Assembly: GCF_004005375.1 (NCBI RefSeq)
Contig: NZ_RZUF01000009.1
Span: 1 to 64,000 of the forward strand
Length of the DNA stretch: 64,000 bases
From: Rheinheimera sediminis
GTDB lineage: Bacteria > Pseudomonadota > Gammaproteobacteria > Enterobacterales > Alteromonadaceae
Direction of reading: 5' to 3'
Part shown: positions 1 to 64,000 of the stretch, piece after piece
Position numbering within the stretch: position 1 is the first letter of the stretch
Layout: every line of letters starts with the position of its first letter
Program-made: the position numbers and the translations under genes
The notes under the pieces: generated by a model
What the model saw: the letters and a program-made list of their open reading frames with translations, nothing else
What the model was told of the DNA's origin: nothing
Database searches by the model: none

Positions 1-37
1 ATTGACACCGAGAGGCTAATGGGTGACCCCAAGCTGT

Positions 38-286
38 TCAGGCCGTGGCTTCAGCTGCTTTGATCATCTGATATAAATCATCTTTTAAGTGCAGACGCTG
101 TAATTTTTGCTGCTCCAGATAATCGTCGCTACAAACTTCTGAGCCTTGCTCAATACGGTGTATTTCGTGGTCAATTTCATGGTAACGGCTGAACAGCACT
201 GCAAAGTGATTGTTGTGTTGCTTTAACTGATGGATCTGTTCTTTGTATTCCGGAAACTCTGAATGTAAATCGTGTTTATCTGGCAT
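38..286 (-). CDS. YdcH-like (DUF465) small protein
   Basis: This 82-residue, charged, fully helical-looking protein has the length and layout of the YdcH/DUF465 family: an N-terminal EFPEYKEQIHQLK stretch followed by a second helix with a HEIDHEIHRIEQ pattern. Family members are small cytoplasmic proteins of unsettled function. No signal peptide or membrane segment is visible. The start at 286 is preceded by a weak GGGGA purine stretch. It lies on the same strand as the large unknown gene downstream of 547, about 260 bases away, with no reason to think the two are functionally linked. The family call rests on recognising the sequence pattern. Confidence 0.75.
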   Translation of the reverse strand: MPDKHDLHSEFPEYKEQIHQLKQHNNHFAVLFSRYHEIDHEIHRIEQGSEVCSDDYLEQQKLQRLHLKDDLYQMIKAAEATA

Positions 287-546
287 GGTTTTTCCCCGTT
301 GGTTGTGTGCGCAGCACTAGTAAAGCCTCTTCCAGTACAAGTACTACAGCTTGATTATGTGTGATTAAATTGTGGCTCTTTGTGCTATACCCCATGCTAC
401 GCCTTTGTTCTGACAGTTTTTTGATCCAACACAAAGTTGATGAGATTGGCAAAAGAAAACTCAGTATTTCAAGCTTCGGCTGACAGAAGGATTTAGCGCA
501 ACTGGCGGGTACTGCGGCATTGCAGCAACACAGTACCCGGTCTGAG

Positions 547-3303
547 TTATTTCAGCAGACTATGCTGCAGGCTAGCCTGTTTTATTTCTAAAACAGTCAC
601 CTGAAGAGGATCAAGCCGGCAGCTGTGGCAAAGTAACCTGGCCAGAGCTGCCATGCGCCAGCTTATGCGGTTTTTGTTTAATGCATCTTTGGTCACTACC
701 CAGCGTGACAATGCTGTGCTCATCTCCTTGCTGATGTGCTGGAGCTGTTGATAGCTCAAGCCTGCTGGAGTCTGAAAACTATGTCTGATTATTTTCAGTT
801 GGTGCAGATATTTTTCCCATCCATCAGCACAACGTGCTACCTCCCAGATTAATTCTTCCTCATCCTTCAGTCGTTTTGCCAGAAATTTAGGCTGAGTATT
901 AGTACCTGCCAGTTTGCGTAATTTGGCAGTGTTTTGTGTCCAGTCTGAGAAGGTTTCATAACACTTGTCGTTTTTCCACCATGGCACTAGCTGGTCAGCG
1001 ACTTCAAACTGAATGGCACAGGCGGTTTCAAATTGTTGTTTTGGGTTTTGCTCCACCAGACTAAACAGTTGATCGGTCGATATCTGCAACGCCAAATTTA
1101 ACGCCACATTGCGCCAGCTGTTATGTTGTCTTACTGAACCTAAATCTAACAATGCCAAGGCTCTTGAATTTAACCCTTGGTTGGCTAAACCTGCAGCGAC
1201 CAGGCTGTTAAAAAACTCTGTTGCATCATCAGCTTTAAGTTTTTCTTCGCTATAGCTGTAATTAAAGGTCAGGCTGCCTTGAGCCCGAGGCGCAGATTGG
1301 GCATCTATCAGTTGTTCTATGCTGGTTAAACTGGCTTCTCGTTGCTCGCCCAGAAACTTAAAGCGGGCACTGATATCAGCAGTGCTTTTGGCTGCGACTA
1401 CATGCCCATACATATCGACCGCAAATACAGCACCGTAACTGACTACTTTGTTCCAGCTTAATTCAAAGCCAAATAAATCAAAGGTTAAGCCTGTAGTTGT
1501 AGCCTGGCTGAATTGTTGTTTAAATAGGTACTCAACCTGATTGATGCTGCCTTCTGCTAGCGCCTCTTTCAGCAATTCTGGTACAGACTTAAGCTGCCCT
1601 ATCAGGCAGGACTTAAATAAAGCCCGGCTTATGGCTGAGCTTTGACTGACAACAAAACTACATAAGGTCTGACTCTGGTTATCTTGTTGTATTGAGGTCA
1701 TAAAACTTAACCCCAACTGGCGTTCGGACGCCTGGGTGATAGCCTCTGCTAAAGCCTGGCGTTTTTGACCATACAAAGTTAACCAGTCTTGGCTGCGCTT
1801 TAAAACTGCTGGCAAAGGTGCGGGTAGAACCACCAGATCCTGCAATTTCAGGCCTGCAGCATCCAGTTTTTCGAACAATTGCGGTTGTCCAATCACCTGC
1901 TGTGCCCACTGTTCGAGTTGTTGTTGCAGGTTGTGCCGAATCTCAGTAGTCAGTTGCTTGAGTTCAGGTGTCAGCAAGGTGGCGAGTTTTTGTTGTAGTT
2001 CGGGCTGAGCTGTCAGTGATGCCACCAGCTTGTCGACCAGTTGAGGTGAATCCGCCTGCCATGGGTCAAAATATTTACTTAATAGATCTGCTATTTGTTG
2101 TTGCAGATAGTTTTGTAGTTCGGCTTGTACTTCGTCAGTCTCAGCTAAATTAAACAGCACACTGCTGAGTTGAACCAAGACCAGATTCTGCGCTGTACTC
2201 AGCCTGGTTTTTACTTTTTCCTGCAACAGCGCATAAGGGTTTGCCAGTTGTTTTAGCTGCTCTAACAATGGCTCTGGGTCTGTTGTTTCGGTCAGTAATT
2301 TTTCGGCCAGCTGTTCAGCACCTGTTACTTTAAGGCTTCCACCCAAAGTTAAACCTGCTTGCTTTTCATGTGCTTTAGTTCTGGTTAATTTTACTTCTAA
2401 TTCTGTTGCATTGAGTTTGGTCAGGATGAGTTCAAAGGCCCCAGACAATAACAAACTACTGCTTAGCGTGGCTGCTACTTTGAGCTGAACTCCGGGAGTA
2501 TGTGCATCAGCACCTGCTTTAGTAAAATTGCGGATCAGCTGCTGACCTATATTGAGTTCAGTTGTTGCTTCAATGCTACCCGTCAGCGTCAGGCATATCC
2601 TTTGTGGTGCGTAAGGTTCACTTAATTGTTGCAGTGCGGCATCAAGATCGGCCCATTTGGGTAAAGTGCTAATCGCTTTGGGCAAAACCTGAATTAGATC
2701 CTCGTGATCCGGTGCGACAAAAAAAAGATCATAACTGGCCTTTTGCTCACTTTTTGCACTGAGGCCCCAACTGCCATTGGCAAGCGGTACTGTGCCTGTA
2801 CCAAAGCTTGTGCTCAACACTCCGTCCAGCCCCAGTCTGACCAAGGCCTGACTGAGGCGGATCTCTAACTGATGATCAGTGGCGGCGTCGGCTTTGTTGT
2901 ACACATCAAGTTCGGCCTGCACTTTAACTTTGCCGTGAAAACTCAAAGGGACAGCGGCGGCTTTAGTGGTGAGAGTTTTGTCTTTGGCCAGCAGTTCAGT
3001 CTGGTATTCCCATTCGGGAGTAAAGTCTTTCAGTGGTTTAGAAAAGTCCAACAGCAGATTCAGTAGTTTGCTTTCGTTTTGTGTCACTAACTCTCTGCTG
3101 AGCAACTGGTAACTGCTTTTGTAGGCTTCTAAGTGCTTTGGCCAATTATTGCTGTCGGCATAAGACAGCAAACGTCTTAAAGCAGTCAATGTAGACGGGT
3201 CGGAATGCTGCTGTTTTTCCGTTTGGATCAGATCATTCAGCGTCAGGGCAAAAAACAGCCATTCCTGACTTTGATCCATAGTGGGCAGAGTATGTTGCAT
3301 CAT
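547..3303 (-). CDS. Large protein of unknown function (918 aa)
   Basis: I do not recognise this protein. The frame is open for 918 codons and starts with two adjacent ATG codons behind a strong AAGGAG, so it is a real gene; Met2 at 3300 is an equally good start by spacing. No signal peptide or membrane span is visible, so it is probably cytoplasmic. The first 100 residues look helical. Residues of about 110-330 alternate polar and hydrophobic residues as in beta sheet (for example LTLTGSIEATTELNIG). About 330-530 is a leucine- and glutamine-rich helical, possibly coiled-coil stretch. About 600-720 is again beta-like, and the C-terminal 200 residues are helical with several Trp and Cys. No nucleotide-binding or protease motif was seen. 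It is divergent from the patatin gene at 3584, across 280 bases. Confidence 0.8.
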   Translation of the reverse strand: MMQHTLPTMDQSQEWLFFALTLNDLIQTEKQQHSDPSTLTALRRLLSYADSNNWPKHLEAYKSSYQLLSRELVTQNESKLLNLLLDFSKPLKDFTPEWEYQTELLAKDKTLTTKAAAVPLSFHGKVKVQAELDVYNKADAATDHQLEIRLSQALVRLGLDGVLSTSFGTGTVPLANGSWGLSAKSEQKASYDLFFVAPDHEDLIQVLPKAISTLPKWADLDAALQQLSEPYAPQRICLTLTGSIEATTELNIGQQLIRNFTKAGADAHTPGVQLKVAATLSSSLLLSGAFELILTKLNATELEVKLTRTKAHEKQAGLTLGGSLKVTGAEQLAEKLLTETTDPEPLLEQLKQLANPYALLQEKVKTRLSTAQNLVLVQLSSVLFNLAETDEVQAELQNYLQQQIADLLSKYFDPWQADSPQLVDKLVASLTAQPELQQKLATLLTPELKQLTTEIRHNLQQQLEQWAQQVIGQPQLFEKLDAAGLKLQDLVVLPAPLPAVLKRSQDWLTLYGQKRQALAEAITQASERQLGLSFMTSIQQDNQSQTLCSFVVSQSSAISRALFKSCLIGQLKSVPELLKEALAEGSINQVEYLFKQQFSQATTTGLTFDLFGFELSWNKVVSYGAVFAVDMYGHVVAAKSTADISARFKFLGEQREASLTSIEQLIDAQSAPRAQGSLTFNYSYSEEKLKADDATEFFNSLVAAGLANQGLNSRALALLDLGSVRQHNSWRNVALNLALQISTDQLFSLVEQNPKQQFETACAIQFEVADQLVPWWKNDKCYETFSDWTQNTAKLRKLAGTNTQPKFLAKRLKDEEELIWEVARCADGWEKYLHQLKIIRHSFQTPAGLSYQQLQHISKEMSTALSRWVVTKDALNKNRISWRMAALARLLCHSCRLDPLQVTVLEIKQASLQHSLLK

Positions 3304-3583
3304 AGGTCTCCTTTTATCAGGTGATAAAATCCCACCAGTTCTCTACAGCAGGCTCTATTGGCTATGAATGGGATTTAAGTTATGAGTGTTGCTCCATGGT
3401 TTGAGCATTGGCTTCGCAGGACGGACTTTACCCGGACAGCTGAGGGCAGCAAGAAAGCTGAATTGAGTCTGTGACGTTTTGATAATTTGTCAAGTTCGGA
3501 ACAATAAAGTAGGTTAATTTGTGGCTTTGTTTGAAAAGCCTGCTTTACTAATTGTTGTCAAAATGTAGACAAGGAGCAAAGTC

Positions 3584-5485
3584 ATGTCAGATCCTCTTGC
3601 TGTTCCCGCCATTCAGCCCCAAGAAACTGAAGCCGTTTTCCAGCTCGGACTTACTATGGCCGGAGCTATTTCTGCCGGCGCTTATACGGCAGGAGTTTTT
3701 GATTGTCTGATCGCCGCTCTGGAGTTGTGGCAGCAAAAACGAGGGCAAGCCAATGTGCCCAAACACAAAGTAGTGATTTCAGTGATATCGGGGGCTTCGG
3801 CTGGCAGCATAGTGGGTGCAGTAGGGGTAGCTGCAACCGCAGACCGTAAAGCCGGGTTACAGCATAAACAAGTGCCGCAGGTTGGGCAGGTTAGTTATAC
3901 CTTACCCATGCTGTATCAGGCCTGGGTTCGTTTGCCTGCATTTTTATCAGAAACGCAGCAGGCGTTGTTAGGCCTTGACGATTTAATGGCTAAAGCTCCT
4001 TTGGTGTCAGTGCTGAATTCAGCTGCATTGGCTGATATTGTTGAGCAGTGTTTTGCCAATTATCAAAAAACTGCCGAGCGTAAAGCTTATTTCAGTTCCT
4101 CGCTGCATTTGTTTTTTACCCACTCTAATTTGCGTGGTGTGGGGTATTCGGTACCTTTTACAGCAGGTGGTCAACTCAAAACGGGTTATGCCATGACAAA
4201 TCATGCCGACCGCACACACTTTGTGGTCACAGACCTTGGCTCTACTAATCTGACTAGTGTATGGGCTGATCCTGATCCTGCTATTCCAATGCAATTGCAA
4301 TGGTTAGAAACTGAAAAAATAACGGCCAAAGATATCCTTGATCCCAGTCAGGACTACAAAACCGGACCCTGGGCCAAATTCGCCGGTGCGGCTTTGGCAT
4401 CCGGCTCCTTTCCTGCCGCCCTGGCTGCCCGTTATGTCAGCGTCAATACCTTAGGCCATTATGTTGCCCGACAGTGGCCTTTGCAGTTTCCAGAGTCGTA
4501 CAGGGCGAAGTATAACTTTCGTTTAATGCCGCTCCTACCATCGCAACTGATTAGTCCGGAAAAACTAGCCACACTTTTTACTGAAAAAAATACCGCCACT
4601 CTGATGAGCGATCCGGTTGCTGCTGTCACTTTGCCTTACACCGCAGTAGACGGTGGGATGTTTAATAACGAACCTTTTGAATTAACGCGTTTTAGTTTGA
4701 TGAAAAATCCGCCAAAACCAAACCCAAGAGATGAAAAGTTTGCCGCTTTAGTCGCCAGGGCTGTCGTGATGATTGACCCTTTCCCGCCGCAGCATGCACA
4801 AGAAGCGAAAGAGACGGCTGATGGTGCGTCCACTGAGCCTTTTGCAGATGCTTTGCTGCTGAAGGTTATAAAGGCGTTAATCCCTGCTTTTCTGAATCAA
4901 TCCAGATGTAAATTTGATGAACTGGTGGCCGCTTATGACGAGCAGGTGTATAGCCGTTATCTGATTTCTCCTTCGCGGAAAAATGCCGCTGGACAAGCTG
5001 AAGAGCATGCTTTGGCGTCAGGTTTAGTCGGCGGTTTTGGTGGCTTTTTAGCAGAAGCTTTTCGCGCTCATGATTATCAGTTGGGGCGGCTGAATTGCTA
5101 TCACTTTTTAAAACATCACTTTAGTTTACCTGCAGATTATGAGGTGGTTCGTCAGGGGTACGCTGAAATCAGCAGAGAGGGGTTTTACACTGATTCAACC
5201 GAAAAAGAACTGCAGATTATCCCCATCTTTAGTGACTTTCCCGAACCCAGGCAGCCGGACTGGCCCTTAGTTGGAGCGACTGAACTCAATGCGCTGGTTG
5301 ATGCTGCGGCAAAACGGGCTGATTTGCTGGTGCCCGCTTTAATAAAGGAGTCAGAACCTAAATTTTTTATGAAACTGGCCGCAACACTCATCTGGAAACT
5401 ATGGGGTAAGAAAAAGTTAAAAACAGCTCTGTATAAGATACTGGAGACAGATCTGAAAGAGAGAACACAGTGGCGATCTTCTTGA
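3584..5485 (+). CDS. Patatin-like phospholipase family protein
   Basis: This 633-residue protein carries the patatin Ser-Asp dyad. A glycine-rich oxyanion segment (GLTMAGAISAGAYTAG) lies near residues 22-37, the nucleophile elbow GASAG is at 70-74 with Ser72, and the VDGG motif carries Asp356. Patatins hydrolyse acyl esters of phospholipids or other lipids. The protein is longer than minimal patatins and matches the large bacterial subgroup with an extra helical C-terminal half. There is no signal peptide. A strong AAGGAG precedes the ATG. The stop at 5483-5485 lies inside the reading frame of an amidohydrolase remnant, so the native C-terminus may have been changed by a deletion. The neighbours do not indicate a pathway, and no nucleotidyltransferase of a CBASS-type defence system is adjacent. 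Confidence 0.85.
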   Translation: MSDPLAVPAIQPQETEAVFQLGLTMAGAISAGAYTAGVFDCLIAALELWQQKRGQANVPKHKVVISVISGASAGSIVGAVGVAATADRKAGLQHKQVPQVGQVSYTLPMLYQAWVRLPAFLSETQQALLGLDDLMAKAPLVSVLNSAALADIVEQCFANYQKTAERKAYFSSSLHLFFTHSNLRGVGYSVPFTAGGQLKTGYAMTNHADRTHFVVTDLGSTNLTSVWADPDPAIPMQLQWLETEKITAKDILDPSQDYKTGPWAKFAGAALASGSFPAALAARYVSVNTLGHYVARQWPLQFPESYRAKYNFRLMPLLPSQLISPEKLATLFTEKNTATLMSDPVAAVTLPYTAVDGGMFNNEPFELTRFSLMKNPPKPNPRDEKFAALVARAVVMIDPFPPQHAQEAKETADGASTEPFADALLLKVIKALIPAFLNQSRCKFDELVAAYDEQVYSRYLISPSRKNAAGQAEEHALASGLVGGFGGFLAEAFRAHDYQLGRLNCYHFLKHHFSLPADYEVVRQGYAEISREGFYTDSTEKELQIIPIFSDFPEPRQPDWPLVGATELNALVDAAAKRADLLVPALIKESEPKFFMKLAATLIWKLWGKKKLKTALYKILETDLKERTQWRSS

Positions 5486-5732
5486 GCAAGCTGGTGTAAA
5501 AATTCTTGCTGGCACCGATACCCCAGACTCTTTTGTCTTTGCAGACTCGGGTTTACCCGACGAGCTGGCGTTGTATCTGCAGGCAGGTTTAAGCCCTTTA
5601 GAAGTGATTCAAACCGCTACTATGAATTCCGCCATTTTTGCTGAAGATCAAGCGAACAGCATCAGGCTGAATCTGAATTTGTTATGGGATGCGCTGATGA
5701 GTGCTCCTATGCGTCAGCAATTTGCGGACTAA
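5457..5732 (+). pseudogene. Amidohydrolase C-terminal remnant
   Basis: In the frame beginning about 5457, just after a stop codon at 5454-5456, the DNA encodes a peptide containing LLEQAGVKILAGTDTP, then GLPDELALYLQAGLSPLEVI and QTATMNSAIF, ending at TAA 5730-5732. This is the C-terminal signature of imidazolonepropionase-like metal-dependent amidohydrolases: GTDTP carries the late metal-binding Asp, followed by the E-AGLSP-EA-ATxNxA helix. The N-terminal 80 percent or more of such an enzyme is absent and there is no usable start. The remnant overlaps the last codons of the patatin gene in another frame, which suggests a deletion joined the two genes. Confidence 0.75.
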
Positions 5733-5762
5733 GCAGGCTCTTTGTATTGAAAGAGCCTGCTT
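5731..5762. terminator. Bidirectional hairpin terminator
   Basis: Perfect 13 bp arms (AAGCAGGCTCTTT and its complement) surround a 6-base loop. The stem ends in A/T tracts on both sides. It sits between the converging amidohydrolase remnant and the chemoreceptor gene, so it can stop transcription from either side. Confidence 0.8.
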
Positions 5763-5772
5763 AATCTGAGGC

Positions 5773-7527
5773 TTAATTCTCAATTCTTGCTAAAAGTGTC
5801 GCGAGTTCCTCGATTTTACTAACAGTTTCTTTCACCAGCTCGTCAATTTCATTACTAGAGCTTCGGGATCTGGAGGCCAGTGAGCGCACTTCGTCTGCGA
5901 CAACGGCAAAACCTCTGCCCATCTCACCGGCTCGCGCAGCTTCTATGGCGGCATTAAGTGCGAGCAGGCTGGTTTGCTCTGAGATGCCATTAATTGTGGT
6001 GATAATTTGACTGATGGTCTGGCTGGCTTGCAATACGGCTTGCATCGCAGTTTGAGTTTCATTCAGCGCTATTTTACGTTCAGTGATATCAACACCAAAC
6101 ATCACGTATTGAGTAATCTCACCTCTGAAGTTTTTTAGCACACAAAATCTGCTATCCAACGCCAGTTGTTTGTTGTCTTTGCCTTTGAAAATGAAGGTGC
6201 GCCCTATATAACCTTGAGTTTGAAGCTCCTGTTTTTCTTCACTACTTAGCGAATTCCAGATCTCAGCTCCCAGCGATGGCAGACTTTGAGCTGGATCCAG
6301 TCTTTGTTGCATCATCTCGTTAATTTTTATCAGCTGACCTTCGGGTGAAAACTCCAGGATCACCAGAGCGCCACTGATAGCATTAAGTTTTTGTGTAAAG
6401 TCCAGCGCCATTTGTTTTACTTCGGTTACGTTCGCCTGCACCGAAATAAAATACTCCAGCTGACCAGTAGCCGAAAAAATAGGGGTAATGGACAAAGATA
6501 TCCAGTAGGGAGTGCCGTCTTTGCTGTAGTTTAGAATTTCGTCGTAAAAGGAGCGTTTATCCCGAATATATTCTCTGATCCGTTGCACTGTATCTGGGTC
6601 TGTGTCTTTACCCTGTAAGACTGAACCAGGTTTTTTACCTCGCATAAAGGCCATATCGTAGCCTGTAAGTCGCTCAAAACCGTTATTCACATAACGGGTC
6701 AGGCCTTGTGCATCTGTAATAACGACAGAGTTATCTGTTTTATTAGCAACCAGTGACAGCATGGCCATTTCTTCGCGTTTTAGCACTTCCTGAGTGACAT
6801 CTTTGACAAAAGCTGTGTAAACGGTCACACCGCCCAGTTTTACTTTACTCAGTGACAATTGGCCCCATAGCACAGCACCATCTTTACGCTCTATTTTAAT
6901 TTCCCGGCTGGTGCCTACTATTTTATCCTGGCCTGTAGTGCGGTTTTTATTCACATAACTATCGTGCTCGGGTTGAATAGCTTTGGGCACTAACATTTTC
7001 ACGTTTTGGCCTATCACCTCATTTGGGTGATACCCCCACAGTTTTTCTGCGGCTTTGTTGTAAAAAGTCACCTCATTGCGTTCGTTGATAACGACCACTG
7101 CGTCCAGAGCCTGAGATAAGGTTTGTTCTATCATCTCGCGGGCATCACGCTCTTTGGTTACATCCTGAACGAAGGCTGTGTAGTGTTTTTTTCCACGAAT
7201 TTCAATTTGTGATAGCGACAGTAAAGCCCAAATACGTACACCATCTTTGCGTTGTAGCTGTACTTCCCGGGAGGTACCGACAATACGGTTGGTGCCTTCA
7301 GTTCTGTGTCTGTTCACATAGCCGTCGTGGCTGCTTCTTATCTCACTGGGAACCAGCAGCGAGACGTTTTGCCCTATCACCTCATCACGCTTATAGCCCC
7401 AGAGCTTTTCAGCAGCCTTATTAAAAAAGGTCACTAAGTTTTTTTCATCAATACTGACAATGGCAATAATTGATTGTTCAAGTGCTTGTTTCTCAGCGCT
7501 TTCTGCAAAAAAGCCAAACATGGGCAA
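5773..7527 (-). CDS. Soluble multi-PAS methyl-accepting chemotaxis protein
   Basis: This 584-residue signalling protein has no membrane segments or HAMP domain. Four PAS domains can be traced. PAS1 (about 10-125) and PAS2 (about 130-250) are close duplicates sharing [12 protein letters not shown] / [12 protein letters not shown] and VGTSRE. PAS3 (about 255-375) has [10 protein letters not shown], and a more divergent PAS4 spans about 380-490. The C-terminus is a shortened chemoreceptor signalling domain. The conserved hairpin tip ([19 protein letters not shown]) lies near 523-541 and is followed by only about 40 residues. There is no CheB/CheR docking pentapeptide. PAS domains of this kind often bind haem, flavin or small ligands, so a cytoplasmic redox or energy sensor talking to CheA/CheW is plausible. 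No che genes are nearby. Confidence 0.9.
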
Positions 7528-7806
7528 CTCCGGTTAACAAAAGTTGATTTGAATCTAGTCGCCTGAAGAACGAATTTCCACCAGAAAGCTTTGAAAATGA
7601 ACAATTAAATTTTTTGCCTGGCGGTGATCGAAAAAAAAACAGCTGCTGCGGCGAAAACACTGCAAAATACCTGAATTCCTAGGACTCCTGTATTTGTGAG
7701 TTTGTAAGCCTGAAGAGGCTGTGACAAAGTATCTATGGTTATTTGTCCTGGGCGGGACCTGTGAGTGGGGAGTTTAGACAAAAAGAAAGCGGGCAATACA
7801 GCCCAT

Positions 7807-8181
7807 TTAGCCCATCAGATAACTCGCTTGTCCGGCTTCGCCCGAGGTAAAAAGCCCTGTAACGCCCAGCAATTCGGGATGGGTAGCACTACTGATAATC
7901 ACAAACTGGCTTTTTGCGACGCCCTTTTCAAAAGTGCCATCGTGTTTCAGCGTCAGTTGACAAGGTGCATCGCCAAGCTTGCCGCTAATAAATTCAAAGC
8001 CGTTAAAGCAGGCGTTCCCTGTTGTTTCATAGTTCAACTGGTACTGCACTTCGCTGCTGCCAGTGATATTCCCACTGTAGCTTTGGCTTACCAGCGCTTT
8101 GCTGAGTTTTGCTCCTTGCTCAAAGGATGTGATGACCGACTCTTGCCAGTTGGTTATTTGAAATCTGCCTTTCAATTGCAT
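7807..8181 (-). CDS. DUF3224 domain protein
   Basis: The 124-residue product begins MQLKGRFQITNWQE and contains the pattern of DUF3224: YSGNITGSSEVQYQLNY, then GFEFISGKL, then LKHDGTFEKGVAKSQF and a C-terminal G-L-GLFTSGEAGQASY. These proteins are small beta barrels of unknown function related in fold to allene-oxide-cyclase-like and dirigent barrels. Cys60 and Cys74 are its only cysteines. The gene is divergent from the AraC-family regulator at 8228, with 46 bases between the annotated starts, so the regulator may control it. The function is not known. Confidence 0.8.
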   Translation of the reverse strand: MQLKGRFQITNWQESVITSFEQGAKLSKALVSQSYSGNITGSSEVQYQLNYETTGNACFNGFEFISGKLGDAPCQLTLKHDGTFEKGVAKSQFVIISSATHPELLGVTGLFTSGEAGQASYLMG

Positions 8182-8227
8182 GAGTTGTTTTGCCTTTCTT
8201 GTTTAATGATGCTGATTTCACAGTATC

Positions 8228-9085
8228 ATGCGATTGAAGCTGGGTATTGTAAAAACACGTCATTCCGACGCTTTGCTGTGGGGTAGGGTTTTGCAAAGCA
8301 ATCACAATCCAATCACTGGGGTGCTGCACCAACGCCAAAGCGCTGAACTCTATCAGCTAAGGCATTATCTGCCTGATGCCGCACTGGCCGAATTGATTGA
8401 GCAATTTTGGCTGGTGGATTGGGACTTACGCGGTAAAGCCACTCACATTCAACAAAACTTACCAGACCCGAATTTCCATTTGGTGATTAGCAATGGCACT
8501 GCCTCTCTGCTTGGGCCTGTCAGCAAAAGTTATAGCTATGAGATGCAAGGCAAAGGCCAGATTATTGGCGTTAAGTTTGCGTTGGGCGCATTGACTGAAC
8601 TGTTAAACTTCAAACCTGCCGACTTTATCGATCAGCAGTTGGATGTGCAGCAGCTGTTCGCTATAGATAGTCGTCAGCTATTGTCTGAGTTGTCGATGGC
8701 AAACTCAGATCAGCAACGGGTCGCCATACTGCAATGCTGCTTTAAACCCTTTGCTATTGCGCCCTCTGTACAAGCTGCCAGAGTGCGGCAACTGGTTCAT
8801 CTTATCAAACAGCACTCAGACATCACCAAAGTTGAGTTGCTGTCTGAACGCAGCAATCTTTCGGTGCAGGCCATTCAGCGTTGTTTCCGCCAGTATTTAG
8901 GCATCACCCCGAAGTGGCTGATCCGAAAATATCGGTTGCACCACTGCTTGCTGCTATTGGAGCAACAATCAGTGGAGATTGCCGATCTGGTCGAAGCTTT
9001 GGGTTATACCGATCAGTCGCATTTAATTCGCGATTTTAAACAGTTTTTGGGGGTGACTCCAGCCGCCTATAAGTTAGCTCCCTGA
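8228..9085 (+). CDS. AraC-family transcriptional regulator
   Basis: The C-terminal 95 residues form the double helix-turn-helix of AraC/XylS proteins: LSERSNLSVQAIQRCFRQYL, then KYRLHHCLLLLEQQSVEIAD and the signature ALGYTDQSHLIRDFKQFLGV with TPAAY. The N-terminal half (YLPDAALAELIEQFWLVDWD onward) matches the DUF6597-type sensory domain of AraC regulators that often sit beside small stress or unknown proteins. The start is uncertain. ATG 8228 has no clear ribosome site, while conserved sequence begins near residue 38, so a GTG near 8321 is possible. The divergent DUF3224 gene is the likely target. Confidence 0.85.
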   Translation: MRLKLGIVKTRHSDALLWGRVLQSNHNPITGVLHQRQSAELYQLRHYLPDAALAELIEQFWLVDWDLRGKATHIQQNLPDPNFHLVISNGTASLLGPVSKSYSYEMQGKGQIIGVKFALGALTELLNFKPADFIDQQLDVQQLFAIDSRQLLSELSMANSDQQRVAILQCCFKPFAIAPSVQAARVRQLVHLIKQHSDITKVELLSERSNLSVQAIQRCFRQYLGITPKWLIRKYRLHHCLLLLEQQSVEIADLVEALGYTDQSHLIRDFKQFLGVTPAAYKLAP

Positions 9086-9136
9086 GCTGCAGGCAAAACA
9101 GATAAAATCCTTTACCATAACGGCAGTTTTTACCGG

Positions 9137-9670
9137 ATGAGACACCAAAACGTGATAGGACTAGGGGATCAAAACGCCAGCTTTAGGGTCTATGTAGAAA
9201 ACAGACCCAAAATGCCACAATACCAGCAGTTGTTTGACTGCGAAGCGGTGCAAGCGGGTGATATCGATCTGATATATCAGCACTGCGGCAATGGCTGGCG
9301 CAAGCTGTTTAATGTTTACGCCAAACTGCTATGCGCTTTGGACCCAAAGTTATTTAACTTCCCGACTCAGGCCGCCAGTTGGCAGCAGTATCGTGACCAG
9401 TTTTTGCTGCAACAAGCTTCAGACACAGCGCTGTTATTTGATATGCCGCTGCTCAAGCTTGCCGACAATACTCTTCATTTAATTGCTGGCCGCACCCATG
9501 CCAAACAGCTGATCCAGCAAGGTTTAGCTTGCCAGCTGCATTGGCTGAATGAAGAGTTTGCGATAGACCCCAGCAGCAAAGTACTGGTGACGCCTTATTT
9601 TGATTACCGCCAGCTGAGTAATGAAAAGATTGAGTTTTCGGCCACATTGTTGCGTTCATTGCGAAGCTAA
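9137..9670 (+). CDS. Conserved hypothetical protein, DUF6942-like
   Basis: This 177-residue cytoplasmic protein begins after a short spacer behind the AraC gene, on the same strand. It has a conserved-looking core (YVENRP, QHCGNGWRKLFNVYAKLL, WQQYRDQFLLQ, IAGRTHAK) that I associate, with moderate confidence, with a gammaproteobacterial family of unknown function (DUF6942). No catalytic motif, signal peptide or membrane segment is apparent. The ATG at 9137 has only a weak ribosome site. Its position between a regulator and the SNF2 helicase gives no firm functional hint. Confidence 0.6.
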   Translation: MRHQNVIGLGDQNASFRVYVENRPKMPQYQQLFDCEAVQAGDIDLIYQHCGNGWRKLFNVYAKLLCALDPKLFNFPTQAASWQQYRDQFLLQQASDTALLFDMPLLKLADNTLHLIAGRTHAKQLIQQGLACQLHWLNEEFAIDPSSKVLVTPYFDYRQLSNEKIEFSATLLRSLRS

Positions 9671-9784
9671 CCCGCTAGTTGTTGCCAAAAAGCGCTGAAT
9701 TTTTTCTGGGTAACAGCCCCGTTGCCACGTTATGATGGCGCATCACTTTTTGTCAAAAACTCTCTTTATTCTCAGGACTGTTGT

Positions 9785-12700
9785 ATGAGCTCAGCTGTTT
9801 CTTTGCCCACTGATTTAGTCCCTGCCGAATTGGCTGTATTGGCTGTTACTGCCTTATGGGACAGCGACATTAGCCAAACCCAGTTATTACAAATTCTGGT
9901 GTTAGCTGGCGTTAAAGATCAGGACGGCATGGCTTTTTCGCAGCCTAAAATAAAAATGCTGCTGAACCAACTGCTGCACAGGGATTTGATCATGCATCCT
10001 GAAGGCCGGGGTTATGCGCTAAACGACTTAAAAATGCCTGAGTTGCGATGGCTGATTATCCAAAAGCTGGACCAGCAACAACAGTTGCAGCTGTTTATTC
10101 AGAGTACCAGGCAGTATTTGACGACATTGGGTGAATACCACAGTTGGGGTTTTTATACGGATAATTTTTGTCGCAGAGAAATCTTTTTTGCGGCCCTGAT
10201 GGCTAACCAGCAAGACCTGTTGCAGTGGCAGGAACAATTCCTCAGTGGTGAAAATGAAGACTGTGATACTGTCGTCGCCTTGTTTTTTCAGCACCCAATT
10301 GGCGCTGAATTTTTTGCCCGCATTGACCCCATAGTGCAAGAAATGTTGTTGCACGACGAGTTGGCGTTAAGTAGCTTGTTGTTGAGCGATTGTGCTGCTT
10401 TGTATCACTACTGTTGTAACTTACAGGATTCCGGTGCTCCACTTGCTTTAATAGCTCCGCATTTGGCGATTCAGGCTTTGTTGCGGGGCGACTTTGTCAG
10501 GGTGATGCTGTTGCTGAATATGCACCCGGATTTATGTCTGCCAGCCCGTTTTGCCATGGCGGCGATGGAAGGTAACTTTGATGCGGCCATGCTGATGGCG
10601 GAACAGCATCTGAAAAATATAAAAAAACAAACCGGCAAACGAAAAGTTTTTATGCACGGCTTTTCCGGTTTGATCTATTTGCTGCTGTTACTGGGGAAAA
10701 ACTCTGCGGCAAGCATCAAATTAGCCCGTGAGCATCTTGCCCTTGGAGTGCAGGATGGTTATGACTTAAGTTACCCGGTGTTGTCGCCTCTGGTTGAACA
10801 TCTGGCCACTGGTACTCCGCTGTTGCCAGCAGAAGCAGCACCTTATCATTTGCTGCAATTTGATATAGATATGTTATTTACTGGCTATGGCCTGTATTGG
10901 CAGGATGCACCTGCTACCGACCTATTGCAGCAGCATTTAATTCAAATGCGCCAGCAGATGCACGACTATGGCTACCTTTGGGTGGTGGCTGAGCTGGATC
11001 AGTTACTGACGAAGCAGTTTGATGCAGAACCTTTGTTACCCGGCTGGCATCAGAAGCACAAGTTGACACCGCTGCTGGACGCGATAAAGCGGGAAGAAAG
11101 CTGGGTGGTGGCTTTAAAAGCCTTAATGCAGCTGAACCCTGGTGCAGTGACTGTGACTAAAGGCAAAGAAGAGCGTATTGCCTGGTGTTTTACTGAAACA
11201 GGACAAAGTTTAAAAATTGAACCTAAAGAGCAAAAACTCAGTGCAGCAGGTCGTTGGAGTAAAGGTAAACCTATCGCCTTAAAACGCCTGATGCGGGAGC
11301 AGGAAACGGTACCTGCTTTGACTCCTCAGGATAAACAAGTTGCTGCTTGTATCCGGCGCTATGAGCAATATTACGGTGGCAGCAGTTACGAACTGGATAT
11401 GGCATTAGCTTTAGTGGCGTTAATTGGTCATCCTGCTTTGTGTTGGGCTGATGCTCCGGATAGCAAACTTGAAGTTGCCAAAGGCGACGTAGTGCTGCAA
11501 TTAAAAGAAAAAGCCGGGCAAATCAGCCTGCAACTGGACCCTAAAATCCGCTCCGATCAATCCGTGGTCTGGCGCAAAGAAACCCCGACTAAAATTACCG
11601 TCTATAGTCTGACGCCAGCAGTGAAACAAGTGGCGGCTATAGTAGCGAATGGTTTAAAAGTACCAGTGGCTGCAAAGGCCCAACTGGTAGAAGCTATTTC
11701 GGCCATAGCCCCTGTGCTGACTGTGCACTCAGATTTACCCGAACTCTCAGCAGCTTTGCCTGAAGTACCAGCCGATAGCTGTTTATATGCGCATTTATTG
11801 CCTTACAGTCAGGGCTTACGGCTGCAAATTTCAGTGCGGCCGCTTGCTGATGGCAGTTGGTTTACGCCTGGCAAAGGCAGTGCCACATTAGTCGGCGAAC
11901 AAGATGGCAAAGCAGTGCAAGCTTGCCGTAACTTAAAACAGGAAAAAGCCAGTCATAAAAAGTTATTGCAGGCTTGCCCTACGATTGAAGCGGCGGAGCA
12001 GGACGGTGAACAGTGGTTATTTGCTGAACCAGAACATAGCCTCGAATTACTGACACAGTTAAAAGCTTTGCCTGAAACACAACTGCAAATGGTCTGGCCC
12101 GAAGGCGAAAAATTCCGTGTGAAAGCCAGCAGAACCCATAAAGAATTCAGTTTAAGTATTAAAAAACAAGGCGACTGGTTTATTGCCGATGGTGAAATTC
12201 AGCTGGATGACAATAAAGTCATAGCGCTGAAGGAACTGCTGCAGATGGTGGCGAGCACATCAGGCCGTTTTTTAAAGTTGTCCGACACCGACTATCTGGC
12301 TTTAACCGAAAGTTTGCGTAAAAGTCTGGCTGAACTTGGCGCTTTAGGTGAACAAAGCAAAACAGGTTTACGTTTTAATCACCTGACCTTACCGGCTTTA
12401 AGTGAATTGACAGCTGAAGTAGGCAACCTGAAAACCGACAAAGCCTGGAAAGATCAACTGCAAAAGTTTGAAGCTTTGGCCGATTTTGAGCCTGCCTTAC
12501 CTTCTACCTTGCAAACTGAATTACGGGATTATCAGCTACAGGGCTATCAATGGCTGGCGCGTTTAGCTCAGTGGGGTGTTGGCGCTTGTCTGGCAGACGA
12601 TATGGGCCTGGGGAAAACAGTGCAAACTCTGGCGCTGTTGTTACAGCGTGCGCCACAAGGCCCGGCTTTAGTGGTGGCTCCGGTTTCTGTGGCGATGAAC

Positions 12701-13879
12701 TGGCAGGCTGAGGTATTACGTTTTGCCCCTACGCTGAATGTGCGGCTGTATCAGCAAAGCCGTTCTTTGGAAAACCTCGGGGCTTTTGATCTGGTGATCG
12801 CCAGTTATGGCATGCTGCAGTCGGACTCTGAGCTGTTTCAGGCGCAGCATTGGCATACGCTGGTGCTGGATGAAGCCCAAGCGATAAAAAACGAACAAAC
12901 CAAACGCAGTCAGGCTGCTATGGCGTTGCAGGCTGATTTTCGCATGATAGCGACAGGTACTCCGGTGGAGAACCACTTAGGTGAATTATGGAATTTATTC
13001 CGTTTTATCAACCCAGGCTTGCTGGGCTCGAAAGAGCAGTTTCATCAGCGTTTTAGCAGCCCTATAGAAAATGGCGACAAAGCGGCGCGGCAGCATCTGA
13101 AAAAACTGATCCAGCCTTTTATTTTACGCCGCACTAAAACTCAGGTGCTGAGCGAACTACCGTCCCGTACTGAAATTACTTTGCAAGTAGAGCTAAGCGA
13201 TGACGAAAGGCACTATTACGAAGCGCTGCGCCAGCAAGCTATTGAAAATGTAGAGCAGTTGGCGGCTGATAAAGGCAACGCCATGCAGGTGTTGGCAGAA
13301 ATCACCAAACTGCGGCGTTTTTGTTGCCATCCGCAGCTGGTTGCACCCAATAGCGGCATGACAGGCAGCAAGCTGACCGTATTCACCGACACTGTGGAAG
13401 AGCTGTTAGACAACAAACATAAAGTGCTGGTGTTCAGCCAGTTTGTTGATCATCTGGCGATAGTGCGCACCGTGCTTGAACAAAAACAGATCAGTTACCA
13501 GTATCTGGATGGCAGCACTCCGGCGCAGGAACGTAAAAAGCGGGTAGATGCCTTTCAGGCTGGCGAAGGCGAGGTATTTTTAATCAGCCTGAAAGCTGGT
13601 GGTACGGGCTTAAACCTGACCGCAGCGGACTACGTGATCCATTTAGATCCCTGGTGGAACCCGGCGGTGGAAGATCAGGCCTCAGACCGTGCGCACCGTA
13701 TGGGGCAAACCCGACCTGTGACCATCTATAGATTAGTGACACAAAACACCATTGAAGAGAAAATCATTGCTTTACATGGCCAAAAACGTGCTTTGGCCGA
13801 TAGTTTGCTGGAAGGCGGTGATGTGGCGGCACGACTGGATACAGCGGCGCTGCTGAAGTTGTTGAAAGAACTGGATTAA
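9785..13879 (+). CDS. SNF2-family DEAD-like helicase/ATPase
   Basis: The C-terminal 460 residues are a complete SNF2 motor. DYQLQGYQWLARL is followed by the Walker A DDMGLGKTVQT near residue 940, DEAQ near 1027, ATGTPVENHLGELW, and the second RecA lobe with VFSQFVDHL, YLDGSTP, LISLKAGGTGLNLTAAD and QASDRAHRMGQ. The N-terminal 900 residues are a long helical region typical of bacterial SNF2 proteins of the HepA-neighbour class. The role is probably ATP-dependent remodelling of DNA-protein or RNA-polymerase complexes. I chose ATG 9785 (AGGA upstream) over a TTG at 9722, giving 1364 residues. It is followed after 23 bases by the DUF1569 gene. DISARM-type partner genes are not present. Confidence 0.9.
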   Translation: MSSAVSLPTDLVPAELAVLAVTALWDSDISQTQLLQILVLAGVKDQDGMAFSQPKIKMLLNQLLHRDLIMHPEGRGYALNDLKMPELRWLIIQKLDQQQQLQLFIQSTRQYLTTLGEYHSWGFYTDNFCRREIFFAALMANQQDLLQWQEQFLSGENEDCDTVVALFFQHPIGAEFFARIDPIVQEMLLHDELALSSLLLSDCAALYHYCCNLQDSGAPLALIAPHLAIQALLRGDFVRVMLLLNMHPDLCLPARFAMAAMEGNFDAAMLMAEQHLKNIKKQTGKRKVFMHGFSGLIYLLLLLGKNSAASIKLAREHLALGVQDGYDLSYPVLSPLVEHLATGTPLLPAEAAPYHLLQFDIDMLFTGYGLYWQDAPATDLLQQHLIQMRQQMHDYGYLWVVAELDQLLTKQFDAEPLLPGWHQKHKLTPLLDAIKREESWVVALKALMQLNPGAVTVTKGKEERIAWCFTETGQSLKIEPKEQKLSAAGRWSKGKPIALKRLMREQETVPALTPQDKQVAACIRRYEQYYGGSSYELDMALALVALIGHPALCWADAPDSKLEVAKGDVVLQLKEKAGQISLQLDPKIRSDQSVVWRKETPTKITVYSLTPAVKQVAAIVANGLKVPVAAKAQLVEAISAIAPVLTVHSDLPELSAALPEVPADSCLYAHLLPYSQGLRLQISVRPLADGSWFTPGKGSATLVGEQDGKAVQACRNLKQEKASHKKLLQACPTIEAAEQDGEQWLFAEPEHSLELLTQLKALPETQLQMVWPEGEKFRVKASRTHKEFSLSIKKQGDWFIADGEIQLDDNKVIALKELLQMVASTSGRFLKLSDTDYLALTESLRKSLAELGALGEQSKTGLRFNHLTLPALSELTAEVGNLKTDKAWKDQLQKFEALADFEPALPSTLQTELRDYQLQGYQWLARLAQWGVGACLADDMGLGKTVQTLALLLQRAPQGPALVVAPVSVAMNWQAEVLRFAPTLNVRLYQQSRSLENLGAFDLVIASYGMLQSDSELFQAQHWHTLVLDEAQAIKNEQTKRSQAAMALQADFRMIATGTPVENHLGELWNLFRFINPGLLGSKEQFHQRFSSPIENGDKAARQHLKKLIQPFILRRTKTQVLSELPSRTEITLQVELSDDERHYYEALRQQAIENVEQLAADKGNAMQVLAEITKLRRFCCHPQLVAPNSGMTGSKLTVFTDTVEELLDNKHKVLVFSQFVDHLAIVRTVLEQKQISYQYLDGSTPAQERKKRVDAFQAGEGEVFLISLKAGGTGLNLTAADYVIHLDPWWNPAVEDQASDRAHRMGQTRPVTIYRLVTQNTIEEKIIALHGQKRALADSLLEGGDVAARLDTAALLKLLKELD

Positions 13880-13902
13880 TGCCTTAATAGCTGGATACAC
13901 CT

Positions 13903-14418
13903 ATGAACAGAAGACATTTTTTATATAGCCTGGCCGCAGTGCCTGTGCTTGCCGTGGCTGGCATTGAACTGGCCAGTCGCCGTTTCATACCAGAAGCTGA
14001 TATTTTACTGGCAAAGCTGGAAGGCTTGAAAGGCCAACAACTGCACAGCAGCGGTAGCTGGAGCCCGACTATGGTATTTCAGCATCTGGCGCAGAGTGTG
14101 ATGGGCTCGGTGACAGGTTACCCTGAACATAAAGCGGCCTGGTTTACTCATACCCTAGGGCCATTGGCGCTGAAAGTGTTTAAAACCGCAGGCGCTATGC
14201 AGCACCCGCTGGATGAAGCTATTCCCGGCATGCCAGAACTGGACGCTAATCTGCCAGTAGAAACCGCGTTAGATCAGCTGATTAGCGCCCTGCAGTTATT
14301 CCAGCAAAGCACTTTGCTTCAGCCCCACTTTGCATATGGCAGCCTTAGCCAAAATGACTTTATGGCCGCACATCAACTGCATATAGAACAGCATTTAACG
14401 CAGATTGGGGTGGGGTAA
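13903..14418 (+). CDS. DUF1569 protein with Tat-type signal
   Basis: The 171-residue product starts MNRRHFLYSLAAVPVLAVAG, a twin-arginine-like signal (RRHFL followed by a hydrophobic stretch), so export by Tat is likely. The mature part contains SWSPTMVFQHLAQSV and HKAAWFTHTLGPLALK, typical of DUF1569, a four-helix DinB-like fold that carries histidines for metal binding (HL near residue 61 and HQLHIEQHL near the C-terminus). It lies 23 bases after the SNF2 stop, so it is probably co-transcribed, although an exported protein and a DNA motor are unlikely partners. The function is unknown. Confidence 0.75.
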   Translation: MNRRHFLYSLAAVPVLAVAGIELASRRFIPEADILLAKLEGLKGQQLHSSGSWSPTMVFQHLAQSVMGSVTGYPEHKAAWFTHTLGPLALKVFKTAGAMQHPLDEAIPGMPELDANLPVETALDQLISALQLFQQSTLLQPHFAYGSLSQNDFMAAHQLHIEQHLTQIGVG

Positions 14419-14529
14419 CTGCAAAGTCATATGGGTTGTGTGAAAGATAGCTTTAAGATTTGTTATGAAAACTGAACTGAACCTGGCAAAGTAACTTTCA
14501 TTGGGACATCCAAACAAAGGACCTGTAGC

Positions 14530-15318
14530 TTGGTAAAGTCAAAACTCTGGGATCGGCACCAGCTGTTAGTTGCTTTTGACCTGTATTTTAGGTTGCGTTT
14601 TGGCCAGTTTGACCAGCGCAATTCAACAGTTATTTACTTTGCTAATTTGATTGGGCGTACTCCTTCGGCGCTGGCGATGAAGTTGTCTAATCTAGCTAGT
14701 TTAGACCCAGTGATTACTGCTTCTGGCCGTTCAGGTTTAACAGGTGCTTCCACCGCAGATCGTACTATGTGGTTAGAAATGAAAGCGGACTGGTTAGCTT
14801 TTTCTGAGCAGATGAATGCGGCGGTGTCCGCATTGGGAGAACCGTTACAAAAGACGGTACCAGATGTGCGAGAAGAGCCGCTGGTTAGTTATCAAGGTAT
14901 GACAAAAGAGGTGATAACTCAGGTTCGTATCGGCCAGTCGTATTTTAGATCCGCGGTATTAAGCGCGTACAATAATCGGTGCTGTATCAGTGGCTTAGCT
15001 GTGCCTAAATTACTGATAGCTAGTCATATCGTGCCTTGGAGTGAAGATCCTCAGAATCGTTTAAATCCAACCAATGGTTTAGCTTTGTCGGCTTTGCATG
15101 ATAAAGCTTTTGATTTGGGACTACTGACTATTGATGAAAGTTATCGTGTTGTGGTGTCGAGTAAAATAAATCACAGCAATGACTACTTCTTTGATTCATC
15201 AATAAAAAGTTTTCATGGCAAAAGTATTTTTTTACCAGACAAATCTAGTCCACAGGCCGAGTTTTTGGCGATGCATAGAGAAACAATTTTTGAGAAAGGG
15301 TTTAAGGTTAATAGCTAA
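14530..15318 (+). CDS. HNH endonuclease (HNH_2 type)
   Basis: This 262-residue protein starts at TTG 14530, chosen because AAAGGA sits 8 bases upstream and the next ATG would remove conserved sequence. The C-terminal half is an HNH nuclease domain: CCISGL with Cys151/152, ASHIVPW with His166, NPTNGLALSALHDKAFD with Asn182 and His190. That is the pattern of stand-alone HNH_2 nucleases often linked to restriction. The N-terminal 90 residues (RHQLLVAFDLYFRLRFGQF) form a helical domain that may bind DNA. No methyltransferase is adjacent. The local codon mix looks slightly more AT-rich than the flanking genes, consistent with but not proof of acquisition. Confidence 0.85.
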   Translation: MVKSKLWDRHQLLVAFDLYFRLRFGQFDQRNSTVIYFANLIGRTPSALAMKLSNLASLDPVITASGRSGLTGASTADRTMWLEMKADWLAFSEQMNAAVSALGEPLQKTVPDVREEPLVSYQGMTKEVITQVRIGQSYFRSAVLSAYNNRCCISGLAVPKLLIASHIVPWSEDPQNRLNPTNGLALSALHDKAFDLGLLTIDESYRVVVSSKINHSNDYFFDSSIKSFHGKSIFLPDKSSPQAEFLAMHRETIFEKGFKVNS

Positions 15319-15344
15319 TTCAGTTGAGTAAGCCTGAAATACTA

Positions 15345-15369
15345 AGCCTGCCGCTGTTGGCGGCAGGCT
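15345..15369. terminator. Hairpin terminator between HNH and receptor genes
   Basis: Perfect 10 bp arms (AGCCTGCCGC and its complement) with a 5-base loop lie in the 60 bases between the convergent HNH gene and siderophore receptor gene. The U-tract is weak on the plus side (GCTTTAAA). Confidence 0.65.
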
Positions 15370-15378
15370 GCTTTAAAG

Positions 15379-17499
15379 TCAGAAGCTATAACGCAGGCTG
15401 GCGCTGTAACTCCGTGGTGCACCCGGCATGGTCCAGATCGCCGAGTACGAGCTGACGTAGTGGGTTTTATCCAACAAGTTATCTATGTTCAGCTGAGCGC
15501 TGAGTTTGTCGTTTAACTCAAATTCTGCAAACAGGTTTACCAGAGTGTAAGCAGGCAGTATGTAGTCTGGGTCTATGGTTTCACCAAGACGATCATCGAC
15601 ATAGTGCACAGTGGCACCCAGATTGGTGGGGTAACTGAACAGTTCCAGCTGCTGCTTCACTGTGGCGTTGGCACTGTGTTTTGGAATATTTAACAGCTGG
15701 CTGCCCTTGGGGAGCTCTACACCCCAATCCAGGTTGATCATGTCTTTTGCCGTCGAGGCGTCTGTGTAGGCATAGGACAATGCGTAGCTGGCAGAATCGG
15801 TGATTTGGCCAGACAGATCCACTTCAATACCTTTGCTTTCCACTTCGCCCAGTGCCGCAGAAATACCCTGAATAGGGTCTGTTGTTAACATATTATTTTT
15901 TTCAGCTCTGAACAGTGCCAGACTGCCCTGGACTGAATTCAGGCTAAATTTTGTGCCCAGTTCCCAGGATTTGGTTTTTTCCGGTTCGAAGGCGTTGTTA
16001 TTGGCATCAGCTCCGGTATTGGGTCTGAAGCCTTGAGAGTAGCTGCTGTATAAGGAGGCAGACTCCGACCATTGATACACCAGGCCTGCTCTTGGGTTAA
16101 AGACAGTTTGATGCTGGCTGGATGAAGTGCCGGTCAGGTAGTTCTCAATCTTTTGGTCAAAACTATCAAAACGGCCGCCTACCTGTGCTTTCCATTTTGC
16201 GGTTAAATCTATCTGATCCTGCACAAATAAACCGTAGGAGTCCTGCGTTTCTTTTTGGTCAAAAATACGAGTTCCGGCTGGCGCCGTTTGGCCATACACA
16301 GGGTTAAATACATTAATGCTATAGGCTGTTTGGCCTGCTGCAGGGCGGAAACGAGTCCAGTCTTTATTTAGCACAAAGCTATAACCATCTGCACCTATCA
16401 GCAGGTGATGTACCACATCGCCAGTAGTGAAGGTGCCACTTAATTCAGAGCGGACTGTTAAATCCGTGGTTTGGAAATCACGCTGGTTATGCTGGCGGCT
16501 TAAGGTTTGGCCATCCTTTAAAAACAGCTGACGGGCCGGCGCCAACTCTGCGTCGCTGGATGTACTGATAAACGAAGAGTCTTTGTAAAACACGCCACTG
16601 AGCAAGTCCCACTGGCCAAAGTTTTGCTCCAGCGTCAGCTGATGCGCTGTCACTTCAACATTGGTTGGGCCATCTTTGGCTTCGCCTAAAAATCTGGATA
16701 CGGGTAAAGCTGCAGGATCGCCATTTAAAGCGACAATACCGCGGTCAAAAATAACGTCTTGGTCAACATATTCCAGTTCATAACCCAGTTTGGTTGTATC
16801 TGAAACCAGCCACAACAAAGACGGAGTCAGTACGGTTTTTTTGCTCCATACTTCGTCCCGGAAGCTTTTGTTATCTTCATAAGCACCGTTCACTCGTACC
16901 GCAACATCCTCACTCACTGCGTCTGTGTAATCTGCTTCAACCCGGTATTTATCCCAACGACCAGCTGATAGTTGCAGGTAGCCTTCGCGGTCAAACTGTG
17001 GTTTTTTGGTGACAATATTAATAGTGCCGCCAGGTTCTGAACGACCAAACAAAGCTGAGCCTGGCCCTTTCATAATCTCGATACTTTCAATGTTGGTGGT
17101 GTCTCTAGTGCCGCTATAACCGCGTCCAGCACTAAAGCCGTTGATCAAATAACCTGAAGGGATGTTTTCGTCGCCCACTAAACCGCGGATGGCGAAGCTA
17201 TCCCATAAATCACCGAAGCTGTTTTGTCGGGCTATGCTGGCGGATAAATCCAGTGCTTCAACAAAGCTGGTTACTCCGGCATTGTCCAGAGCCTCATCTG
17301 ATAAGGTTTGCACTGCAATAGGCTGCTGCTTTAACGGAACATCGCCACGAAAAGGCGCCCGAATTTGCACTGCTATATGTTCCAGTGCAGTTTTGTCCTC
17401 TGCAACTGGTGCTGGTTCAGCCGCATGTAACGGCTGAGTAAAGGCGCAAAGCACTGCAACAGTTGCAGCAGAATAGCGGAAAAATCTGTGGTCGGCCAT
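15379..17499 (-). CDS. TonB-dependent siderophore receptor
   Basis: This 706-residue outer-membrane protein has a cleavable signal peptide ending near Ala-Glu at residues 27-28 (QPLHAAEP). A plug domain at about 50-165 has IAVQTLSDEALDNAG, FAIRGL, IESIEIMKGPGSALFGRSEP and GGTINIVTKKP. A 22-strand barrel follows and ends in the C-terminal aromatic signature YSASLRYSF. The GPGSALFG/GGTINIVTK wording is that of the FhuA/ferrichrome-type siderophore receptor group. It would take up a ferric siderophore with TonB-ExbBD energy. A near-perfect Fur operator lies 110 bases upstream, so repression by iron is expected. No siderophore biosynthesis or periplasmic binding genes are adjacent, so it may import xenosiderophores. 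Confidence 0.92.
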   Translation of the reverse strand: MADHRFFRYSAATVAVLCAFTQPLHAAEPAPVAEDKTALEHIAVQIRAPFRGDVPLKQQPIAVQTLSDEALDNAGVTSFVEALDLSASIARQNSFGDLWDSFAIRGLVGDENIPSGYLINGFSAGRGYSGTRDTTNIESIEIMKGPGSALFGRSEPGGTINIVTKKPQFDREGYLQLSAGRWDKYRVEADYTDAVSEDVAVRVNGAYEDNKSFRDEVWSKKTVLTPSLLWLVSDTTKLGYELEYVDQDVIFDRGIVALNGDPAALPVSRFLGEAKDGPTNVEVTAHQLTLEQNFGQWDLLSGVFYKDSSFISTSSDAELAPARQLFLKDGQTLSRQHNQRDFQTTDLTVRSELSGTFTTGDVVHHLLIGADGYSFVLNKDWTRFRPAAGQTAYSINVFNPVYGQTAPAGTRIFDQKETQDSYGLFVQDQIDLTAKWKAQVGGRFDSFDQKIENYLTGTSSSQHQTVFNPRAGLVYQWSESASLYSSYSQGFRPNTGADANNNAFEPEKTKSWELGTKFSLNSVQGSLALFRAEKNNMLTTDPIQGISAALGEVESKGIEVDLSGQITDSASYALSYAYTDASTAKDMINLDWGVELPKGSQLLNIPKHSANATVKQQLELFSYPTNLGATVHYVDDRLGETIDPDYILPAYTLVNLFAEFELNDKLSAQLNIDNLLDKTHYVSSYSAIWTMPGAPRSYSASLRYSF

Positions 17500-17607
17500 A
17501 CAATCAAATCTCAGATTAAGGTTCAGGTTAATAGTGTGGGGAATACAGTTGCAGCGCAGCTGATGGTCATTACACTCAGACTGATTCTACTAAATATCCT
17601 CAATAAT

Positions 17608-17622
17608 TGATAATTATTATCA
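17608..17622. promoter_or_regulatory. Fur box upstream of siderophore receptor
   Basis: A 15 bp perfect inverted repeat, TGATAATTATTATCA, matches the core of the Fur operator (GATAATnATTATC arrangement). It sits in the AT-rich region ahead of the receptor start at 17499, about 110 bases upstream, where it could cover the promoter. Confidence 0.8.
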
Positions 17623-17786
17623 TTTGCATCTTAATTGTTTAAGCTGTGGTCGTCAAGGGAGCAAGTCGGCTAGATTGAACAAGGTAGGTTTTGCAAAAAG
17701 ATAGAAAATAGCGGCAATCAAAACAGATTGGTGTAAATGTTATCTGTAAAAAGTAAAACGCTAAGAAGCCTCAGAGGACGCTCTGA

Positions 17787-18056
17787 GTGTCAGCGTGTGT
17801 AACCGATCTACACTCCAAATCCATCAGAAACAGAAATATGGCTGCCATTAAAAGCCCTAATACAGTGCTTGAAATGCTTGTGCGTGGGGTATTACACAAA
17901 GCTGGTTTCCGCTATCGGTTGCATGTGACCAGTCTTCCAGGTAAGTCGGATCTGGTGTTTCCGTGTTACAAGACTGTGATTTTTGTCCAGGGTTGTTTCT
18001 GGTATCAGCACCAATGCGCTATGTTTCACTGGCCGAAAACCCTTACTGAGTGGTGA
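17787..18056 (+). pseudogene. vsr: Truncated very-short-patch repair endonuclease
   Basis: The 89-residue frame (GTG start with AGAGGA 8 bases upstream) matches the N-terminal two thirds of Vsr, the T:G mismatch nuclease that accompanies cytosine-5 methyltransferases. Recognisable blocks are DLHSKSIRNRNMAAIKSPNT, SLPGKSDLVF with Asp55 (the Asp51 position of E. coli Vsr) and VIFVQGCFWYQHQC with the zinc-ligand cysteines. The catalytic histidines remembered from E. coli (His64, His69) are replaced by Gln68 and Tyr73. The C-terminal third, including the last zinc Cys, is missing after TGA 18054. No methyltransferase gene is in the window. A short downstream peptide (ERGLSVELRRWL, ending 18213) could be a detached Vsr tail, but this is speculative. 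Confidence 0.8.
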
Positions 18057-18124
18057 CGGCAGCTTTATGGAACTGCCAGTCGATTGATTTTTAATACTAT
18101 TTCGCCCGTTACTTTATGATTTCT

Positions 18125-18148
18125 ACACTTTTATGCGCATAAAAGTGT
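18125..18148. repeat. 24 bp perfect palindrome
   Basis: ACACTTTTATGC is followed immediately by its exact complement, with no spacer. It lies between the vsr remnant and the 3' end of uvrA. There is no U-tract right after it, so it resembles a protein-binding palindrome or the centre of a small element rather than a classic terminator. Confidence 0.7.
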
Positions 18149-18230
18149 GGCGACGAAAGTAAGGTGAGGTTATGGAGCGCGGTTTATCAGTAGAATTGCG
18201 GCGCTGGTTGTAAAGCGCCGCGCTTGAATA

Positions 18231-21059
<2,829 letters not shown>

Positions 21060-21421
21060 AGGATTGGGTCTCTTGCCTGTTGAGTCGGCTTGGGGAAAAC
21101 GAATTATCGCAAAAATTGCTATGAGGCAGTCAGTTTGACTTTAGTTGAAGCTTTATGCGGCAAAGCTTTAACCGGATCAGTAAAGCGATAATTCAATTGA
21201 CGATACTGTATATAAATACATGCCTTATAGCAAGGTCAGGCGCTTAGAAAAACAGCATACCTAAGAGCGTTAGGTGCGGGTTAGGTCTGCTTTTTCAGAG
21301 CACGGTTTAAGTTGCAGTAGTGAGTTATTCACCCGTGTTAAAAGTGGTCTCAAGCATAATGTCAGGCTTAGCCTGCTGTGCTACAATCGCCGCCCGCTTT
21401 CACCCCGGAGAATTATCGCGG
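21060..21421. other. Divergent uvrA/yajR intergenic region
   Basis: About 360 bases lie between the two start codons. Apart from the LexA-like box at 21206-21221 I see no gene. An upstream in-frame start at 21320 for yajR exists but would add an atypical 34-residue leader. Confidence 0.6.
21206..21221. promoter_or_regulatory. LexA (SOS) box candidate
   Basis: CTGTATATAAATACAT matches the CTG-N10-CAG operator with an AT-rich alternating core and a single mismatch (CAT for CAG). It lies in the divergent region ahead of uvrA, a classic SOS gene. Confidence 0.7.
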
Positions 21422-22789
21422 ATGTCTAATCTGAATCCACTGGAAAAACGTGCCGCCTGGTCTCTGGCACTGGTATTTGCTTTCCGGATGCTTGGTTTAT
21501 TTATGCTGATCCCCGTTTTTGCCATTTTTGGCAAAGACCTGATTGGCTTTTCGCCTTTGTGGATCGGCTTAGCTATTGGTGCTTATGGTTTAACTCAGGC
21601 ACTGTTGCAAATTCCTATGGGCTGGCTGTCTGACAAATGGGGCAGAAAGCCTGTGATGTTGCTGGGCCTTGGCTTTTTTGTGCTGGGTTCTGTAGTGGCT
21701 GCTTTGGCTGATTCAGTGTATATGGTGACTTTTGGCCGAGTGCTGCAGGGCATGGGGGCTATATCTGGTGCTGTGATGGCGTTGGCCTCCGACCTGACGC
21801 GGGAAGAACAACGACCTAAAGTCATGGCTGTGATCGGCATGACCATAGGTTTGTCTTTCACCATAGCTATGGTGGCAGGCCCTGCGATAGCGGCGGCCAG
21901 CGGTTTAAGTGGTATTTTTTGGTGCACAGCTTTAATGGCCATTACCGGCTTGTTGCTGGTATGGAAAGTGGTGCCTATAGCTGTCAGTAAGGCGCCTTCT
22001 TCTGAAACCTTAGCGACTAAAGGCCAAATTGCAGCACTGTTTCGTCACCCTGAATTATTAAGACTGAACTTTGGTGTGCTGGTGTTGCACTTATTATTAA
22101 CAGCAATTTTTGTGGTGTTGCCAAGCTTGTTGCTGCAGCAAAATTTTGTCTCAGAGCAGCACTGGCAGTTGTATCTTCCTGTTTTAATTGCCGCTTTTAT
22201 TTTTATGGTGCCGTTGATGATTTTGGCCAGCCGCAAGAAGCAGGAAAAAGGCTATTTATTGCTGGCAATAAGTCTGCTTATTGTTAGTTTTGTGTTAATT
22301 TTAATCAATCAGCAGTTATGGTCAATCGCTCTGGCGCTGTTGTTATTTTTTGTTGGTTTTAACTATTTAGAAGCCAGTATGCCAGCTTTGTTGTCGCGTA
22401 TTGCCCCTGCTGGTTTGAAGGGCACTGCTATGGGTACTTATGCCAGTGCACAGTTTTTTGGTGCCTTTTTAGGCGGTATTTTAGGCGGTGCTGTAGCGAG
22501 TTTTAGCAGTGGTGAAAGCTTGTTTGCTGTGGCTGCCCTGATTGGTTTACTATGGTTAGCTTATGCCAGCAGCATGACAGTGCCAGCGCGATCGCAACGG
22601 CTGTCATTGCCTGTCAAAGTGGCCGATGAAGCCGCCGCAGCCCAATTGGCGCAGCGCCTGACCCAACTCCAGGGCGTGTTGGAGGTCACGGTGGTGGTTG
22701 CGGAACAACGTTTGTATTTAAAAGTCGGCCAGCAACATTTTGATTTGGCAGAGGCACAGTCTTTGGTTGAAAGCAGCCAAAAAAGTTAA
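21422..22789 (+). CDS. yajR: YajR-type major facilitator transporter
   Basis: This 455-residue inner-membrane protein has 12 predicted spans. Its first helix, [20 protein letters not shown], follows directly on the chosen ATG (GGAG upstream). Loop 2-3 carries the MFS A-motif [13 protein letters not shown]. After the last helix comes a soluble tail of about 65 residues ([20 protein letters not shown], then [14 protein letters not shown]) that resembles the ferredoxin-like YAM domain of E. coli YajR. The substrate is unknown; a proton-coupled efflux role is usually supposed. It ends 11 bases before ssb and may be co-transcribed with it, sharing the SOS-responsive region with uvrA. Confidence 0.88.
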
Positions 22790-22800
22790 GGAGAAGTCGC

Positions 22801-23490
22801 ATGGCTCGTGGAATTAATAAAGTAATACTCATTGGTAACCTTGGCACTGACCCTGAAGTCCGTTATATGCCAACAGGTGGCGCAGTGGCCAACCTGACTA
22901 TTGCGACCAGCGAAAGCTGGACGGACAAAACCACCAATGAAAAGAAAGAAAATACCGAATGGCACCGTGTGGTGATTTATCAGCGTTTGGCTGAAATTGC
23001 CGGTGAATACCTGCGTAAAGGCAGCAAAGTGTATATCGAAGGTCGTTTACGTACCCGTAAGTGGCAGGATCAGCAAGGTGTTGAGCGTTACACCACTGAA
23101 ATCATTGCCAACGAGCTGCAAATGTTAGATGGCCGTGGCGAAGGTCAAGGCTCAGCTATGGGCGGCGCTCCTATGGGCAATCAGGGCGGTAATCAAGGTG
23201 GTTATCAACAAGCTGCTGCTGCACCACAACAACGTATGCCACAAGCTGCCCCTGCTCAGGGCGGGTATGCGCCGCAAGCGCCAGCCGCTGCACCGGCTCA
23301 GGGCGGATATGCTCCTCAAGCACCAGCAGCTGCGCCAGCACAAGGTGGTTACCAGCAACGCCCGGCTCAGGGCGGCTTCCAGCCTCAGGGCAATTTTAAC
23401 CAGCCACAAGGCGGTTTTAATCAGGCAGCACCACAACAACGTGGCCCAATGGAACCACCAATAGACTTTGACGACGATATTCCGTTCTAG
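22801..23490 (+). CDS. ssb: Single-stranded DNA-binding protein
   Basis: The 229-residue protein has an N-terminal OB fold of about 110 residues ([54 protein letters not shown]). A long glycine/glutamine/proline-rich linker follows, then the acidic tail [11 protein letters not shown] that recruits repair and replication proteins. The linker is longer than in E. coli (178 residues in total) because of tandem [14 protein letters not shown] units near residues 155-185. AAGGAG precedes the ATG. It is essential for replication, recombination and repair. A strong terminator follows. Confidence 0.97.
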
Positions 23491-23897
23491 GGTTACGGTT
23501 CGGTCGCTATAAAAAAAAGCCTCTGACTTCAGAGGCTTTTTTTATATATGTAAGTAAAGATGCCTATTTTGACTATCTGAATCGGCAGTTTTAGCAGTAC
23601 TCATCATCCGCTCTACCAGATAATGGATAAAGCATATTCCGGCGTGTGACCACCAATAAAAGCAGCATGAATGGCTTCGCTATCCTATCGGAGTTCTGTG
23701 TAAGTCAGAGCATAACTGGGGGCCGTCTGACTTGCACTTCCAGTGCAGGTAAAGAGCAGGGCTGTCTCCATTTCAGCTGTTTGATTTGTCTTTCCAACGC
23801 TGATTTGTGACTACGGAACAAAACTGAATGTATCCTGCGCCACTTTTCGCGGGGCATGGGTTATCTGCCTTTGCATCACAACTGAGTGAGACTTTGC
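23491..23897. other. Intergenic region with possible LysR remnant
   Basis: Beyond the ssb terminator this 400-base stretch has no intact gene. On the minus strand around 23550-23680 a short stretch reads FIHYLVERMM, with LLLVVTRRN in a neighbouring frame just before it. This order is reminiscent of the C-terminal end of LysR regulators, which often sit divergent from AraJ-like exporters such as the gene at 23898. The match is short and frame-broken, so I regard it as weak. Confidence 0.25.
23512..23543 (+). terminator. Rho-independent terminator of ssb
   Basis: An A-tract, an 8 bp stem (GCCTCTGA and its complement, extendable through A:T pairs), a 2-base loop and seven T residues form a textbook intrinsic terminator that works in both directions. 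Confidence 0.92.
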
Positions 23898-25076
23898 ATG
23901 AAAATCAATATTCCTTTACTGGCCCTTGCATTGGGTGCTTTTGGTATAGGTGTCACTGAGTTTTCCCCCATGGGGATGTTACCTGTGATTGCCAATGATC
24001 TGGCTGTTTCTATTCCGACTGCGGGTATGTTAATAAGTGCCTACGCCTTTGGTGTGCTAATTGGCGCACCTTTGATAACTTTAGTCTTTGCCACTATGAG
24101 TCGTCGCAACCTGTTGCTGTTATCTATGAGCATTTTTACCTTGGGTAACCTGATCTCTGCTATGGCGGACAGCTACAACCTGTTGATGTTTGGCCGTATT
24201 GTGACCTCATTTAATCATGGTGCTTTTTTTGGTGTTGGCTCTGTTGTTGCTATGAGTATAGTGCCGCCAGAAAAGCGCTCGGCTGCCGTAGCAGCTATGT
24301 TCTCCGGCTTGACCATAGCTACCATTGGAGGTGTGCCTCTGGCTGCCTATATTGGTGAAGTCATTGGCTGGCGTCCGGCTTTTTTTGCTATGGCCGTGAT
24401 AGGGGTAATTACTATGCTGGCGCTGCGCTTGTCATTGCCGCCACTAGCGAACGAAGGCAAAGCCAATGTGCGCAATGAACTTAAGGTTTTAACTAAAGGA
24501 TCTGTGTTAGCGGCTTTGTTATTAACAGTGGTCAGCTCAAGCTCAATGTTTACTGTCTTTACCTACATAGTACCTCTGTTGCAGGATGAGACCCATGCCT
24601 CAACGGTTTTTGTCACCTCTATGCTGGTGTTGTACGGTACTGGTTTAGCGGTAGGTAATTATCTCGGTGGTCGTTTTGCTGACCGCTCGCTGGATTTAAC
24701 CCTGATCGCTTCTTTGGTTGCCGTCACTCTGTTATTAGCGCTGTTTTCTGTCACTCTGTCATTGCCGCTGATCGTGGCGCCTGTGATTTTCTTATGGGGT
24801 ATTGCCAGTTTTGCCTTGGTACCGCCACTGCAATCATTGGTGATCCAGGAAGCCAAAGCTGCGCCTAATTTAGCTGCAGCAATGAACATAGGTGCATTTA
24901 ATCTGGGTAATGCGCTGGGGGCTGTTTTGGGAGCCGCTATAATCAAAACAGGTTTAGGCTTAAGTTATGTGCCTTTGGCTGGTGCTGGTTCAGCTCTGCT
25001 TGGACTTATGATGGTGTTGTGGTTCAGGCGTAGTCGTCAGCAGCGAAGCCAACAAAGCCCGGTTCCATCCTGTTAG
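23898..25076 (+). CDS. AraJ-like MFS efflux transporter (DHA1 family)
   Basis: This 392-residue, 12-span protein starts MKINIPLLALALGAFGIGVT and has the EFSPMGMLPVIANDL segment typical of DHA1 drug/sugar exporters of the AraJ/YdhP group. The family exports sugars, drugs or metabolites by proton antiport. Start ATG 23898 was preferred over GTG 23886 because of a GAGTGAG ribosome-site-like stretch. There is no partner gene nearby except a doubtful regulator remnant upstream. A terminator follows. The substrate cannot be read from the sequence. Confidence 0.88.
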   Translation: MKINIPLLALALGAFGIGVTEFSPMGMLPVIANDLAVSIPTAGMLISAYAFGVLIGAPLITLVFATMSRRNLLLLSMSIFTLGNLISAMADSYNLLMFGRIVTSFNHGAFFGVGSVVAMSIVPPEKRSAAVAAMFSGLTIATIGGVPLAAYIGEVIGWRPAFFAMAVIGVITMLALRLSLPPLANEGKANVRNELKVLTKGSVLAALLLTVVSSSSMFTVFTYIVPLLQDETHASTVFVTSMLVLYGTGLAVGNYLGGRFADRSLDLTLIASLVAVTLLLALFSVTLSLPLIVAPVIFLWGIASFALVPPLQSLVIQEAKAAPNLAAAMNIGAFNLGNALGAVLGAAIIKTGLGLSYVPLAGAGSALLGLMMVLWFRRSRQQRSQQSPVPSC

Positions 25077-25137
25077 ATAGATGACACAAAGCCCGCTCCA
25101 ATGAACACAGCCTTGAGCATTTGGCTCTGGAGTTTTC

Positions 25138-25170
25138 AAAGCAGCCTGAATGCTCTGGCTGCTTTGTTTT
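25138..25170. terminator. Terminator between convergent MFS and GH9 genes
   Basis: Nine-base arms (AAAGCAGCC and its complement) with a 10-base loop are followed by GTTTT on the plus strand. It lies between two converging genes, so it may serve both. Confidence 0.8.
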
Positions 25171-25171
25171 A

Positions 25172-26869
25172 TCAAGGCTTTGAAACTTGCTGAGAAAAAG
25201 CCGCCAGCATATACACCAGCGGCGCATTCCAGTTGATGGTGACTTCGTTGCTGGCATAGCTGCACCAGTCGTCCACATAAGACAAGGCGGGTAATTTGCT
25301 GCTGTACTGGCACTTATCCTGCTGGCCCGGCTGGGCACCACCTGCTAACCAACCTGGCACTGGAGCTTTTACGTCGTCAGCTTCAGAAGGGCGGTGATGA
25401 ATATGCTGCGGGCTTTTTACGCCAAAACCTGTGACATAGGTTAAATCCAGCGGATTGCGGCCCAGCACATAATCCAGTAAACCCTGCATCGCCTCGACAT
25501 AGCCGGCTTTGGCTGTAATTTGGTTGGCTTTGTACAGTAGTATGGCTTTATTCATCGCCACGGCGTTACTGCCCCAGACAAAATCTTCCTGCACCATAGC
25601 TACTTTATATGCTGAAGCCTGATGCTGAGCTACAAACTGATCCGCCACTGCTGTAATGGCATTGGATACCAAGTTGCGTTGTTCGGGCGTCAAATCCTTT
25701 GCTTCTTTTACTAGTGAAAAATAACCCAAAGCGGAAACTGAAGCCCAGGAAGCTGTTTGTACTGGCTGCGCCAGTTGAAAAAACTGCTGCAGATAAGGCT
25801 GTTCACCTGTCAACAGATAAAGCTCTGCTGCGGCCCAGGCAAATTCATCTGCCAGCTTGTTATCCCCGTAAGCGCCTGTGCTGACATCTGCAGGTTGCTG
25901 ATAATAAATAGCCGGGTTCTCGTTGGCCCATTGCCATGCTTTTATCGCTTGTTGGCTAAATAAAGCGGCCTTAGCTGGCTGATCGGCTTCAAATTCGCTT
26001 AGCACTCTGCTGGCTTTGGCCATCACAGCGGCAAAGTTTAAAGCGGCTGCAGTGGTTTTTTGAACTACGTAACGTTGAGCAACAGCCTGATGCGGCATCA
26101 CTGCGCCTTCAAAATTCAGTGTTGTCAGTTTATGGTAAACGCCACCGTCTGCGGGATCTTGCATACTGCTCATCCAGTCCAGATTCCATAACACCTCATC
26201 CAGCAAGTCCGGCATGCTGTTGGTGGACTCAGGGATAGTCCATTCTCGCTGACGGTAAAAATCTTTGAAGTCTGTCCAGGCATCTAATAAGGTAAAAGTG
26301 CTGATACCTGAGTTCACTATGTATTTATTGTAATCACCAGCGTCGTACCAGCCTTTAGGCGATTGAATAACAGTGCCCTCTGGTCTGTTAGCCGAAGCGG
26401 CAGAGGCATGTATTTTTATGTTGTCGTCCGGATGTCCGGCAGGGCGGGCCCAGGTACCAGCATAGGCCGGATCCTGTTGTTGTGAAGCCCTGTTAAAATA
26501 AAAGGCTTTTATCGCTGCGTCGTGCAATTGAGCATAAGGTTGAGCTGAAATTTGTAGTTCAACAGCTGCGTAGCCTGCGACCTCCAGCCTGTAACGTCCA
26601 TCTGTCTGCACTTGAGTGAAATCGGCGACACTGACGGCCTCACCAGCCGGAGCCCAAAGCTGGGATTCTGAACTTTGACCACTCAAGACTGTTTGGCCAG
26701 ATGGCAAAGCGACCAGCTGAAAAGCCTGATTGCTTTTGCCGGGGATCAAGGCCAGTTTTTGGCCTTGGGTCAGGTAGCCACTTTGGTTCACTTTAAGCAA
26801 AGGTGCTGGCTTTGTCGCAGTGCAACTGGCAACAGATACAACACAGAACAGAGATAAAGCAAAGCGCAT
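25172..26869 (-). CDS. Glycoside hydrolase family 9 lipoprotein
   Basis: The 565-residue protein starts at ATG 26869 (AGGA 7 bases upstream) with a lipoprotein signal, MRFALSLFCVVSVASC. An N-terminal immunoglobulin-like cellulase domain (LLKVNQSGYLTQGQKLALIP) is followed by the GH9 (alpha/alpha)6 barrel. The catalytic base motif GWYDAGDYNKY lies near residue 175, FGVKSPQHIHHRPSEAD marks the conserved histidine loop, and ASNEVTINWNAP near 540 carries the acid Glu. GH9 enzymes cut beta-1,4-glucans or cello-oligosaccharides; exo-type activity is also known. No carbohydrate-binding module is present. It follows transketolase on the same strand, an unusual link of glucan cleavage with pentose metabolism. 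Confidence 0.92.
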   Translation of the reverse strand: MRFALSLFCVVSVASCTATKPAPLLKVNQSGYLTQGQKLALIPGKSNQAFQLVALPSGQTVLSGQSSESQLWAPAGEAVSVADFTQVQTDGRYRLEVAGYAAVELQISAQPYAQLHDAAIKAFYFNRASQQQDPAYAGTWARPAGHPDDNIKIHASAASANRPEGTVIQSPKGWYDAGDYNKYIVNSGISTFTLLDAWTDFKDFYRQREWTIPESTNSMPDLLDEVLWNLDWMSSMQDPADGGVYHKLTTLNFEGAVMPHQAVAQRYVVQKTTAAALNFAAVMAKASRVLSEFEADQPAKAALFSQQAIKAWQWANENPAIYYQQPADVSTGAYGDNKLADEFAWAAAELYLLTGEQPYLQQFFQLAQPVQTASWASVSALGYFSLVKEAKDLTPEQRNLVSNAITAVADQFVAQHQASAYKVAMVQEDFVWGSNAVAMNKAILLYKANQITAKAGYVEAMQGLLDYVLGRNPLDLTYVTGFGVKSPQHIHHRPSEADDVKAPVPGWLAGGAQPGQQDKCQYSSKLPALSYVDDWCSYASNEVTINWNAPLVYMLAAFSQQVSKP

Positions 26870-26957
26870 AACAAAATCCTTTTTCAGGGAGCTTGAGTGA
26901 GACCTCAACTCTGCTTTGCCTGGGGGCCAGCTCAAGTTGAAGTCTGATGTCTGAGGT

Positions 26958-28958
26958 TTAGGCCAGGATCTTAGCTGCTATCACATCGGCGTTAAAGCCA
27001 AAATATTCCAGCAAGGCAGGGCCAGGTGCTGATTCGCCAAAGCTACTAATACCTATGATCAGACCTTTTTTACCGACGTATTTGTACCAGAAATCCGGAT
27101 GGGCTGCCTCTATTGCAACAATCTTTGCCTGATCCGGTAAAACAGCATCACGGTAAAGCTCAGATTGCTGGTCAAATAAACTGGTGCTTGGCATAGACAC
27201 CACATTCACTTTTTTACCTGCAGCACTCAGTTTGTCGGCGGTATCGCAGGCCAGTTGCAGCTCAGAGCCTGTGGCTATCAGCACTATGTCTGGTGTTGTG
27301 CCGCAGTCTTTTAAAATATAACCCCCTTTATTGATTAACCTGATTTGTTCAGGATTACGCTGGTATTGGCGTAGGTTTTGCCGGCTGAACACCAAAGCAG
27401 AAGGCGAGCTGGTGGTGGTTAAGGCTGTTTTCCAGGCCACAGCGGTTTCGGTTAAATCGGCAGGGCGCCAGGTCACCAGATTAGGCGTAGTCCGTAAGTT
27501 TGTCAGCTGCTCTATCGGCTGATGGGTTGGGCCGTCTTCGCCCTGACCTATAGAATCATGGGTAAAGACATAAATATTCGGCAACTTCATTAACGCCGAC
27601 ATCCGTACTGCGTTGCGGGCATACTCCATAAACATCAGGAAAGTTGCGCCATAACAGCGGAAACCGCCATGAGCACTGATGCCATTCATGATAGAGGCCA
27701 TACCAAATTCACGTACACCGTAATAAATATAGTTACCTGAGCTATCGTCCTTGCTCAGTCCTTTACTGCCTGACCACAAGGTTAGGTTAGAACCAGCCAA
27801 ATCGGCTGAGCCACCTAAGACTTCAGGAAGCAGCCCTGCAAAGTGAGCGATACAGAGTTGTGACGCTTTACGACTGGCGATATCCTGTTGCTGATTTTGG
27901 CATTGGTCGATAAAACTTTGAGTGGCCGCTTCAAAGTTAGCTGGTAATTCACGGTTGATGACCCGGCGTTGGTATTCAGCTGCGAGCTCTGGATACTCTG
28001 CCTGATATGCGGCGAATAGTGCTACCCATTGTTGCTCCAGCACTGCGCCTTTGCTTTTACTGTCCCATGCCGCATAAATCTCTGCCGGAATTTCAAAAGG
28101 GGCATAAGGCCACTGCAGGAATTCACGGGCTTGGGCTATTTCACTATCGCCCAGTGGTGAGCCATGACAGTCGTGTGAGCCGGATTTATTCGGGCTACCA
28201 AAGCCGATAATGGTTTTGCAGCAAATCAGCGTTGGCCTTGCTGTTTCAGCCTGAGCTTGCCTGATCGCATCGGCAATTTGCACCGGGTTATGACCATCAA
28301 CAGAAATCACTTGCCAGCCGTAAGCGTGAAAACGAGCCGGAGTATCATCAGTAAACCAGCCTTCGACATGACCATCAATAGAAATACCATTGTCATCCCA
28401 AAAGGCGATCAGTTTGCCAAGGCCTAAAGTCCCAGCCAAAGAACAAGCTTCATGCGACACACCTTCCATTAGGCAGCCGTCACCGAGGAAGCAGTAGGTA
28501 AAATGATCGACCACAGCATAATCAGGCCGGTTAAATTGCGCCGCCAGAGTTTTTTCAGCAATAGCCATACCTACAGCATTGGCAATACCAGCACCCAAAG
28601 GACCTGTAGTCGTTTCGACGCCTGCTGTATAGCCCAATTCAGGATGCCCTGGCGTTTTCGAATGCAACTGACGGAAGGACTTTAAATCCTCAATAGACAG
28701 CTCATAACCGGTTAAATGTAGCAACGAATACAACAACATAGAACCGTGGCCATTACTCAGTACAAAGCGGTCTCTGTTGCTGAATGCTGGATTGGCTGGG
28801 TTATGTTTTAAGAATTGTAGCCAGAGCACTTCGGCAATATCTGCCATACCCATAGGTGCACCAGGATGACCGGAATTGGCTTTTTGTACTGCATCCATAG
28901 TTAAAGCACGGATGGCGTTAGCTCGGGTTTTATGATCAGTGTGATGATTAGAATGCAT
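26958..28958 (-). CDS. tkt: Transketolase
   Basis: The 666-residue protein is a full-length transketolase that moves two-carbon units between sugar phosphates. It has the thiamine-diphosphate region [18 protein letters not shown] with DDNGISIDG, the N-terminal [18 protein letters not shown], and the pyrimidine domain [20 protein letters not shown]. The ATG is preceded by AGGA. The upstream transaldolase gene ends 9 bases before, with its TAG embedded in this ribosome site, so the two are translationally close. In the xylose locus it would draw xylulose 5-phosphate into glycolysis. A second housekeeping copy elsewhere in the genome is likely. Confidence 0.96.
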
Positions 28959-28967
28959 GGCTGTGTC

Positions 28968-29909
28968 CTAAGACTGTTGGTTCAGGTTTTGTAACAGTTG
29001 TTCCAGCTTGCGCTGATCCACTGCAAATTTGCGAATACCTTCGGCCAGCTTTTCCGTGGCCATAGCGTCTTCATTCAGTTGCCATAAAAATTCCGCCTGG
29101 CTCAGAGCTTTTGCAGTCGCCGGGCTTTGCGCAGTCTGTGGCAGTAAAGCCGCAGGCAAAGGCGCAGTGGAGTCTTTTAATTGCAGTAACAAGTTCGGGG
29201 CTATTGTCAGCAGATCACAACCCGCCAGTTGGCGGATTTGCTCGACGTTACGGAAACTAGCACCCATCACCACAGTAGCTATGCCATGGCTTTTGTAATG
29301 GTTATAGATAGTTTTGACCGATAAAACGCCCGGATCTTTGTCACCGGAGAAGTCTTGCTCTGGCTGGTTTTGTTTGTACCAGTCCAGAATACGGCCAACA
29401 AAAGGTGAAATTAAGGTTACGCCAGCGTCAGCGCAGGCTTTAGCCTGAGCCAGACTAAAAATCAGCGTCAGGTTGCAGTGGATCCCGAGCTTTTCCAGTC
29501 GGGCTGCTGCCTGAATACCTTGCCAGGTGGCCGCCAGTTTTATCAGCACTCTGTTGGATTCCACTCCTGCGGCCCGGTAGCGTTCAATAATACTCAAGGC
29601 TTTAGCCACGCTCGCTTCGGTATCAAAAGACAAGCGGGCATCAATTTCAGTTGAAACCCGGCCTGGAATATGACGCAAAATTTCGCAGCCAAAATTCACT
29701 GTCACTTGCTCACAAGCCGCAGCAATATCTTGTTCATTTCCTTGTAAAGCACTGACCAATAAATGCTGATATTCTGCCTGCTGACTGGCCTGCAAAATAA
29801 GCGATGGATTGGTTGTGGCCTCAGTAGGCTGTAGCTGTTGAATAGCGGCAATATCGCCGCTGTCTGCCACTACTGTGGTGAGGTTGCTAAGTTGTTCGAG
29901 CTGATTCAT
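28968..29909 (-). CDS. tal: Transaldolase
   Basis: This 313-residue transaldolase of the TalB type has the substrate region ATTNPSLIL, the Schiff-base lysine in [13 protein letters not shown] (Lys124, equivalent to Lys132 of E. coli TalB), [22 protein letters not shown] and [10 protein letters not shown]. It exchanges dihydroxyacetone units between sedoheptulose 7-phosphate and glyceraldehyde 3-phosphate. It is the first gene of a tal-tkt pair on the minus strand, preceded by a MITE-like repeat that separates it from the GH115 gene. Placement in a xylan cluster suggests that it serves pentose catabolism. Confidence 0.95.
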
Positions 29910-29920
29910 TTAAATTCCTT

Positions 29921-30042
29921 CCCCCTTCGTTATTGCAGCTACAGCTTTGTTGGCTAAGCTTCCTCGCCCCAGTCACATAGCTTTACTATGCTCCAGGGAG
30001 CTCGCTCGCTTGCCGTCGCGCTGTAGCTCCAATTATTTGGGG
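29921..30042. repeat. MITE-like repeat, copy 1
   Basis: The element has imperfect terminal arms (CCCCC...AGCTACAGC at the left, GCTGTAGCT...GGGGG at the right). It encloses a core, CTCGCCCCAGTCACATAGC followed by a TATGCTCC motif, which recurs at 62065-62190 and in part at 42723-42856. It is non-coding and fills the gap between GH115 and tal. Confidence 0.75.
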
Positions 30043-30053
30043 GTCCAATTGAC

Positions 30054-32918
30054 TTAAGTTTTAGATAATTTCTTCACTATTCTTTGGCTTTGCTCTGGCC
30101 CTAAGTAGCTAGGTTTCAGGCCGCCTGTATCAATGATCAGTTTTTGCAGCACTAAGGCCGGGTCTACCAGATAAATTCGTAGTTTGTGTTCGCCAGGCGT
30201 ATTCACTTTGATGGTAGTTTTGATCACCCGCACTCCATCCAACACGGCGTTATCCCATACAGCTGGGCTTTTATCCGCCAGGCTATCTATGATTTGTGGC
30301 ACGTCGTTATTCAATGCCAAGGCAAAACGCAAACCACGGCCAGGCACCAGATCCAAAGTAGGGGCTATCACGCTATGTAAAGTGAATTCGCCCGTGGAAT
30401 GGAAATACAGCGGGTATTCCAGATAAGGGGCTTTGCGAATATCTTTGGTTTGATAATCCAGTTCAGTCATAGCGGCCATTGAGGCAACACCACGGCCATG
30501 GCCTGGGATCAGTTGCCACCAGCTTTGTTTGCTGTTGCCCTGTACTGTCGCACTGGCTGCGTCCAGCGCTATATAACCGTCTGCTTCCACAAAACCTGAA
30601 GTTGGCTCTGTTTCAGGTTTTAGGGCCGACACTTTGATTTTTGCGCCGCCCCAGCCTGTGCCCTGCACATGCACTTCACCGACATTCAAACCAGTTTTGA
30701 CTTTGCTCCAGTCGATCTTGACCTGAATAGTCTGTGCAACTTCAATCTGGCCTTTAGTCTGGCTCAACTGGATCCAATCGGTCGATGCTTTGGCGCTGAA
30801 TTCAAACGGCAGGCTACCTTTGTTAAATACTTCAATAGCCCGCTGTTTTTGCCCGTGAGGGTAAAAAGTGTCCAGCGCTAACGGCTGACCTTTGTATTCG
30901 CTGATAGGCCATGAAAAAGCCGAACCTTCAGGAGCAACACCCATATCTGCCACTGGCATAGGTTCTGCGACTGACACCACTGGCATTAAGTTCGCAGGTG
31001 GGTTACGCCAGTAAGTAAAACCAATATGAGGTTGTGACATCATATGGTTCCAGCGGCCATTGCCCAAGCTGTGGTAAAGCGCCGTCAGCTCTGCGTCCTG
31101 TTTAAACCAATAACGCACCTGCTCTGCCCAATACGTAGTAGTGACCCGGCCTTGTTCGCCATGCAATTTATTCATCGCCACAGCACGGTTTAATTCATAC
31201 ACCGCCTGACTGGCTTTCAGTGGGTGCGATACCAACTGGATATACGCATCCCTTTGTTCCATCGGCAATTGACGGTATAGCTGGTCGGATTTTTTCACTA
31301 AAGCAGCAAGTTCCTGACTGACGCGCTCTGCTTCCTGATAATGGAGAATGCTGTAGGTATGGGGTTCCACAGCTTCAGGTTTACGACGGCCGTTGTGTGT
31401 GGTGTAGCCCTGGATCAGTTCTGCCACTGTCGCTGCATATTGTTCACTGAATTGTTGCATAGCCCAACTGACGGCAAATTGCTCTAAGTTATCGGCTGTA
31501 AAAGCCGCTGGGTTCCAGGCCATCCGCAGGAAAAAGTCGGTCGGAAACTCCATCGGCTTTAAGTCCCCGACATTGACTATCCAGATACGATCAGCCTGAA
31601 ATTGCCAGGCTAAATTCATCTGCTCCCAGATTTTTGCCATAGGTACAGTATTGATCCAGCGATAGGAGCGCGGGCTGCCGACATAATCAAAGTGATAATA
31701 GACACCAGCACCGCCGGCACGGCCACGTTCTTCCGCTGTAGGCAGACGGCGGATATTACCGTAGTTATCATCAGCCCAAAGTAAGGTCACATCGTCCGGT
31801 ACTCTCATACCTCGCTCGTAAAAGCCCTGCACTTCTTTGTACAAAGCCCAGACTTGTGGCACTTCAGTCACAGGCTTGTCTTTGAAAGTTTCTGTCAGGA
31901 TCTGGCGCTGATCCGCCACAATTTGTTCCAGCAGACCGATGTTTTCGCCTTCGCTCATCGGCTCATCTTCCTGGCCGCGCATGCCAAGGGTAAAGAGACT
32001 TTCCAGATCTTTATGCCGCTTCGCGCCTTCTTGCCAGAACTTATAAATATTGTCGCGGTTGCTGGAGTATTCCCATGGCCCTTTGCCGTATCTGTTCCAT
32101 TCTTTGTCAGCCCGCATCATAGGTTCGTGGTGGCTGTTGCTCATCACTATGCCCATTTCATCGGCCAGAATGGCGTTTTGTGGGTCATCATCGGCAAAGG
32201 CGTTATTCCACATCGCAGGCCAGAGGAAATTCGACTTCAGCCGCAGCAACAGCTCAAACACATGCTGATAAAACTGGCTGTTGTAGCCGCCAAATTTTTC
32301 GCTGGTCCAATTGGTTAAAGCCGGGTGTTCGTCATTTAAAAAGATGCCCCGGTATTTTACTTTGGGTGCATCCGTCAGGCGGGTGCCTGCTTTGATATAT
32401 AACTCTGGCTGTTTTTTCACAGGTACATCGGCCCACCAATTCCAGGGTGAGACCCCTATGGTTTCGGCCAGATCATAAACGCCAAAAATAGCGCCGCGTT
32501 TGTCGCTACCAGCAATCACCAATGCCTGATCTACGCCGGGCATAGGTTGGTCTATCACCTGAATCAAATAAGCTTCCCAGCGACCCTGAATGCTACTTAC
32601 ATCCAGCTTTCCTGCTGCAATCAGTTGATCCAGTGTTGCGCTATTCCCCAGGCTGCCGATAATCAGCAGCTGTTTGGCATCTGTTTTTGGGCTGATGCTT
32701 AAGCTTTTTCCGCTGACTTTTTGGATATCCTGTTGCAAGCTTTGTACGGCGCGTTTTAAGCCTTTATGGTCTCTATCATCCAGCTGAATTGTTGCCTGGG
32801 TACTTTTACCAACCAGAGCAAAGTCGTCTTTGGTTGGTTGTTGCGCCAGATAATCTCCGGGTAAAGCCTGCACTATAAAGCTGCTGAGAACTAAGCTGAG
32901 CAAGAGGAATTGCTTCAT
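30054..32918 (-). CDS. GH115 xylan alpha-1,2-glucuronidase
   Basis: This 954-residue exported enzyme (signal peptide MKQFLLLSLVLSSFIVQALP) belongs to GH115. Recognisable features are the N-terminal domain with VIAGSDKRGAIFGVYDLAE, the barrel with FLNDEHPALTNW, LLRLKSNFLWPAMWNNAFAD, MSNSHHEPMMR and TLGMRGQEDEPM, and a C-terminal beta domain. The family removes (4-O-methyl)glucuronic acid from internal and terminal xylose residues of glucuronoxylan. The start codon overlaps the stop of the GH43 gene (ATGA), with GAGGA upstream, so both are translated from one message. It probably acts in the periplasm on imported oligosaccharides. Confidence 0.95.
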   Translation of the reverse strand: MKQFLLLSLVLSSFIVQALPGDYLAQQPTKDDFALVGKSTQATIQLDDRDHKGLKRAVQSLQQDIQKVSGKSLSISPKTDAKQLLIIGSLGNSATLDQLIAAGKLDVSSIQGRWEAYLIQVIDQPMPGVDQALVIAGSDKRGAIFGVYDLAETIGVSPWNWWADVPVKKQPELYIKAGTRLTDAPKVKYRGIFLNDEHPALTNWTSEKFGGYNSQFYQHVFELLLRLKSNFLWPAMWNNAFADDDPQNAILADEMGIVMSNSHHEPMMRADKEWNRYGKGPWEYSSNRDNIYKFWQEGAKRHKDLESLFTLGMRGQEDEPMSEGENIGLLEQIVADQRQILTETFKDKPVTEVPQVWALYKEVQGFYERGMRVPDDVTLLWADDNYGNIRRLPTAEERGRAGGAGVYYHFDYVGSPRSYRWINTVPMAKIWEQMNLAWQFQADRIWIVNVGDLKPMEFPTDFFLRMAWNPAAFTADNLEQFAVSWAMQQFSEQYAATVAELIQGYTTHNGRRKPEAVEPHTYSILHYQEAERVSQELAALVKKSDQLYRQLPMEQRDAYIQLVSHPLKASQAVYELNRAVAMNKLHGEQGRVTTTYWAEQVRYWFKQDAELTALYHSLGNGRWNHMMSQPHIGFTYWRNPPANLMPVVSVAEPMPVADMGVAPEGSAFSWPISEYKGQPLALDTFYPHGQKQRAIEVFNKGSLPFEFSAKASTDWIQLSQTKGQIEVAQTIQVKIDWSKVKTGLNVGEVHVQGTGWGGAKIKVSALKPETEPTSGFVEADGYIALDAASATVQGNSKQSWWQLIPGHGRGVASMAAMTELDYQTKDIRKAPYLEYPLYFHSTGEFTLHSVIAPTLDLVPGRGLRFALALNNDVPQIIDSLADKSPAVWDNAVLDGVRVIKTTIKVNTPGEHKLRIYLVDPALVLQKLIIDTGGLKPSYLGPEQSQRIVKKLSKT

Positions 32919-34615
32919 GGTTTGTCCTCAGTGTGCTGTCGCGCGTGCAGACCCAGCGTTGTGCCCACAAATCCACCTGCGACCTGGGTGCTCAGGATTT
33001 TTGCATCCTGTACCGGCCCCAACTGTTGCCAGTCGCCATTTTTGTCTGCGTAATAAAAACTGATTTCTGCAGCATTGCCTTGAATTTTTAATCGTAGCTC
33101 TGTTGTGCCGGCCGCTAAGTGTTGGCTGGTCATCAGAGATGGCTTTGCGCCTTTAGCTTGTTCAAGAAATACTGTGGGCTTACCGTCTTCAGTTTTTACA
33201 CCCAGATAGTAGTGATATTGCTCATTCTGAAAGGCCACCAAACCAGCTGAAATAGTGCCTTTTGGCAGCACAAGGCTGGTACTGGTTTCAAAGCTGCTAT
33301 GTTGCTGGCGACGACCAATAAAAGCTGGTTGCGATAAGGAATTCATGCCAACAGCTTTGGCTTTGAGGCTTAGGTTCTGTCCGTCGAATCTTAACCAGCT
33401 TTGATCAAACTCGCGCAGTAGGTTCCAATCCAGCTTTAAGCTTTGACCATCAAATTCATCACGCCATTTGAAGTTGCCGGTTTGTGTCAAACCGCCAGTG
33501 CTGCTGATCAAGCCGGTTGGCGCTGTGAGCTGGTAAGGAATTTCTTGTCCTTTAGGCAGTATATGTGGCCATTCGTCTTGCCAACTGACTGGCAGTAAGA
33601 AGGTTTCACGCCCTGTATTATAAAAACGTTGTTCGTAAGCCCGGGTGGCCAGAAATACCGCCCACCACTGGCCATCAGGTAATTGCACGAAATCGGCATG
33701 ACCAGCTGTGGTGATAGGATTGGCTCTGTCGGCTGGTAAGTCTCGTTGCGTCAGAATAGGGTTGCTGTCGTAAGGTACAAAAGGTTCATTCAGGCTGCGG
33801 GTTCTGAATACTACAGCCGAATGCTGATCAGCTGTGCCGCCTTCAGCACAGACCAGATAATACCAGCCGTTGTGTTTGTAAATATGAGGGGCTTCTATCC
33901 AAATAGGTTGGGTGCTTAAATCAACACCACCATTGACCAACAGCTTTTTGGAATCCGGCAGCACGGCTTTTTTCACCGGGTCGTATTGCCACATCCAAAT
34001 CGCCCTGTGGCCTTCATACAAGGCTTCGCCCGGCGCTTCGCCGTTATGGCTGATATAAACCTTGCCGTCATCATCAAAAAAGATATCCGGGTCTATGCCT
34101 TCCACTTCAGGTAACCAGATTGGATCAGACCAGGGACCAGCCGGGTCTGTCGCGGTCAGAATAAAGTTGCCGCCTTTATCCACTACTGTGGTGATCAGGT
34201 AAAAAGTACCATCGTGATACCTAATGGTTGGGGCAAAAATACCACGGGATACCTGCATCCCTGCCATATCTGCTTGCGAGGAACGGTTTAATGCATGGCC
34301 AATCAGTTGCCAGTTTACTAGGTCGGTACTATGCAGAATGGGTAAACCCGGGGTATAAGAAAAAGACGACATCACCATGTAATAGTCATCACCACGACGG
34401 GTAATGCTGGGGTCAGGAAAAAAGCCTGCAACCACAGGGTTTTGGTAGGAGCCTTTAGCTAAAGGTTCAGCAAAAACTGCGTCCTGGCCCTGATAATCAA
34501 ACCAATGAAAAGTGGCTGTCGTATCAGCTTCATTAGCTGGTTTGTCAGGTTGGCATCCGCTTAGCAACAGGCTGAAACTCAGCATCACACAGGCGTAGGT
34601 TGTTCTCATTTTCAT
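32915..34615 (-). CDS. GH43 lipoprotein, beta-xylosidase type
   Basis: The 566-residue protein has a lipoprotein signal (YACVMLSFSLLLSGC) and a five-bladed GH43 propeller. The general base Asp is in VAGFFPDPSITRRGDDYYMV, the pKa-modulating Asp in EGIDPDIFFDDDGKVYI and the acid Glu in WIEAPHIYKHNGWYYL. A C-terminal beta-sandwich follows (DEFDGQSLKLDWNLLRE onward), as in GH43 beta-xylosidases that trim xylo-oligomers. A TTG 15 bases upstream lies before the AAAGGA ribosome site, so the start is ATG 34615 or 34609. It overlaps the GH115 gene by four bases, forming a debranching/trimming pair. Arabinofuranosidase activity cannot be excluded. Confidence 0.92.
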   Translation of the reverse strand: MKMRTTYACVMLSFSLLLSGCQPDKPANEADTTATFHWFDYQGQDAVFAEPLAKGSYQNPVVAGFFPDPSITRRGDDYYMVMSSFSYTPGLPILHSTDLVNWQLIGHALNRSSQADMAGMQVSRGIFAPTIRYHDGTFYLITTVVDKGGNFILTATDPAGPWSDPIWLPEVEGIDPDIFFDDDGKVYISHNGEAPGEALYEGHRAIWMWQYDPVKKAVLPDSKKLLVNGGVDLSTQPIWIEAPHIYKHNGWYYLVCAEGGTADQHSAVVFRTRSLNEPFVPYDSNPILTQRDLPADRANPITTAGHADFVQLPDGQWWAVFLATRAYEQRFYNTGRETFLLPVSWQDEWPHILPKGQEIPYQLTAPTGLISSTGGLTQTGNFKWRDEFDGQSLKLDWNLLREFDQSWLRFDGQNLSLKAKAVGMNSLSQPAFIGRRQQHSSFETSTSLVLPKGTISAGLVAFQNEQYHYYLGVKTEDGKPTVFLEQAKGAKPSLMTSQHLAAGTTELRLKIQGNAAEISFYYADKNGDWQQLGPVQDAKILSTQVAGGFVGTTLGLHARQHTEDKP

Positions 34616-34770
34616 CTGTTCCTTTGACAATTTGAGTCAGGGCAGTCCAAAAAATACCATGATCATCAACGACTTCAGATTTATGAAAATACGTCAGCTT
34701 TGTGCGTTTTTTAGGAGGGGAGGATTTAAAACCGACAGAGGCGCGGATAAACCGCTATCTGGCATTGGAT

Positions 34771-34842
34771 TGTAATTTGAGACGGGCGGGTACCGTAGGG
34801 GCTGGGCTTGTCCCTGCCCTTTACCCGCCCCTACAATTTACA
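34771..34842. repeat. REP-like GC-rich palindromic element
   Basis: TGTAATTTGAGACGGGCGGG and CCCGCCCCTACAATTTACA flank a short GC-rich centre (GGGGCTGGGCTTGTCCC). The element has the same wording as other copies in this window. It lies between GH43 and xylR. Confidence 0.8.
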
Positions 34843-34850
34843 ACACTGCT

Positions 34851-36047
34851 TTAGTTATTCACCGCCAGATGATTCATCATTTCTCCGCGGGTTTCTCGGT
34901 ACTCTTTTGGGGTTTGACAGAAATGGCGTTTAAACACTGCATACATATATTGCAGTGATGGGTAACCACAGATATTGGCTATTTCTATTGGATTCACCTG
35001 AGTGTCTACCAGCATCTTGCAGGCTTTTACCAGTTTCTGGTTATGCAGCTCAGTATGAATCGAATGGCCACGTTCCGCTCTAAAACGTTGTTCCAAGTTA
35101 GAACGAGATATACCTACAAAATCTGTGACTTGTTCTACTTTGGCACCACGGGTGGCGTTACGGCGGATGTAGTGCATGGCTTGAATAACATAAGGGTCAC
35201 GTAGTGCCTTAAAGTCGGTTGACTGGCGTGAGGCGACTCCCACCGGAGGCACCAGAACGCGTTTGCTCCCTACATCTATGTTATTGAGTTGGGTATGCAG
35301 CAGTTTAGCTGCCTTATAGCCCATTTCGAAACAGCCTTGAGTCACAGAGCTTAAACTGATGCGGTTCAGAAAACGCGCTATGTCATCGTCATCTATGCCG
35401 ATGATAGAAATATTGTCCGGCACCACTATGCCCAGATGTTCACAGGCTTGCAGCAGATGGCGGGCGCGGGAATCCGTGACTGCAATAATACCTATGGGCT
35501 TTGGCAAGCTTTGGATCCAGTCTGTCAGGCGGTTCATCGCATACTGCCAGGTTTCAGGCCTGGTGCAGTGGCCCTGATAAATCTGACAGTCGTAGCCATC
35601 CTGTGCTGTTAACTTTTTCACTGCGTTTTCCCGCTCAGTGGCCCAGCGGTGCTGTTCATCTGTGGGAACGCTATAAAATGCGAATTGGTCTAATCCCTTG
35701 CGTTTCAGGTGCTCATAGGCTGCGTTAACCAGCGCAAAATTATCTGTCGCAACATAAGGTACTGCCGGATAATCTGAGGCTTTGGTATAAGAACCACCTA
35801 CTCCAACTATGGGTTTGGTTGTACCTGCCAAAGCGCGCTGAATATTCATATCATCGAAGTCGGCAATAATTCCGTCGCCACCCCACTCATGAATATGTTC
35901 AAGGCGGCAAAGGAAGTCTTCTTCAAGATAGACATCCCAGTCGACTTTAGATGATTGTAGATAATGACCAATACCTTCGATCACTTGCCTGTCAAATACC
36001 TTATTGGCATTAAACAAAAGTGTAATGCTGTGTTTTGCTTTAAACAT
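34851..36047 (-). CDS. xylR: Xylose-responsive transcriptional activator
   Basis: This 398-residue protein has the E. coli XylR architecture. An N-terminal LacI/PBP1-like xylose-binding domain (about 1-275) contains GIIADFDDMNIQRAL, VPYVATDNFALVNAAYEHLK and IIGIDDDDIARFLNRISLSS. A C-terminal AraC-type double helix-turn-helix follows (VTDFVGISRSNLEQRFRAER; EIANICGYPSLQYMYAVFKR). The AGGA site supports ATG 36047. It is divergent from xylB across 243 bases that include an inverted repeat, and probably activates xylBA and perhaps the surrounding xylanolytic operons when xylose is bound. Confidence 0.94.
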   Translation of the reverse strand: MFKAKHSITLLFNANKVFDRQVIEGIGHYLQSSKVDWDVYLEEDFLCRLEHIHEWGGDGIIADFDDMNIQRALAGTTKPIVGVGGSYTKASDYPAVPYVATDNFALVNAAYEHLKRKGLDQFAFYSVPTDEQHRWATERENAVKKLTAQDGYDCQIYQGHCTRPETWQYAMNRLTDWIQSLPKPIGIIAVTDSRARHLLQACEHLGIVVPDNISIIGIDDDDIARFLNRISLSSVTQGCFEMGYKAAKLLHTQLNNIDVGSKRVLVPPVGVASRQSTDFKALRDPYVIQAMHYIRRNATRGAKVEQVTDFVGISRSNLEQRFRAERGHSIHTELHNQKLVKACKMLVDTQVNPIEIANICGYPSLQYMYAVFKRHFCQTPKEYRETRGEMMNHLAVNN

Positions 36048-36152
36048 TTCCCCGTCCTGTCATTGTGCCATCCGTATCTGGAGCCGCACACTGATGCAAC
36101 TCCACTTACTTTGGCTCTTTATAGTTATCTTTTTTAATTTTCTTATTGAGCG

Positions 36153-36167
36153 GGCTAAATATTAGCC
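36153..36167. promoter_or_regulatory. Candidate operator between xylR and xylB
   Basis: GGCTAA-ATA-TTAGCC is a perfect 6-3-6 inverted repeat in the divergent promoter region. Its position suggests a regulator-binding site. Whether XylR or another protein binds it cannot be told from the sequence. Confidence 0.45.
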
Positions 36168-36290
36168 AGTCGAGCTTTTTTGGCAAAGGATAAAACAGAA
36201 TTCAGTAACTAATTATGAATTTTCGTAATTGCTGGCTGACATTGCCTCGCCAAGTATTAGCTCACCAAAAGTCAGAACAGAATACAAAAT

Positions 36291-37745
36291 ATGTACATAG
36301 GCATAGATTTAGGCACTTCGGGTATCAAGGTTATTTTGCTTGGCGAGAACGGCAAAGTGACTGACAGCGCCAGTGCCGAGTTATTGGTCAGCAGACCACA
36401 ACCCTTGTGGTCTGAGCAAAATCCAGAGCATTGGTGGCTTGGTTTACAGTCATGCATGGATCAGTTAAGTCAGCGCCAATCCCTGGCGAGTGTAAAAGCT
36501 ATAGGTTTGGCAGGGCAGATGCATGGCGCTACGTTGCTGGACGAACAAAACCAGATTATTCGGCCTGCTATTTTATGGAACGATGGCCGATCTTTCGAAC
36601 AATGCCAGCAATTGGCGGTGAAAGTAGCGGATTTACCGCAGATCACCGGCAATCTGGCTATGCCAGGTTTTACTGCTCCTAAATTACTGTGGTTACGCCA
36701 GCAGGAACCTGCTGCTTTTGCCAGGGTGGCTAAAGTGCTGCTGCCGAAAGATTATTTACGTTTTTGCTTAAGCGGTGACTTTGCATCTGACATGTCAGAT
36801 TCAGCCGGCACTTTATGGTTGGATGTGGCGAAACGTGACTGGAACGACGAGCTGCTGTGCGCTTGTGGTTTAAGTCGTGACCAAATGCCGAAACTTTACG
36901 AAGGTAATCAAATCACCGGCATCTTATTACCTGAACTGGCAAAGCGCTGGGGTTTAGCTGCTGTGCCTTTGATTGCAGGCGGCGGTGACAATGCCGCTGG
37001 TGCTGTTGGTGCTGGCATAGTGCATCCTGGTCAGGCTATGTTATCTCTTGGTACTTCTGGTGTGTATTTTGCCGTCAGTGATGGTTTTCTGGCGAATCCA
37101 CAATCTGCTGTGCATAGCTTTTGTCACGCTTTGCCTGATACCTGGCACTTGATGTCTGTGACCTTAAGTGCGGCCAGCTGTTTGCAATGGTATGCCGAAC
37201 AGTTGGTGAAAACCCCTGTGGCTAATTTGTTAGCAGATTTAGACCAAGGGCTTGGTGCTATTGAAGATATGCCGCTGTTTTTACCTTACCTGTCGGGCGA
37301 GCGCACGCCACATAACAATCCAAATGCCAAAGGTGTCTGGTTTGGTCTGGACTACAACACCGATCAAAAAGCGCTGACTTATTCAGTGCTTGAAGGTGTC
37401 AGCTTTGCCTTGTTTCAGGGTGCAGAAGCGCTGCATGCCAGCGGCCTGATGCCCACCGAAATTAACCTGATAGGTGGTGGTGCCAGAAGCTCTTATTGGC
37501 GTCAGTTGCTGGCTGATGTAATGAACCAACCGTTGACCTTCAGAGAAGGTGGTGAAGTAGGGCCAGCTTTAGGTGCTGCCCGTCTTGCTTACTTGGCGAT
37601 GGAACCCGACACAGCGCTGGATGTGCTGTGCCCGCCACCACCAGTGGTCAGCCAGCATCTGCCTGACGCCAAACGTCACGCAGCTTTAGCCAAACGCTAC
37701 AGCAAGTTTAAGGCTTTGTATCAGTCGTTGGTTGAGCATTTTTAA
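36291..37745 (+). CDS. xylB: Xylulokinase
   Basis: This 484-residue FGGY-family kinase matches E. coli XylB closely in length. MYIGIDLGTSGIKVILL forms the first phosphate loop, IGLAGQMHGATLLD the substrate pocket, and AILWNDGR and GGGDNAAGAVGAG (catalytic Asp) follow, with LSLGTSGVYFAV and IGGGARSSYWRQLLADV in the second domain. It phosphorylates D-xylulose using ATP, the second step of xylose catabolism. No strong ribosome site precedes the ATG. It is followed by xylA after 271 bases containing two REP-like repeats. Divergence from xylR fits XylR-controlled expression. Confidence 0.96.
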   Translation: MYIGIDLGTSGIKVILLGENGKVTDSASAELLVSRPQPLWSEQNPEHWWLGLQSCMDQLSQRQSLASVKAIGLAGQMHGATLLDEQNQIIRPAILWNDGRSFEQCQQLAVKVADLPQITGNLAMPGFTAPKLLWLRQQEPAAFARVAKVLLPKDYLRFCLSGDFASDMSDSAGTLWLDVAKRDWNDELLCACGLSRDQMPKLYEGNQITGILLPELAKRWGLAAVPLIAGGGDNAAGAVGAGIVHPGQAMLSLGTSGVYFAVSDGFLANPQSAVHSFCHALPDTWHLMSVTLSAASCLQWYAEQLVKTPVANLLADLDQGLGAIEDMPLFLPYLSGERTPHNNPNAKGVWFGLDYNTDQKALTYSVLEGVSFALFQGAEALHASGLMPTEINLIGGGARSSYWRQLLADVMNQPLTFREGGEVGPALGAARLAYLAMEPDTALDVLCPPPPVVSQHLPDAKRHAALAKRYSKFKALYQSLVEHF

Positions 37746-37748
37746 TGG

Positions 37749-37786
37749 GTAGGGGCGGGGCTTGTCCCCGCCCGTCTCAAATTACA
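37749..37786 (+). repeat. REP-like element
   Basis: A typical copy of the family: GTAGGGGCGGGGCTTGTCCC followed by CGCCCGTCTCAAATTACA, with the GGGGCGGGG/CCCCGCCC arms forming a hairpin. It lies four bases after the xylB stop. Confidence 0.85.
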
Positions 37787-37850
37787 AGGCGATGTTATTG
37801 AGGCTTGTCCCCGTCTGCCTCAATAGAACGCCGATGCCATTAAATAAATT

Positions 37851-37881
37851 GTAGGGGCGGGGTTTACCCCCGCCCGTTCAG
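37851..37881 (+). repeat. REP-like element
   Basis: GTAGGGGCGGGGTTTACCCC followed by CGCCCGTTC, the second full copy between xylB and xylA. A partial copy (GAGGCTTGTCCCCGTCTGCC) lies between the two at 37799-37825. Confidence 0.8.
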
Positions 37882-38016
37882 GTATCTAACCGAGATAGCA
37901 AAGACCACCTGAATAAAGCAAAAGCACAAGATAGCTCTGAAAAAACATAATTGTGATTAAAGTCAGCAATGCCCACCATTAGCAGCATTGGAATTGGTGT
38001 AACACAGGAGAGCAAA

Positions 38017-39336
38017 ATGGCTCAGTATTTCGATCAGATTAATAAAATTGCATATGAAGGTGCTGATAGCACCAACCCTTTAGCTTTTAAACATTACAAC
38101 GCCAACGAAGTCATTTTGGGTAAAACCATGGCAGAGCATTTGCGTATGGCCGCCTGCTACTGGCACAACTTCTGCTGGAACGGTCAGGATGTTTTTGGTC
38201 AGGGTACTTTTGGTCGTCCATGGTTAGAAGCAGGCGACGCTATGGCACAAGCCAAAGCCAAAGCCGACGTTGCCTTTGAATTTTTCAGCAAGCTGAGCAT
38301 TCCTTATTACTGCTTCCATGACATAGATGTGGCGCCTGAAGGCAACAGCATTAAAGAGTACATTAGTAACTTCGCCGCTATGGTCGACGTACTTGAACAG
38401 AAGCAGGCTGAAACCGGTGTGAAACTGCTGTGGGGCACAGCGAATTTATTCAGTAATCCACGTTATGCTGCAGGCGCTGCGACTAACCCTGATCCAGAAA
38501 TTTTCAGTTACGGCGCTACACAAGTTTTCCATGCCATGAACGCAACTCAGCGTTTAGGTGGTGAAAACTATGTACTGTGGGGCGGTCGTGAAGGTTACGA
38601 AACCCTGCTGAATACCGATTTGCGTCAGGAGCGTGAGCAACTGGGCCGCTTTATGCAAATGGTGGTTGAGCATAAACATAAAATTGGTTTCAAAGGCACT
38701 TTACTGATCGAACCTAAGCCACAGGAACCAACCAAACACCAGTACGATTATGACTCTGCTACTGTCTATGGTTTCCTGAAGCAATTTGGCCTGGAAAAAG
38801 AATTCGCGATGAATATCGAAGCCAACCACGCGACTCTGGCCGGTCATTCTTTCCATCACGAGATAGCAACCGCTATTTCTCTGGATATTTTTGGCAGCAT
38901 TGACGCTAACCGTGGTGATGCGCAAAACGGCTGGGATACTGACCAGTTCCCCAACAGCGTAGAAGAGCTGAGTCTGGTAATGTACGAAATTCTGAAAGCT
39001 GGTGGCTTCACCACAGGTGGCTTTAACTTTGACGCCAAATTACGCCGCCAGAGTATGGATCGCGCCGATCTGTTCCATGGTCATATTGGTGGTATGGATC
39101 ACCTGGCTATGGCATTAAAACGTGCAGCAACCCTGATTGAAAAAGACTTCTTAGGTCAGGCTGTCGCTCAGCGTTATGCCGGTTGGAAAGGTGAATTAGG
39201 TGGCGCTATCCAAACAGGTGGTCATTCTCTGCAATCGCTGGCTGCTATGGTTGAGCGCGAACAGTTAAGCCCGAAAGCCGTTAGCGGTCGTCAGGAATTG
39301 CTGGAAAATCAAGTGAATCTGGTGTTATTCAGATAA
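38017..39336 (+). CDS. xylA: Xylose isomerase
   Basis: The 439-residue product from ATG 38017 (AGGAG upstream, preferred over an earlier in-frame start at 37969) has the length of E. coli XylA. Metal and catalytic residues are visible in [13 protein letters not shown] (His, Asp), [15 protein letters not shown] (Glu, Lys), [18 protein letters not shown] (His) and [17 protein letters not shown]. It interconverts D-xylose and D-xylulose in the cytoplasm with divalent metal ions. The gene follows xylB, reversed from the E. coli xylAB order, and ends in a strong terminator. Confidence 0.97.
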
Positions 39337-39383
39337 GGGAACCCGAACCCTGTCGTTGCCCGGCTTGTCTGGGCGTTTTGTCC

Positions 39384-39420
39384 GGGCGCAGAGAAGCTAC
39401 TGCGCCCTATTTTCTTTTTT
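39384..39420 (+). terminator. Terminator of xylA
   Basis: GGGCGCAG and CTGCGCCC arms with an 8-base loop are followed by TATTTTCTTTTTT, about 50 bases after the xylA stop. Confidence 0.85.
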
Positions 39421-39466
39421 GTCACTGCTTGACCTCCTATCTGCTGAAATTCCGTTAAAAGCGTTT

Positions 39467-39528
39467 CGCCTTTTCTTTGGATAGCTTTCTTTTGCTTCGC
39501 CAAAAGAAAGCTATCCAAAGAAAAGGCG
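39467..39528. repeat. Long perfect hairpin (28 bp arms)
   Basis: The left arm starts CGCCTTTTCTTTGGATAGC and runs 28 bases to 39494. After a 6-base loop the exact complement occupies 39501-39528. The arms are AT/purine-pyrimidine rich, unlike the REP family of this window. The flanking GACCCCAGGTCGC is a further small palindrome. Confidence 0.9.
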
Positions 39529-39771
39529 ACCCCAGGTCGCAGCGAAAGCCCGGCCCAAAATCGTGCGTCCAAGGCGACGAGGCAACTCGCTCGTCGCTAC
39601 CGCTCCTCACTCAGACACTCCTCGTCTTAAAACCTTGGCCACCCAATTTTGTCCGGCTCGCGCCCCAATGGGGATTTGGTGCCAATAGTTGGAATTGATT
39701 TTTTTACGGAACAGATCTGGTGTCAGGTCTTGCCCTTTGCCCTGACAGCAGATTCGATTCTTTAACGCTGC

Positions 39772-40041
39772 TCAAAGCAGATGTGCGGAAAGCCTCGATT
39801 GATTTTGCTTATTCTGCAGCCCTTTAAGAAACTCTGGGGCTAGATCTGCTCCGTTCGGCCACACCACAGTCTCAAGCTCTGGATCCACTGATACTTTACG
39901 AAAAACGGTGACGTCCTTCAGCGCTTCAAATACTGGCCCATGCAGTTCGCCACCCAGATCGACCTCGCCAGAAGTGCCATCATCAAAGGCTACCCAAATT
40001 TTGTAATCAGCCACGTATTTTGCAGATTTTATATGCAACAT
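39772..40041 (-). CDS. DUF2442 protein
   Basis: This 89-residue protein contains the DUF2442 pattern: IKSAKYVADYKIWVAFDDGT, then EVDLGGELHGPVFEALKDV and FRKVSVDPELETVVWPNGAD with LAPEFL. Such proteins are usually encoded directly behind a DUF4160 protein, as here, where only three bases separate them. The pair is often compared to toxin-antitoxin modules, but its activity has not been settled to my knowledge. Both genes are small, co-directional and isolated between xylA and the xylanase gene, fitting a mobile accessory module. Confidence 0.85.
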   Translation of the reverse strand: MLHIKSAKYVADYKIWVAFDDGTSGEVDLGGELHGPVFEALKDVTVFRKVSVDPELETVVWPNGADLAPEFLKGLQNKQNQSRLSAHLL

Positions 40042-40044
40042 CTT

Positions 40045-40302
40045 TTACTCCAGTGGTGCTATGTAATTTAGGGGCTCACCTGCTTTGGCTCTGCGCCAAT
40101 TTTCTTCCAGCTCGCTTTTGTGCATTCCTATCCACTCCTGCACAAAGGTCGCTGCTCTTTTGGGCAACTCCCCTTCCAGAATGGTTCCATCAAATGCAAA
40201 TAGCGCTTCATAGCCAGAATATTTTGCATGAAAATGCGGTGGATTGTGATCATTAAAATACATGGCAATCAAAATGCCGTAAAAGCGGCTGATGACAGGC
40301 AT
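40045..40302 (-). CDS. DUF4160 protein
   Basis: The 85-residue product begins MPVISRFYGILIAMYFNDHN and continues PPHFHAKY, the hallmark of DUF4160, with conserved histidines (HNPPHFHA) that might bind metal or act in catalysis. Start ATG 40302 is chosen because AGGA lies 8 bases upstream; an earlier in-frame ATG at 40347 would add a 15-residue leader absent from the family. It is translated just ahead of the DUF2442 gene. Its role is unknown; a toxin-antitoxin-like pair is one hypothesis. Confidence 0.85.
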   Translation of the reverse strand: MPVISRFYGILIAMYFNDHNPPHFHAKYSGYEALFAFDGTILEGELPKRAATFVQEWIGMHKSELEENWRRAKAGEPLNYIAPLE

Positions 40303-40500
40303 TATCTGTATCCTATTGAAAAGCATAAACTCATCATATTGCATCAAAGTGACATGTCAAATTAGCGAGAAATTTCTATGGTGTGTAATTAGGCTTTGCT
40401 TGGTTACATCCTCTTATCGTTGCAGCGAACGCCAGATCGTGTAAAGGTATAGAAGATAAGCCGGCCGGGACAAGCCCAGCCCTTTGAAAATTAAACTTAG

Positions 40501-41631
40501 TTATTTACCAGCTTTTTCCGCCAGTTTGATGAGCTTAGGCACCACTTCTTTTGGCTGGTTTTTCCGGTCAAATAATAATGGGTAATCTGTTCTGCCTTTC
40601 ATGGGCCAGTCGTTGCGCCAGGTTTGGTTGTCGTTGACCCCCCATAAGGTGACTCGTTGAACGACGTTGCTGTGGCGTAAAAACAGTTCAAATAATTGCA
40701 GGTACTTGTTTGATAGCTGGTCGCTGACGGCTTTAGGCAAACCAGCGGCGTAAGGGTTAAACTCCTGCTTTAATTGCATGTTTAAAGAGATATCAGCACC
40801 TATATTTTCCGGATCAGGGAATGGCAGCACTGAGATATCCAGTTCGGTAATCATCACAGGTAGCCCTGTTTTGCCAAAAGCTATAATGGAATCTTCCACT
40901 TGCTGCAGCTCCGGGTAATCCAGGCTGTAGTGTCCTTGCTCGCCAATGCCGTGTATCGGCACATTTTTCGCTTTTAAAGCAGCAACCAGTTTTAACACGC
41001 CGTCCCGTTTTTCTGGCTTAAATAAATTGAAGTCGTTGTAATAGAGTTCAGCTTTAGGGTCGGCCTTGTGGGCAATTTCAAACACTGTGGCTATATAGTC
41101 TTCGCCTAAGGCTTTATACCAGTTGGATTGGCGCAAAGTTCCGTCTTCGTTTAAAGCTTCGTTCACCGCATCCCAGCCCTGAATACGGCCTTTGTAGCGG
41201 CCCATTACGGCGTTGATATGGTTTGTCAGTCTGGATAACACCAGCTCTTTTGAAGCGGGTTGGCCTTTAGCGTCCTGAAATACCCAGGCTGGCGTTTGTT
41301 CATGCCATAACAATACATGGCCTATCACTTTGATATTATTGGCTTCGGCGAACTCAATCATGGCGTCGGCTGCAGCAAAGTTGAACTGGCCCTCCACAGG
41401 TTCAATTGCTTCCCATTTCATAATGTTTTCGGCCGTTAAAACATTAAACTGCTGTTTCACCAGATCCAGAGTGCCAGGCTCCTGATCCCGAATTTGGCGT
41501 TCACTTAAGGCAGTTCCTACGCTGAAATAGGGGCTGTAGGCCTGCTGAAGAGAGATTGTTTGATTTTCTGCCAGTACAGTACCGCTGAGTAGGGTGCTGC
41601 ATAACATAAGACAAAGTGAAGTAGATCGCAT
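40501..41631 (-). CDS. GH10 endo-1,4-beta-xylanase
   Basis: This 376-residue exported enzyme (signal peptide through about LSGTVLA, residues 1-21) is a single-domain GH10 barrel. The acid/base Glu158 is in WDAVNEALNEDG and the nucleophile Glu263 in PVMITELDIS. NIMKWEAIEP, HVLLWHEQTPAW and LWGVNDNQTWRNDWP complete the active site. It cleaves the xylan backbone. It has no carbohydrate-binding module and no lipobox, so it could be periplasmic or secreted. The start has GGAG 7 bases upstream. It is the last gene of a minus-strand group with the epimerase and sugar porter. Confidence 0.96.
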   Translation of the reverse strand: MRSTSLCLMLCSTLLSGTVLAENQTISLQQAYSPYFSVGTALSERQIRDQEPGTLDLVKQQFNVLTAENIMKWEAIEPVEGQFNFAAADAMIEFAEANNIKVIGHVLLWHEQTPAWVFQDAKGQPASKELVLSRLTNHINAVMGRYKGRIQGWDAVNEALNEDGTLRQSNWYKALGEDYIATVFEIAHKADPKAELYYNDFNLFKPEKRDGVLKLVAALKAKNVPIHGIGEQGHYSLDYPELQQVEDSIIAFGKTGLPVMITELDISVLPFPDPENIGADISLNMQLKQEFNPYAAGLPKAVSDQLSNKYLQLFELFLRHSNVVQRVTLWGVNDNQTWRNDWPMKGRTDYPLLFDRKNQPKEVVPKLIKLAEKAGK

Positions 41632-41677
41632 GTAATAACTCCGATAAGTAAATTAAAAGTTTGTAAAGCTGCAGCTG

Positions 41678-42610
41678 TTAACCTGCTTTTTCTAACTGAT
41701 AACGGATCCGTGCCTTAAAAGGTTGGCCGGGGTGGGTAAAGTGAAATGGAAAGCCTTTCTGATTCGGTGAATCCGGGAAAAACTGAGGTTCAAGGCAAAT
41801 GCCTTGTCGTGACTGAAAAGGCTCACCTAAGTGATCCCCTGTGTATACCTGCAAGCCCGGATAGTCGGAACTTACTTTCAATCGCAACAGACCATCCGGA
41901 CTGATTAACTCAGCCGCTGTCTGTTGTAAGTTACCGTCGACCACAAAATTATGATCAAGGCGAAGGTCATCCAGAGGTTTAGCGCTGCTGAAATCCATGC
42001 TGCTACCTTGTACTTTAGGCAGCTGTCCTGTCGGAATACTTTGCGCATCCACCACAGCATAATGAGCCGCATTCAGGCAGAGTTGATGTTGGTTGATGCT
42101 TGCCTTGTCTGCGGACAGATTAAAGTACGGATGCAGCGTTGGACCGACCAAAGTAATGACATCACTGCTGGCCTCCAACAAAACATCTAAAATGCTTTGG
42201 TCTGACAATTGATAAGTGATGCGAAAAGACACAGGGCCCGGGTAGCCTCCTTGTCCATCCGCCATTTCGCAGCCAAGAACCAGTTTGGAAGTTTGTTGCT
42301 CTACTACATGCCAGTTCATTTGATGCAAACCAGAGGAGCCACCGTGTAACTGATTTTGGCCTTCGTTTTGCTCCAACTGGTAAAGCTGCTGGCCTATCAT
42401 CAAGCGGCCTTTACTGATTCTATTGGCGTAGGGACCAACCAAAGCGCCCAGATAAAAACAGTCCTGGCCATAATCCTCGGGTTGTGGGTAACACAGCAAT
42501 AGTTCGCGGTTGCTATTGCCCAATGCAGTAGACCAGTGTTGCATAGCTGCGCCACGTTCCAGAATACTTAGCTGGTCGCCAGCTTTATTGGTCAGATAAA
42601 AAACCTTCAT
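41678..42610 (-). CDS. galM: Aldose 1-epimerase (mutarotase)
   Basis: This 310-residue GalM-type enzyme carries GPYANRISKGR, QLHGGSSGLHQMNW, the catalytic His region GPTLHPYFNLS and the C-terminal Glu in GICLEPQFFPDSPNQKGFPF. The family interconverts alpha and beta anomers of aldoses. Beside a xylanase and a sugar porter it probably speeds anomer exchange of xylose for isomerisation or transport. There is no signal peptide, so it is cytoplasmic. Its stop is 46 bases before the xylanase start, consistent with one operon. Confidence 0.9.
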   Translation of the reverse strand: MKVFYLTNKAGDQLSILERGAAMQHWSTALGNSNRELLLCYPQPEDYGQDCFYLGALVGPYANRISKGRLMIGQQLYQLEQNEGQNQLHGGSSGLHQMNWHVVEQQTSKLVLGCEMADGQGGYPGPVSFRITYQLSDQSILDVLLEASSDVITLVGPTLHPYFNLSADKASINQHQLCLNAAHYAVVDAQSIPTGQLPKVQGSSMDFSSAKPLDDLRLDHNFVVDGNLQQTAAELISPDGLLRLKVSSDYPGLQVYTGDHLGEPFQSRQGICLEPQFFPDSPNQKGFPFHFTHPGQPFKARIRYQLEKAG

Positions 42611-42638
42611 AACCTTACTCTCTTTTTAAATACCACAC

Positions 42639-42668
42639 TAGGGGCGGGGTTTATCCCCGTCTGTTTTA
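42639..42668 (+). repeat. REP-like element
   Basis: TAGGGGCGGGGTTTATCCCC followed by GTCTGTTTTA, a family copy close to the galM start. Confidence 0.75.
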
Positions 42669-42722
42669 CGTTCAAATCGAATGCCTGAAAGGTATTGAAC
42701 CGTGCCCATAAAACAACACCCC

Positions 42723-42856
42723 GGTATATACCCATCGTACTTGAAGCTGCGGCTTGGTTAACTGCGCTATCTCGCCCCAGTCACGCGGGTTGGGGCAAGC
42801 CCAGCACCTAAACCCGCACCTCCAAGGCTGCAACGTCAATATTTGGGGTATATACC
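42723..42856. repeat. MITE-like repeat, copy 2
   Basis: Perfect 11 bp terminal inverted repeats (GGTATATACCC and its complement) bound 134 bases. Inside are GTACTTGAAGCTGCGGCTTG, CTCGCCCCAGTCACG and a GGCTGCAACGTCAA right arm. The GTACTTGAAGC arm and GCCCCAGTCAC core are shared with the copy at 62065. Confidence 0.8.
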
Positions 42857-42860
42857 ACCC

Positions 42861-42894
42861 TGTAGGGGCGGCGGTTTATCCTCGCCCGTCTCGC
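42861..42894 (+). repeat. REP-like element
   Basis: TGTAGGGGCGGCGGTTTATC followed by CTCGCCCGTCTCGC, a slightly degenerate copy four bases after the MITE-like element. Confidence 0.75.
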
Positions 42895-42919
42895 GTTCTA
42901 ATCAAATGCCGGAAAGGGT

Positions 42920-44335
42920 TTAGCCTTGCATATCTTCTAATTCTGTTCCCTTGGTTTCATGCACCATCCTGATCACAAAGATAATAGAGAGCGCAGCGCC
43001 TAGTGTGTAAAGACCATAAGTACCAGCCAAACCTATACCTGCTAATAACAATGGGAAAGTCATCGTAATCAGGAAGTTACAACTCCACTGTGCTAAGCCA
43101 CTGACAGCCAGGCCTAAACCTCGAATTTGATTTGGGAACATCTCGCCCAGCATCACCCACATCACTGGGCCCCAGGACAAGTTAAAAAAGAAGACGTAAG
43201 CGTTGGCACTGATCAGCGCTACTTTGCCCCAGTCACCCAACAGCAGATTGCCACTTTCATCTTGTCCTGCATTGGCAAAACAAAGCACCATCAAACCCAA
43301 GGTAAAAGCCATGCCGATTGAGCCCCATTTCAACAAAGGTTTACGGCCTACTTTATCGATAATCAGTAATGTAATGACACAAGCAGCTATGCTTAAACCA
43401 CCGCTAATGACATTAATCAATAAGGCGTCAGATTCGGAAAATCCGACTGCCTGCCACAATACAGCTCCGTAATAAAATACGACATTAATACCCACCAACT
43501 GCTGAAAGCTGGCGAGGCCTATACCCACCCAGACAATTTTGCGCACTTTGCCTGTCTGTTTACTCAATAAGTCTGTCATTCTGGGTTGATGGTCAGCAGA
43601 CAAGGACTGTTGGATCTCTGCTAGTTTGCGCTTCGAGGCTGAGTCGCCATACAAACGCCCCAATACAGCTGCAGCAGAATCGTTACGACCTTTTAGCACC
43701 AGAAAACGTGGGCTTTCAGGAATAAAAAACAGCATCACTAAAAACAGCACTGCGGGGATCAGTTCTATCCAGAACATCCAGCGCCAGGCGGCAAAGTCCA
43801 GCCATAACGCCGAAGTGGAAGCTCCGGCCACTTCGGCCAGCAGATAATTGCTGACAAAAGCCATGAACAGGCCAAAAATAATAGCGATTTGCTGCAAAGT
43901 GGTAAGCATGCCTCTGTAGCGGGCAGGAGCTACTTCACAAATATAGGCTGGAGTAATAACAGATGCCGCACCTACGGCTAAACCCCCTAAAATACGATAA
44001 ATAACAAATTCAAAAGAACCTTCAGCAATACCAGAACCCCAAGCGCTGACGATAAACAATACTGCCGCCAGCAATAAAATCGTTTTGCGGCCGCTTATAT
44101 CAGCAAGGCGGCCGGCAAAAAAAGCACCTACGGCACACCCAAGCAGCATACTGGCTACATTAAATCCTGTGCCGACGCTTTCCGAATTAAAGGCTTGCTG
44201 CAGGCCATCAACAGTGCCGTTGATCACACCGCTGTCAAATCCAAACAAAAAGCCGCCTATGGTGGCGACTAAGCTGATAAACAAAATAAAAACTTTGTTA
44301 TCTTCTGAAACTGATGGCTCATTGCTGTGCTGCAA
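42920..44335 (-). CDS. Sugar porter (XylE-type MFS transporter)
   Basis: This 471-residue, 12-span sugar/H+ symporter has family signatures GFLFGFDSGVINGT, GRLADISGRKTILL, RYRGMLTTLQQ, PESPRFLV, QQLVGINVVFYYG, DKVGRKPLLKWG and the C-terminal GTELEDMQG. The start is placed at TTG 44335 because AGGAG lies 8 bases ahead and the next residues (QHSNEPSVSEDNKVFILF) lead straight into helix 1; an ATG at 44416 would add 27 unlikely residues. By similarity and context it probably imports D-xylose. It is divergent from the GPH transporter gene and upstream of galM and the xylanase. Confidence 0.9.
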   Translation of the reverse strand: MQHSNEPSVSEDNKVFILFISLVATIGGFLFGFDSGVINGTVDGLQQAFNSESVGTGFNVASMLLGCAVGAFFAGRLADISGRKTILLLAAVLFIVSAWGSGIAEGSFEFVIYRILGGLAVGAASVITPAYICEVAPARYRGMLTTLQQIAIIFGLFMAFVSNYLLAEVAGASTSALWLDFAAWRWMFWIELIPAVLFLVMLFFIPESPRFLVLKGRNDSAAAVLGRLYGDSASKRKLAEIQQSLSADHQPRMTDLLSKQTGKVRKIVWVGIGLASFQQLVGINVVFYYGAVLWQAVGFSESDALLINVISGGLSIAACVITLLIIDKVGRKPLLKWGSIGMAFTLGLMVLCFANAGQDESGNLLLGDWGKVALISANAYVFFFNLSWGPVMWVMLGEMFPNQIRGLGLAVSGLAQWSCNFLITMTFPLLLAGIGLAGTYGLYTLGAALSIIFVIRMVHETKGTELEDMQG

Positions 44336-44589
44336 AATAATAACTCCTGTGGATGAACGCAGTGTCTGAGCATAAGTTCTGTTTGACCGAAATACAGCCG
44401 CCTTGTTAAAAATCATAATTCTTTCAGTACATTCCGTTAGTCCGCTTTGGCCACTGCCGATGTATGTTAAGGTCAGAAAAAATCAAGCTATAGAGGCTTG
44501 CCGGTGGCTCTTGCGGTAGCCAAAGTAAAGAAACAACTATAAAAACAGCCAGCGACATGCAGGCGTGAGACAGCAACAGGCGAATTGAT

Positions 44590-46077
44590 ATGCAAACAGA
44601 AGTACAAAAATTAAGTGTCACGGAAAAAATTGGCTATAGCCTCGGGGATCTGGCAGCCAATTTGATTTTTCAAACCCTGATGACTTTTTTGGCTTTTTTC
44701 TATACAGATGTCTACCAAATACCAGCTGGAGCTGCTGCTACTATTATCTTTATCGGTGGCTTAATCGGCGCCTGTTTTAACCCTATCATGGGCATTATCG
44801 CCGACCGTACTCAAACCCGCTGGGGCAAGTTCCGTCCCTGGATCCTCTGGACCTCTGTTCCTTTTGGCATCATTGCGCTGTTAGCTTTCAGCACGCCGGA
44901 TTTCAGCCCTGAAGGCAAAATTGCCTACGCTTTTATTACTTATGTGGTGCTGGTGCTGGTGTATTCAGCCAATAACCTGCCGTATTCAGCCTTAAGTGGC
45001 GTGCTGACCGGTAATATGGCCGACCGCAACAGTGTGTCGGCCTACCGTTTTGTTGCTGTGATGGTGGCGCAATTTATTATTCAGGCGCTGCTGTTACCGC
45101 TGGTGCTGATTCTGGGCGATGGCGATAAAGCTGTAGGTTTTGAAAACACCATGACGCTGTTTGCCTGTGTGGGCATTGTGTTTTTCCTGATTACTTTTAT
45201 CACCACCAAAGAGCGGGTTTTAACCTGCAGTGCTGGCAGCTCAACCATTCGTCAGGATATAGGCGATCTGCTGAAAAACCGTCCTTGGGCCATAATGCTG
45301 GTGCTGACTGTATTGGTATTTATTACCCTGGCATTGAAAGGCGGTATGTATATTTTTTACTTTGAAAATTATTTAAGCGAACAACATGTCGCTGTATTTC
45401 TTGAGGATATTGGATTTAATGCCTTTATTGCCGGTTTAAACGCTATGCTGACTGGTATGGGGCTAACTGAGTTTCTTTGGCCTAAAGATGCGGCCACTTC
45501 AGGTTTTAGTTTATTTAATGCTGGCGGCATTATTTGCATGATTTTAGGTATAGGGTTTTCAAAGCCCCTGGCTGATCGTTTTGGCAAACGTGATGTGTTT
45601 GCTGTAGCGCTTTTTATCTCGACTTTATTTGTGATGGCGTTTTATCTGTTCCCGTCCGATGCCATAGGTCTGGTATTTTCCTCACAACTTTTACATGGAT
45701 TTTTCTACGGCATCACTATTCCACTGCTGTGGGCCATGATTGCTGATGTGGCAGATTATTCCGAATGGAAAAACCATCGCCGCGCTACCGCTATTATTTT
45801 TTCTGCCATGATTTTTGGTTTGAAACTGGGCTTGAGTATAGGTGGTGCCTTAGTCGCTGGTATTCTGGCTCACTTTGGTTATGACGCTCAGCTGGCTGCC
45901 CAAGCTCCTGAGACGATCAATGGTATTAAATTATCCGTCAGTCTGTTTGCCTCAGTGCCTTTCCTGTTGGGGGTAGCCTGCGTTTGCCTGTATGAAATTA
46001 ACAAACACAAAGAAAGCCAGATAGAGCAGGAGCTGAATGAACGCCGCGCTGCCGCTGGTTTAGCACAAGCGGAGTAA
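44590..46077 (+). CDS. GPH-family oligosaccharide symporter
   Basis: This 495-residue, 12-span transporter of the glycoside-pentoside-hexuronide family shows EKIGYSLGDLAANLIFQTLM, GIIADRTQTRWGKFRPWILW and the C-terminal MIADVADYSEWKNHRRATAI. An insertion of about 25 residues (DIGFNAFIAGLNAMLTGMG) lies in the central loop. The family uses H+ or Na+ to import beta-glycosides; those next to GH43 and GH3 genes carry xylo-oligosaccharides. It is the first gene of a plus-strand operon, ending five bases before the GH43 gene. The ribosome site (AGGCGA) is weak. Confidence 0.92.
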   Translation: MQTEVQKLSVTEKIGYSLGDLAANLIFQTLMTFLAFFYTDVYQIPAGAAATIIFIGGLIGACFNPIMGIIADRTQTRWGKFRPWILWTSVPFGIIALLAFSTPDFSPEGKIAYAFITYVVLVLVYSANNLPYSALSGVLTGNMADRNSVSAYRFVAVMVAQFIIQALLLPLVLILGDGDKAVGFENTMTLFACVGIVFFLITFITTKERVLTCSAGSSTIRQDIGDLLKNRPWAIMLVLTVLVFITLALKGGMYIFYFENYLSEQHVAVFLEDIGFNAFIAGLNAMLTGMGLTEFLWPKDAATSGFSLFNAGGIICMILGIGFSKPLADRFGKRDVFAVALFISTLFVMAFYLFPSDAIGLVFSSQLLHGFFYGITIPLLWAMIADVADYSEWKNHRRATAIIFSAMIFGLKLGLSIGGALVAGILAHFGYDAQLAAQAPETINGIKLSVSLFASVPFLLGVACVCLYEINKHKESQIEQELNERRAAAGLAQAE

Positions 46078-46082
46078 GTGGT

Positions 46083-47084
46083 ATGTCTGAAGATTTAACA
46101 GTTTTAAAGGCCAAAGCGATTTCCCAGCCTCTGGTCGAGCACATTTATACGGCTGACCCTTCGGCCCATGTGTTTGATGGCCGTATTTATATTTATCCGT
46201 CGCACGATATAGAGGCTGGTATTCCCTTTAACGACAACGGCGATCACTTTGGTATGCAGGATTACCATGTGCTGTCACTGGATAACCCCGAAAGCCCTGC
46301 TGTCGATCATGGCGTGGCTTTAGACATTAAAGATGTACCTTGGGCAGAGCGTCAGATGTGGGCGCCCGATGCAGCCAGAAAAAATGGCACCTACTACTTT
46401 TACTTTCCGGCAAAACGACCGGACGGCATCTTCCAGATTGGCGTAGCTGTAGCGGATTCGCCTGTTGGGCCTTTTAAAGCTCAGCCAAAAGCTATTGAAG
46501 GCAGTTATTCAATAGACCCTGCTGTATTTGAAGATGATGACGGCAGCTTTTATATGTATTTTGGCGGTATCTGGGGTGGGCAGTTACAAAACTATCGCAA
46601 CAATCAATACAGCGCTGACAATGCAGAACCTGCTGCCGCTGAACCGGCATTAGGGCCAAAAGTGGCAAAATTACGTGACGATATGCTGGAGTTTGCTGAA
46701 GCGCCACGTGAAGTACTGATTCTGGACGAACAAGGCCAGGTACTGTTAGCTGGTGATACAGACAGACGCTTTTTTGAAGCCTCCTGGCTGCATAAATACC
46801 AGGGCAAATACTACTTCTCTTATTCCACTGGCGACACGCATTTTTTATGTTATGCCACAGGCGATAATCCGTACGGACCTTTTACCTATCAGGGCCGGAT
46901 TTTAGAACCTGTAGTTGGCTGGACCACGCACCACTCTATTTGTGAATTTGAAGGCAAATGGTATCTGTTTTATCACGACTCCATTTTGTCCGAAGGTGTC
47001 ACGCATTTACGTTCAGTCAAAATGGCGGAAATTCAGTACGACGCTAATGGCAAAATCCAAACCTTAAAGCCCTACAGGGATTGA
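46083..47084 (+). CDS. GH43 beta-xylosidase, cytoplasmic
   Basis: The 333-residue protein lacks a signal peptide and consists of a single GH43 propeller. The general base Asp is in YTADPSAHVFDGRIYIYPSH, the middle Asp in SYSIDPAVFEDDDGSFYM and the acid Glu in RRFFEASWLHKYQGKYYF. WTTHHSICEFEGKWYLFYHD holds the metal-site His typical of the family. Following the symporter by five bases, it most likely splits imported xylobiose and short xylo-oligosaccharides to xylose. Alpha-L-arabinofuranosidase activity is a possible alternative in this family. Confidence 0.93.
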   Translation: MSEDLTVLKAKAISQPLVEHIYTADPSAHVFDGRIYIYPSHDIEAGIPFNDNGDHFGMQDYHVLSLDNPESPAVDHGVALDIKDVPWAERQMWAPDAARKNGTYYFYFPAKRPDGIFQIGVAVADSPVGPFKAQPKAIEGSYSIDPAVFEDDDGSFYMYFGGIWGGQLQNYRNNQYSADNAEPAAAEPALGPKVAKLRDDMLEFAEAPREVLILDEQGQVLLAGDTDRRFFEASWLHKYQGKYYFSYSTGDTHFLCYATGDNPYGPFTYQGRILEPVVGWTTHHSICEFEGKWYLFYHDSILSEGVTHLRSVKMAEIQYDANGKIQTLKPYRD

Positions 47085-47100
47085 TGACAAGGAGACTCTC

Positions 47101-49551
47101 GTGGGTAGACAACTACTTTCTGCTGTATTGGGCTTAGGGGTCGCTTTTGCGGCTTCGGCTCAGCAGCCTTATCAAAATGCCAGTTTGCCAACAGAGCAGA
47201 GAGTAGAGGATCTGCTATCGCGCATGACGTTGGAAGAAAAGGTAGCTCAATTGCAAACCGTCTGGCAAAAACGTCGCACTCTGGAAGATAAAGAGCTGCA
47301 GTTTCTACCGGAAAAGGCTAAAGAGCTCATACCCCTGGGTATTGGTCATATAGGTCGCCCCAGTGAATTTAAAACCCCGCAGCAAACGGCAGAATTTAAT
47401 AATGCTCTGCAGCGCTGGTTAAAGGAAAATACCCGATTGGGTATCCCTGCCATGATGCATGAAGAAGCTTTACATGGCTATGCCGCTTTTGATGCCACCA
47501 GTTTTCCACAAGCTATTGCGCTTGCCAGTAGCTGGTCGCCGCAGGATATGCATGACGTCTATGCTTTGTCTGCCCGTGAAATGCGGGCGACCGGTTCGCA
47601 CTGGGCTTTAACCCCTATTCTTGATATAGCCCGTGACCCTCGTTGGGGGCGGATAGAAGAAACTATGGGCGAAGATCCGTACCTGATGTCAGCCATGGGT
47701 GTAGCCGCAGTCGAAGGTTTTCAGGGTAAAACAGGGAAAACCGGCCAATTTGCGGCAGATAAAGTAGTGTCGACCTTAAAGCATCTGACAGGTCATGGTC
47801 AGCCCGCTGCAGGGGTCAATATTGCCCCGGCTTTTATCGGTGAGCGTGAATTGCATGAAGTGTTTTTGCCGCCTTTTGAGGCTGCGGTAAAACTGGCGCA
47901 TGCCAGCAGTATTATGGCGTCTTACAATGAAATCGACGGCATTCCTTCTCACGTTAACAAGCCGTTGCTGGAAGATGTGGTACGCCAGCAATGGGGTTTT
48001 AATGGCGTGATTGTCAGCGACTACTTTGCCATTGAGGAGCTCAATACCAGGCATAGTTTGTATGAAAGCGAAGCCGCAGCAGCTAAAGCTGCTTTATTAG
48101 CTGGGGTAGATATGGAGACCCCGGATCCAAAAACTTTTCCGCATTTAACCGGCCTGGTGAAATCCGGTGAGTTGGATGAAGCCGCAATAGACAAAGCAGT
48201 GCGGCGGGTATTGGCGCTGAAATTCCGTTTAGGTTTGTTTGAACAACCTTATGTCGATGCCAGCAAAGCCAATGGCATAGTGGGCGCAGCTTCAGATCGT
48301 GTTTTTGCCCGTCAGGTGGCAGAAAAATCTATGGTGCTGCTGAAAAATGACGGTACTTTGCCGTTAAAAGCCGACAAGATCAAACACCTGGCCGTTATTG
48401 GGCCTCATGCCGATGAAGTGCTACTGGGTGGCTACAGCAGTATTCCGCGCCAGACTGTCAGTATTGTTGATGGCTTACGACAAAAGCTAGAGGGCAAAGC
48501 TAAAGTTGAGTTTGCTCCAGGCACAAAACTGACAAAAGCTTTAACCCAAACTCCAGCCAAACAAGCGGCTTTTGTGACGTCTGATATAGCCGATCGTAGC
48601 AAAGCTGCTGGTACTTATTCGATGCAGCGCTGGAACTATGACGATATTCGTTTAGCTGATGAGGCCGATCGCAAAGGTTTGCTGGATCAAGCTGTGGCTT
48701 TGGCAAAAAAAGCTGATGCTGTAGTGCTGGTATTGGGCGAAAACGAAGGCTTATCGCGCGAAGCCTGGGCTGATACCCATTTAGGCGATCGCACCAGTTT
48801 AGATTTGGTTGGCAATCAACTGGAGTTAGCCAAAGCTATTTTGGCCACAGGCAAGCCACTGGTGCTGGTATTGACTAATGGCCGGCCCTTGGCTTTGGGG
48901 GAGTTGGCGGAGTCTATGCCAGCTATTGTTGAAGCCTGGTATCTGGGGCAGGAGACCGGCTCCGCCCTGGCTAATGTTTTGTTAGGTGATGTAAGCCCTT
49001 CGGGTAAATTACCTCTGACCTTTCCTCGAAGTGCTGGCCATGTTCCGAGTTACTACAACCACAAAGTGTCTGCCAAGCGGGGTTACCTGTTTGACGATAT
49101 TAGTCCCTTGTATGTATTTGGCCATGGTTTGAGTTACAGCAGCTTTGAGTACAGTGCACTGGAGATTGACGAGAGTAGTGCCAAAGCCAATGGCGAAGTC
49201 AGAGTTCGCATGACTATTCGCAATAACGGTAACTTTGATGCAACAGAGGTCGTTCAACTTTATATTCAGGATCCTGTGGCCAGCGTGACCAGGCCTATAA
49301 AGCAATTGAAGGGGTTTCAACCTGTACCGTTAAAAGCGGGTGAACAGGCGCGGCTTGAATTTATGTTACCGGTGAACCTGTTGGCGTTTTTTGATCAACA
49401 AATGAACTGGGTGGTTGAGCCGGGCGAAATTAAGCTAATGATTGGCAGCTCTTCAGCAGATATTCGTCTCAATGGCAGCTTTAACATCAAAGGTGACGTG
49501 ACAGAGGTCGGCGCGACTAAGGCTTACTTAAGTCAGGCGAGGATTTATTAA
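47101..49551 (+). CDS. GH3 beta-xylosidase/beta-glucosidase
   Basis: The 816-residue GH3 enzyme starts at GTG with AAGGAG 6 bases upstream and has a signal peptide (LLSAVLGLGVAFAASAQ), so it is periplasmic. Its domain order is a TIM barrel (LLSRMTLEEKVAQLQ; ALTPILDIARDPRWGRIEET; KHLTGHGQP; nucleophile Asp307 in GVIVSDYFAIEEL), an alpha/beta sandwich (SMVLLKNDGTLPL; LVLGENEGLSREAWADTHLG) and a C-terminal fibronectin-III-like domain (EVVQLYIQDPVASVTRPIKQ). The layout resembles BglX-like and xylosidase GH3 members. In this operon trimming of xylo-oligosaccharides is likely. Its stop overlaps the start region of the next GH3 gene. Confidence 0.93.
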   Translation: MGRQLLSAVLGLGVAFAASAQQPYQNASLPTEQRVEDLLSRMTLEEKVAQLQTVWQKRRTLEDKELQFLPEKAKELIPLGIGHIGRPSEFKTPQQTAEFNNALQRWLKENTRLGIPAMMHEEALHGYAAFDATSFPQAIALASSWSPQDMHDVYALSAREMRATGSHWALTPILDIARDPRWGRIEETMGEDPYLMSAMGVAAVEGFQGKTGKTGQFAADKVVSTLKHLTGHGQPAAGVNIAPAFIGERELHEVFLPPFEAAVKLAHASSIMASYNEIDGIPSHVNKPLLEDVVRQQWGFNGVIVSDYFAIEELNTRHSLYESEAAAAKAALLAGVDMETPDPKTFPHLTGLVKSGELDEAAIDKAVRRVLALKFRLGLFEQPYVDASKANGIVGAASDRVFARQVAEKSMVLLKNDGTLPLKADKIKHLAVIGPHADEVLLGGYSSIPRQTVSIVDGLRQKLEGKAKVEFAPGTKLTKALTQTPAKQAAFVTSDIADRSKAAGTYSMQRWNYDDIRLADEADRKGLLDQAVALAKKADAVVLVLGENEGLSREAWADTHLGDRTSLDLVGNQLELAKAILATGKPLVLVLTNGRPLALGELAESMPAIVEAWYLGQETGSALANVLLGDVSPSGKLPLTFPRSAGHVPSYYNHKVSAKRGYLFDDISPLYVFGHGLSYSSFEYSALEIDESSAKANGEVRVRMTIRNNGNFDATEVVQLYIQDPVASVTRPIKQLKGFQPVPLKAGEQARLEFMLPVNLLAFFDQQMNWVVEPGEIKLMIGSSSADIRLNGSFNIKGDVTEVGATKAYLSQARIY

Positions 49552-49577
49552 TGAATTGGCAGGCAGGAGTAATGGCA

Positions 49578-52181
49578 ATGACAAAGGCAAAGAAGCGAAA
49601 AGAAATCAGCAGGAGTTTGCTTGTGCTGGCGGGAGGCTTAGTGTTAACGGGTTGTGGTCAACCCGCAGTGCAGGCGCCTGAAGCCGTGCCTGACAAGGCT
49701 GCCAGTCAAAGCTCAACCGAAAAACCTATGATTACGCCAGCCAACTGGCCTTTGCAACAGCCGCCTATAGCGCGCAGTCAGGCCATAGAAGACAAAATTA
49801 AAGCGCTGCTGGCCCAGATGAGCCCTGAACAAAAAGTAGGGCAGATTATTCAGGCCGACATTGCCTCAGTGACGCCAAAGCAGGTTCGGGATTATTATTT
49901 AGGCTCTGTGCTAAATGGCGGTAACTCAGCACCTGGTCGGGATAACAGGGCCGGCGCAGCCGCCTGGCTGGAACTGGCCGATGCGTTTTGGCAAGCCAGC
50001 ACAGATACCAGCGATGGCCGGCCTTACATCCCTGTGATGTGGGGCACGGACGCTGTGCATGGTCACAGCAATGTCAAAGGCGCTACGATTTTCCCGCACA
50101 ATATCGGTTTGGGCGCTATGCGTGAGCCTGAGCTGATGCGTGAAATTGGCCGGGTGACAGCAGTCGAAATGCAAGTGACAGGTCTGGACTGGACCTTTGC
50201 TCCTACTATTGCCGTAGTACGGGACGACCGTTGGGGTCGCACTTATGAATCTTATGGTGAAGACCCACAGCTGGTTGCTTCTTATGCGCCTCATATTTTG
50301 CAAGGTATTCAGGGTGTGCCTGGCAGTGCCGACTTTTTAAAAGGCCAGCATATGCTGGCGACTGTTAAACATTTTCTCGGTGATGGCGGCACCATAGATG
50401 GCAAAGATCAGGGTGACAATCAGCATTCTGAGGCAGAGCTACGTGATTTACATGGTGCGCCTTATTACACAGCTATAGCAGCCGGAGCCCGTGTGGTGAT
50501 GGCGTCTTACAACAGCTGGTTTGGCGAAAAAATGCATGGCTATCGGCCTATGCTGAACGATGTGCTGGTTGAGCGTATGGGCTTTGACGGTTTTGTCGTC
50601 GGTGACTGGAATGGTCATGGCCAGGTCAAGGGCTGCACGCCAACAGACTGTGCTAATTCGCTGAACGGTGGTCTGGACATGTTTATGGCGCCAGACAGTT
50701 GGGAGAAGTTGTATCAGAACACTTTAGCTCAAGTGAAAGATGGCCGAATTTCGGCAGAACGACTGGATGAGGCCGTAAGTCGTGTGCTGAGGATCAAAGC
50801 TGAAATGGGCTTGTTTGAACAGGTCAAACCTTCAGAGCGGCCTTTGGCTGGTCGTTATGAATTATTAGGCAGTTCAGAGCATAGAGCGCTAGCCCGGCAG
50901 GCAGCGCGTAAGTCTTTAGTATTGCTGAAAAACAATCAGCAGCTGTTGCCCTTAAAGGCTGGTAGCAAAGTCTTAGTGGCTGGTGATGCAGCTGATCATA
51001 TTGGTAAACAAAGCGGTGGCTGGACTTTAAGCTGGCAAGGCTCAGGTAATAAAAACACCGATTTCCCTAATGGTGAATCTATTTATGCCGGTATTAAACA
51101 AGCGGTAGAGATGGGGGGAGGCAAAGTAGAGCTGAGCGAGAATGGCCGCTTTACTGATAAACCTGACGTGGCCGTTGTGGTGTTTGGTGAAGAACCTTAC
51201 GCTGAATTTGTCGGCGATCGCAGCCATCTTGCTTTTGATGATGGCCGGGCTTTGCAAACTCTTACTGAATTAAAAGCTTTGGGTATTCCAACTGTGTCTG
51301 TCTTTATCTCTGGCCGACCTTTATGGGTGAATCCGGAATTGAACCAGTCTGATGCCTTTGTCGCTGCTTTTTTACCTGGTAGTGAAGGTGGAGCCGTGGC
51401 TGATCTGTTAGTCCGCTCGCCTGAAGGGGAGATACGCCATGATTTTCAGGGTAAGTTATCTTTCTCCTGGCCAGCAAAAGCCACAGGCGAGTTGTTAAAT
51501 TATGGCGACCAGAATTATCAGCCACTTTTTGCGTATGGCTATGGCCTAAGCTACAGCGATAAAACCGAAGTGGCGAAGCTAAGCGAAGAGTCTGGGATTA
51601 GCGCTGATCAGGTGTTGAACTTCAGTCGTTATCTGCATGCGGGTAAGGCAGTCAATCCATGGCAGTTGCAATTGCTGGATAAAGGTGAAGTGACTGTTGT
51701 CACTGAACCGCTGCAAAAGTCAGCTGATGGCGCTATCGAAGTTGCGGCTACCGACAGGTTACAGCAGGAAGACTCAGTGCTGCTGACATTCCATAAAGAT
51801 GCCGCAGTTGTATTAAATCACGCACAAGGCGTTAGTCTGGATTTAAGTCGTCAGGCCAATGGCGATATGACACTGGAACTTGAGTATCAGGTAGTTGCTA
51901 TGACGCAGGCCCCAGATGCTGCCGCAAAAGTTAGGGTCGGTATGAATTGTGGTGACAACTGTAAATCTAGTCTGGATTTCACCAGCTACTTTAGCAGTAT
52001 GAGCGGTAAAGGCTGGCAGAGTCTGAAGATCCCATTGCGCTGTTTCAGTCAGGCCAACACTACTTTTGATTTGACCAAAATTAGTCAGCCGCTGGTACTC
52101 GAAGCGACAGCAGGCTTCAAGCTGCAATTAGCCAAAGTACGTCTGGCAGAGAATGAAGGCCAGGGCCAATGTGGTAACTAA
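49578..52181 (+). CDS. GH3 exo-beta-glucosidase lipoprotein
   Basis: This is an 867-residue GH3 enzyme with a lipoprotein signal (RSLLVLAGGLVLTGC). Start ATG 49578 has AGGAG 8 bases upstream and yields a standard signal; ATG 49551, which overlaps the previous stop as TAATG and has AGGA, is an alternative. The barrel shows MSPEQKVGQIIQADI, WGTDAVHGHSNV, DDRWGRTYESYGEDP, KHFLGDGGT and nucleophile Asp343 in VVGDWNGHG. A sandwich domain and a C-terminal beta domain of about 180 residues with CGDNC and a partner Cys complete the ExoP-like architecture. Such enzymes release glucose from beta-1,3/1,4 glucans, so it may handle mixed substrates beside xylan. Confidence 0.92.
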   Translation: MTKAKKRKEISRSLLVLAGGLVLTGCGQPAVQAPEAVPDKAASQSSTEKPMITPANWPLQQPPIARSQAIEDKIKALLAQMSPEQKVGQIIQADIASVTPKQVRDYYLGSVLNGGNSAPGRDNRAGAAAWLELADAFWQASTDTSDGRPYIPVMWGTDAVHGHSNVKGATIFPHNIGLGAMREPELMREIGRVTAVEMQVTGLDWTFAPTIAVVRDDRWGRTYESYGEDPQLVASYAPHILQGIQGVPGSADFLKGQHMLATVKHFLGDGGTIDGKDQGDNQHSEAELRDLHGAPYYTAIAAGARVVMASYNSWFGEKMHGYRPMLNDVLVERMGFDGFVVGDWNGHGQVKGCTPTDCANSLNGGLDMFMAPDSWEKLYQNTLAQVKDGRISAERLDEAVSRVLRIKAEMGLFEQVKPSERPLAGRYELLGSSEHRALARQAARKSLVLLKNNQQLLPLKAGSKVLVAGDAADHIGKQSGGWTLSWQGSGNKNTDFPNGESIYAGIKQAVEMGGGKVELSENGRFTDKPDVAVVVFGEEPYAEFVGDRSHLAFDDGRALQTLTELKALGIPTVSVFISGRPLWVNPELNQSDAFVAAFLPGSEGGAVADLLVRSPEGEIRHDFQGKLSFSWPAKATGELLNYGDQNYQPLFAYGYGLSYSDKTEVAKLSEESGISADQVLNFSRYLHAGKAVNPWQLQLLDKGEVTVVTEPLQKSADGAIEVAATDRLQQEDSVLLTFHKDAAVVLNHAQGVSLDLSRQANGDMTLELEYQVVAMTQAPDAAAKVRVGMNCGDNCKSSLDFTSYFSSMSGKGWQSLKIPLRCFSQANTTFDLTKISQPLVLEATAGFKLQLAKVRLAENEGQGQCGN

Positions 52182-52486
52182 CTAACCTGAACTCGGGATA
52201 AGCAGCGCCGCTGAACGAGCATCTTTTCGTGCATCTCTGCGTTGCTGTGTCTAACCATAGCTCGCTATGGCGTACGACAAAGCGCCTTGATATGCGCAAA
52301 AATCTGCGCATTCAGTGAGCAAAGACTTAAGTTACGTCAACAGGTTGGCTTATCTGTTTGATTGGTCTGGTTAAATGCAAAGTATTCGACACTCATTATT
52401 CCGAGTTCAGGTTAACTAAAATTGAGGTCAAGTCACATTGTTAACAGTGAACACTGTGATCTGATCTCCTTTTCAAGGATGTGGTT
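52182..52486. other. Gap between GH3 and esterase occupied by an element
   Basis: This 305-base stretch has no gene. It is mostly the 232 bp element at 52183-52414, followed by an AT-rich leader that could hold a promoter for the esterase gene. Confidence 0.7.
52183..52414. mobile_element. MITE-like element with 14 bp inverted repeats
   Basis: TAACCTGAACTCGG at 52183-52196 and its exact complement CCGAGTTCAGGTTA at 52401-52414 bound 232 bases with no coding capacity. Several internal hairpins are present, such as CCATAGCTCGCTATGG near 52254. The outermost TA on each side could be a TA target duplication, as in IS630/mariner-type elements. It begins two bases after the GH3 stop codon and separates the esterase gene from the operon. 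Confidence 0.8.
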
Positions 52487-54406
52487 ATGTTAAGAGTGTT
52501 ATTTACAGCTGCTGTACTGTTGAGTCCTTTGGCTCATGCTGATGTTCGTCTGCCTAAGTTGATCAGTGATGGTATGGTGTTACAGCGTGATACCCAGATC
52601 CCACTTTGGGGTTGGGCCGATGCAGGCGAAGCCGTTGAAGTGCGTTTTAATGGCCAGTTAGTAGGGCAGGTCAAAACAACACAGGGTCGCTGGTTACTGC
52701 AATTACCAGCGCAGCAAGCCGGTGGGCCACATCAACTCAGTTTTAAAGGCCGCAATCACATCGAACTGAAGGATATTTATTTTGGTGATGTTTGGGTGGC
52801 ATCCGGCCAGTCCAATATGGAGCTGGAAATGGCTCGGGTGGCTGAAGCGTATCCTGAAGATTTACAAAGCGCCAACTATCCACTGATCCGTCAGTTTAAA
52901 GTGCCGCAAGAGTATAACTTCAAATCACCACAACAGGATTTCAGCGGCGGTGAATGGGTTGCCGCCAGCCCAAAAAGCATTGACAACTTCTCTGCTTTGG
53001 CGTTTTATTTTGGCCGTGAACTGTTTCAGCATAACGGCGTGCCTGTTGGCATTTTAAATAATGCGCTGGGCGGCTCGCCTGTCGAAGCCTGGATGAGTGA
53101 ACAGGCTTTGCAGCCTTTTCCAGAAGCTTTGGCTGAAGGGAAAAAGTTTCGTGATGACAAGCTGATCCAGTCCATCAGTGCGGCAGATAAAAGCAAAAAT
53201 GAGCAATGGTATGGCGATTTACAGCGCCGAGACCCGGGTTTAACCAGCAAAACGCCCTGGTACAGCGAAACTTTGGATGACAGCAGCTGGCAGAACTTTA
53301 GCGTGCCAGGCTTCAGACCAGAGCCTTTTACCGGCGTCTGGTGGCTACGTAAAACTGTTGAGCTGACCGCAGCACAAGCTGCAGAGGCGAGGATTTTACG
53401 GCTAGGCTCGATAGTGGATGCCGATGAGGTCTATATCAATGGCAAGCAAGTGGGCAATACCACTTATATGTACCCGCCTCGTCGTTATGAATTGCCTGCC
53501 GGAGTGCTAAAAGCCGGTACTAACCTGATTGCGGTGCGTGTTACCTCGACCAACGGCAAAACAGGTCTGCTCCCTGACAAGCCTTATTGGATAGGCACTG
53601 ATGCCAATCCGCTGCCACTGACTGGCCAATGGAAAATGCAAACCGCTGCTTTGGCTAAAAATTTGCCGGGTGATACTTTTATTCGCTGGAAACCTTTGGG
53701 TTTATACAATGGTTTATTGGCGCCTCTGACCTCTTTGCCGATTAAAGGCGTGATCTGGTATCAGGGCGAATCTAATGTGGGTGCTTACGCTCAGTATCAA
53801 CAACGTTTTACCGCGATGATCAGTGACTGGCGCGCCAAGTGGGCGCAAGGCACAGGGCAGCAAAATCAATTTCCATTTTTATTTGTGCAGTTGGCTAATT
53901 ATCTGGAAAAAACGCCAGAACCTGTAGAAAGTGCCTGGGCAGGTTTACGTGAAGCGCAGCGGCAAAGTTTATCTGAAGCCAATACGGCTATGGTGGTAGC
54001 CATCGACAAAGGTGAATGGAATGATATTCATCCGGTCGATAAAAAAACCTTAGGCCAGCGGCTGGCATTAGCAGCCCGTGCTGTGGCTTTAGGCGAAAAG
54101 GTCGGGTATCAAGGGCCTGAACTGGCGTCTGTAATGGCTGAAGGCTCGCAACTGAAACTCAGCTTTCATCACAGTGGTAAAGGCTTAGTGCTGAAAGGTT
54201 CAGGCAATAGCTTTGCGATAGCAGGAGCCGACGGTCAGTACCTCTGGGCGCAAGTGCAGCTAAAGGATAATCAGTTGCTGTTATCCCACCCTGATATCCA
54301 GGTTCCGGTTAAAGCGCGTTATGGCTGGGCCGATAATCCGGAGGCTGTGCTTTATAACAGTGAAGGCTTACCAGCTGGGCCTTTTGAAGCCACAACAACT
54401 AAATAA
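52487..54406 (+). CDS. SIAE/CE20-like carbohydrate acetylesterase
   Basis: This 639-residue exported protein (signal peptide LFTAAVLLSPLAHA) has the sialate O-acetylesterase architecture. An N-terminal beta domain (LISDGMVLQRDTQIPLWGWA) precedes an SGNH hydrolase with nucleophile Ser109 in ASGQSNMELEM, which is interrupted by a jelly-roll insertion of about 140 residues (WYSETLDDSSWQNFSVPGF). The hydrolase resumes with GVIWYQGESNVG and the Asp513/His515 pair in NDIHPVDK. Family CE20 members deacetylate xylo-oligosaccharides, fitting the locus. ATG 52487 has AAGGA 7 bases upstream; GTG 52481 is too close to it. Separation from the GH3 gene by a MITE-like element suggests it needs its own promoter or read-through. 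Confidence 0.88.
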   Translation: MLRVLFTAAVLLSPLAHADVRLPKLISDGMVLQRDTQIPLWGWADAGEAVEVRFNGQLVGQVKTTQGRWLLQLPAQQAGGPHQLSFKGRNHIELKDIYFGDVWVASGQSNMELEMARVAEAYPEDLQSANYPLIRQFKVPQEYNFKSPQQDFSGGEWVAASPKSIDNFSALAFYFGRELFQHNGVPVGILNNALGGSPVEAWMSEQALQPFPEALAEGKKFRDDKLIQSISAADKSKNEQWYGDLQRRDPGLTSKTPWYSETLDDSSWQNFSVPGFRPEPFTGVWWLRKTVELTAAQAAEARILRLGSIVDADEVYINGKQVGNTTYMYPPRRYELPAGVLKAGTNLIAVRVTSTNGKTGLLPDKPYWIGTDANPLPLTGQWKMQTAALAKNLPGDTFIRWKPLGLYNGLLAPLTSLPIKGVIWYQGESNVGAYAQYQQRFTAMISDWRAKWAQGTGQQNQFPFLFVQLANYLEKTPEPVESAWAGLREAQRQSLSEANTAMVVAIDKGEWNDIHPVDKKTLGQRLALAARAVALGEKVGYQGPELASVMAEGSQLKLSFHHSGKGLVLKGSGNSFAIAGADGQYLWAQVQLKDNQLLLSHPDIQVPVKARYGWADNPEAVLYNSEGLPAGPFEATTTK

Positions 54407-54410
54407 ATCC

Positions 54411-54441
54411 GCAGGGGCGGGGTTTATCTCCGCCTGTCTTG
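54411..54441 (+). repeat. REP-like element
   Basis: GCAGGGGCGGGGTTTATCTC followed by CGCCTGTCTTG, a degenerate copy five bases after the esterase stop. Confidence 0.7.
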
Positions 54442-54527
54442 AATTCAAAATCGATAGAGATCGGGTGTATCCGCCTCCTTCGGTTGGGATAAATCCTCCA
54501 CAAATGGCGATACAATCCATGATCAAG

Positions 54528-54557
54528 GGTAGGGGCGGGGCTTGTCCCCGCCCGTTT
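54528..54557 (+). repeat. REP-like element flanked by direct repeats
   Basis: GGTAGGGGCGGGGCTTGTCC followed by CCGCCCGTTT. The 8-base sequence CATGATCA occurs on both sides, at 54518-54525 and 54558-54565. Confidence 0.8.
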
Positions 54558-54611
54558 CATGATCACCCAGTAGTAGTGGAAAGAGCCGAGACAAGTCAAG
54601 GCCCTTAGCTG

Positions 54612-55289
54612 TTATAACGGGTCAATAAAACTACTAATTGTTAACCGACCCAACCTCGGGTCGGCTGACAGACTGGTTTCTTTGGTAATCATGCCACTGT
54701 GCAGTAGATGGCGGCGGTATACAATAAGCCTGTTAAATACGCCAGGTTGCTGTGCAATCTGTTCAAACAGCGGTGTATCACTCTGGATGTAACCGTCAGT
54801 CACTTTGGGCAGGTCAGGGCCGTGGTTTTCACTTTCCAGTGAGCGGTAATATTCTTTGGTGCGGCTTTGATCTATGCACTCAAAACCGGTTTTTCGATGC
54901 CGGTAAAATGCAGTTCCACCCTGATTACCCTGAAATAAATAATGCACGGCAGCCAAAGCGTGTTTTTCTGTGGTATCAAAATGTGGGATACGTTGCAGTA
55001 GTTTGAGCTGCGCTGGCGGCGTAGTTACCAGCGATAAATGGCAGACGGAAAACTTGAGTGAGCTGGCGGGTAGCTCAAAGTATTCAATCAAAGTGTCTTG
55101 CAGACTCTGCAGCATAAACTGGCGGTAAGCTGCAGGTGCTGCGGCCCTCAGGCCAGGATAATAAGGCGAATTGGCCAAAAACTGCTGACCAGCCGCAAAG
55201 TCCACCAGACTTTGTGGCTCTGGAACAAAGTTATCTACTACTAAAAGTGGATTCAGTTCCTGACCTATCGTCAGTCTGCTGATCTGCAT
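54612..55289 (-). CDS. DUF6445 protein, probable Fe/2OG-type oxygenase
   Basis: This 225-residue cytoplasmic protein belongs to the DUF6445 family that accompanies tryptophan-halogenase-like genes. It is paralogous to the gene at 62809, sharing LLVVD(N/D)F(V/I)P, IPHFD, GGTxFYRHR, DTPLFE, FNRL and LHSG. The spacing of His103-x-Asp105, His197 and Arg215 matches the HxD...H...R arrangement of Fe(II)/2-oxoglutarate oxygenases of the prolyl-hydroxylase class. That reading is my inference. Its start lies three bases after the halogenase stop, so it is the last gene of the receptor operon. The substrate is unknown. Confidence 0.85.
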   Translation of the reverse strand: MQISRLTIGQELNPLLVVDNFVPEPQSLVDFAAGQQFLANSPYYPGLRAAAPAAYRQFMLQSLQDTLIEYFELPASSLKFSVCHLSLVTTPPAQLKLLQRIPHFDTTEKHALAAVHYLFQGNQGGTAFYRHRKTGFECIDQSRTKEYYRSLESENHGPDLPKVTDGYIQSDTPLFEQIAQQPGVFNRLIVYRRHLLHSGMITKETSLSADPRLGRLTISSFIDPL

Positions 55290-55292
55290 GGA

Positions 55293-56774
55293 TCAGCTCA
55301 AATTTGATGGGCAATAGTGCCGAATAAAATCACGGTGTGAAGGTAATCGGTCTACAGCACCTTGAATAGTCTGACGTATGTTGTGCAGATGGCTGCTCAA
55401 CTCGCCTTGTGCCAAGGCTGCGACTAACTGATGATAACCCTTAGGCTGCAGTCGTTGTCCCAGCATCACATGGCTCCAGGATTCCAGCCGGAACATTTCG
55501 TCGCCTGTCTGAAAAGCGTGGGCGCTTTCTTTAAATAACTCAATACGATGAGCCAGCGTATCCGGAATACTCATAGTGCGGCAATAATTCCAGAACGGAC
55601 TGTCAGTTCGCTCTGTCTGGTGGTAATGCAAAATAATAAAGTCGCGGATTTTTTCCACTTCAGTGATGGACTGCTGGTTGTATTCATCCGTGAGAGCTGG
55701 TGTTACGCCATTAAAGGGGAACAGCCGCAATAAGCGGATAATACCACTCATAAACAGGAAAATACTGGTCGATTCCAGCGGTTCAATAAAACCACTGGAT
55801 AAACCAATAGCAATGCAGTTTTTATTCCAGAGTTTTTTACGCCTGCCGGTCTGATAACTTAGCATCCTGGGTTCCATCAGCGGCGCAGTTTCCAGATTGC
55901 CGAGCAAACGTTGTTGCGCTTTTTCATCTGACAGGTAGTCGCTGGCGTAAACCAGACCGTTGCCTACTCTGTGCTGCAAAGGGATACGCCATTGCCAGCC
56001 GCTGTCATGCGCCATAGCTCTGGTATAAGGCGGTAAGGTCGCTGCAGATTCAGTTTGCACTACCACAGCTTTATTGCAGGGTAACCAGTGATCCCAATGT
56101 TCGTACCCTGTTTTTAAAGTTTGTTCGATCAGCAAAGCTTTAAAACCTGTACAGTCGATAAACAAATCGGCGCTGATTTCCTGCCCCGATTCCAGTACTA
56201 ACGATCGGATGTCGCCATTGACATGCTGTTGTACCTGCGCAATTTTGCCTTCGATCCGCACAGCACCTAAATCTTCGCTGAACTTTCGCAGAAAACGGGC
56301 ATAACGGCCAGCGTCCAGATGATACGCGTAGTTGATACTGGACTTGTCCGATTTACCAAACTTATGCAGTTTGGCCGCTTGAAGTTCATAGCAGTAGTCG
56401 CCAAAAGGAGCGTCAACTCCTTGCTGTAAAGCGTGTAGATAATAATGTTGAAAGTCGGTTAAAAAACTACCTTTGCCCGTGACACCAAAAGGATGGAAAT
56501 ACTGATCGCCTGTCTGGCCCCAGTTTTCAAAGGAAATAGCCAGTTTAAAGGTCGCATCTGTCGCTTGCATAAACTCTTGTTCGTTGATGCCCAGCAAGTT
56601 ATGAAACAACAGCACTGGAGGTACAGTAGATTCACCTACACCTACAGTGCCAATTTCTTCTGACTCAATCAGCACTACCTCAACCAGACCTTTCAGCCGT
56701 TTCGATAACGCAGCTGCGGCGACCCAACCTGCGGTGCCGCCTCCTGCTATCACTACTTTTTTTACCTGTTGCAT
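55293..56774 (-). CDS. Tryptophan-halogenase-family flavin enzyme
   Basis: This 493-residue member of the flavin-dependent halogenase family has an FAD loop (IAGGGTAGW, 9-17), GVGESTVPP, the catalytic-lysine region ATFKLAISFENW with Lys77 (Lys79 of PrnA), the family motif GWQWRIP at 259-265, and GFIEPLESTS at 328-337 with the active-site Glu334. All hallmarks of an active halogenase are kept. Family members bromi/chlorinate tryptophan or indoles using FADH2, halide and oxygen. Copies next to TonB-dependent receptors have no settled natural substrate. A strong AGGGGA site supports the start. No flavin reductase gene is visible nearby. Confidence 0.92.
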   Translation of the reverse strand: MQQVKKVVIAGGGTAGWVAAAALSKRLKGLVEVVLIESEEIGTVGVGESTVPPVLLFHNLLGINEQEFMQATDATFKLAISFENWGQTGDQYFHPFGVTGKGSFLTDFQHYYLHALQQGVDAPFGDYCYELQAAKLHKFGKSDKSSINYAYHLDAGRYARFLRKFSEDLGAVRIEGKIAQVQQHVNGDIRSLVLESGQEISADLFIDCTGFKALLIEQTLKTGYEHWDHWLPCNKAVVVQTESAATLPPYTRAMAHDSGWQWRIPLQHRVGNGLVYASDYLSDEKAQQRLLGNLETAPLMEPRMLSYQTGRRKKLWNKNCIAIGLSSGFIEPLESTSIFLFMSGIIRLLRLFPFNGVTPALTDEYNQQSITEVEKIRDFIILHYHQTERTDSPFWNYCRTMSIPDTLAHRIELFKESAHAFQTGDEMFRLESWSHVMLGQRLQPKGYHQLVAALAQGELSSHLHNIRQTIQGAVDRLPSHRDFIRHYCPSNLS

Positions 56775-56815
56775 TGTCTGTCCCCTGTCATTTTTATAAT
56801 TTTTTTAGCTGTTGA

Positions 56816-57862
56816 TCAGCGATTGAGCCTGTTCAAAAGCATGGCGCGCAATTGTCTGGCTTGCATTTCGTCCAGCTCACCCAACACACCACGGGCCTGT
56901 TCCGGCAGGTGTTGTCCAGCCTTTTTCGGGTCATCAAAAATATAATGATTCAGCACAGCCTGCCAGGCTTTGCGTTCATGTTCTGGTTTGTCACGCAGGC
57001 ATAACAAGGCGTGATACAACAGATTCATACCTGAACCTGTGTAGCGAGGTGCTGTGCTCCACCAGTAGTTGATCAGGATATTAAAGGAGCTTAAAGCTTC
57101 CACCTGATGCCACCACATACTGGGCAAATACAGCGCATCACCGGGCTCAAGTTCAGCAATTTGTCCTGCCGCTATAGCTTTTGGAAAGTCAGGAAAACGC
57201 TCTAAGTCAGGTTGTTCGAAATCCACCATGCTAATCACCTGGCCACCTGGTGTCGGCTCTAAAGGCCCCGGGTATAAATGGCTGATTTGATCAGGTGGGA
57301 ACAAAGTGAAGCGGCGTTTACCCAGCACACAACAGGCCAGGTTTTCTGAAGAGTCATAGTGGCAGGCTGACAGTGACTTATTGCCCAGCCAGATACTGAC
57401 TCTGTCAGGTTCTGTTTCATAGCTAACAACAGGTTTAGGTAACTGAATATCGTTATACTGCCGTAAGGTTGGAAAATGAGTACTTAGTAAATTGGAGGCA
57501 ATATAAGCAGAAGGTGGTTGGTCTTGATCTTGCCATTCTAAGAGTTGTTGCAGCACCTGATCGACCTGGCCCAGCCGGGTTTCATAGTTGAGTTTGCTGC
57601 AGCTTTCGTCATAGAAATAACGGCCATTCAAGCCTGGCTCGCCGTAATAAATCTGAGTGGTTTTACCGTTGTAGTGGCTACAGAGATAATCCACCACTGC
57701 AGCTGAACCTTGTTGCCCTAGTTGCACTAAAGGCCAGTGACTGACCAGACCTTTAAGGATCACAGGTTCAGCGCCTGACAATACTTCAGGCGGGATCCCC
57801 CCGCTTTGGCAGTAGACAGTTTTGGTCTGACGTGTAATGTGCTGCATAGCCTTATCCGTCAT
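56816..57862 (-). CDS. JmjC/cupin_8-like oxygenase
   Basis: This 348-residue protein has the FIH-like cupin_8 pattern: EPVILKGLVSHWPLV, SIWLGNKSLSACHYD with His168 and Asp170, CCVLGKRRFTLFPP, GPLEPTPGG, LEPGDALYLPSMWWHQVE with distal His252, and FNILINYWW. The His-x-Asp...His triad indicates an Fe(II)/2-oxoglutarate oxygenase, a class that hydroxylates proteins or small molecules. The gene overlaps the SapC gene by four bases (ATGA) and lies upstream of the halogenase in one operon. Its substrate is unknown; the target may be shared with the halogenase. Confidence 0.9.
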   Translation of the reverse strand: MTDKAMQHITRQTKTVYCQSGGIPPEVLSGAEPVILKGLVSHWPLVQLGQQGSAAVVDYLCSHYNGKTTQIYYGEPGLNGRYFYDESCSKLNYETRLGQVDQVLQQLLEWQDQDQPPSAYIASNLLSTHFPTLRQYNDIQLPKPVVSYETEPDRVSIWLGNKSLSACHYDSSENLACCVLGKRRFTLFPPDQISHLYPGPLEPTPGGQVISMVDFEQPDLERFPDFPKAIAAGQIAELEPGDALYLPSMWWHQVEALSSFNILINYWWSTAPRYTGSGMNLLYHALLCLRDKPEHERKAWQAVLNHYIFDDPKKAGQHLPEQARGVLGELDEMQARQLRAMLLNRLNR

Positions 57863-58599
57863 TGCTGGCTCTGCAGGCTATTTTTTCGCTCTATTAAATG
57901 GCGAATATTGCCCATTGAAAACACCATGGCGTAAATCAGCGCTAAAAAGCCGGACTGCTGTAGTCTGGCAAGTGCCTCTGCAGGCAAAGATGCCAGCCGT
58001 TGTTCATTAATGCAGTAATTGCCCAGCAAGCGGATTTTATCGCCATTCTGCAGAGCAAATTCAATGGTCACGCTCTCCACCAGCTCCAGTTGTTCCAGAG
58101 CAGAATAAAAAATGGCAGCTAGAGCTGTACCTTGGTGGATAGTTTGCAGCCGGGCTGAAATATGTTCCAGATAAGGGCTGTTGCCACCTTGGGATAAAAA
58201 CAATTGCTGGCCTTGTTCTGTGCTTACCTTAGGGTGACTCATATCAATATGCACCACAGCGTTTGGTTCTTCTTCCTGCATCCCCATGGAGCGCTGGAAG
58301 CCAATCAAAAACGGACCTTTTTCAAGGCTGGCCGGAATATAACGTGCATCCCATCCTATGGGGTGCTGCTCGTTCAGGTAGAGGTTTTCTTCTTTGGAAA
58401 AACCTAACAAAGCTATGGCCTGGTAGGACCCCTGTGGGTCGTCTTTTCGCAGCAGTATGGGGTATTCTTTTTGCAGTTCAATAAACTCAGTGGGGAACAC
58501 CAGAGCGCTGGGTACATTGTCGCCAAACTCAGGCCCAAAGTAGTGGATAACGCGGTTATTTTGATGATCGATATTATTCAGTAACACATGCCTGGTCAT
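57859..58599 (-). CDS. SapC-family protein
   Basis: This 246-residue cytoplasmic protein has the SapC pattern: ALVFPTEFIELQKEYPILLR, FSKEENLYLN, YIPASLEKGPFLIGFQ and VHIDMSHPKVSTEQGQQLF, ending in a short helical tail. SapC proteins were named from a Campylobacter surface-array locus but have no established biochemical role. Beside TonB-dependent receptors they recur with cupin and halogenase genes, as here. AGGA lies 8 bases before ATG 58599. It overlaps the cupin gene and follows the receptor gene across a REP-like tandem array. Confidence 0.88.
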   Translation of the reverse strand: MTRHVLLNNIDHQNNRVIHYFGPEFGDNVPSALVFPTEFIELQKEYPILLRKDDPQGSYQAIALLGFSKEENLYLNEQHPIGWDARYIPASLEKGPFLIGFQRSMGMQEEEPNAVVHIDMSHPKVSTEQGQQLFLSQGGNSPYLEHISARLQTIHQGTALAAIFYSALEQLELVESVTIEFALQNGDKIRLLGNYCINEQRLASLPAEALARLQQSGFLALIYAMVFSMGNIRHLIERKNSLQSQQ

Positions 58600-58695
58600 A
58601 TTATTAATCCTGTGACTTCTTAGGTATCAGCATGTACAGCAGAGCAGGGAAAAGCTGCATAAGCAACTTTTCCCTGTTTATCTTTGTCGTTTAGT

Positions 58696-58878
58696 CGGGC
58701 TAAGCCCGTTCTAAACCATGTTATCGTCCAGACGGGCGGACAAGCCCCTTCCAAACCGTGTTATGGTCCAGACGGGCGGACAATCCCCTTCTAAACCGTG
58801 TTATCGTCCAGACGGGCGGGGACAAGCCCCTTCTAAACCGTGTTATGGTCCAGACGGGCGGGGACAAGCCCCGCCCCT
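58696..58878 (-). repeat. Tandem REP-like array (about 4.5 units)
   Basis: Units of about 40-42 bases, read on the plus strand as CGGGCGG(GG)ACAAGCCCCT then TCTAAACCGTGTTATSGTCC, repeat without variable spacers. The last unit ends as the standard REP (GGACAAGCCCCGCCCCTAC) touching the stop codon of the receptor gene. The array lies between the receptor and sapC. Confidence 0.92.
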
Positions 58879-58879
58879 A

Positions 58880-61800
58880 CTAGAACTGGTAACGCATACC
58901 TACCTGATAGCGAGCACCTAAGTCAGTCAGATACCACAACATGGCTTCGTTACGGGCGTGAGAGCGACTGTTTTCACCTGTCAGATTCAGCGCTTCAATA
59001 GAGACCGTCAGTTGCTCGTTAACATCGTAGCTAACGTTGGTATCAAGTTGCCAGTAAGCTTCTTCAAAGCGTGGATTGTTCGAGCCGCCTTTGTTTACTT
59101 CGGCTAAATACTTGTCACGCCAGTTCCATGCCACCCGGGCAGTCCAGCCATCTTTTTCGTAGATACCAATCAGGTTGGCTGTGTCGCTCAGGCCTAACAG
59201 TGCAAACTGAGATTGGCCTGGATCCGCTGCGACGTTAAAGCCAATATCACCTCGAACTAAGGTGTAGTTAGCCTGCACACCAAAACCTGTTTCACCGAAG
59301 AAATGCTGAATAGCCAACTCTGCACCGTGTATTTTGGCGGCTCTGTTGTTATCAGGTGTGCTGGTGCGGAACACCATTTCTGGATCATCCGGGTTGGCTA
59401 TTAAATCAAAACCTGCGTTGTTAGCGAGGAAGTCAATTTGTTCAGGTGTACCAGTAAATTGAGGATTAGCACCAAATTTGGCAATCATATCCGGATGATT
59501 ACGGTATTCAGTAAATACCATCATGGCATAAAGATAAGTGTCATCCAGTGGGAACCCTGCATCTCGCACCGCTTGCGCCGCAGCTATGGCACGCGGACCT
59601 CCTGTGACATCAAGAATGCCCAGTAGAGGCTGATCTACCTGGCGACTACCGATAAAATTCACTACGTCTTTTTGGAATAAACCTGCCGACATATAGCTGC
59701 CATTGTCGTAATACCACTCTAATGACAAGTCGTAGTTAGAGGATTCCAGCGGCAATAAACCAGGGTTAGAAGCGTTCGCTGTAGGTTGAGCACCCAAAAG
59801 TGTTGAACCACCGCCGCCGCCAAAGTTAGAAGCGGATACACCTAAGCTACCTAAACCGGCACGGGCAATAGTTTTACTAAAGGAGAAACGACTTATCACA
59901 TCATCACTCAGATGCAAGGTAAAATCTAAACTTGGTAACAGGTAGTCATAGCTGTTTTTAGCACCAAAAGGTTGTGCTGGAGTAGTGCTATCTGCATAAG
60001 CAACAATATCATTGTTGTCTTCCCAGCGGAAAAATGTTCTGCTGACCAGCGAGCTGGACTCAGATTCAGTTTCCTCGTAGCGCAAACCTGTTAACACATC
60101 AAAAGGCATTTTGCCGATTTCACCAGCTAAAGCCACCTGGAAATAAGCAGCCATTGTATCTTCTTTAACAAGATTATCAGCAGAATAAGTTGTTTCAGAG
60201 GCTGTTGGAATGCCTGGATACAAACCCAAAGCTGCAGTGTACAAAGCGCGTGGGTCAGCTATAAAACCGTAACCGCCAGGTAAGGTTTTATAGTCATCAA
60301 ACTCACCCGGTAAATCAAAAGGTTGGATCAGATTACCAAACTCACCTGGGTTGCCTACGTTCCAGTTACCTAAGGCTATATTATTACCCGCCGTCTGCAG
60401 GGTGCGGGATTCCATATTACGGATTTCAACACCAAAGTCGAAATGGCCATCGTCAAGCGCATATTTTGCATCCAGCTTAAATTGCTGAATATCACTTTCC
60501 TGACTGGCGTTACGAATACGGGCAATAGAAGAACCTACATCACCGGCATCGACCAAACCATTAGCATTGGCACCTTTACCTGGAGCTGCATCGTTATACA
60601 CGTTCAGATAGGTAGGTAAATCAGCACCCCAAAACCATTCACGGGATTCGACGATAGGAGCACCTAAACCTACAGCCAGTTCACCTGAGTTACGTGGGCC
60701 TGTGCCGCGGCTGTGCATCTTGGAATCATGAGCATCAAATTCCAGAGTCAGGTCATCACTGACCAGATACTCAAAATTTACACCGACAGATTTCAAGGTA
60801 TTGGTTTGCTCACGCCATTGCTGCTCGTAACCTTCATCTACAGTGCTGGCATATTCTTCTTTAATGTATGTAGGGGTTTTAACAATATTGTTATCAAATT
60901 CAACTTCTTTGATGTTATTGCCAGTTTGCACCCAGTTGGTGATCTCACCACGATGTTCAACTATGTTATTTTCGGCGAACGTATAGTCACCAGTTGCGGT
61001 GAATTTTTCTGTAGGTCTGAATTGCAAGGTCAACTGAGCGTTGTCGCGTTCCCGCTCTGAGTTCGAAAACGCATAACGAATATCGTTCGGGCGGGTATAC
61101 AACTGACCTTGAGCTGGTGCGTTTGTCACCTCTGTATTTGGATTGTTCCAGAGTCTGCCCGGGGATGACAGATCGTCCCAGTAGCCAACCTGCCAGTCAT
61201 TGACCGTGGCGCCAGTGTAACCTGAATCCCGTTGCTGATGGCTGGCAGAGACACTGACACCAAATTTATCGTCCGCAGTGACGTGGCTGAAAATACCCGA
61301 CAGTTCAGGGGTGATATCGTCGCCCGTTCTGTTGGTGGTGTCATGTGCCGCTTTGACACCTATGCTGGCTGCGCCGGCTGGATTCTCTAATGGGCGGTTC
61401 GTTTTGATATTCAGAGTGGCACCTATACCACCTGTCGCAATATTGGCTTTGCCTGTTTTATAAACTTCAACACCACTGATACTTTCAGAAGCCAGATTGG
61501 AAAAGTCAAAAGCGCGAGAACTACCACCACGGCTGGTGCCGTCAGCACCTGAACCTGCAGCATACGTATTAGCTGCTGGCATAGTACGGCCGTTTAGCGT
61601 GACCATGTTATTGTCAGCACCAAAACCCCGTACTGTCACTTCAGAACCTTCACCATTGGTGCGGCTGATAGACACACCTGAGATACGTTGCAGAGACTCT
61701 GCCAGGTTGGTGTCCGGGAACTTACCTATATCTTCTGCAGAGATGGCGTCTACCACCCCCATTGAATTTCGTTTAATTTCAGCTGCCTGTTGCAGACTGG

Positions 61801-61960
61801 AGCGTACGCCAAAAACAGCAATAACTTCGACAGGTGCAGTTTCTGTTGCTTTGGTTTCTTGTGCTTCCTGTGCATAAAGTGGCAATACAACAGTGCCACT
61901 GAGTAGCAGGGTGACAGCCCTGGCTACTGCGGTTTTGGTAAAAATCTTATTATTGTTCAT
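58880..61960 (-). CDS. TonB-dependent receptor, carbohydrate type
   Basis: This 1026-residue outer-membrane receptor has a signal peptide (AVTLLLSGTVVLPLYAQ). A TonB-box-like segment (PVEVIAVFG) leads into the plug with RNSMGVVDAISAEDIGKFPD, NLAESLQRISGVSISR, VTVRGFG and GGIGATLNIKTNRP. The large barrel ends in YQVGMRYQF. This wording is typical of the Xanthomonas/Caulobacter-type receptors (TIGR01782 group) that import oligosaccharides in polysaccharide-utilisation loci, so a xylo-oligosaccharide substrate is likely by context. The GAGGG site supports the start. It leads an operon with SapC, cupin, halogenase and DUF6445 genes. Confidence 0.94.
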   Translation of the reverse strand: MNNNKIFTKTAVARAVTLLLSGTVVLPLYAQEAQETKATETAPVEVIAVFGVRSSLQQAAEIKRNSMGVVDAISAEDIGKFPDTNLAESLQRISGVSISRTNGEGSEVTVRGFGADNNMVTLNGRTMPAANTYAAGSGADGTSRGGSSRAFDFSNLASESISGVEVYKTGKANIATGGIGATLNIKTNRPLENPAGAASIGVKAAHDTTNRTGDDITPELSGIFSHVTADDKFGVSVSASHQQRDSGYTGATVNDWQVGYWDDLSSPGRLWNNPNTEVTNAPAQGQLYTRPNDIRYAFSNSERERDNAQLTLQFRPTEKFTATGDYTFAENNIVEHRGEITNWVQTGNNIKEVEFDNNIVKTPTYIKEEYASTVDEGYEQQWREQTNTLKSVGVNFEYLVSDDLTLEFDAHDSKMHSRGTGPRNSGELAVGLGAPIVESREWFWGADLPTYLNVYNDAAPGKGANANGLVDAGDVGSSIARIRNASQESDIQQFKLDAKYALDDGHFDFGVEIRNMESRTLQTAGNNIALGNWNVGNPGEFGNLIQPFDLPGEFDDYKTLPGGYGFIADPRALYTAALGLYPGIPTASETTYSADNLVKEDTMAAYFQVALAGEIGKMPFDVLTGLRYEETESESSSLVSRTFFRWEDNNDIVAYADSTTPAQPFGAKNSYDYLLPSLDFTLHLSDDVISRFSFSKTIARAGLGSLGVSASNFGGGGGSTLLGAQPTANASNPGLLPLESSNYDLSLEWYYDNGSYMSAGLFQKDVVNFIGSRQVDQPLLGILDVTGGPRAIAAAQAVRDAGFPLDDTYLYAMMVFTEYRNHPDMIAKFGANPQFTGTPEQIDFLANNAGFDLIANPDDPEMVFRTSTPDNNRAAKIHGAELAIQHFFGETGFGVQANYTLVRGDIGFNVAADPGQSQFALLGLSDTANLIGIYEKDGWTARVAWNWRDKYLAEVNKGGSNNPRFEEAYWQLDTNVSYDVNEQLTVSIEALNLTGENSRSHARNEAMLWYLTDLGARYQVGMRYQF

Positions 61961-62808
61961 CTATCCATACCCTCTTGATTTGTAATAGTCACCTGAATTA
62001 AACAGCGTTTCCTCTGCATGGGACTGAGAGCTCTTGTTATGGCTCTGCAATTCCCAAAAGGGCAATACTCGTTGTACTTGAAGCTACAGCTTTGTTAGCT
62101 GCGCCTTTTAGCCCCAGTCACATAGCTTGACTATGCTCCCCGGGTCTCCTTGGTTTGCCGCCTTCCTGCAACTTCAAGTTACTTGAGTATCTAAAGCCTT
62201 CGAGGTGCAATACACCTGCAAAAAGCCTTTATGCTGTTTATTTGTTAAGGTGCTGAACGTACCGGCTTTCTCCACTTTCGCGCCGAATGGCCAACTCCCC
62301 AAGATGAATTGTAGTGACTGGACAAAAAATATAACCTTGCCAAAATGCGTTAAGCTTTTGCTTTTTTTTGCATTTCTTCGTTTGATCAATGCAGTCAGCT
62401 GTAATTGAACCTGAGTTCTGGAGAATGAGTGCCGAATAGAATGCATTTAATTCTACAAATCATATAGATAAGCTAATTCATATAAGAGCTTTAAGCCTTC
62501 ACTGCCTGAATGTGCAGTTTTTTTGTGGGTCTCAATAGGCTTGGCCGCACGCCATAACAAGCTGGGGCGAGACGGAACAACCCAGCTCGGTTCGAACAGA
62601 GATTCCTGCAATCAGCTGCTTAGCCCTATTTCAGATGATGTGAGCTGGTGGTGCTGGCCTGTGTTGTGGGCTGTTGTGTCGCTGCTTCATCAGCTAATGT
62701 GGCCTAAAGCTGAACAGATCATTGGTGGCGAGTCAGTCTGGCCTCTGAGCCCTTTCCCGAATAAAGCGCAACACGAGCTGCCGATCCGTGAGATGTGTTT
62801 CGTTTGCG
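61961..62808. other. Long upstream region of receptor operon
   Basis: These 848 bases carry no gene I can support; short frames on either strand look random. The region contains a MITE-like repeat at 62065-62190. The receptor promoter must lie here, but I could not single out a convincing promoter or operator. Confidence 0.6.
62065..62190. repeat. MITE-like repeat, copy 3
   Basis: Terminal arms ATACTC...ACTTGAAG at the left and CTTCAAGT...GAGTAT at the right bound 126 bases. The core AGCCCCAGTCACATAGC with ACTATGCTCC is nearly identical to that of copy 1 at 29921. Confidence 0.82.
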
Positions 62809-63495
62809 TCAAATCTTTGCCGCAGACAGAAAAGATGCGATGGTAAAACGCCCTGAACCCGGATTCAGATCGTATTTATAATCGGGCTTGATATCGCCTG
62901 AGTGTAAAGAGGAGCAGCGGTACAGTACCAGACGATTAAAGCGGGCTGGCACCGAAGCAATCACTTCAAACAGTGGCGTGTCACCACAAATGTAGCCCTT
63001 AGGGATACCATGCTTATGAAAGTCAGCCTGTAGCGCTTGCTGATAAGAATCCTGACGTTCTGGCGTAATAGCCTCATAAGCTGTACTGCGATGCCGATAA
63101 AAACTGGTGCCGCCATGGCGTTCATCACATAAATAATAAATAGCCGCCAGTTCATCAGGACAAGGCCGATCAAAGTGGGGAATAGACTGCATAGGCGATA
63201 ATTCTGCCGCCGGAGTACTGACCAGGGAAAAGTAGCTTTCAATCTGCTGCAGTTGGGTCGGATCCAGAGCAAAACACTGCTGCAGTGGTTGAGCTAAATA
63301 CTGCAACAGGTAGGAGCCAAAAGCCGCCGGTGCAGTGGAACGTAAACCCGGGTACAAGCCTGCCGCCTGTCTGACATCTGCTTGTTGCAAGGCATACTGG
63401 ATCAGTTGCTCTGGTTGTGGAATAAAATCATCTACCACCAGCAGCGGCTGTTGCTGCTGGCCTATCCGGCTAAACCTCAGTCTAGGCTGCCTCAT
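62809..63495 (-). CDS. Second DUF6445 protein
   Basis: This 228-residue paralogue of the 54612 gene keeps the same landmarks: LLVVDDFIPQPEQL, YPGLRSTAPAAF, SIPHFD, GGTSFYRHR, GDTPLFE, FNRLVLYR, LHSGDI and GRFTIASF. The HxD, LHSG histidine and GRFT arginine are conserved, supporting the same inferred Fe(II)/2-oxoglutarate chemistry. The ATG overlaps the stop of the upstream halogenase gene by one base (TAATG), so the pair is translationally coupled. It is followed by about 850 non-coding bases before the receptor gene. Confidence 0.85.
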   Translation of the reverse strand: MRQPRLRFSRIGQQQQPLLVVDDFIPQPEQLIQYALQQADVRQAAGLYPGLRSTAPAAFGSYLLQYLAQPLQQCFALDPTQLQQIESYFSLVSTPAAELSPMQSIPHFDRPCPDELAAIYYLCDERHGGTSFYRHRSTAYEAITPERQDSYQQALQADFHKHGIPKGYICGDTPLFEVIASVPARFNRLVLYRCSSLHSGDIKPDYKYDLNPGSGRFTIASFLSAAKI

Positions 63496-64000
63496 TAATA
63501 GATTTTTCCGGCTTTGCAGTTCTGATCAATAAAACTTTGATGCGACGGCATATAGTCGACAGATTTACGGACCACACTGCGAATCCCCTCCAGCCGTTTT
63601 GCCAGCTCAGCTTCAGGGAACAAATCGGCCATAGGGTGATAGCCTTGTGGTGTTATGCCTTGACCCAGCATGACTTCAAACCAGCTCAAGTCGCTGAACA
63701 TTTCATTGTTAAAACGGAAGATACGACCATTGGCCTTAAATTGTTGGATTTTTTGGCTTAGTTCATCCGGCACTGGCATAGTGCGGCAATAATTCCAGAA
63801 CTCTGAATCATTGCGCTCTGTGGCATGGTAATGCAGGATCAGGAAATCCCGGATCTTGTCATAATCAAAATGCATCTGACGGTTGAATTCGTCTATATCA
63901 CTTTGGGCAAAATTCCGATCGGGGAAAAAGCTAAAGAGTTTAGAAATAGTGGCCTGCACCAAATGCAAACTGGTGGATTCCAGTGGTTCCATAAAGCCAC
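63495..64000 (-). CDS. Second tryptophan-halogenase-family protein (partial)
   Basis: Only the C-terminal 168 or so codons are in the window; the frame continues past 64000, and the ATG at 63992 is an internal codon (GFMEPLESTS). It matches the other halogenase from GFMEPLESTSLHL (active-site Glu region) through KIRDFLILHYHATERND, FWNYCRTMPVPDEL, a conserved LSWFEVMLGQGI segment and a C-terminal MPSHQSFID. It is a distinct paralogue rather than a recent copy, as many positions differ. The FAD domain cannot be judged. Confidence 0.9.
   Translation of the reverse strand, partial: GFMEPLESTSLHLVQATISKLFSFFPDRNFAQSDIDEFNRQMHFDYDKIRDFLILHYHATERNDSEFWNYCRTMPVPDELSQKIQQFKANGRIFRFNNEMFSDLSWFEVMLGQGITPQGYHPMADLFPEAELAKRLEGIRSVVRKSVDYMPSHQSFIDQNCKAGKIY

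Follow-up and report, generated by a model that had tools for sequence, protein, structure and literature searches.

The locus examined here raises the question of what a flavin-dependent halogenase, two iron oxygenases and a SapC-family protein act on when their genes follow that of a TonB-dependent receptor. It occupies the end of a 64,000-nt stretch of Rheinheimera sediminis DNA (the window). The original prediction placed receptor, SapC, Cupin_8, halogenase and DUF6445 genes there on the minus strand, and proposed a joint modification of the receptor, a surface polymer or an aromatic decoration of xylan. Pfam searches recovered all five genes in their places. The answer we favor, at a little better than an even chance, is that the receptor polypeptide is itself the substrate, modified by the cassette enzymes while still in the cytoplasm and prior to export.

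Operon organization and copies in the genome

Operon 1 begins with the receptor, continues with SapC, Cupin_8 and the halogenase, and ends with DUF6445 (Table 1). The Cupin_8 and SapC genes overlap by 4 nt, the halogenase and Cupin_8 are 41 nt apart, DUF6445 and the halogenase 3 nt apart, and the 280-nt gap between SapC and the receptor contains a 40-bp tandem repeat. A second halogenase/DUF6445 pair predicted just upstream is present, though not as a free-standing unit: it closes a further receptor operon (operon 2) that extends past the window, and its DUF6445 gene overlaps the adjoining halogenase by 1 nt. Both receptors pass the NCBIfam model TIGR01782 (cut-off 310 bits), with 648.9 bits for operon 1 and 632.2 bits for operon 2. 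One halogenase copy in operon 2 is degenerate and lacks both the catalytic Lys and Glu. The genome holds in total 11 intact halogenases and 1 degenerate copy in 8 clusters, with a receptor ahead of each, and the five-gene architecture of operon 1 is repeated on contig C46.

Table 1. Features of the two receptor operons (window positions unless contig C90 is named)
Feature	Position	Strand	Evidence or remark
Operon 1 TonB-dependent receptor, TIGR01782 (TonB-Xanth-Caul) subfamily, 1026 aa	58880-61960	-	Pfam Plug and barrel
Operon 1 SapC-family protein, 246 aa	57859-58599	-	PF07277, E 6e-63
Operon 1 Cupin_8 Fe(II)/2OG oxygenase, FIH/JMJD5-like, 348 aa	56816-57862	-	PF13621, E 2.5e-73
Operon 1 flavin-dependent halogenase, HalA type, 493 aa	55293-56774	-	PF04820, E 3e-186
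Operon 1 DUF6445 Fe(II)/2OG oxygenase, prolyl-hydroxylase-like fold (predicted), 225 aa	54612-55289	-	PF20043, E 1e-77
40-bp tandem repeat, 4.2 copies	58702-58872	no strand	TRF
Operon 2 DUF6445 oxygenase, 228 aa, last gene	62809-63495	-	Pfam, E 5e-76
Operon 2 HalA halogenase, 3' end in window	63495-64000 (whole gene C90 63495-65003)	-
Operon 2 degenerate halogenase-like gene	C90 65011-66393		beyond window edge
Operon 2 third halogenase	C90 66399-67943		beyond window edge
Operon 2 receptor, 1125 aa	C90 68041-71418		beyond window edge

The cassette recurs with receptors across Proteobacteria

The order receptor-(HalB)-SapC-Cupin_8-HalA-(DUF6445) recurs across Alpha-, Beta- and Gammaproteobacteria. 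Among 119 sampled genomes of the order, a full-length halogenase was found in 30, SapC in 28 and both in 24 (Fisher p 1e-15); since this search scored at most 12 halogenase candidates per genome, copies may have been missed. The association of the two families is thus not random, and the repetition of the five-gene arrangement on C46 and in other genomes likewise exceeds chance.

A script identified the receptor as the same-strand upstream neighbor for 90 of the 114 order-level halogenase ORFs, a number in which the first halogenase of operon 2 is counted twice, once as the copy cut by the window edge. Inspection by eye added five (L084, two of L122 and two of L125); the receptors of L084 and L122 were confirmed by Pfam, and that of L125 was assigned by similarity. 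Six more run off an edge, and 13 do not fit, having no same-strand receptor directly upstream (L054, L057, L061, L062 twice, L083, L088, L090, L100 twice, L119, L121 and L139); in L057, L119 and L139 a receptor is nevertheless close by. The 80 named HalA loci gave a similar picture, with an upstream receptor in 63 (57 by script and six by eye: L223, L234, L244, L251, L256 and L262), a split receptor in L255, nine loci running off an edge and seven without a receptor. These 63 receptors were chosen by HalA similarity and include near-duplicates (L192/L193, L183/L184).

Within the named loci, the median SapC-Cupin_8, Cupin_8-HalA, HalB-SapC and HalA-DUF6445 gaps range from 1 to 15 nt, somewhat understated because the earliest start codons were assumed. 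The gap behind the receptor is more variable: of 62 adjacent receptor-HalB or receptor-SapC gaps, 46 are at most 150 nt and 16 are longer. Besides TIGR01782 receptors, the cassette is paired with a TonB receptor of another type that neighbors a peptidase (L122) and, in a Xanthomonas and a Pseudoxanthomonas genome (L309, L307), with outer-membrane barrel ORFs (OMP_b-brl_4), represented by C-terminal parts only. In these genomes, numerous comparable receptors lack the cassette enzymes.

The cassette showed no small, conserved precursor gene, which sets it apart from a RiPP cluster, and the gaps in the window contain only short ORFs, implausible by eye as RiPP-type precursors. A different surface or secreted protein could serve as the substrate instead of the receptor. 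Stand-alone SapC genes, one of them beside a 2786-aa ORF (L134), and the halogenases without an adjoining receptor are consistent with this; at least 15 of the fetched loci have SapC on its own. We consider it unlikely, as the ORF maps show no further gene recurring inside the cassette and the remaining neighbors, judged by eye, vary from locus to locus.

Catalytic features of the halogenases

The window HalA carries the sequence marks of a halogenase, namely the GGGTAG FAD motif, K77, E334 and WQWRIP. The catalytic Lys is kept in 56/58 HalA and 54/54 HalB copies and the catalytic Glu in 55/58 and 54/54; we take these residues to be the PrnA-type catalytic Lys and Glu. In HalB the final position of WxWxIP is G in 31/54 copies.

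The closest solved relatives of the window HalA are Xcc4156 (6y1w, E 2e-169), followed by 9luq and BrvH (6frl). By eye, its alignment with Xcc4156 has no insertion in either substrate loop, and the long substrate-closing loop of free-tryptophan halogenases is absent. Elsewhere loop 1 is longer by 6 residues in 34/58 HalA copies, and loop 2 is longer by 3-5 residues in 50/54 HalB copies and by 28 in 4. Short loops are described for Xcc4156 and BrvH in PMC7336383. According to PMC7336383 and PMC5945002, both enzymes have open sites, leave free tryptophan unhalogenated and can act in vitro on free indole itself or on its derivatives; both reports put forward peptides as possible substrates. A role in free-tryptophan metabolism, which would have undone the original prediction, was therefore not seen. 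PMC7336383 describes BrvH and the Xanthomonas halogenases as enzymes whose native substrates are unknown. In one genome with three such halogenases, SapC and Cupin_8 are followed by a gene with 88% identity to Xcc4156.

The flavoenzymes might act on the receptor as Trp-hydroxylating monooxygenases, in the manner of QhpG, rather than as halogenases. QhpG dihydroxylates a Trp of its target protein before that protein is transferred to the periplasm (PMC7876137), and the window HalA does match the QhpG, LodB and GoxB models, at 26-35 bits, far below the cut-offs of 240-400. The near invariance of the halogenase Lys and Glu and the in vitro halogenation of indoles reported for the closest relatives make this improbable.

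Oxygenases and SapC

The Cupin_8 iron triad (HxD...H; H168, D170, H252) is invariant in 15/15 copies. The best matches of the Cupin_8 profile are FIH (E 9e-29) and JMJD5 (1e-24), with a resemblance to JMJD7 as well; all three are eukaryotic protein hydroxylases. In DUF6445 the triad and the 2OG Arg (H103, D105, H197, R215) are invariant in 12/12. An AF2 model of the operon 1 protein (pLDDT 92.4) matched HygX, SnoN and PHD2 in Foldseek with probability 1.00. It had 126 PDB matches at E<=0.001, with TM-scores of about 0.4-0.57 among the matches listed, and the best 50 of the 126 comprise 2OG oxygenases of several kinds and two uncharacterised proteins. The model thus has the predicted fold of a 2OG oxygenase. 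The retained triads and this fold support the proposal that a flavin halogenase and two Fe/2OG oxygenases form a multi-enzyme module linked to a receptor.

SapC was assigned by Pfam match, and its family name (S-layer secretion) gives no function here. Its AF2 model (pLDDT 96.2) had no usable fold match in the PDB (best E 0.13) or among viral models (best 0.15), and its sequence had no PDB match at E<=1. Some of the weak PDB fold matches are winged-helix proteins (prob <=0.21). We considered that the modeled domain may resemble the substrate-recognition domains of RiPP systems, and propose SapC as a scaffold or substrate-recognition subunit.

Halogenases and receptors are inherited in pairs

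Within genomes, the HalA tree correlates with the receptor tree (rho 0.60, 41 pairs) and the HalB tree more closely (rho 0.78, 39 pairs). None of 2000 within-genome permutations reached either value; where a cassette had several HalA or HalB copies, the test took the first. Such co-segregation would also be expected from the duplication of whole operons, whatever its cause. Halogenase and DUF6445 copies correlate as pairs as well (Mantel rho 0.63, n=20, 0/2000 permutations reaching rho), as had been asked of them, although L081 and L096 have DUF6445 and no halogenase in the run.

These data bear on a further alternative, in which the enzymes produce a small signal or defense compound that is halogenated or hydroxylated, and the receptor linkage reflects co-regulation with feeding. 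The reported halogenation of free indoles by Xcc4156 and BrvH in vitro and the seven receptor-less HalA loci speak for it. We give it little probability in view of the 11 intact copies in 8 clusters, each with its own receptor, and the pair-specific inheritance across genomes.

Neighboring genes point to unrelated substrates

Neighbor genes were scanned in 18 hand-picked loci and the window. They indicate maltodextrin, alpha-galactoside, chitin/GlcNAc, agar, beta-glucan, xylan and peptides. Because these substrates are unrelated, the receptor is the common partner of the enzymes. Of the three targets first proposed, the evidence therefore favors the receptor; the xylan aromatic, a surface polymer or a glycan finds no support, since the same enzymes occur in loci for so many substrates. 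That the enzymes work in the cytoplasm on an imported nutrient, be it a glycan or an attached aromatic group, is very unlikely: xylan can bear aromatic esters and xylan genes adjoin operon 1, as they seem to in L183 and L184, but the cassette also lies beside peptide genes and genes for glycans without an aromatic group, and a shared aromatic would not call for a separate enzyme copy with every receptor.

The xylan locus next to operon 1 comprises GH10, GH43, two GH3, a SASA esterase and sugar transporters. In the Rheinheimera orthologues of operon 1 (L183, L184), similar-looking esterase and GH3 ORFs lie nearby, as judged by eye.

Candidate residues in the receptor

Trp343 of the operon 1 receptor (codon 60932-60934, hand-computed from the gene end) lies in a predicted extracellular loop. 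It was picked from 45/63 order-level cassette receptors, after three low-scoring ones of 66 (L064, L122, L125) had been dropped from the column comparison, and is present in 108/126 cassette receptors against 18/59 controls. The residue was found in 63/63 named cassette receptors, a set not used for choosing it, and in 70/70 receptors whose locus includes Cupin_8. It is missing from 18/126 cassette receptors, among them that of operon 2, which has Glu instead, and the HalA+HalB group L018, L085, L094 and L098.

The controls comprised 15 same-subfamily receptors of the same genome (HMM score >300; the cut-off ORF L170 at 2 was dropped, and the short receptor genes C42, C1:186483, C7:82458 and C24:96210 were left out) and 44 others, one a fragment (L271 at 2). 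The ORF facing control L021 matches PF04820 weakly, and L270 runs to the end of a contig. The halogenase state was set to unknown for L270, L021, L276 and L271 at 2 in a tree-corrected test of dependence on the halogenase, where the W343 column ranked 13th of 229 (LR 13.8) and second, behind Y296, among 33 aromatic or His columns. Six of six related receptors without an adjacent cassette (L263, L265-L268, L021) keep W343, and its enrichment is partly explained by ancestry. Because cassette-less relatives keep the residue and the tree-corrected signal is moderate, we do not take W343 as proof of the target; on sequence grounds it is a candidate target.

N280/P282, in the loop preceding that of W343, was considered as a Cupin_8 or DUF6445 target and found unsupported, since the motif persists in receptors without those genes; those lacking Cupin_8 are L114, L188, L201, L215 and L258.

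A proposed model of receptor modification

The enzymes should remain cytoplasmic, because by eye they have no visible signal peptides. If the receptor is the substrate, the halogenase or halogenases would act on the unfolded receptor before export and outer-membrane folding, taking FADH2, O2 and halide to yield a halogenated aromatic side chain, most likely Trp, with W343 the candidate. Cupin_8 and, where present, DUF6445 would hydroxylate other receptor side chains (Asn, His, Asp or Pro), and SapC may hold or recognize the receptor. The modified loops would come to lie at the ligand-binding mouth, where they could tune ligand binding, stability or phage recognition.

A broader version, plausible yet somewhat short of an even chance, is that Proteobacteria halogenate and hydroxylate extracellular loops of TonB-dependent nutrient receptors by means of dedicated enzymes whose genes adjoin that of each receptor; bromo- or chlorotryptophan at the mouth would then either belong to ordinary glycan uptake or act as a phage shield. 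If so, the native substrate of the BrvH/Xcc4156 group would be the adjacent outer-membrane receptor, and halogenation would count among the widespread protein modifications of outer-membrane transporters in bacteria, with a bearing on glycan uptake by environmental bacteria, on phage adsorption and on enzymes that halogenate large proteins. The gene arrangement indicates one concrete protein per enzyme, which turns the substrate question into a mass-spectrometry test.

Relation to known systems

MibH works on a small lantibiotic precursor, whereas the cassette showed no precursor gene and its proposed substrate is a receptor some 1000 aa long. MibH-type enzymes resemble the proposed activity in that Trp is halogenated only within a peptide (PMC5945002), and the identity of Xcc4156 with MibH is 26% (PMC7336383). 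Studies of BrvH and Xcc4156, the closest characterized relatives with solved structures, used small indoles in vitro; TonB appears in neither paper, and there is no mention of SapC in that on BrvH or of a receptor in that on Xcc4156. QhpG, LodB and GoxB are likewise flavoenzymes working on a protein residue, and QhpC is processed before periplasmic translocation (PMC7876137); their hydroxylation, however, serves a quinone cofactor. The TIGR01782 model describes receptors of carbohydrate loci and does not concern modification.

Our literature search, whose reach stopped short of most subscription journals so that an earlier description is possible, returned no modified receptor and no match for tryptophan halogenase with SapC and a TonB-dependent receptor, for SapC with halogenase, or for SapC/cupin/tryptophan halogenase/TonB combinations. 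By title and abstract start, the cassette was absent from matches for tryptophan halogenase with TonB or TonB-dependent receptor and from those for SapC with TonB-dependent receptor, and the matches listed for bromotryptophan with outer membrane included no outer-membrane receptor work. Halogenase did not occur among the matches listed for TonB-dependent transporters and polysaccharide utilization, and PMC8269204 is silent on TonB, SapC, cupin and receptors. Halogenase, SapC and cupin genes have reportedly been noted beside TIGR01782-type receptors in Xanthomonas and Caulobacter; no such report was found in the literature searched. PMC11337851 speculates on halogenases and phage receptors in a comment on a metatranscriptome, in passages that name no gene cassette and no receptor gene beside the halogenase.

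Intergenic features

The region 54000-64000 had no riboswitch or other RNA feature at the Rfam gathering threshold, and a promoter scan gave 7 sites against 12.1 expected, an uninformative count. In support of the 40-bp tandem repeat, the 14-mer GTCCAGACGGGCGG, with at most 2 mismatches allowed, occurs 4 times in the window against 0.19 expected. Terminator-like sites numbered 19 against 9.9 expected, the majority of them within genes.

Two receptor operons

Transcription of the first operon runs from a receptor of the TIGR01782 family through SapC, Cupin_8 and a halogenase to DUF6445, all five genes being present on the strand and in the order of the original prediction. The second halogenase and DUF6445 pair that it reported is also present, but does not stand apart; it closes a second operon, and past the window the contig carries, in turn, a degenerate halogenase-like gene, the third halogenase and a 1125-aa receptor, also of TIGR01782. 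Three consecutive halogenase genes likewise lie behind a receptor in L052, a locus from another genome of the family. The window halogenase is 87-88% identical to those of Rheinheimera oceanensis and R. pacifica, which places the organism near Rheinheimera. A tandem repeat occupies most of the gap between the receptor and SapC genes; its role could be to set expression ratios, or it may be a mobile repeat.

Coordinates of the features discussed
Feature	Location	Coordinates	Strand	Description
First operon and end of second operon	window	54612-64000	minus	receptor, SapC, Cupin_8, halogenase (HalA), DUF6445 (first operon); halogenase/DUF6445 pair (second operon)
Tandem repeat	window	58702-58872		40-bp GC-rich unit, 4.2 copies
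Degenerate halogenase-like gene, second operon	L014 (contig C90, which carries the window)	5012-6394 (C90 65011-66393)		flanked by two halogenases; has lost the FAD motif and both catalytic residues (Lys and Glu)
Cassette-less receptor	L021	4750-7713		closely related to cassette receptors
Receptor followed directly by Cupin_8	L272	2442-6402		no halogenase in the stretch examined
DUF6445 and HalA in one run	L061	5343-13534		beside a sodium:solute symporter gene

Distribution of the cassette

The whole genome of the host yielded 13 matches to PF04820, 4 to DUF6445, 5 to SapC and 63 receptor plugs. Eleven of the PF04820 matches are full-length halogenases (>400 bits), one is the degenerate gene of the second operon (110 bits), and one is a weak match on contig C16 (31 bits) in an ORF that faces a receptor close to the contig end. 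In ORF maps, the 11 full-length genes and the degenerate one form eight clusters, and every cluster immediately follows a same-strand receptor. Contig C46 carries an exact repeat of the window architecture, and HalB, the second halogenase type, is absent from both copies. A Caulobacter genome used as a control matches the SapC family; the control match to PF04820 is less specific.

Among 119 genomes sampled from the order, 30 encode a full-length halogenase, 28 SapC and 24 both (p 1e-15); full-length DUF6445 occurs in seven, every one of which also has a halogenase and SapC. PF04820 scores separate HalA (mostly 570-657 bits) from HalB (about 360-446). For 90 of the 114 halogenase ORFs in the order-level regions, a script found a receptor as the same-strand upstream neighbour, and inspection added five (one at L084, two HalB at L122 and two halogenases at L125). 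Six others are cut by an edge, and the remaining 13 depart from the pattern, including three that have a receptor nearby. The complete order receptor-HalB-SapC-Cupin_8-HalA-DUF6445 was found in four of these order-level loci (L053, L068, L076 and L086). A scan of named genomes with the HalA profile was confined to the best 80 of 585 confirmed matches and is thus biased to close relatives of the query; these 80 come from Alpha-, Beta- and Gammaproteobacteria. A receptor lies upstream in 63 of them (57 by script, 6 by eye across overlaps or gaps), while one has a split receptor, nine run off an edge and seven have no receptor.

Predicted enzyme activities

The closest solved relatives of the window HalA are Xcc4156 (6y1w), 9luq and BrvH (6frl). 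PMC7336383 and PMC5945002 report that free tryptophan is not halogenated by either Xcc4156 or BrvH, whose open substrate site might accept peptides and whose native substrates they state to be unknown. In Xanthomonas hortorum (L222), SapC and Cupin_8 are followed by a gene 88% identical to Xcc4156; any receptor there would fall outside the flank examined. The catalytic Lys and Glu of the halogenases are nearly invariant. Cupin_8, which resembles FIH, JMJD5 and JMJD7, keeps its iron triad in 15/15 sequences, and DUF6445, which is predicted to fold as a 2OG oxygenase, keeps the triad and an Arg in 12/12. The SapC structure was predicted confidently (pLDDT 96.2) and had no match in the PDB.

The receptor as the likeliest substrate

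Our analyses suggest that the adjacent receptor is the likeliest substrate of the cassette enzymes. An aromatic decoration of xylan had also been proposed as the target, and the window cassette lies beside a GH10/GH43/GH3 xylan locus. Scanned neighbours in 18 hand-picked loci included GH13 and pullulanase-type genes, GH36, GH20 with a kinase of the BadF/BadG family, agarase-CBM proteins, GH97, GH30, GH1 and GH94, as well as sodium:solute symporters and peptidases. Together with the xylan locus, these neighbours suggest substrates that are chemically unrelated, which makes an aromatic shared among the nutrients unlikely. Only short gaps separate the enzyme genes, with little space for a precursor gene to have been overlooked.

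Within genomes carrying several pairs, distances among halogenases match those among receptors far better than they do with exchanged partners: none of 2000 permutations reached the observed rho for HalA (0.604, permuted mean 0.17) or for HalB (0.781, permuted mean 0.19). The receptors themselves are of several types: TIGR01782, another TonB receptor (at L122, beside a prolyl oligopeptidase and separated from the halogenase by a 261-aa ORF), and barrel ORFs, examined in their C-terminal parts, that match OMP_b-brl_4 (L309 from Xanthomonas and L307 from Pseudoxanthomonas). The comparable ORF at L308 matched no Pfam family.

By eye, no signal peptide was seen on the N-termini of the window's four enzymes, which would therefore meet the receptor in the cytoplasm, ahead of its export. 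The dihydroxylation of a QhpC Trp by QhpG (PMC7876137) is a precedent for a flavoenzyme modifying a periplasm-bound protein.

Such genes have been mentioned before beside carbohydrate receptors, and the gene neighbourhood itself is thus perhaps known. The accessible portions of the literature searched held no description of the cassette; PMC11337851 speculates on halogenases and virus-host receptor interactions. What seems new is the full ordered cassette, its pair-wise inheritance, its occurrence with unrelated nutrients and with more than one type of receptor, and the testable claim that follows about what these halogenases act on natively. If the receptor proves to be halogenated, the cassette would be of a new kind, beyond the known protein-modifying enzyme sets.

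Candidate residues in the receptor

Comparison of 63 order-level cassette receptors with 15 same-subfamily receptors from the window's genome that are not adjacent to a cassette singled out W343, the sole Trp column more than 70% conserved in the cassette set (45/63 versus 3/15). Strand lengths suggest an extracellular position for its long loop; a search for a homologous solved receptor to check this placement found none. W343 is also present in all 63 named cassette receptors, which were not used in choosing it and include near-duplicates (for example L192/L193 and L183/L184), and in 15/44 further receptors with no halogenase nearby, giving 108/126 with the cassette versus 18/59 without. By locus content, it occurs in 70/70 receptors with Cupin_8 and in 38/56 with a halogenase but no Cupin_8. 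Three results count against a causal reading: six of six closely related cassette-less receptors retain W343, 12 of 228 other columns scored higher in a test of dependent versus independent evolution (LR 13.8 for W343), and the second operon's own receptor lacks it. W343 is therefore a lead as a candidate modification residue. In the preceding loop, an N280-x-P282 motif marks the main HalA clade (N in 97% and P in 91% of Cupin_8 receptors) but is retained in five receptors whose loci lack Cupin_8 and DUF6445.

The cassette-less receptors closely related to cassette receptors (L021, L263 and L265-L268) form a natural contrast group; a GH16 protein is encoded upstream at L263 and a CBM_4_9 protein at L266.

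Loci departing from the pattern

HalA without an upstream receptor was found at L196, L199, L205, L225, L233 and L254, and L242 has a cassette without a receptor; four of these receptor-less HalA loci are from Cellvibrio or Cellvibrionaceae. There the enzyme may work in trans or have another target. At L061, no receptor lies between DUF6445 and HalA or directly upstream of HalA. The arrangement at L272 may separate the Cupin_8 and halogenase activities. SapC adjoins neither a halogenase nor a receptor at L059, L073, L089, L091, L097, L099, L102, L109, L120 and L133-L138; at L134, it adjoins a 2786-aa ORF on the opposite strand.
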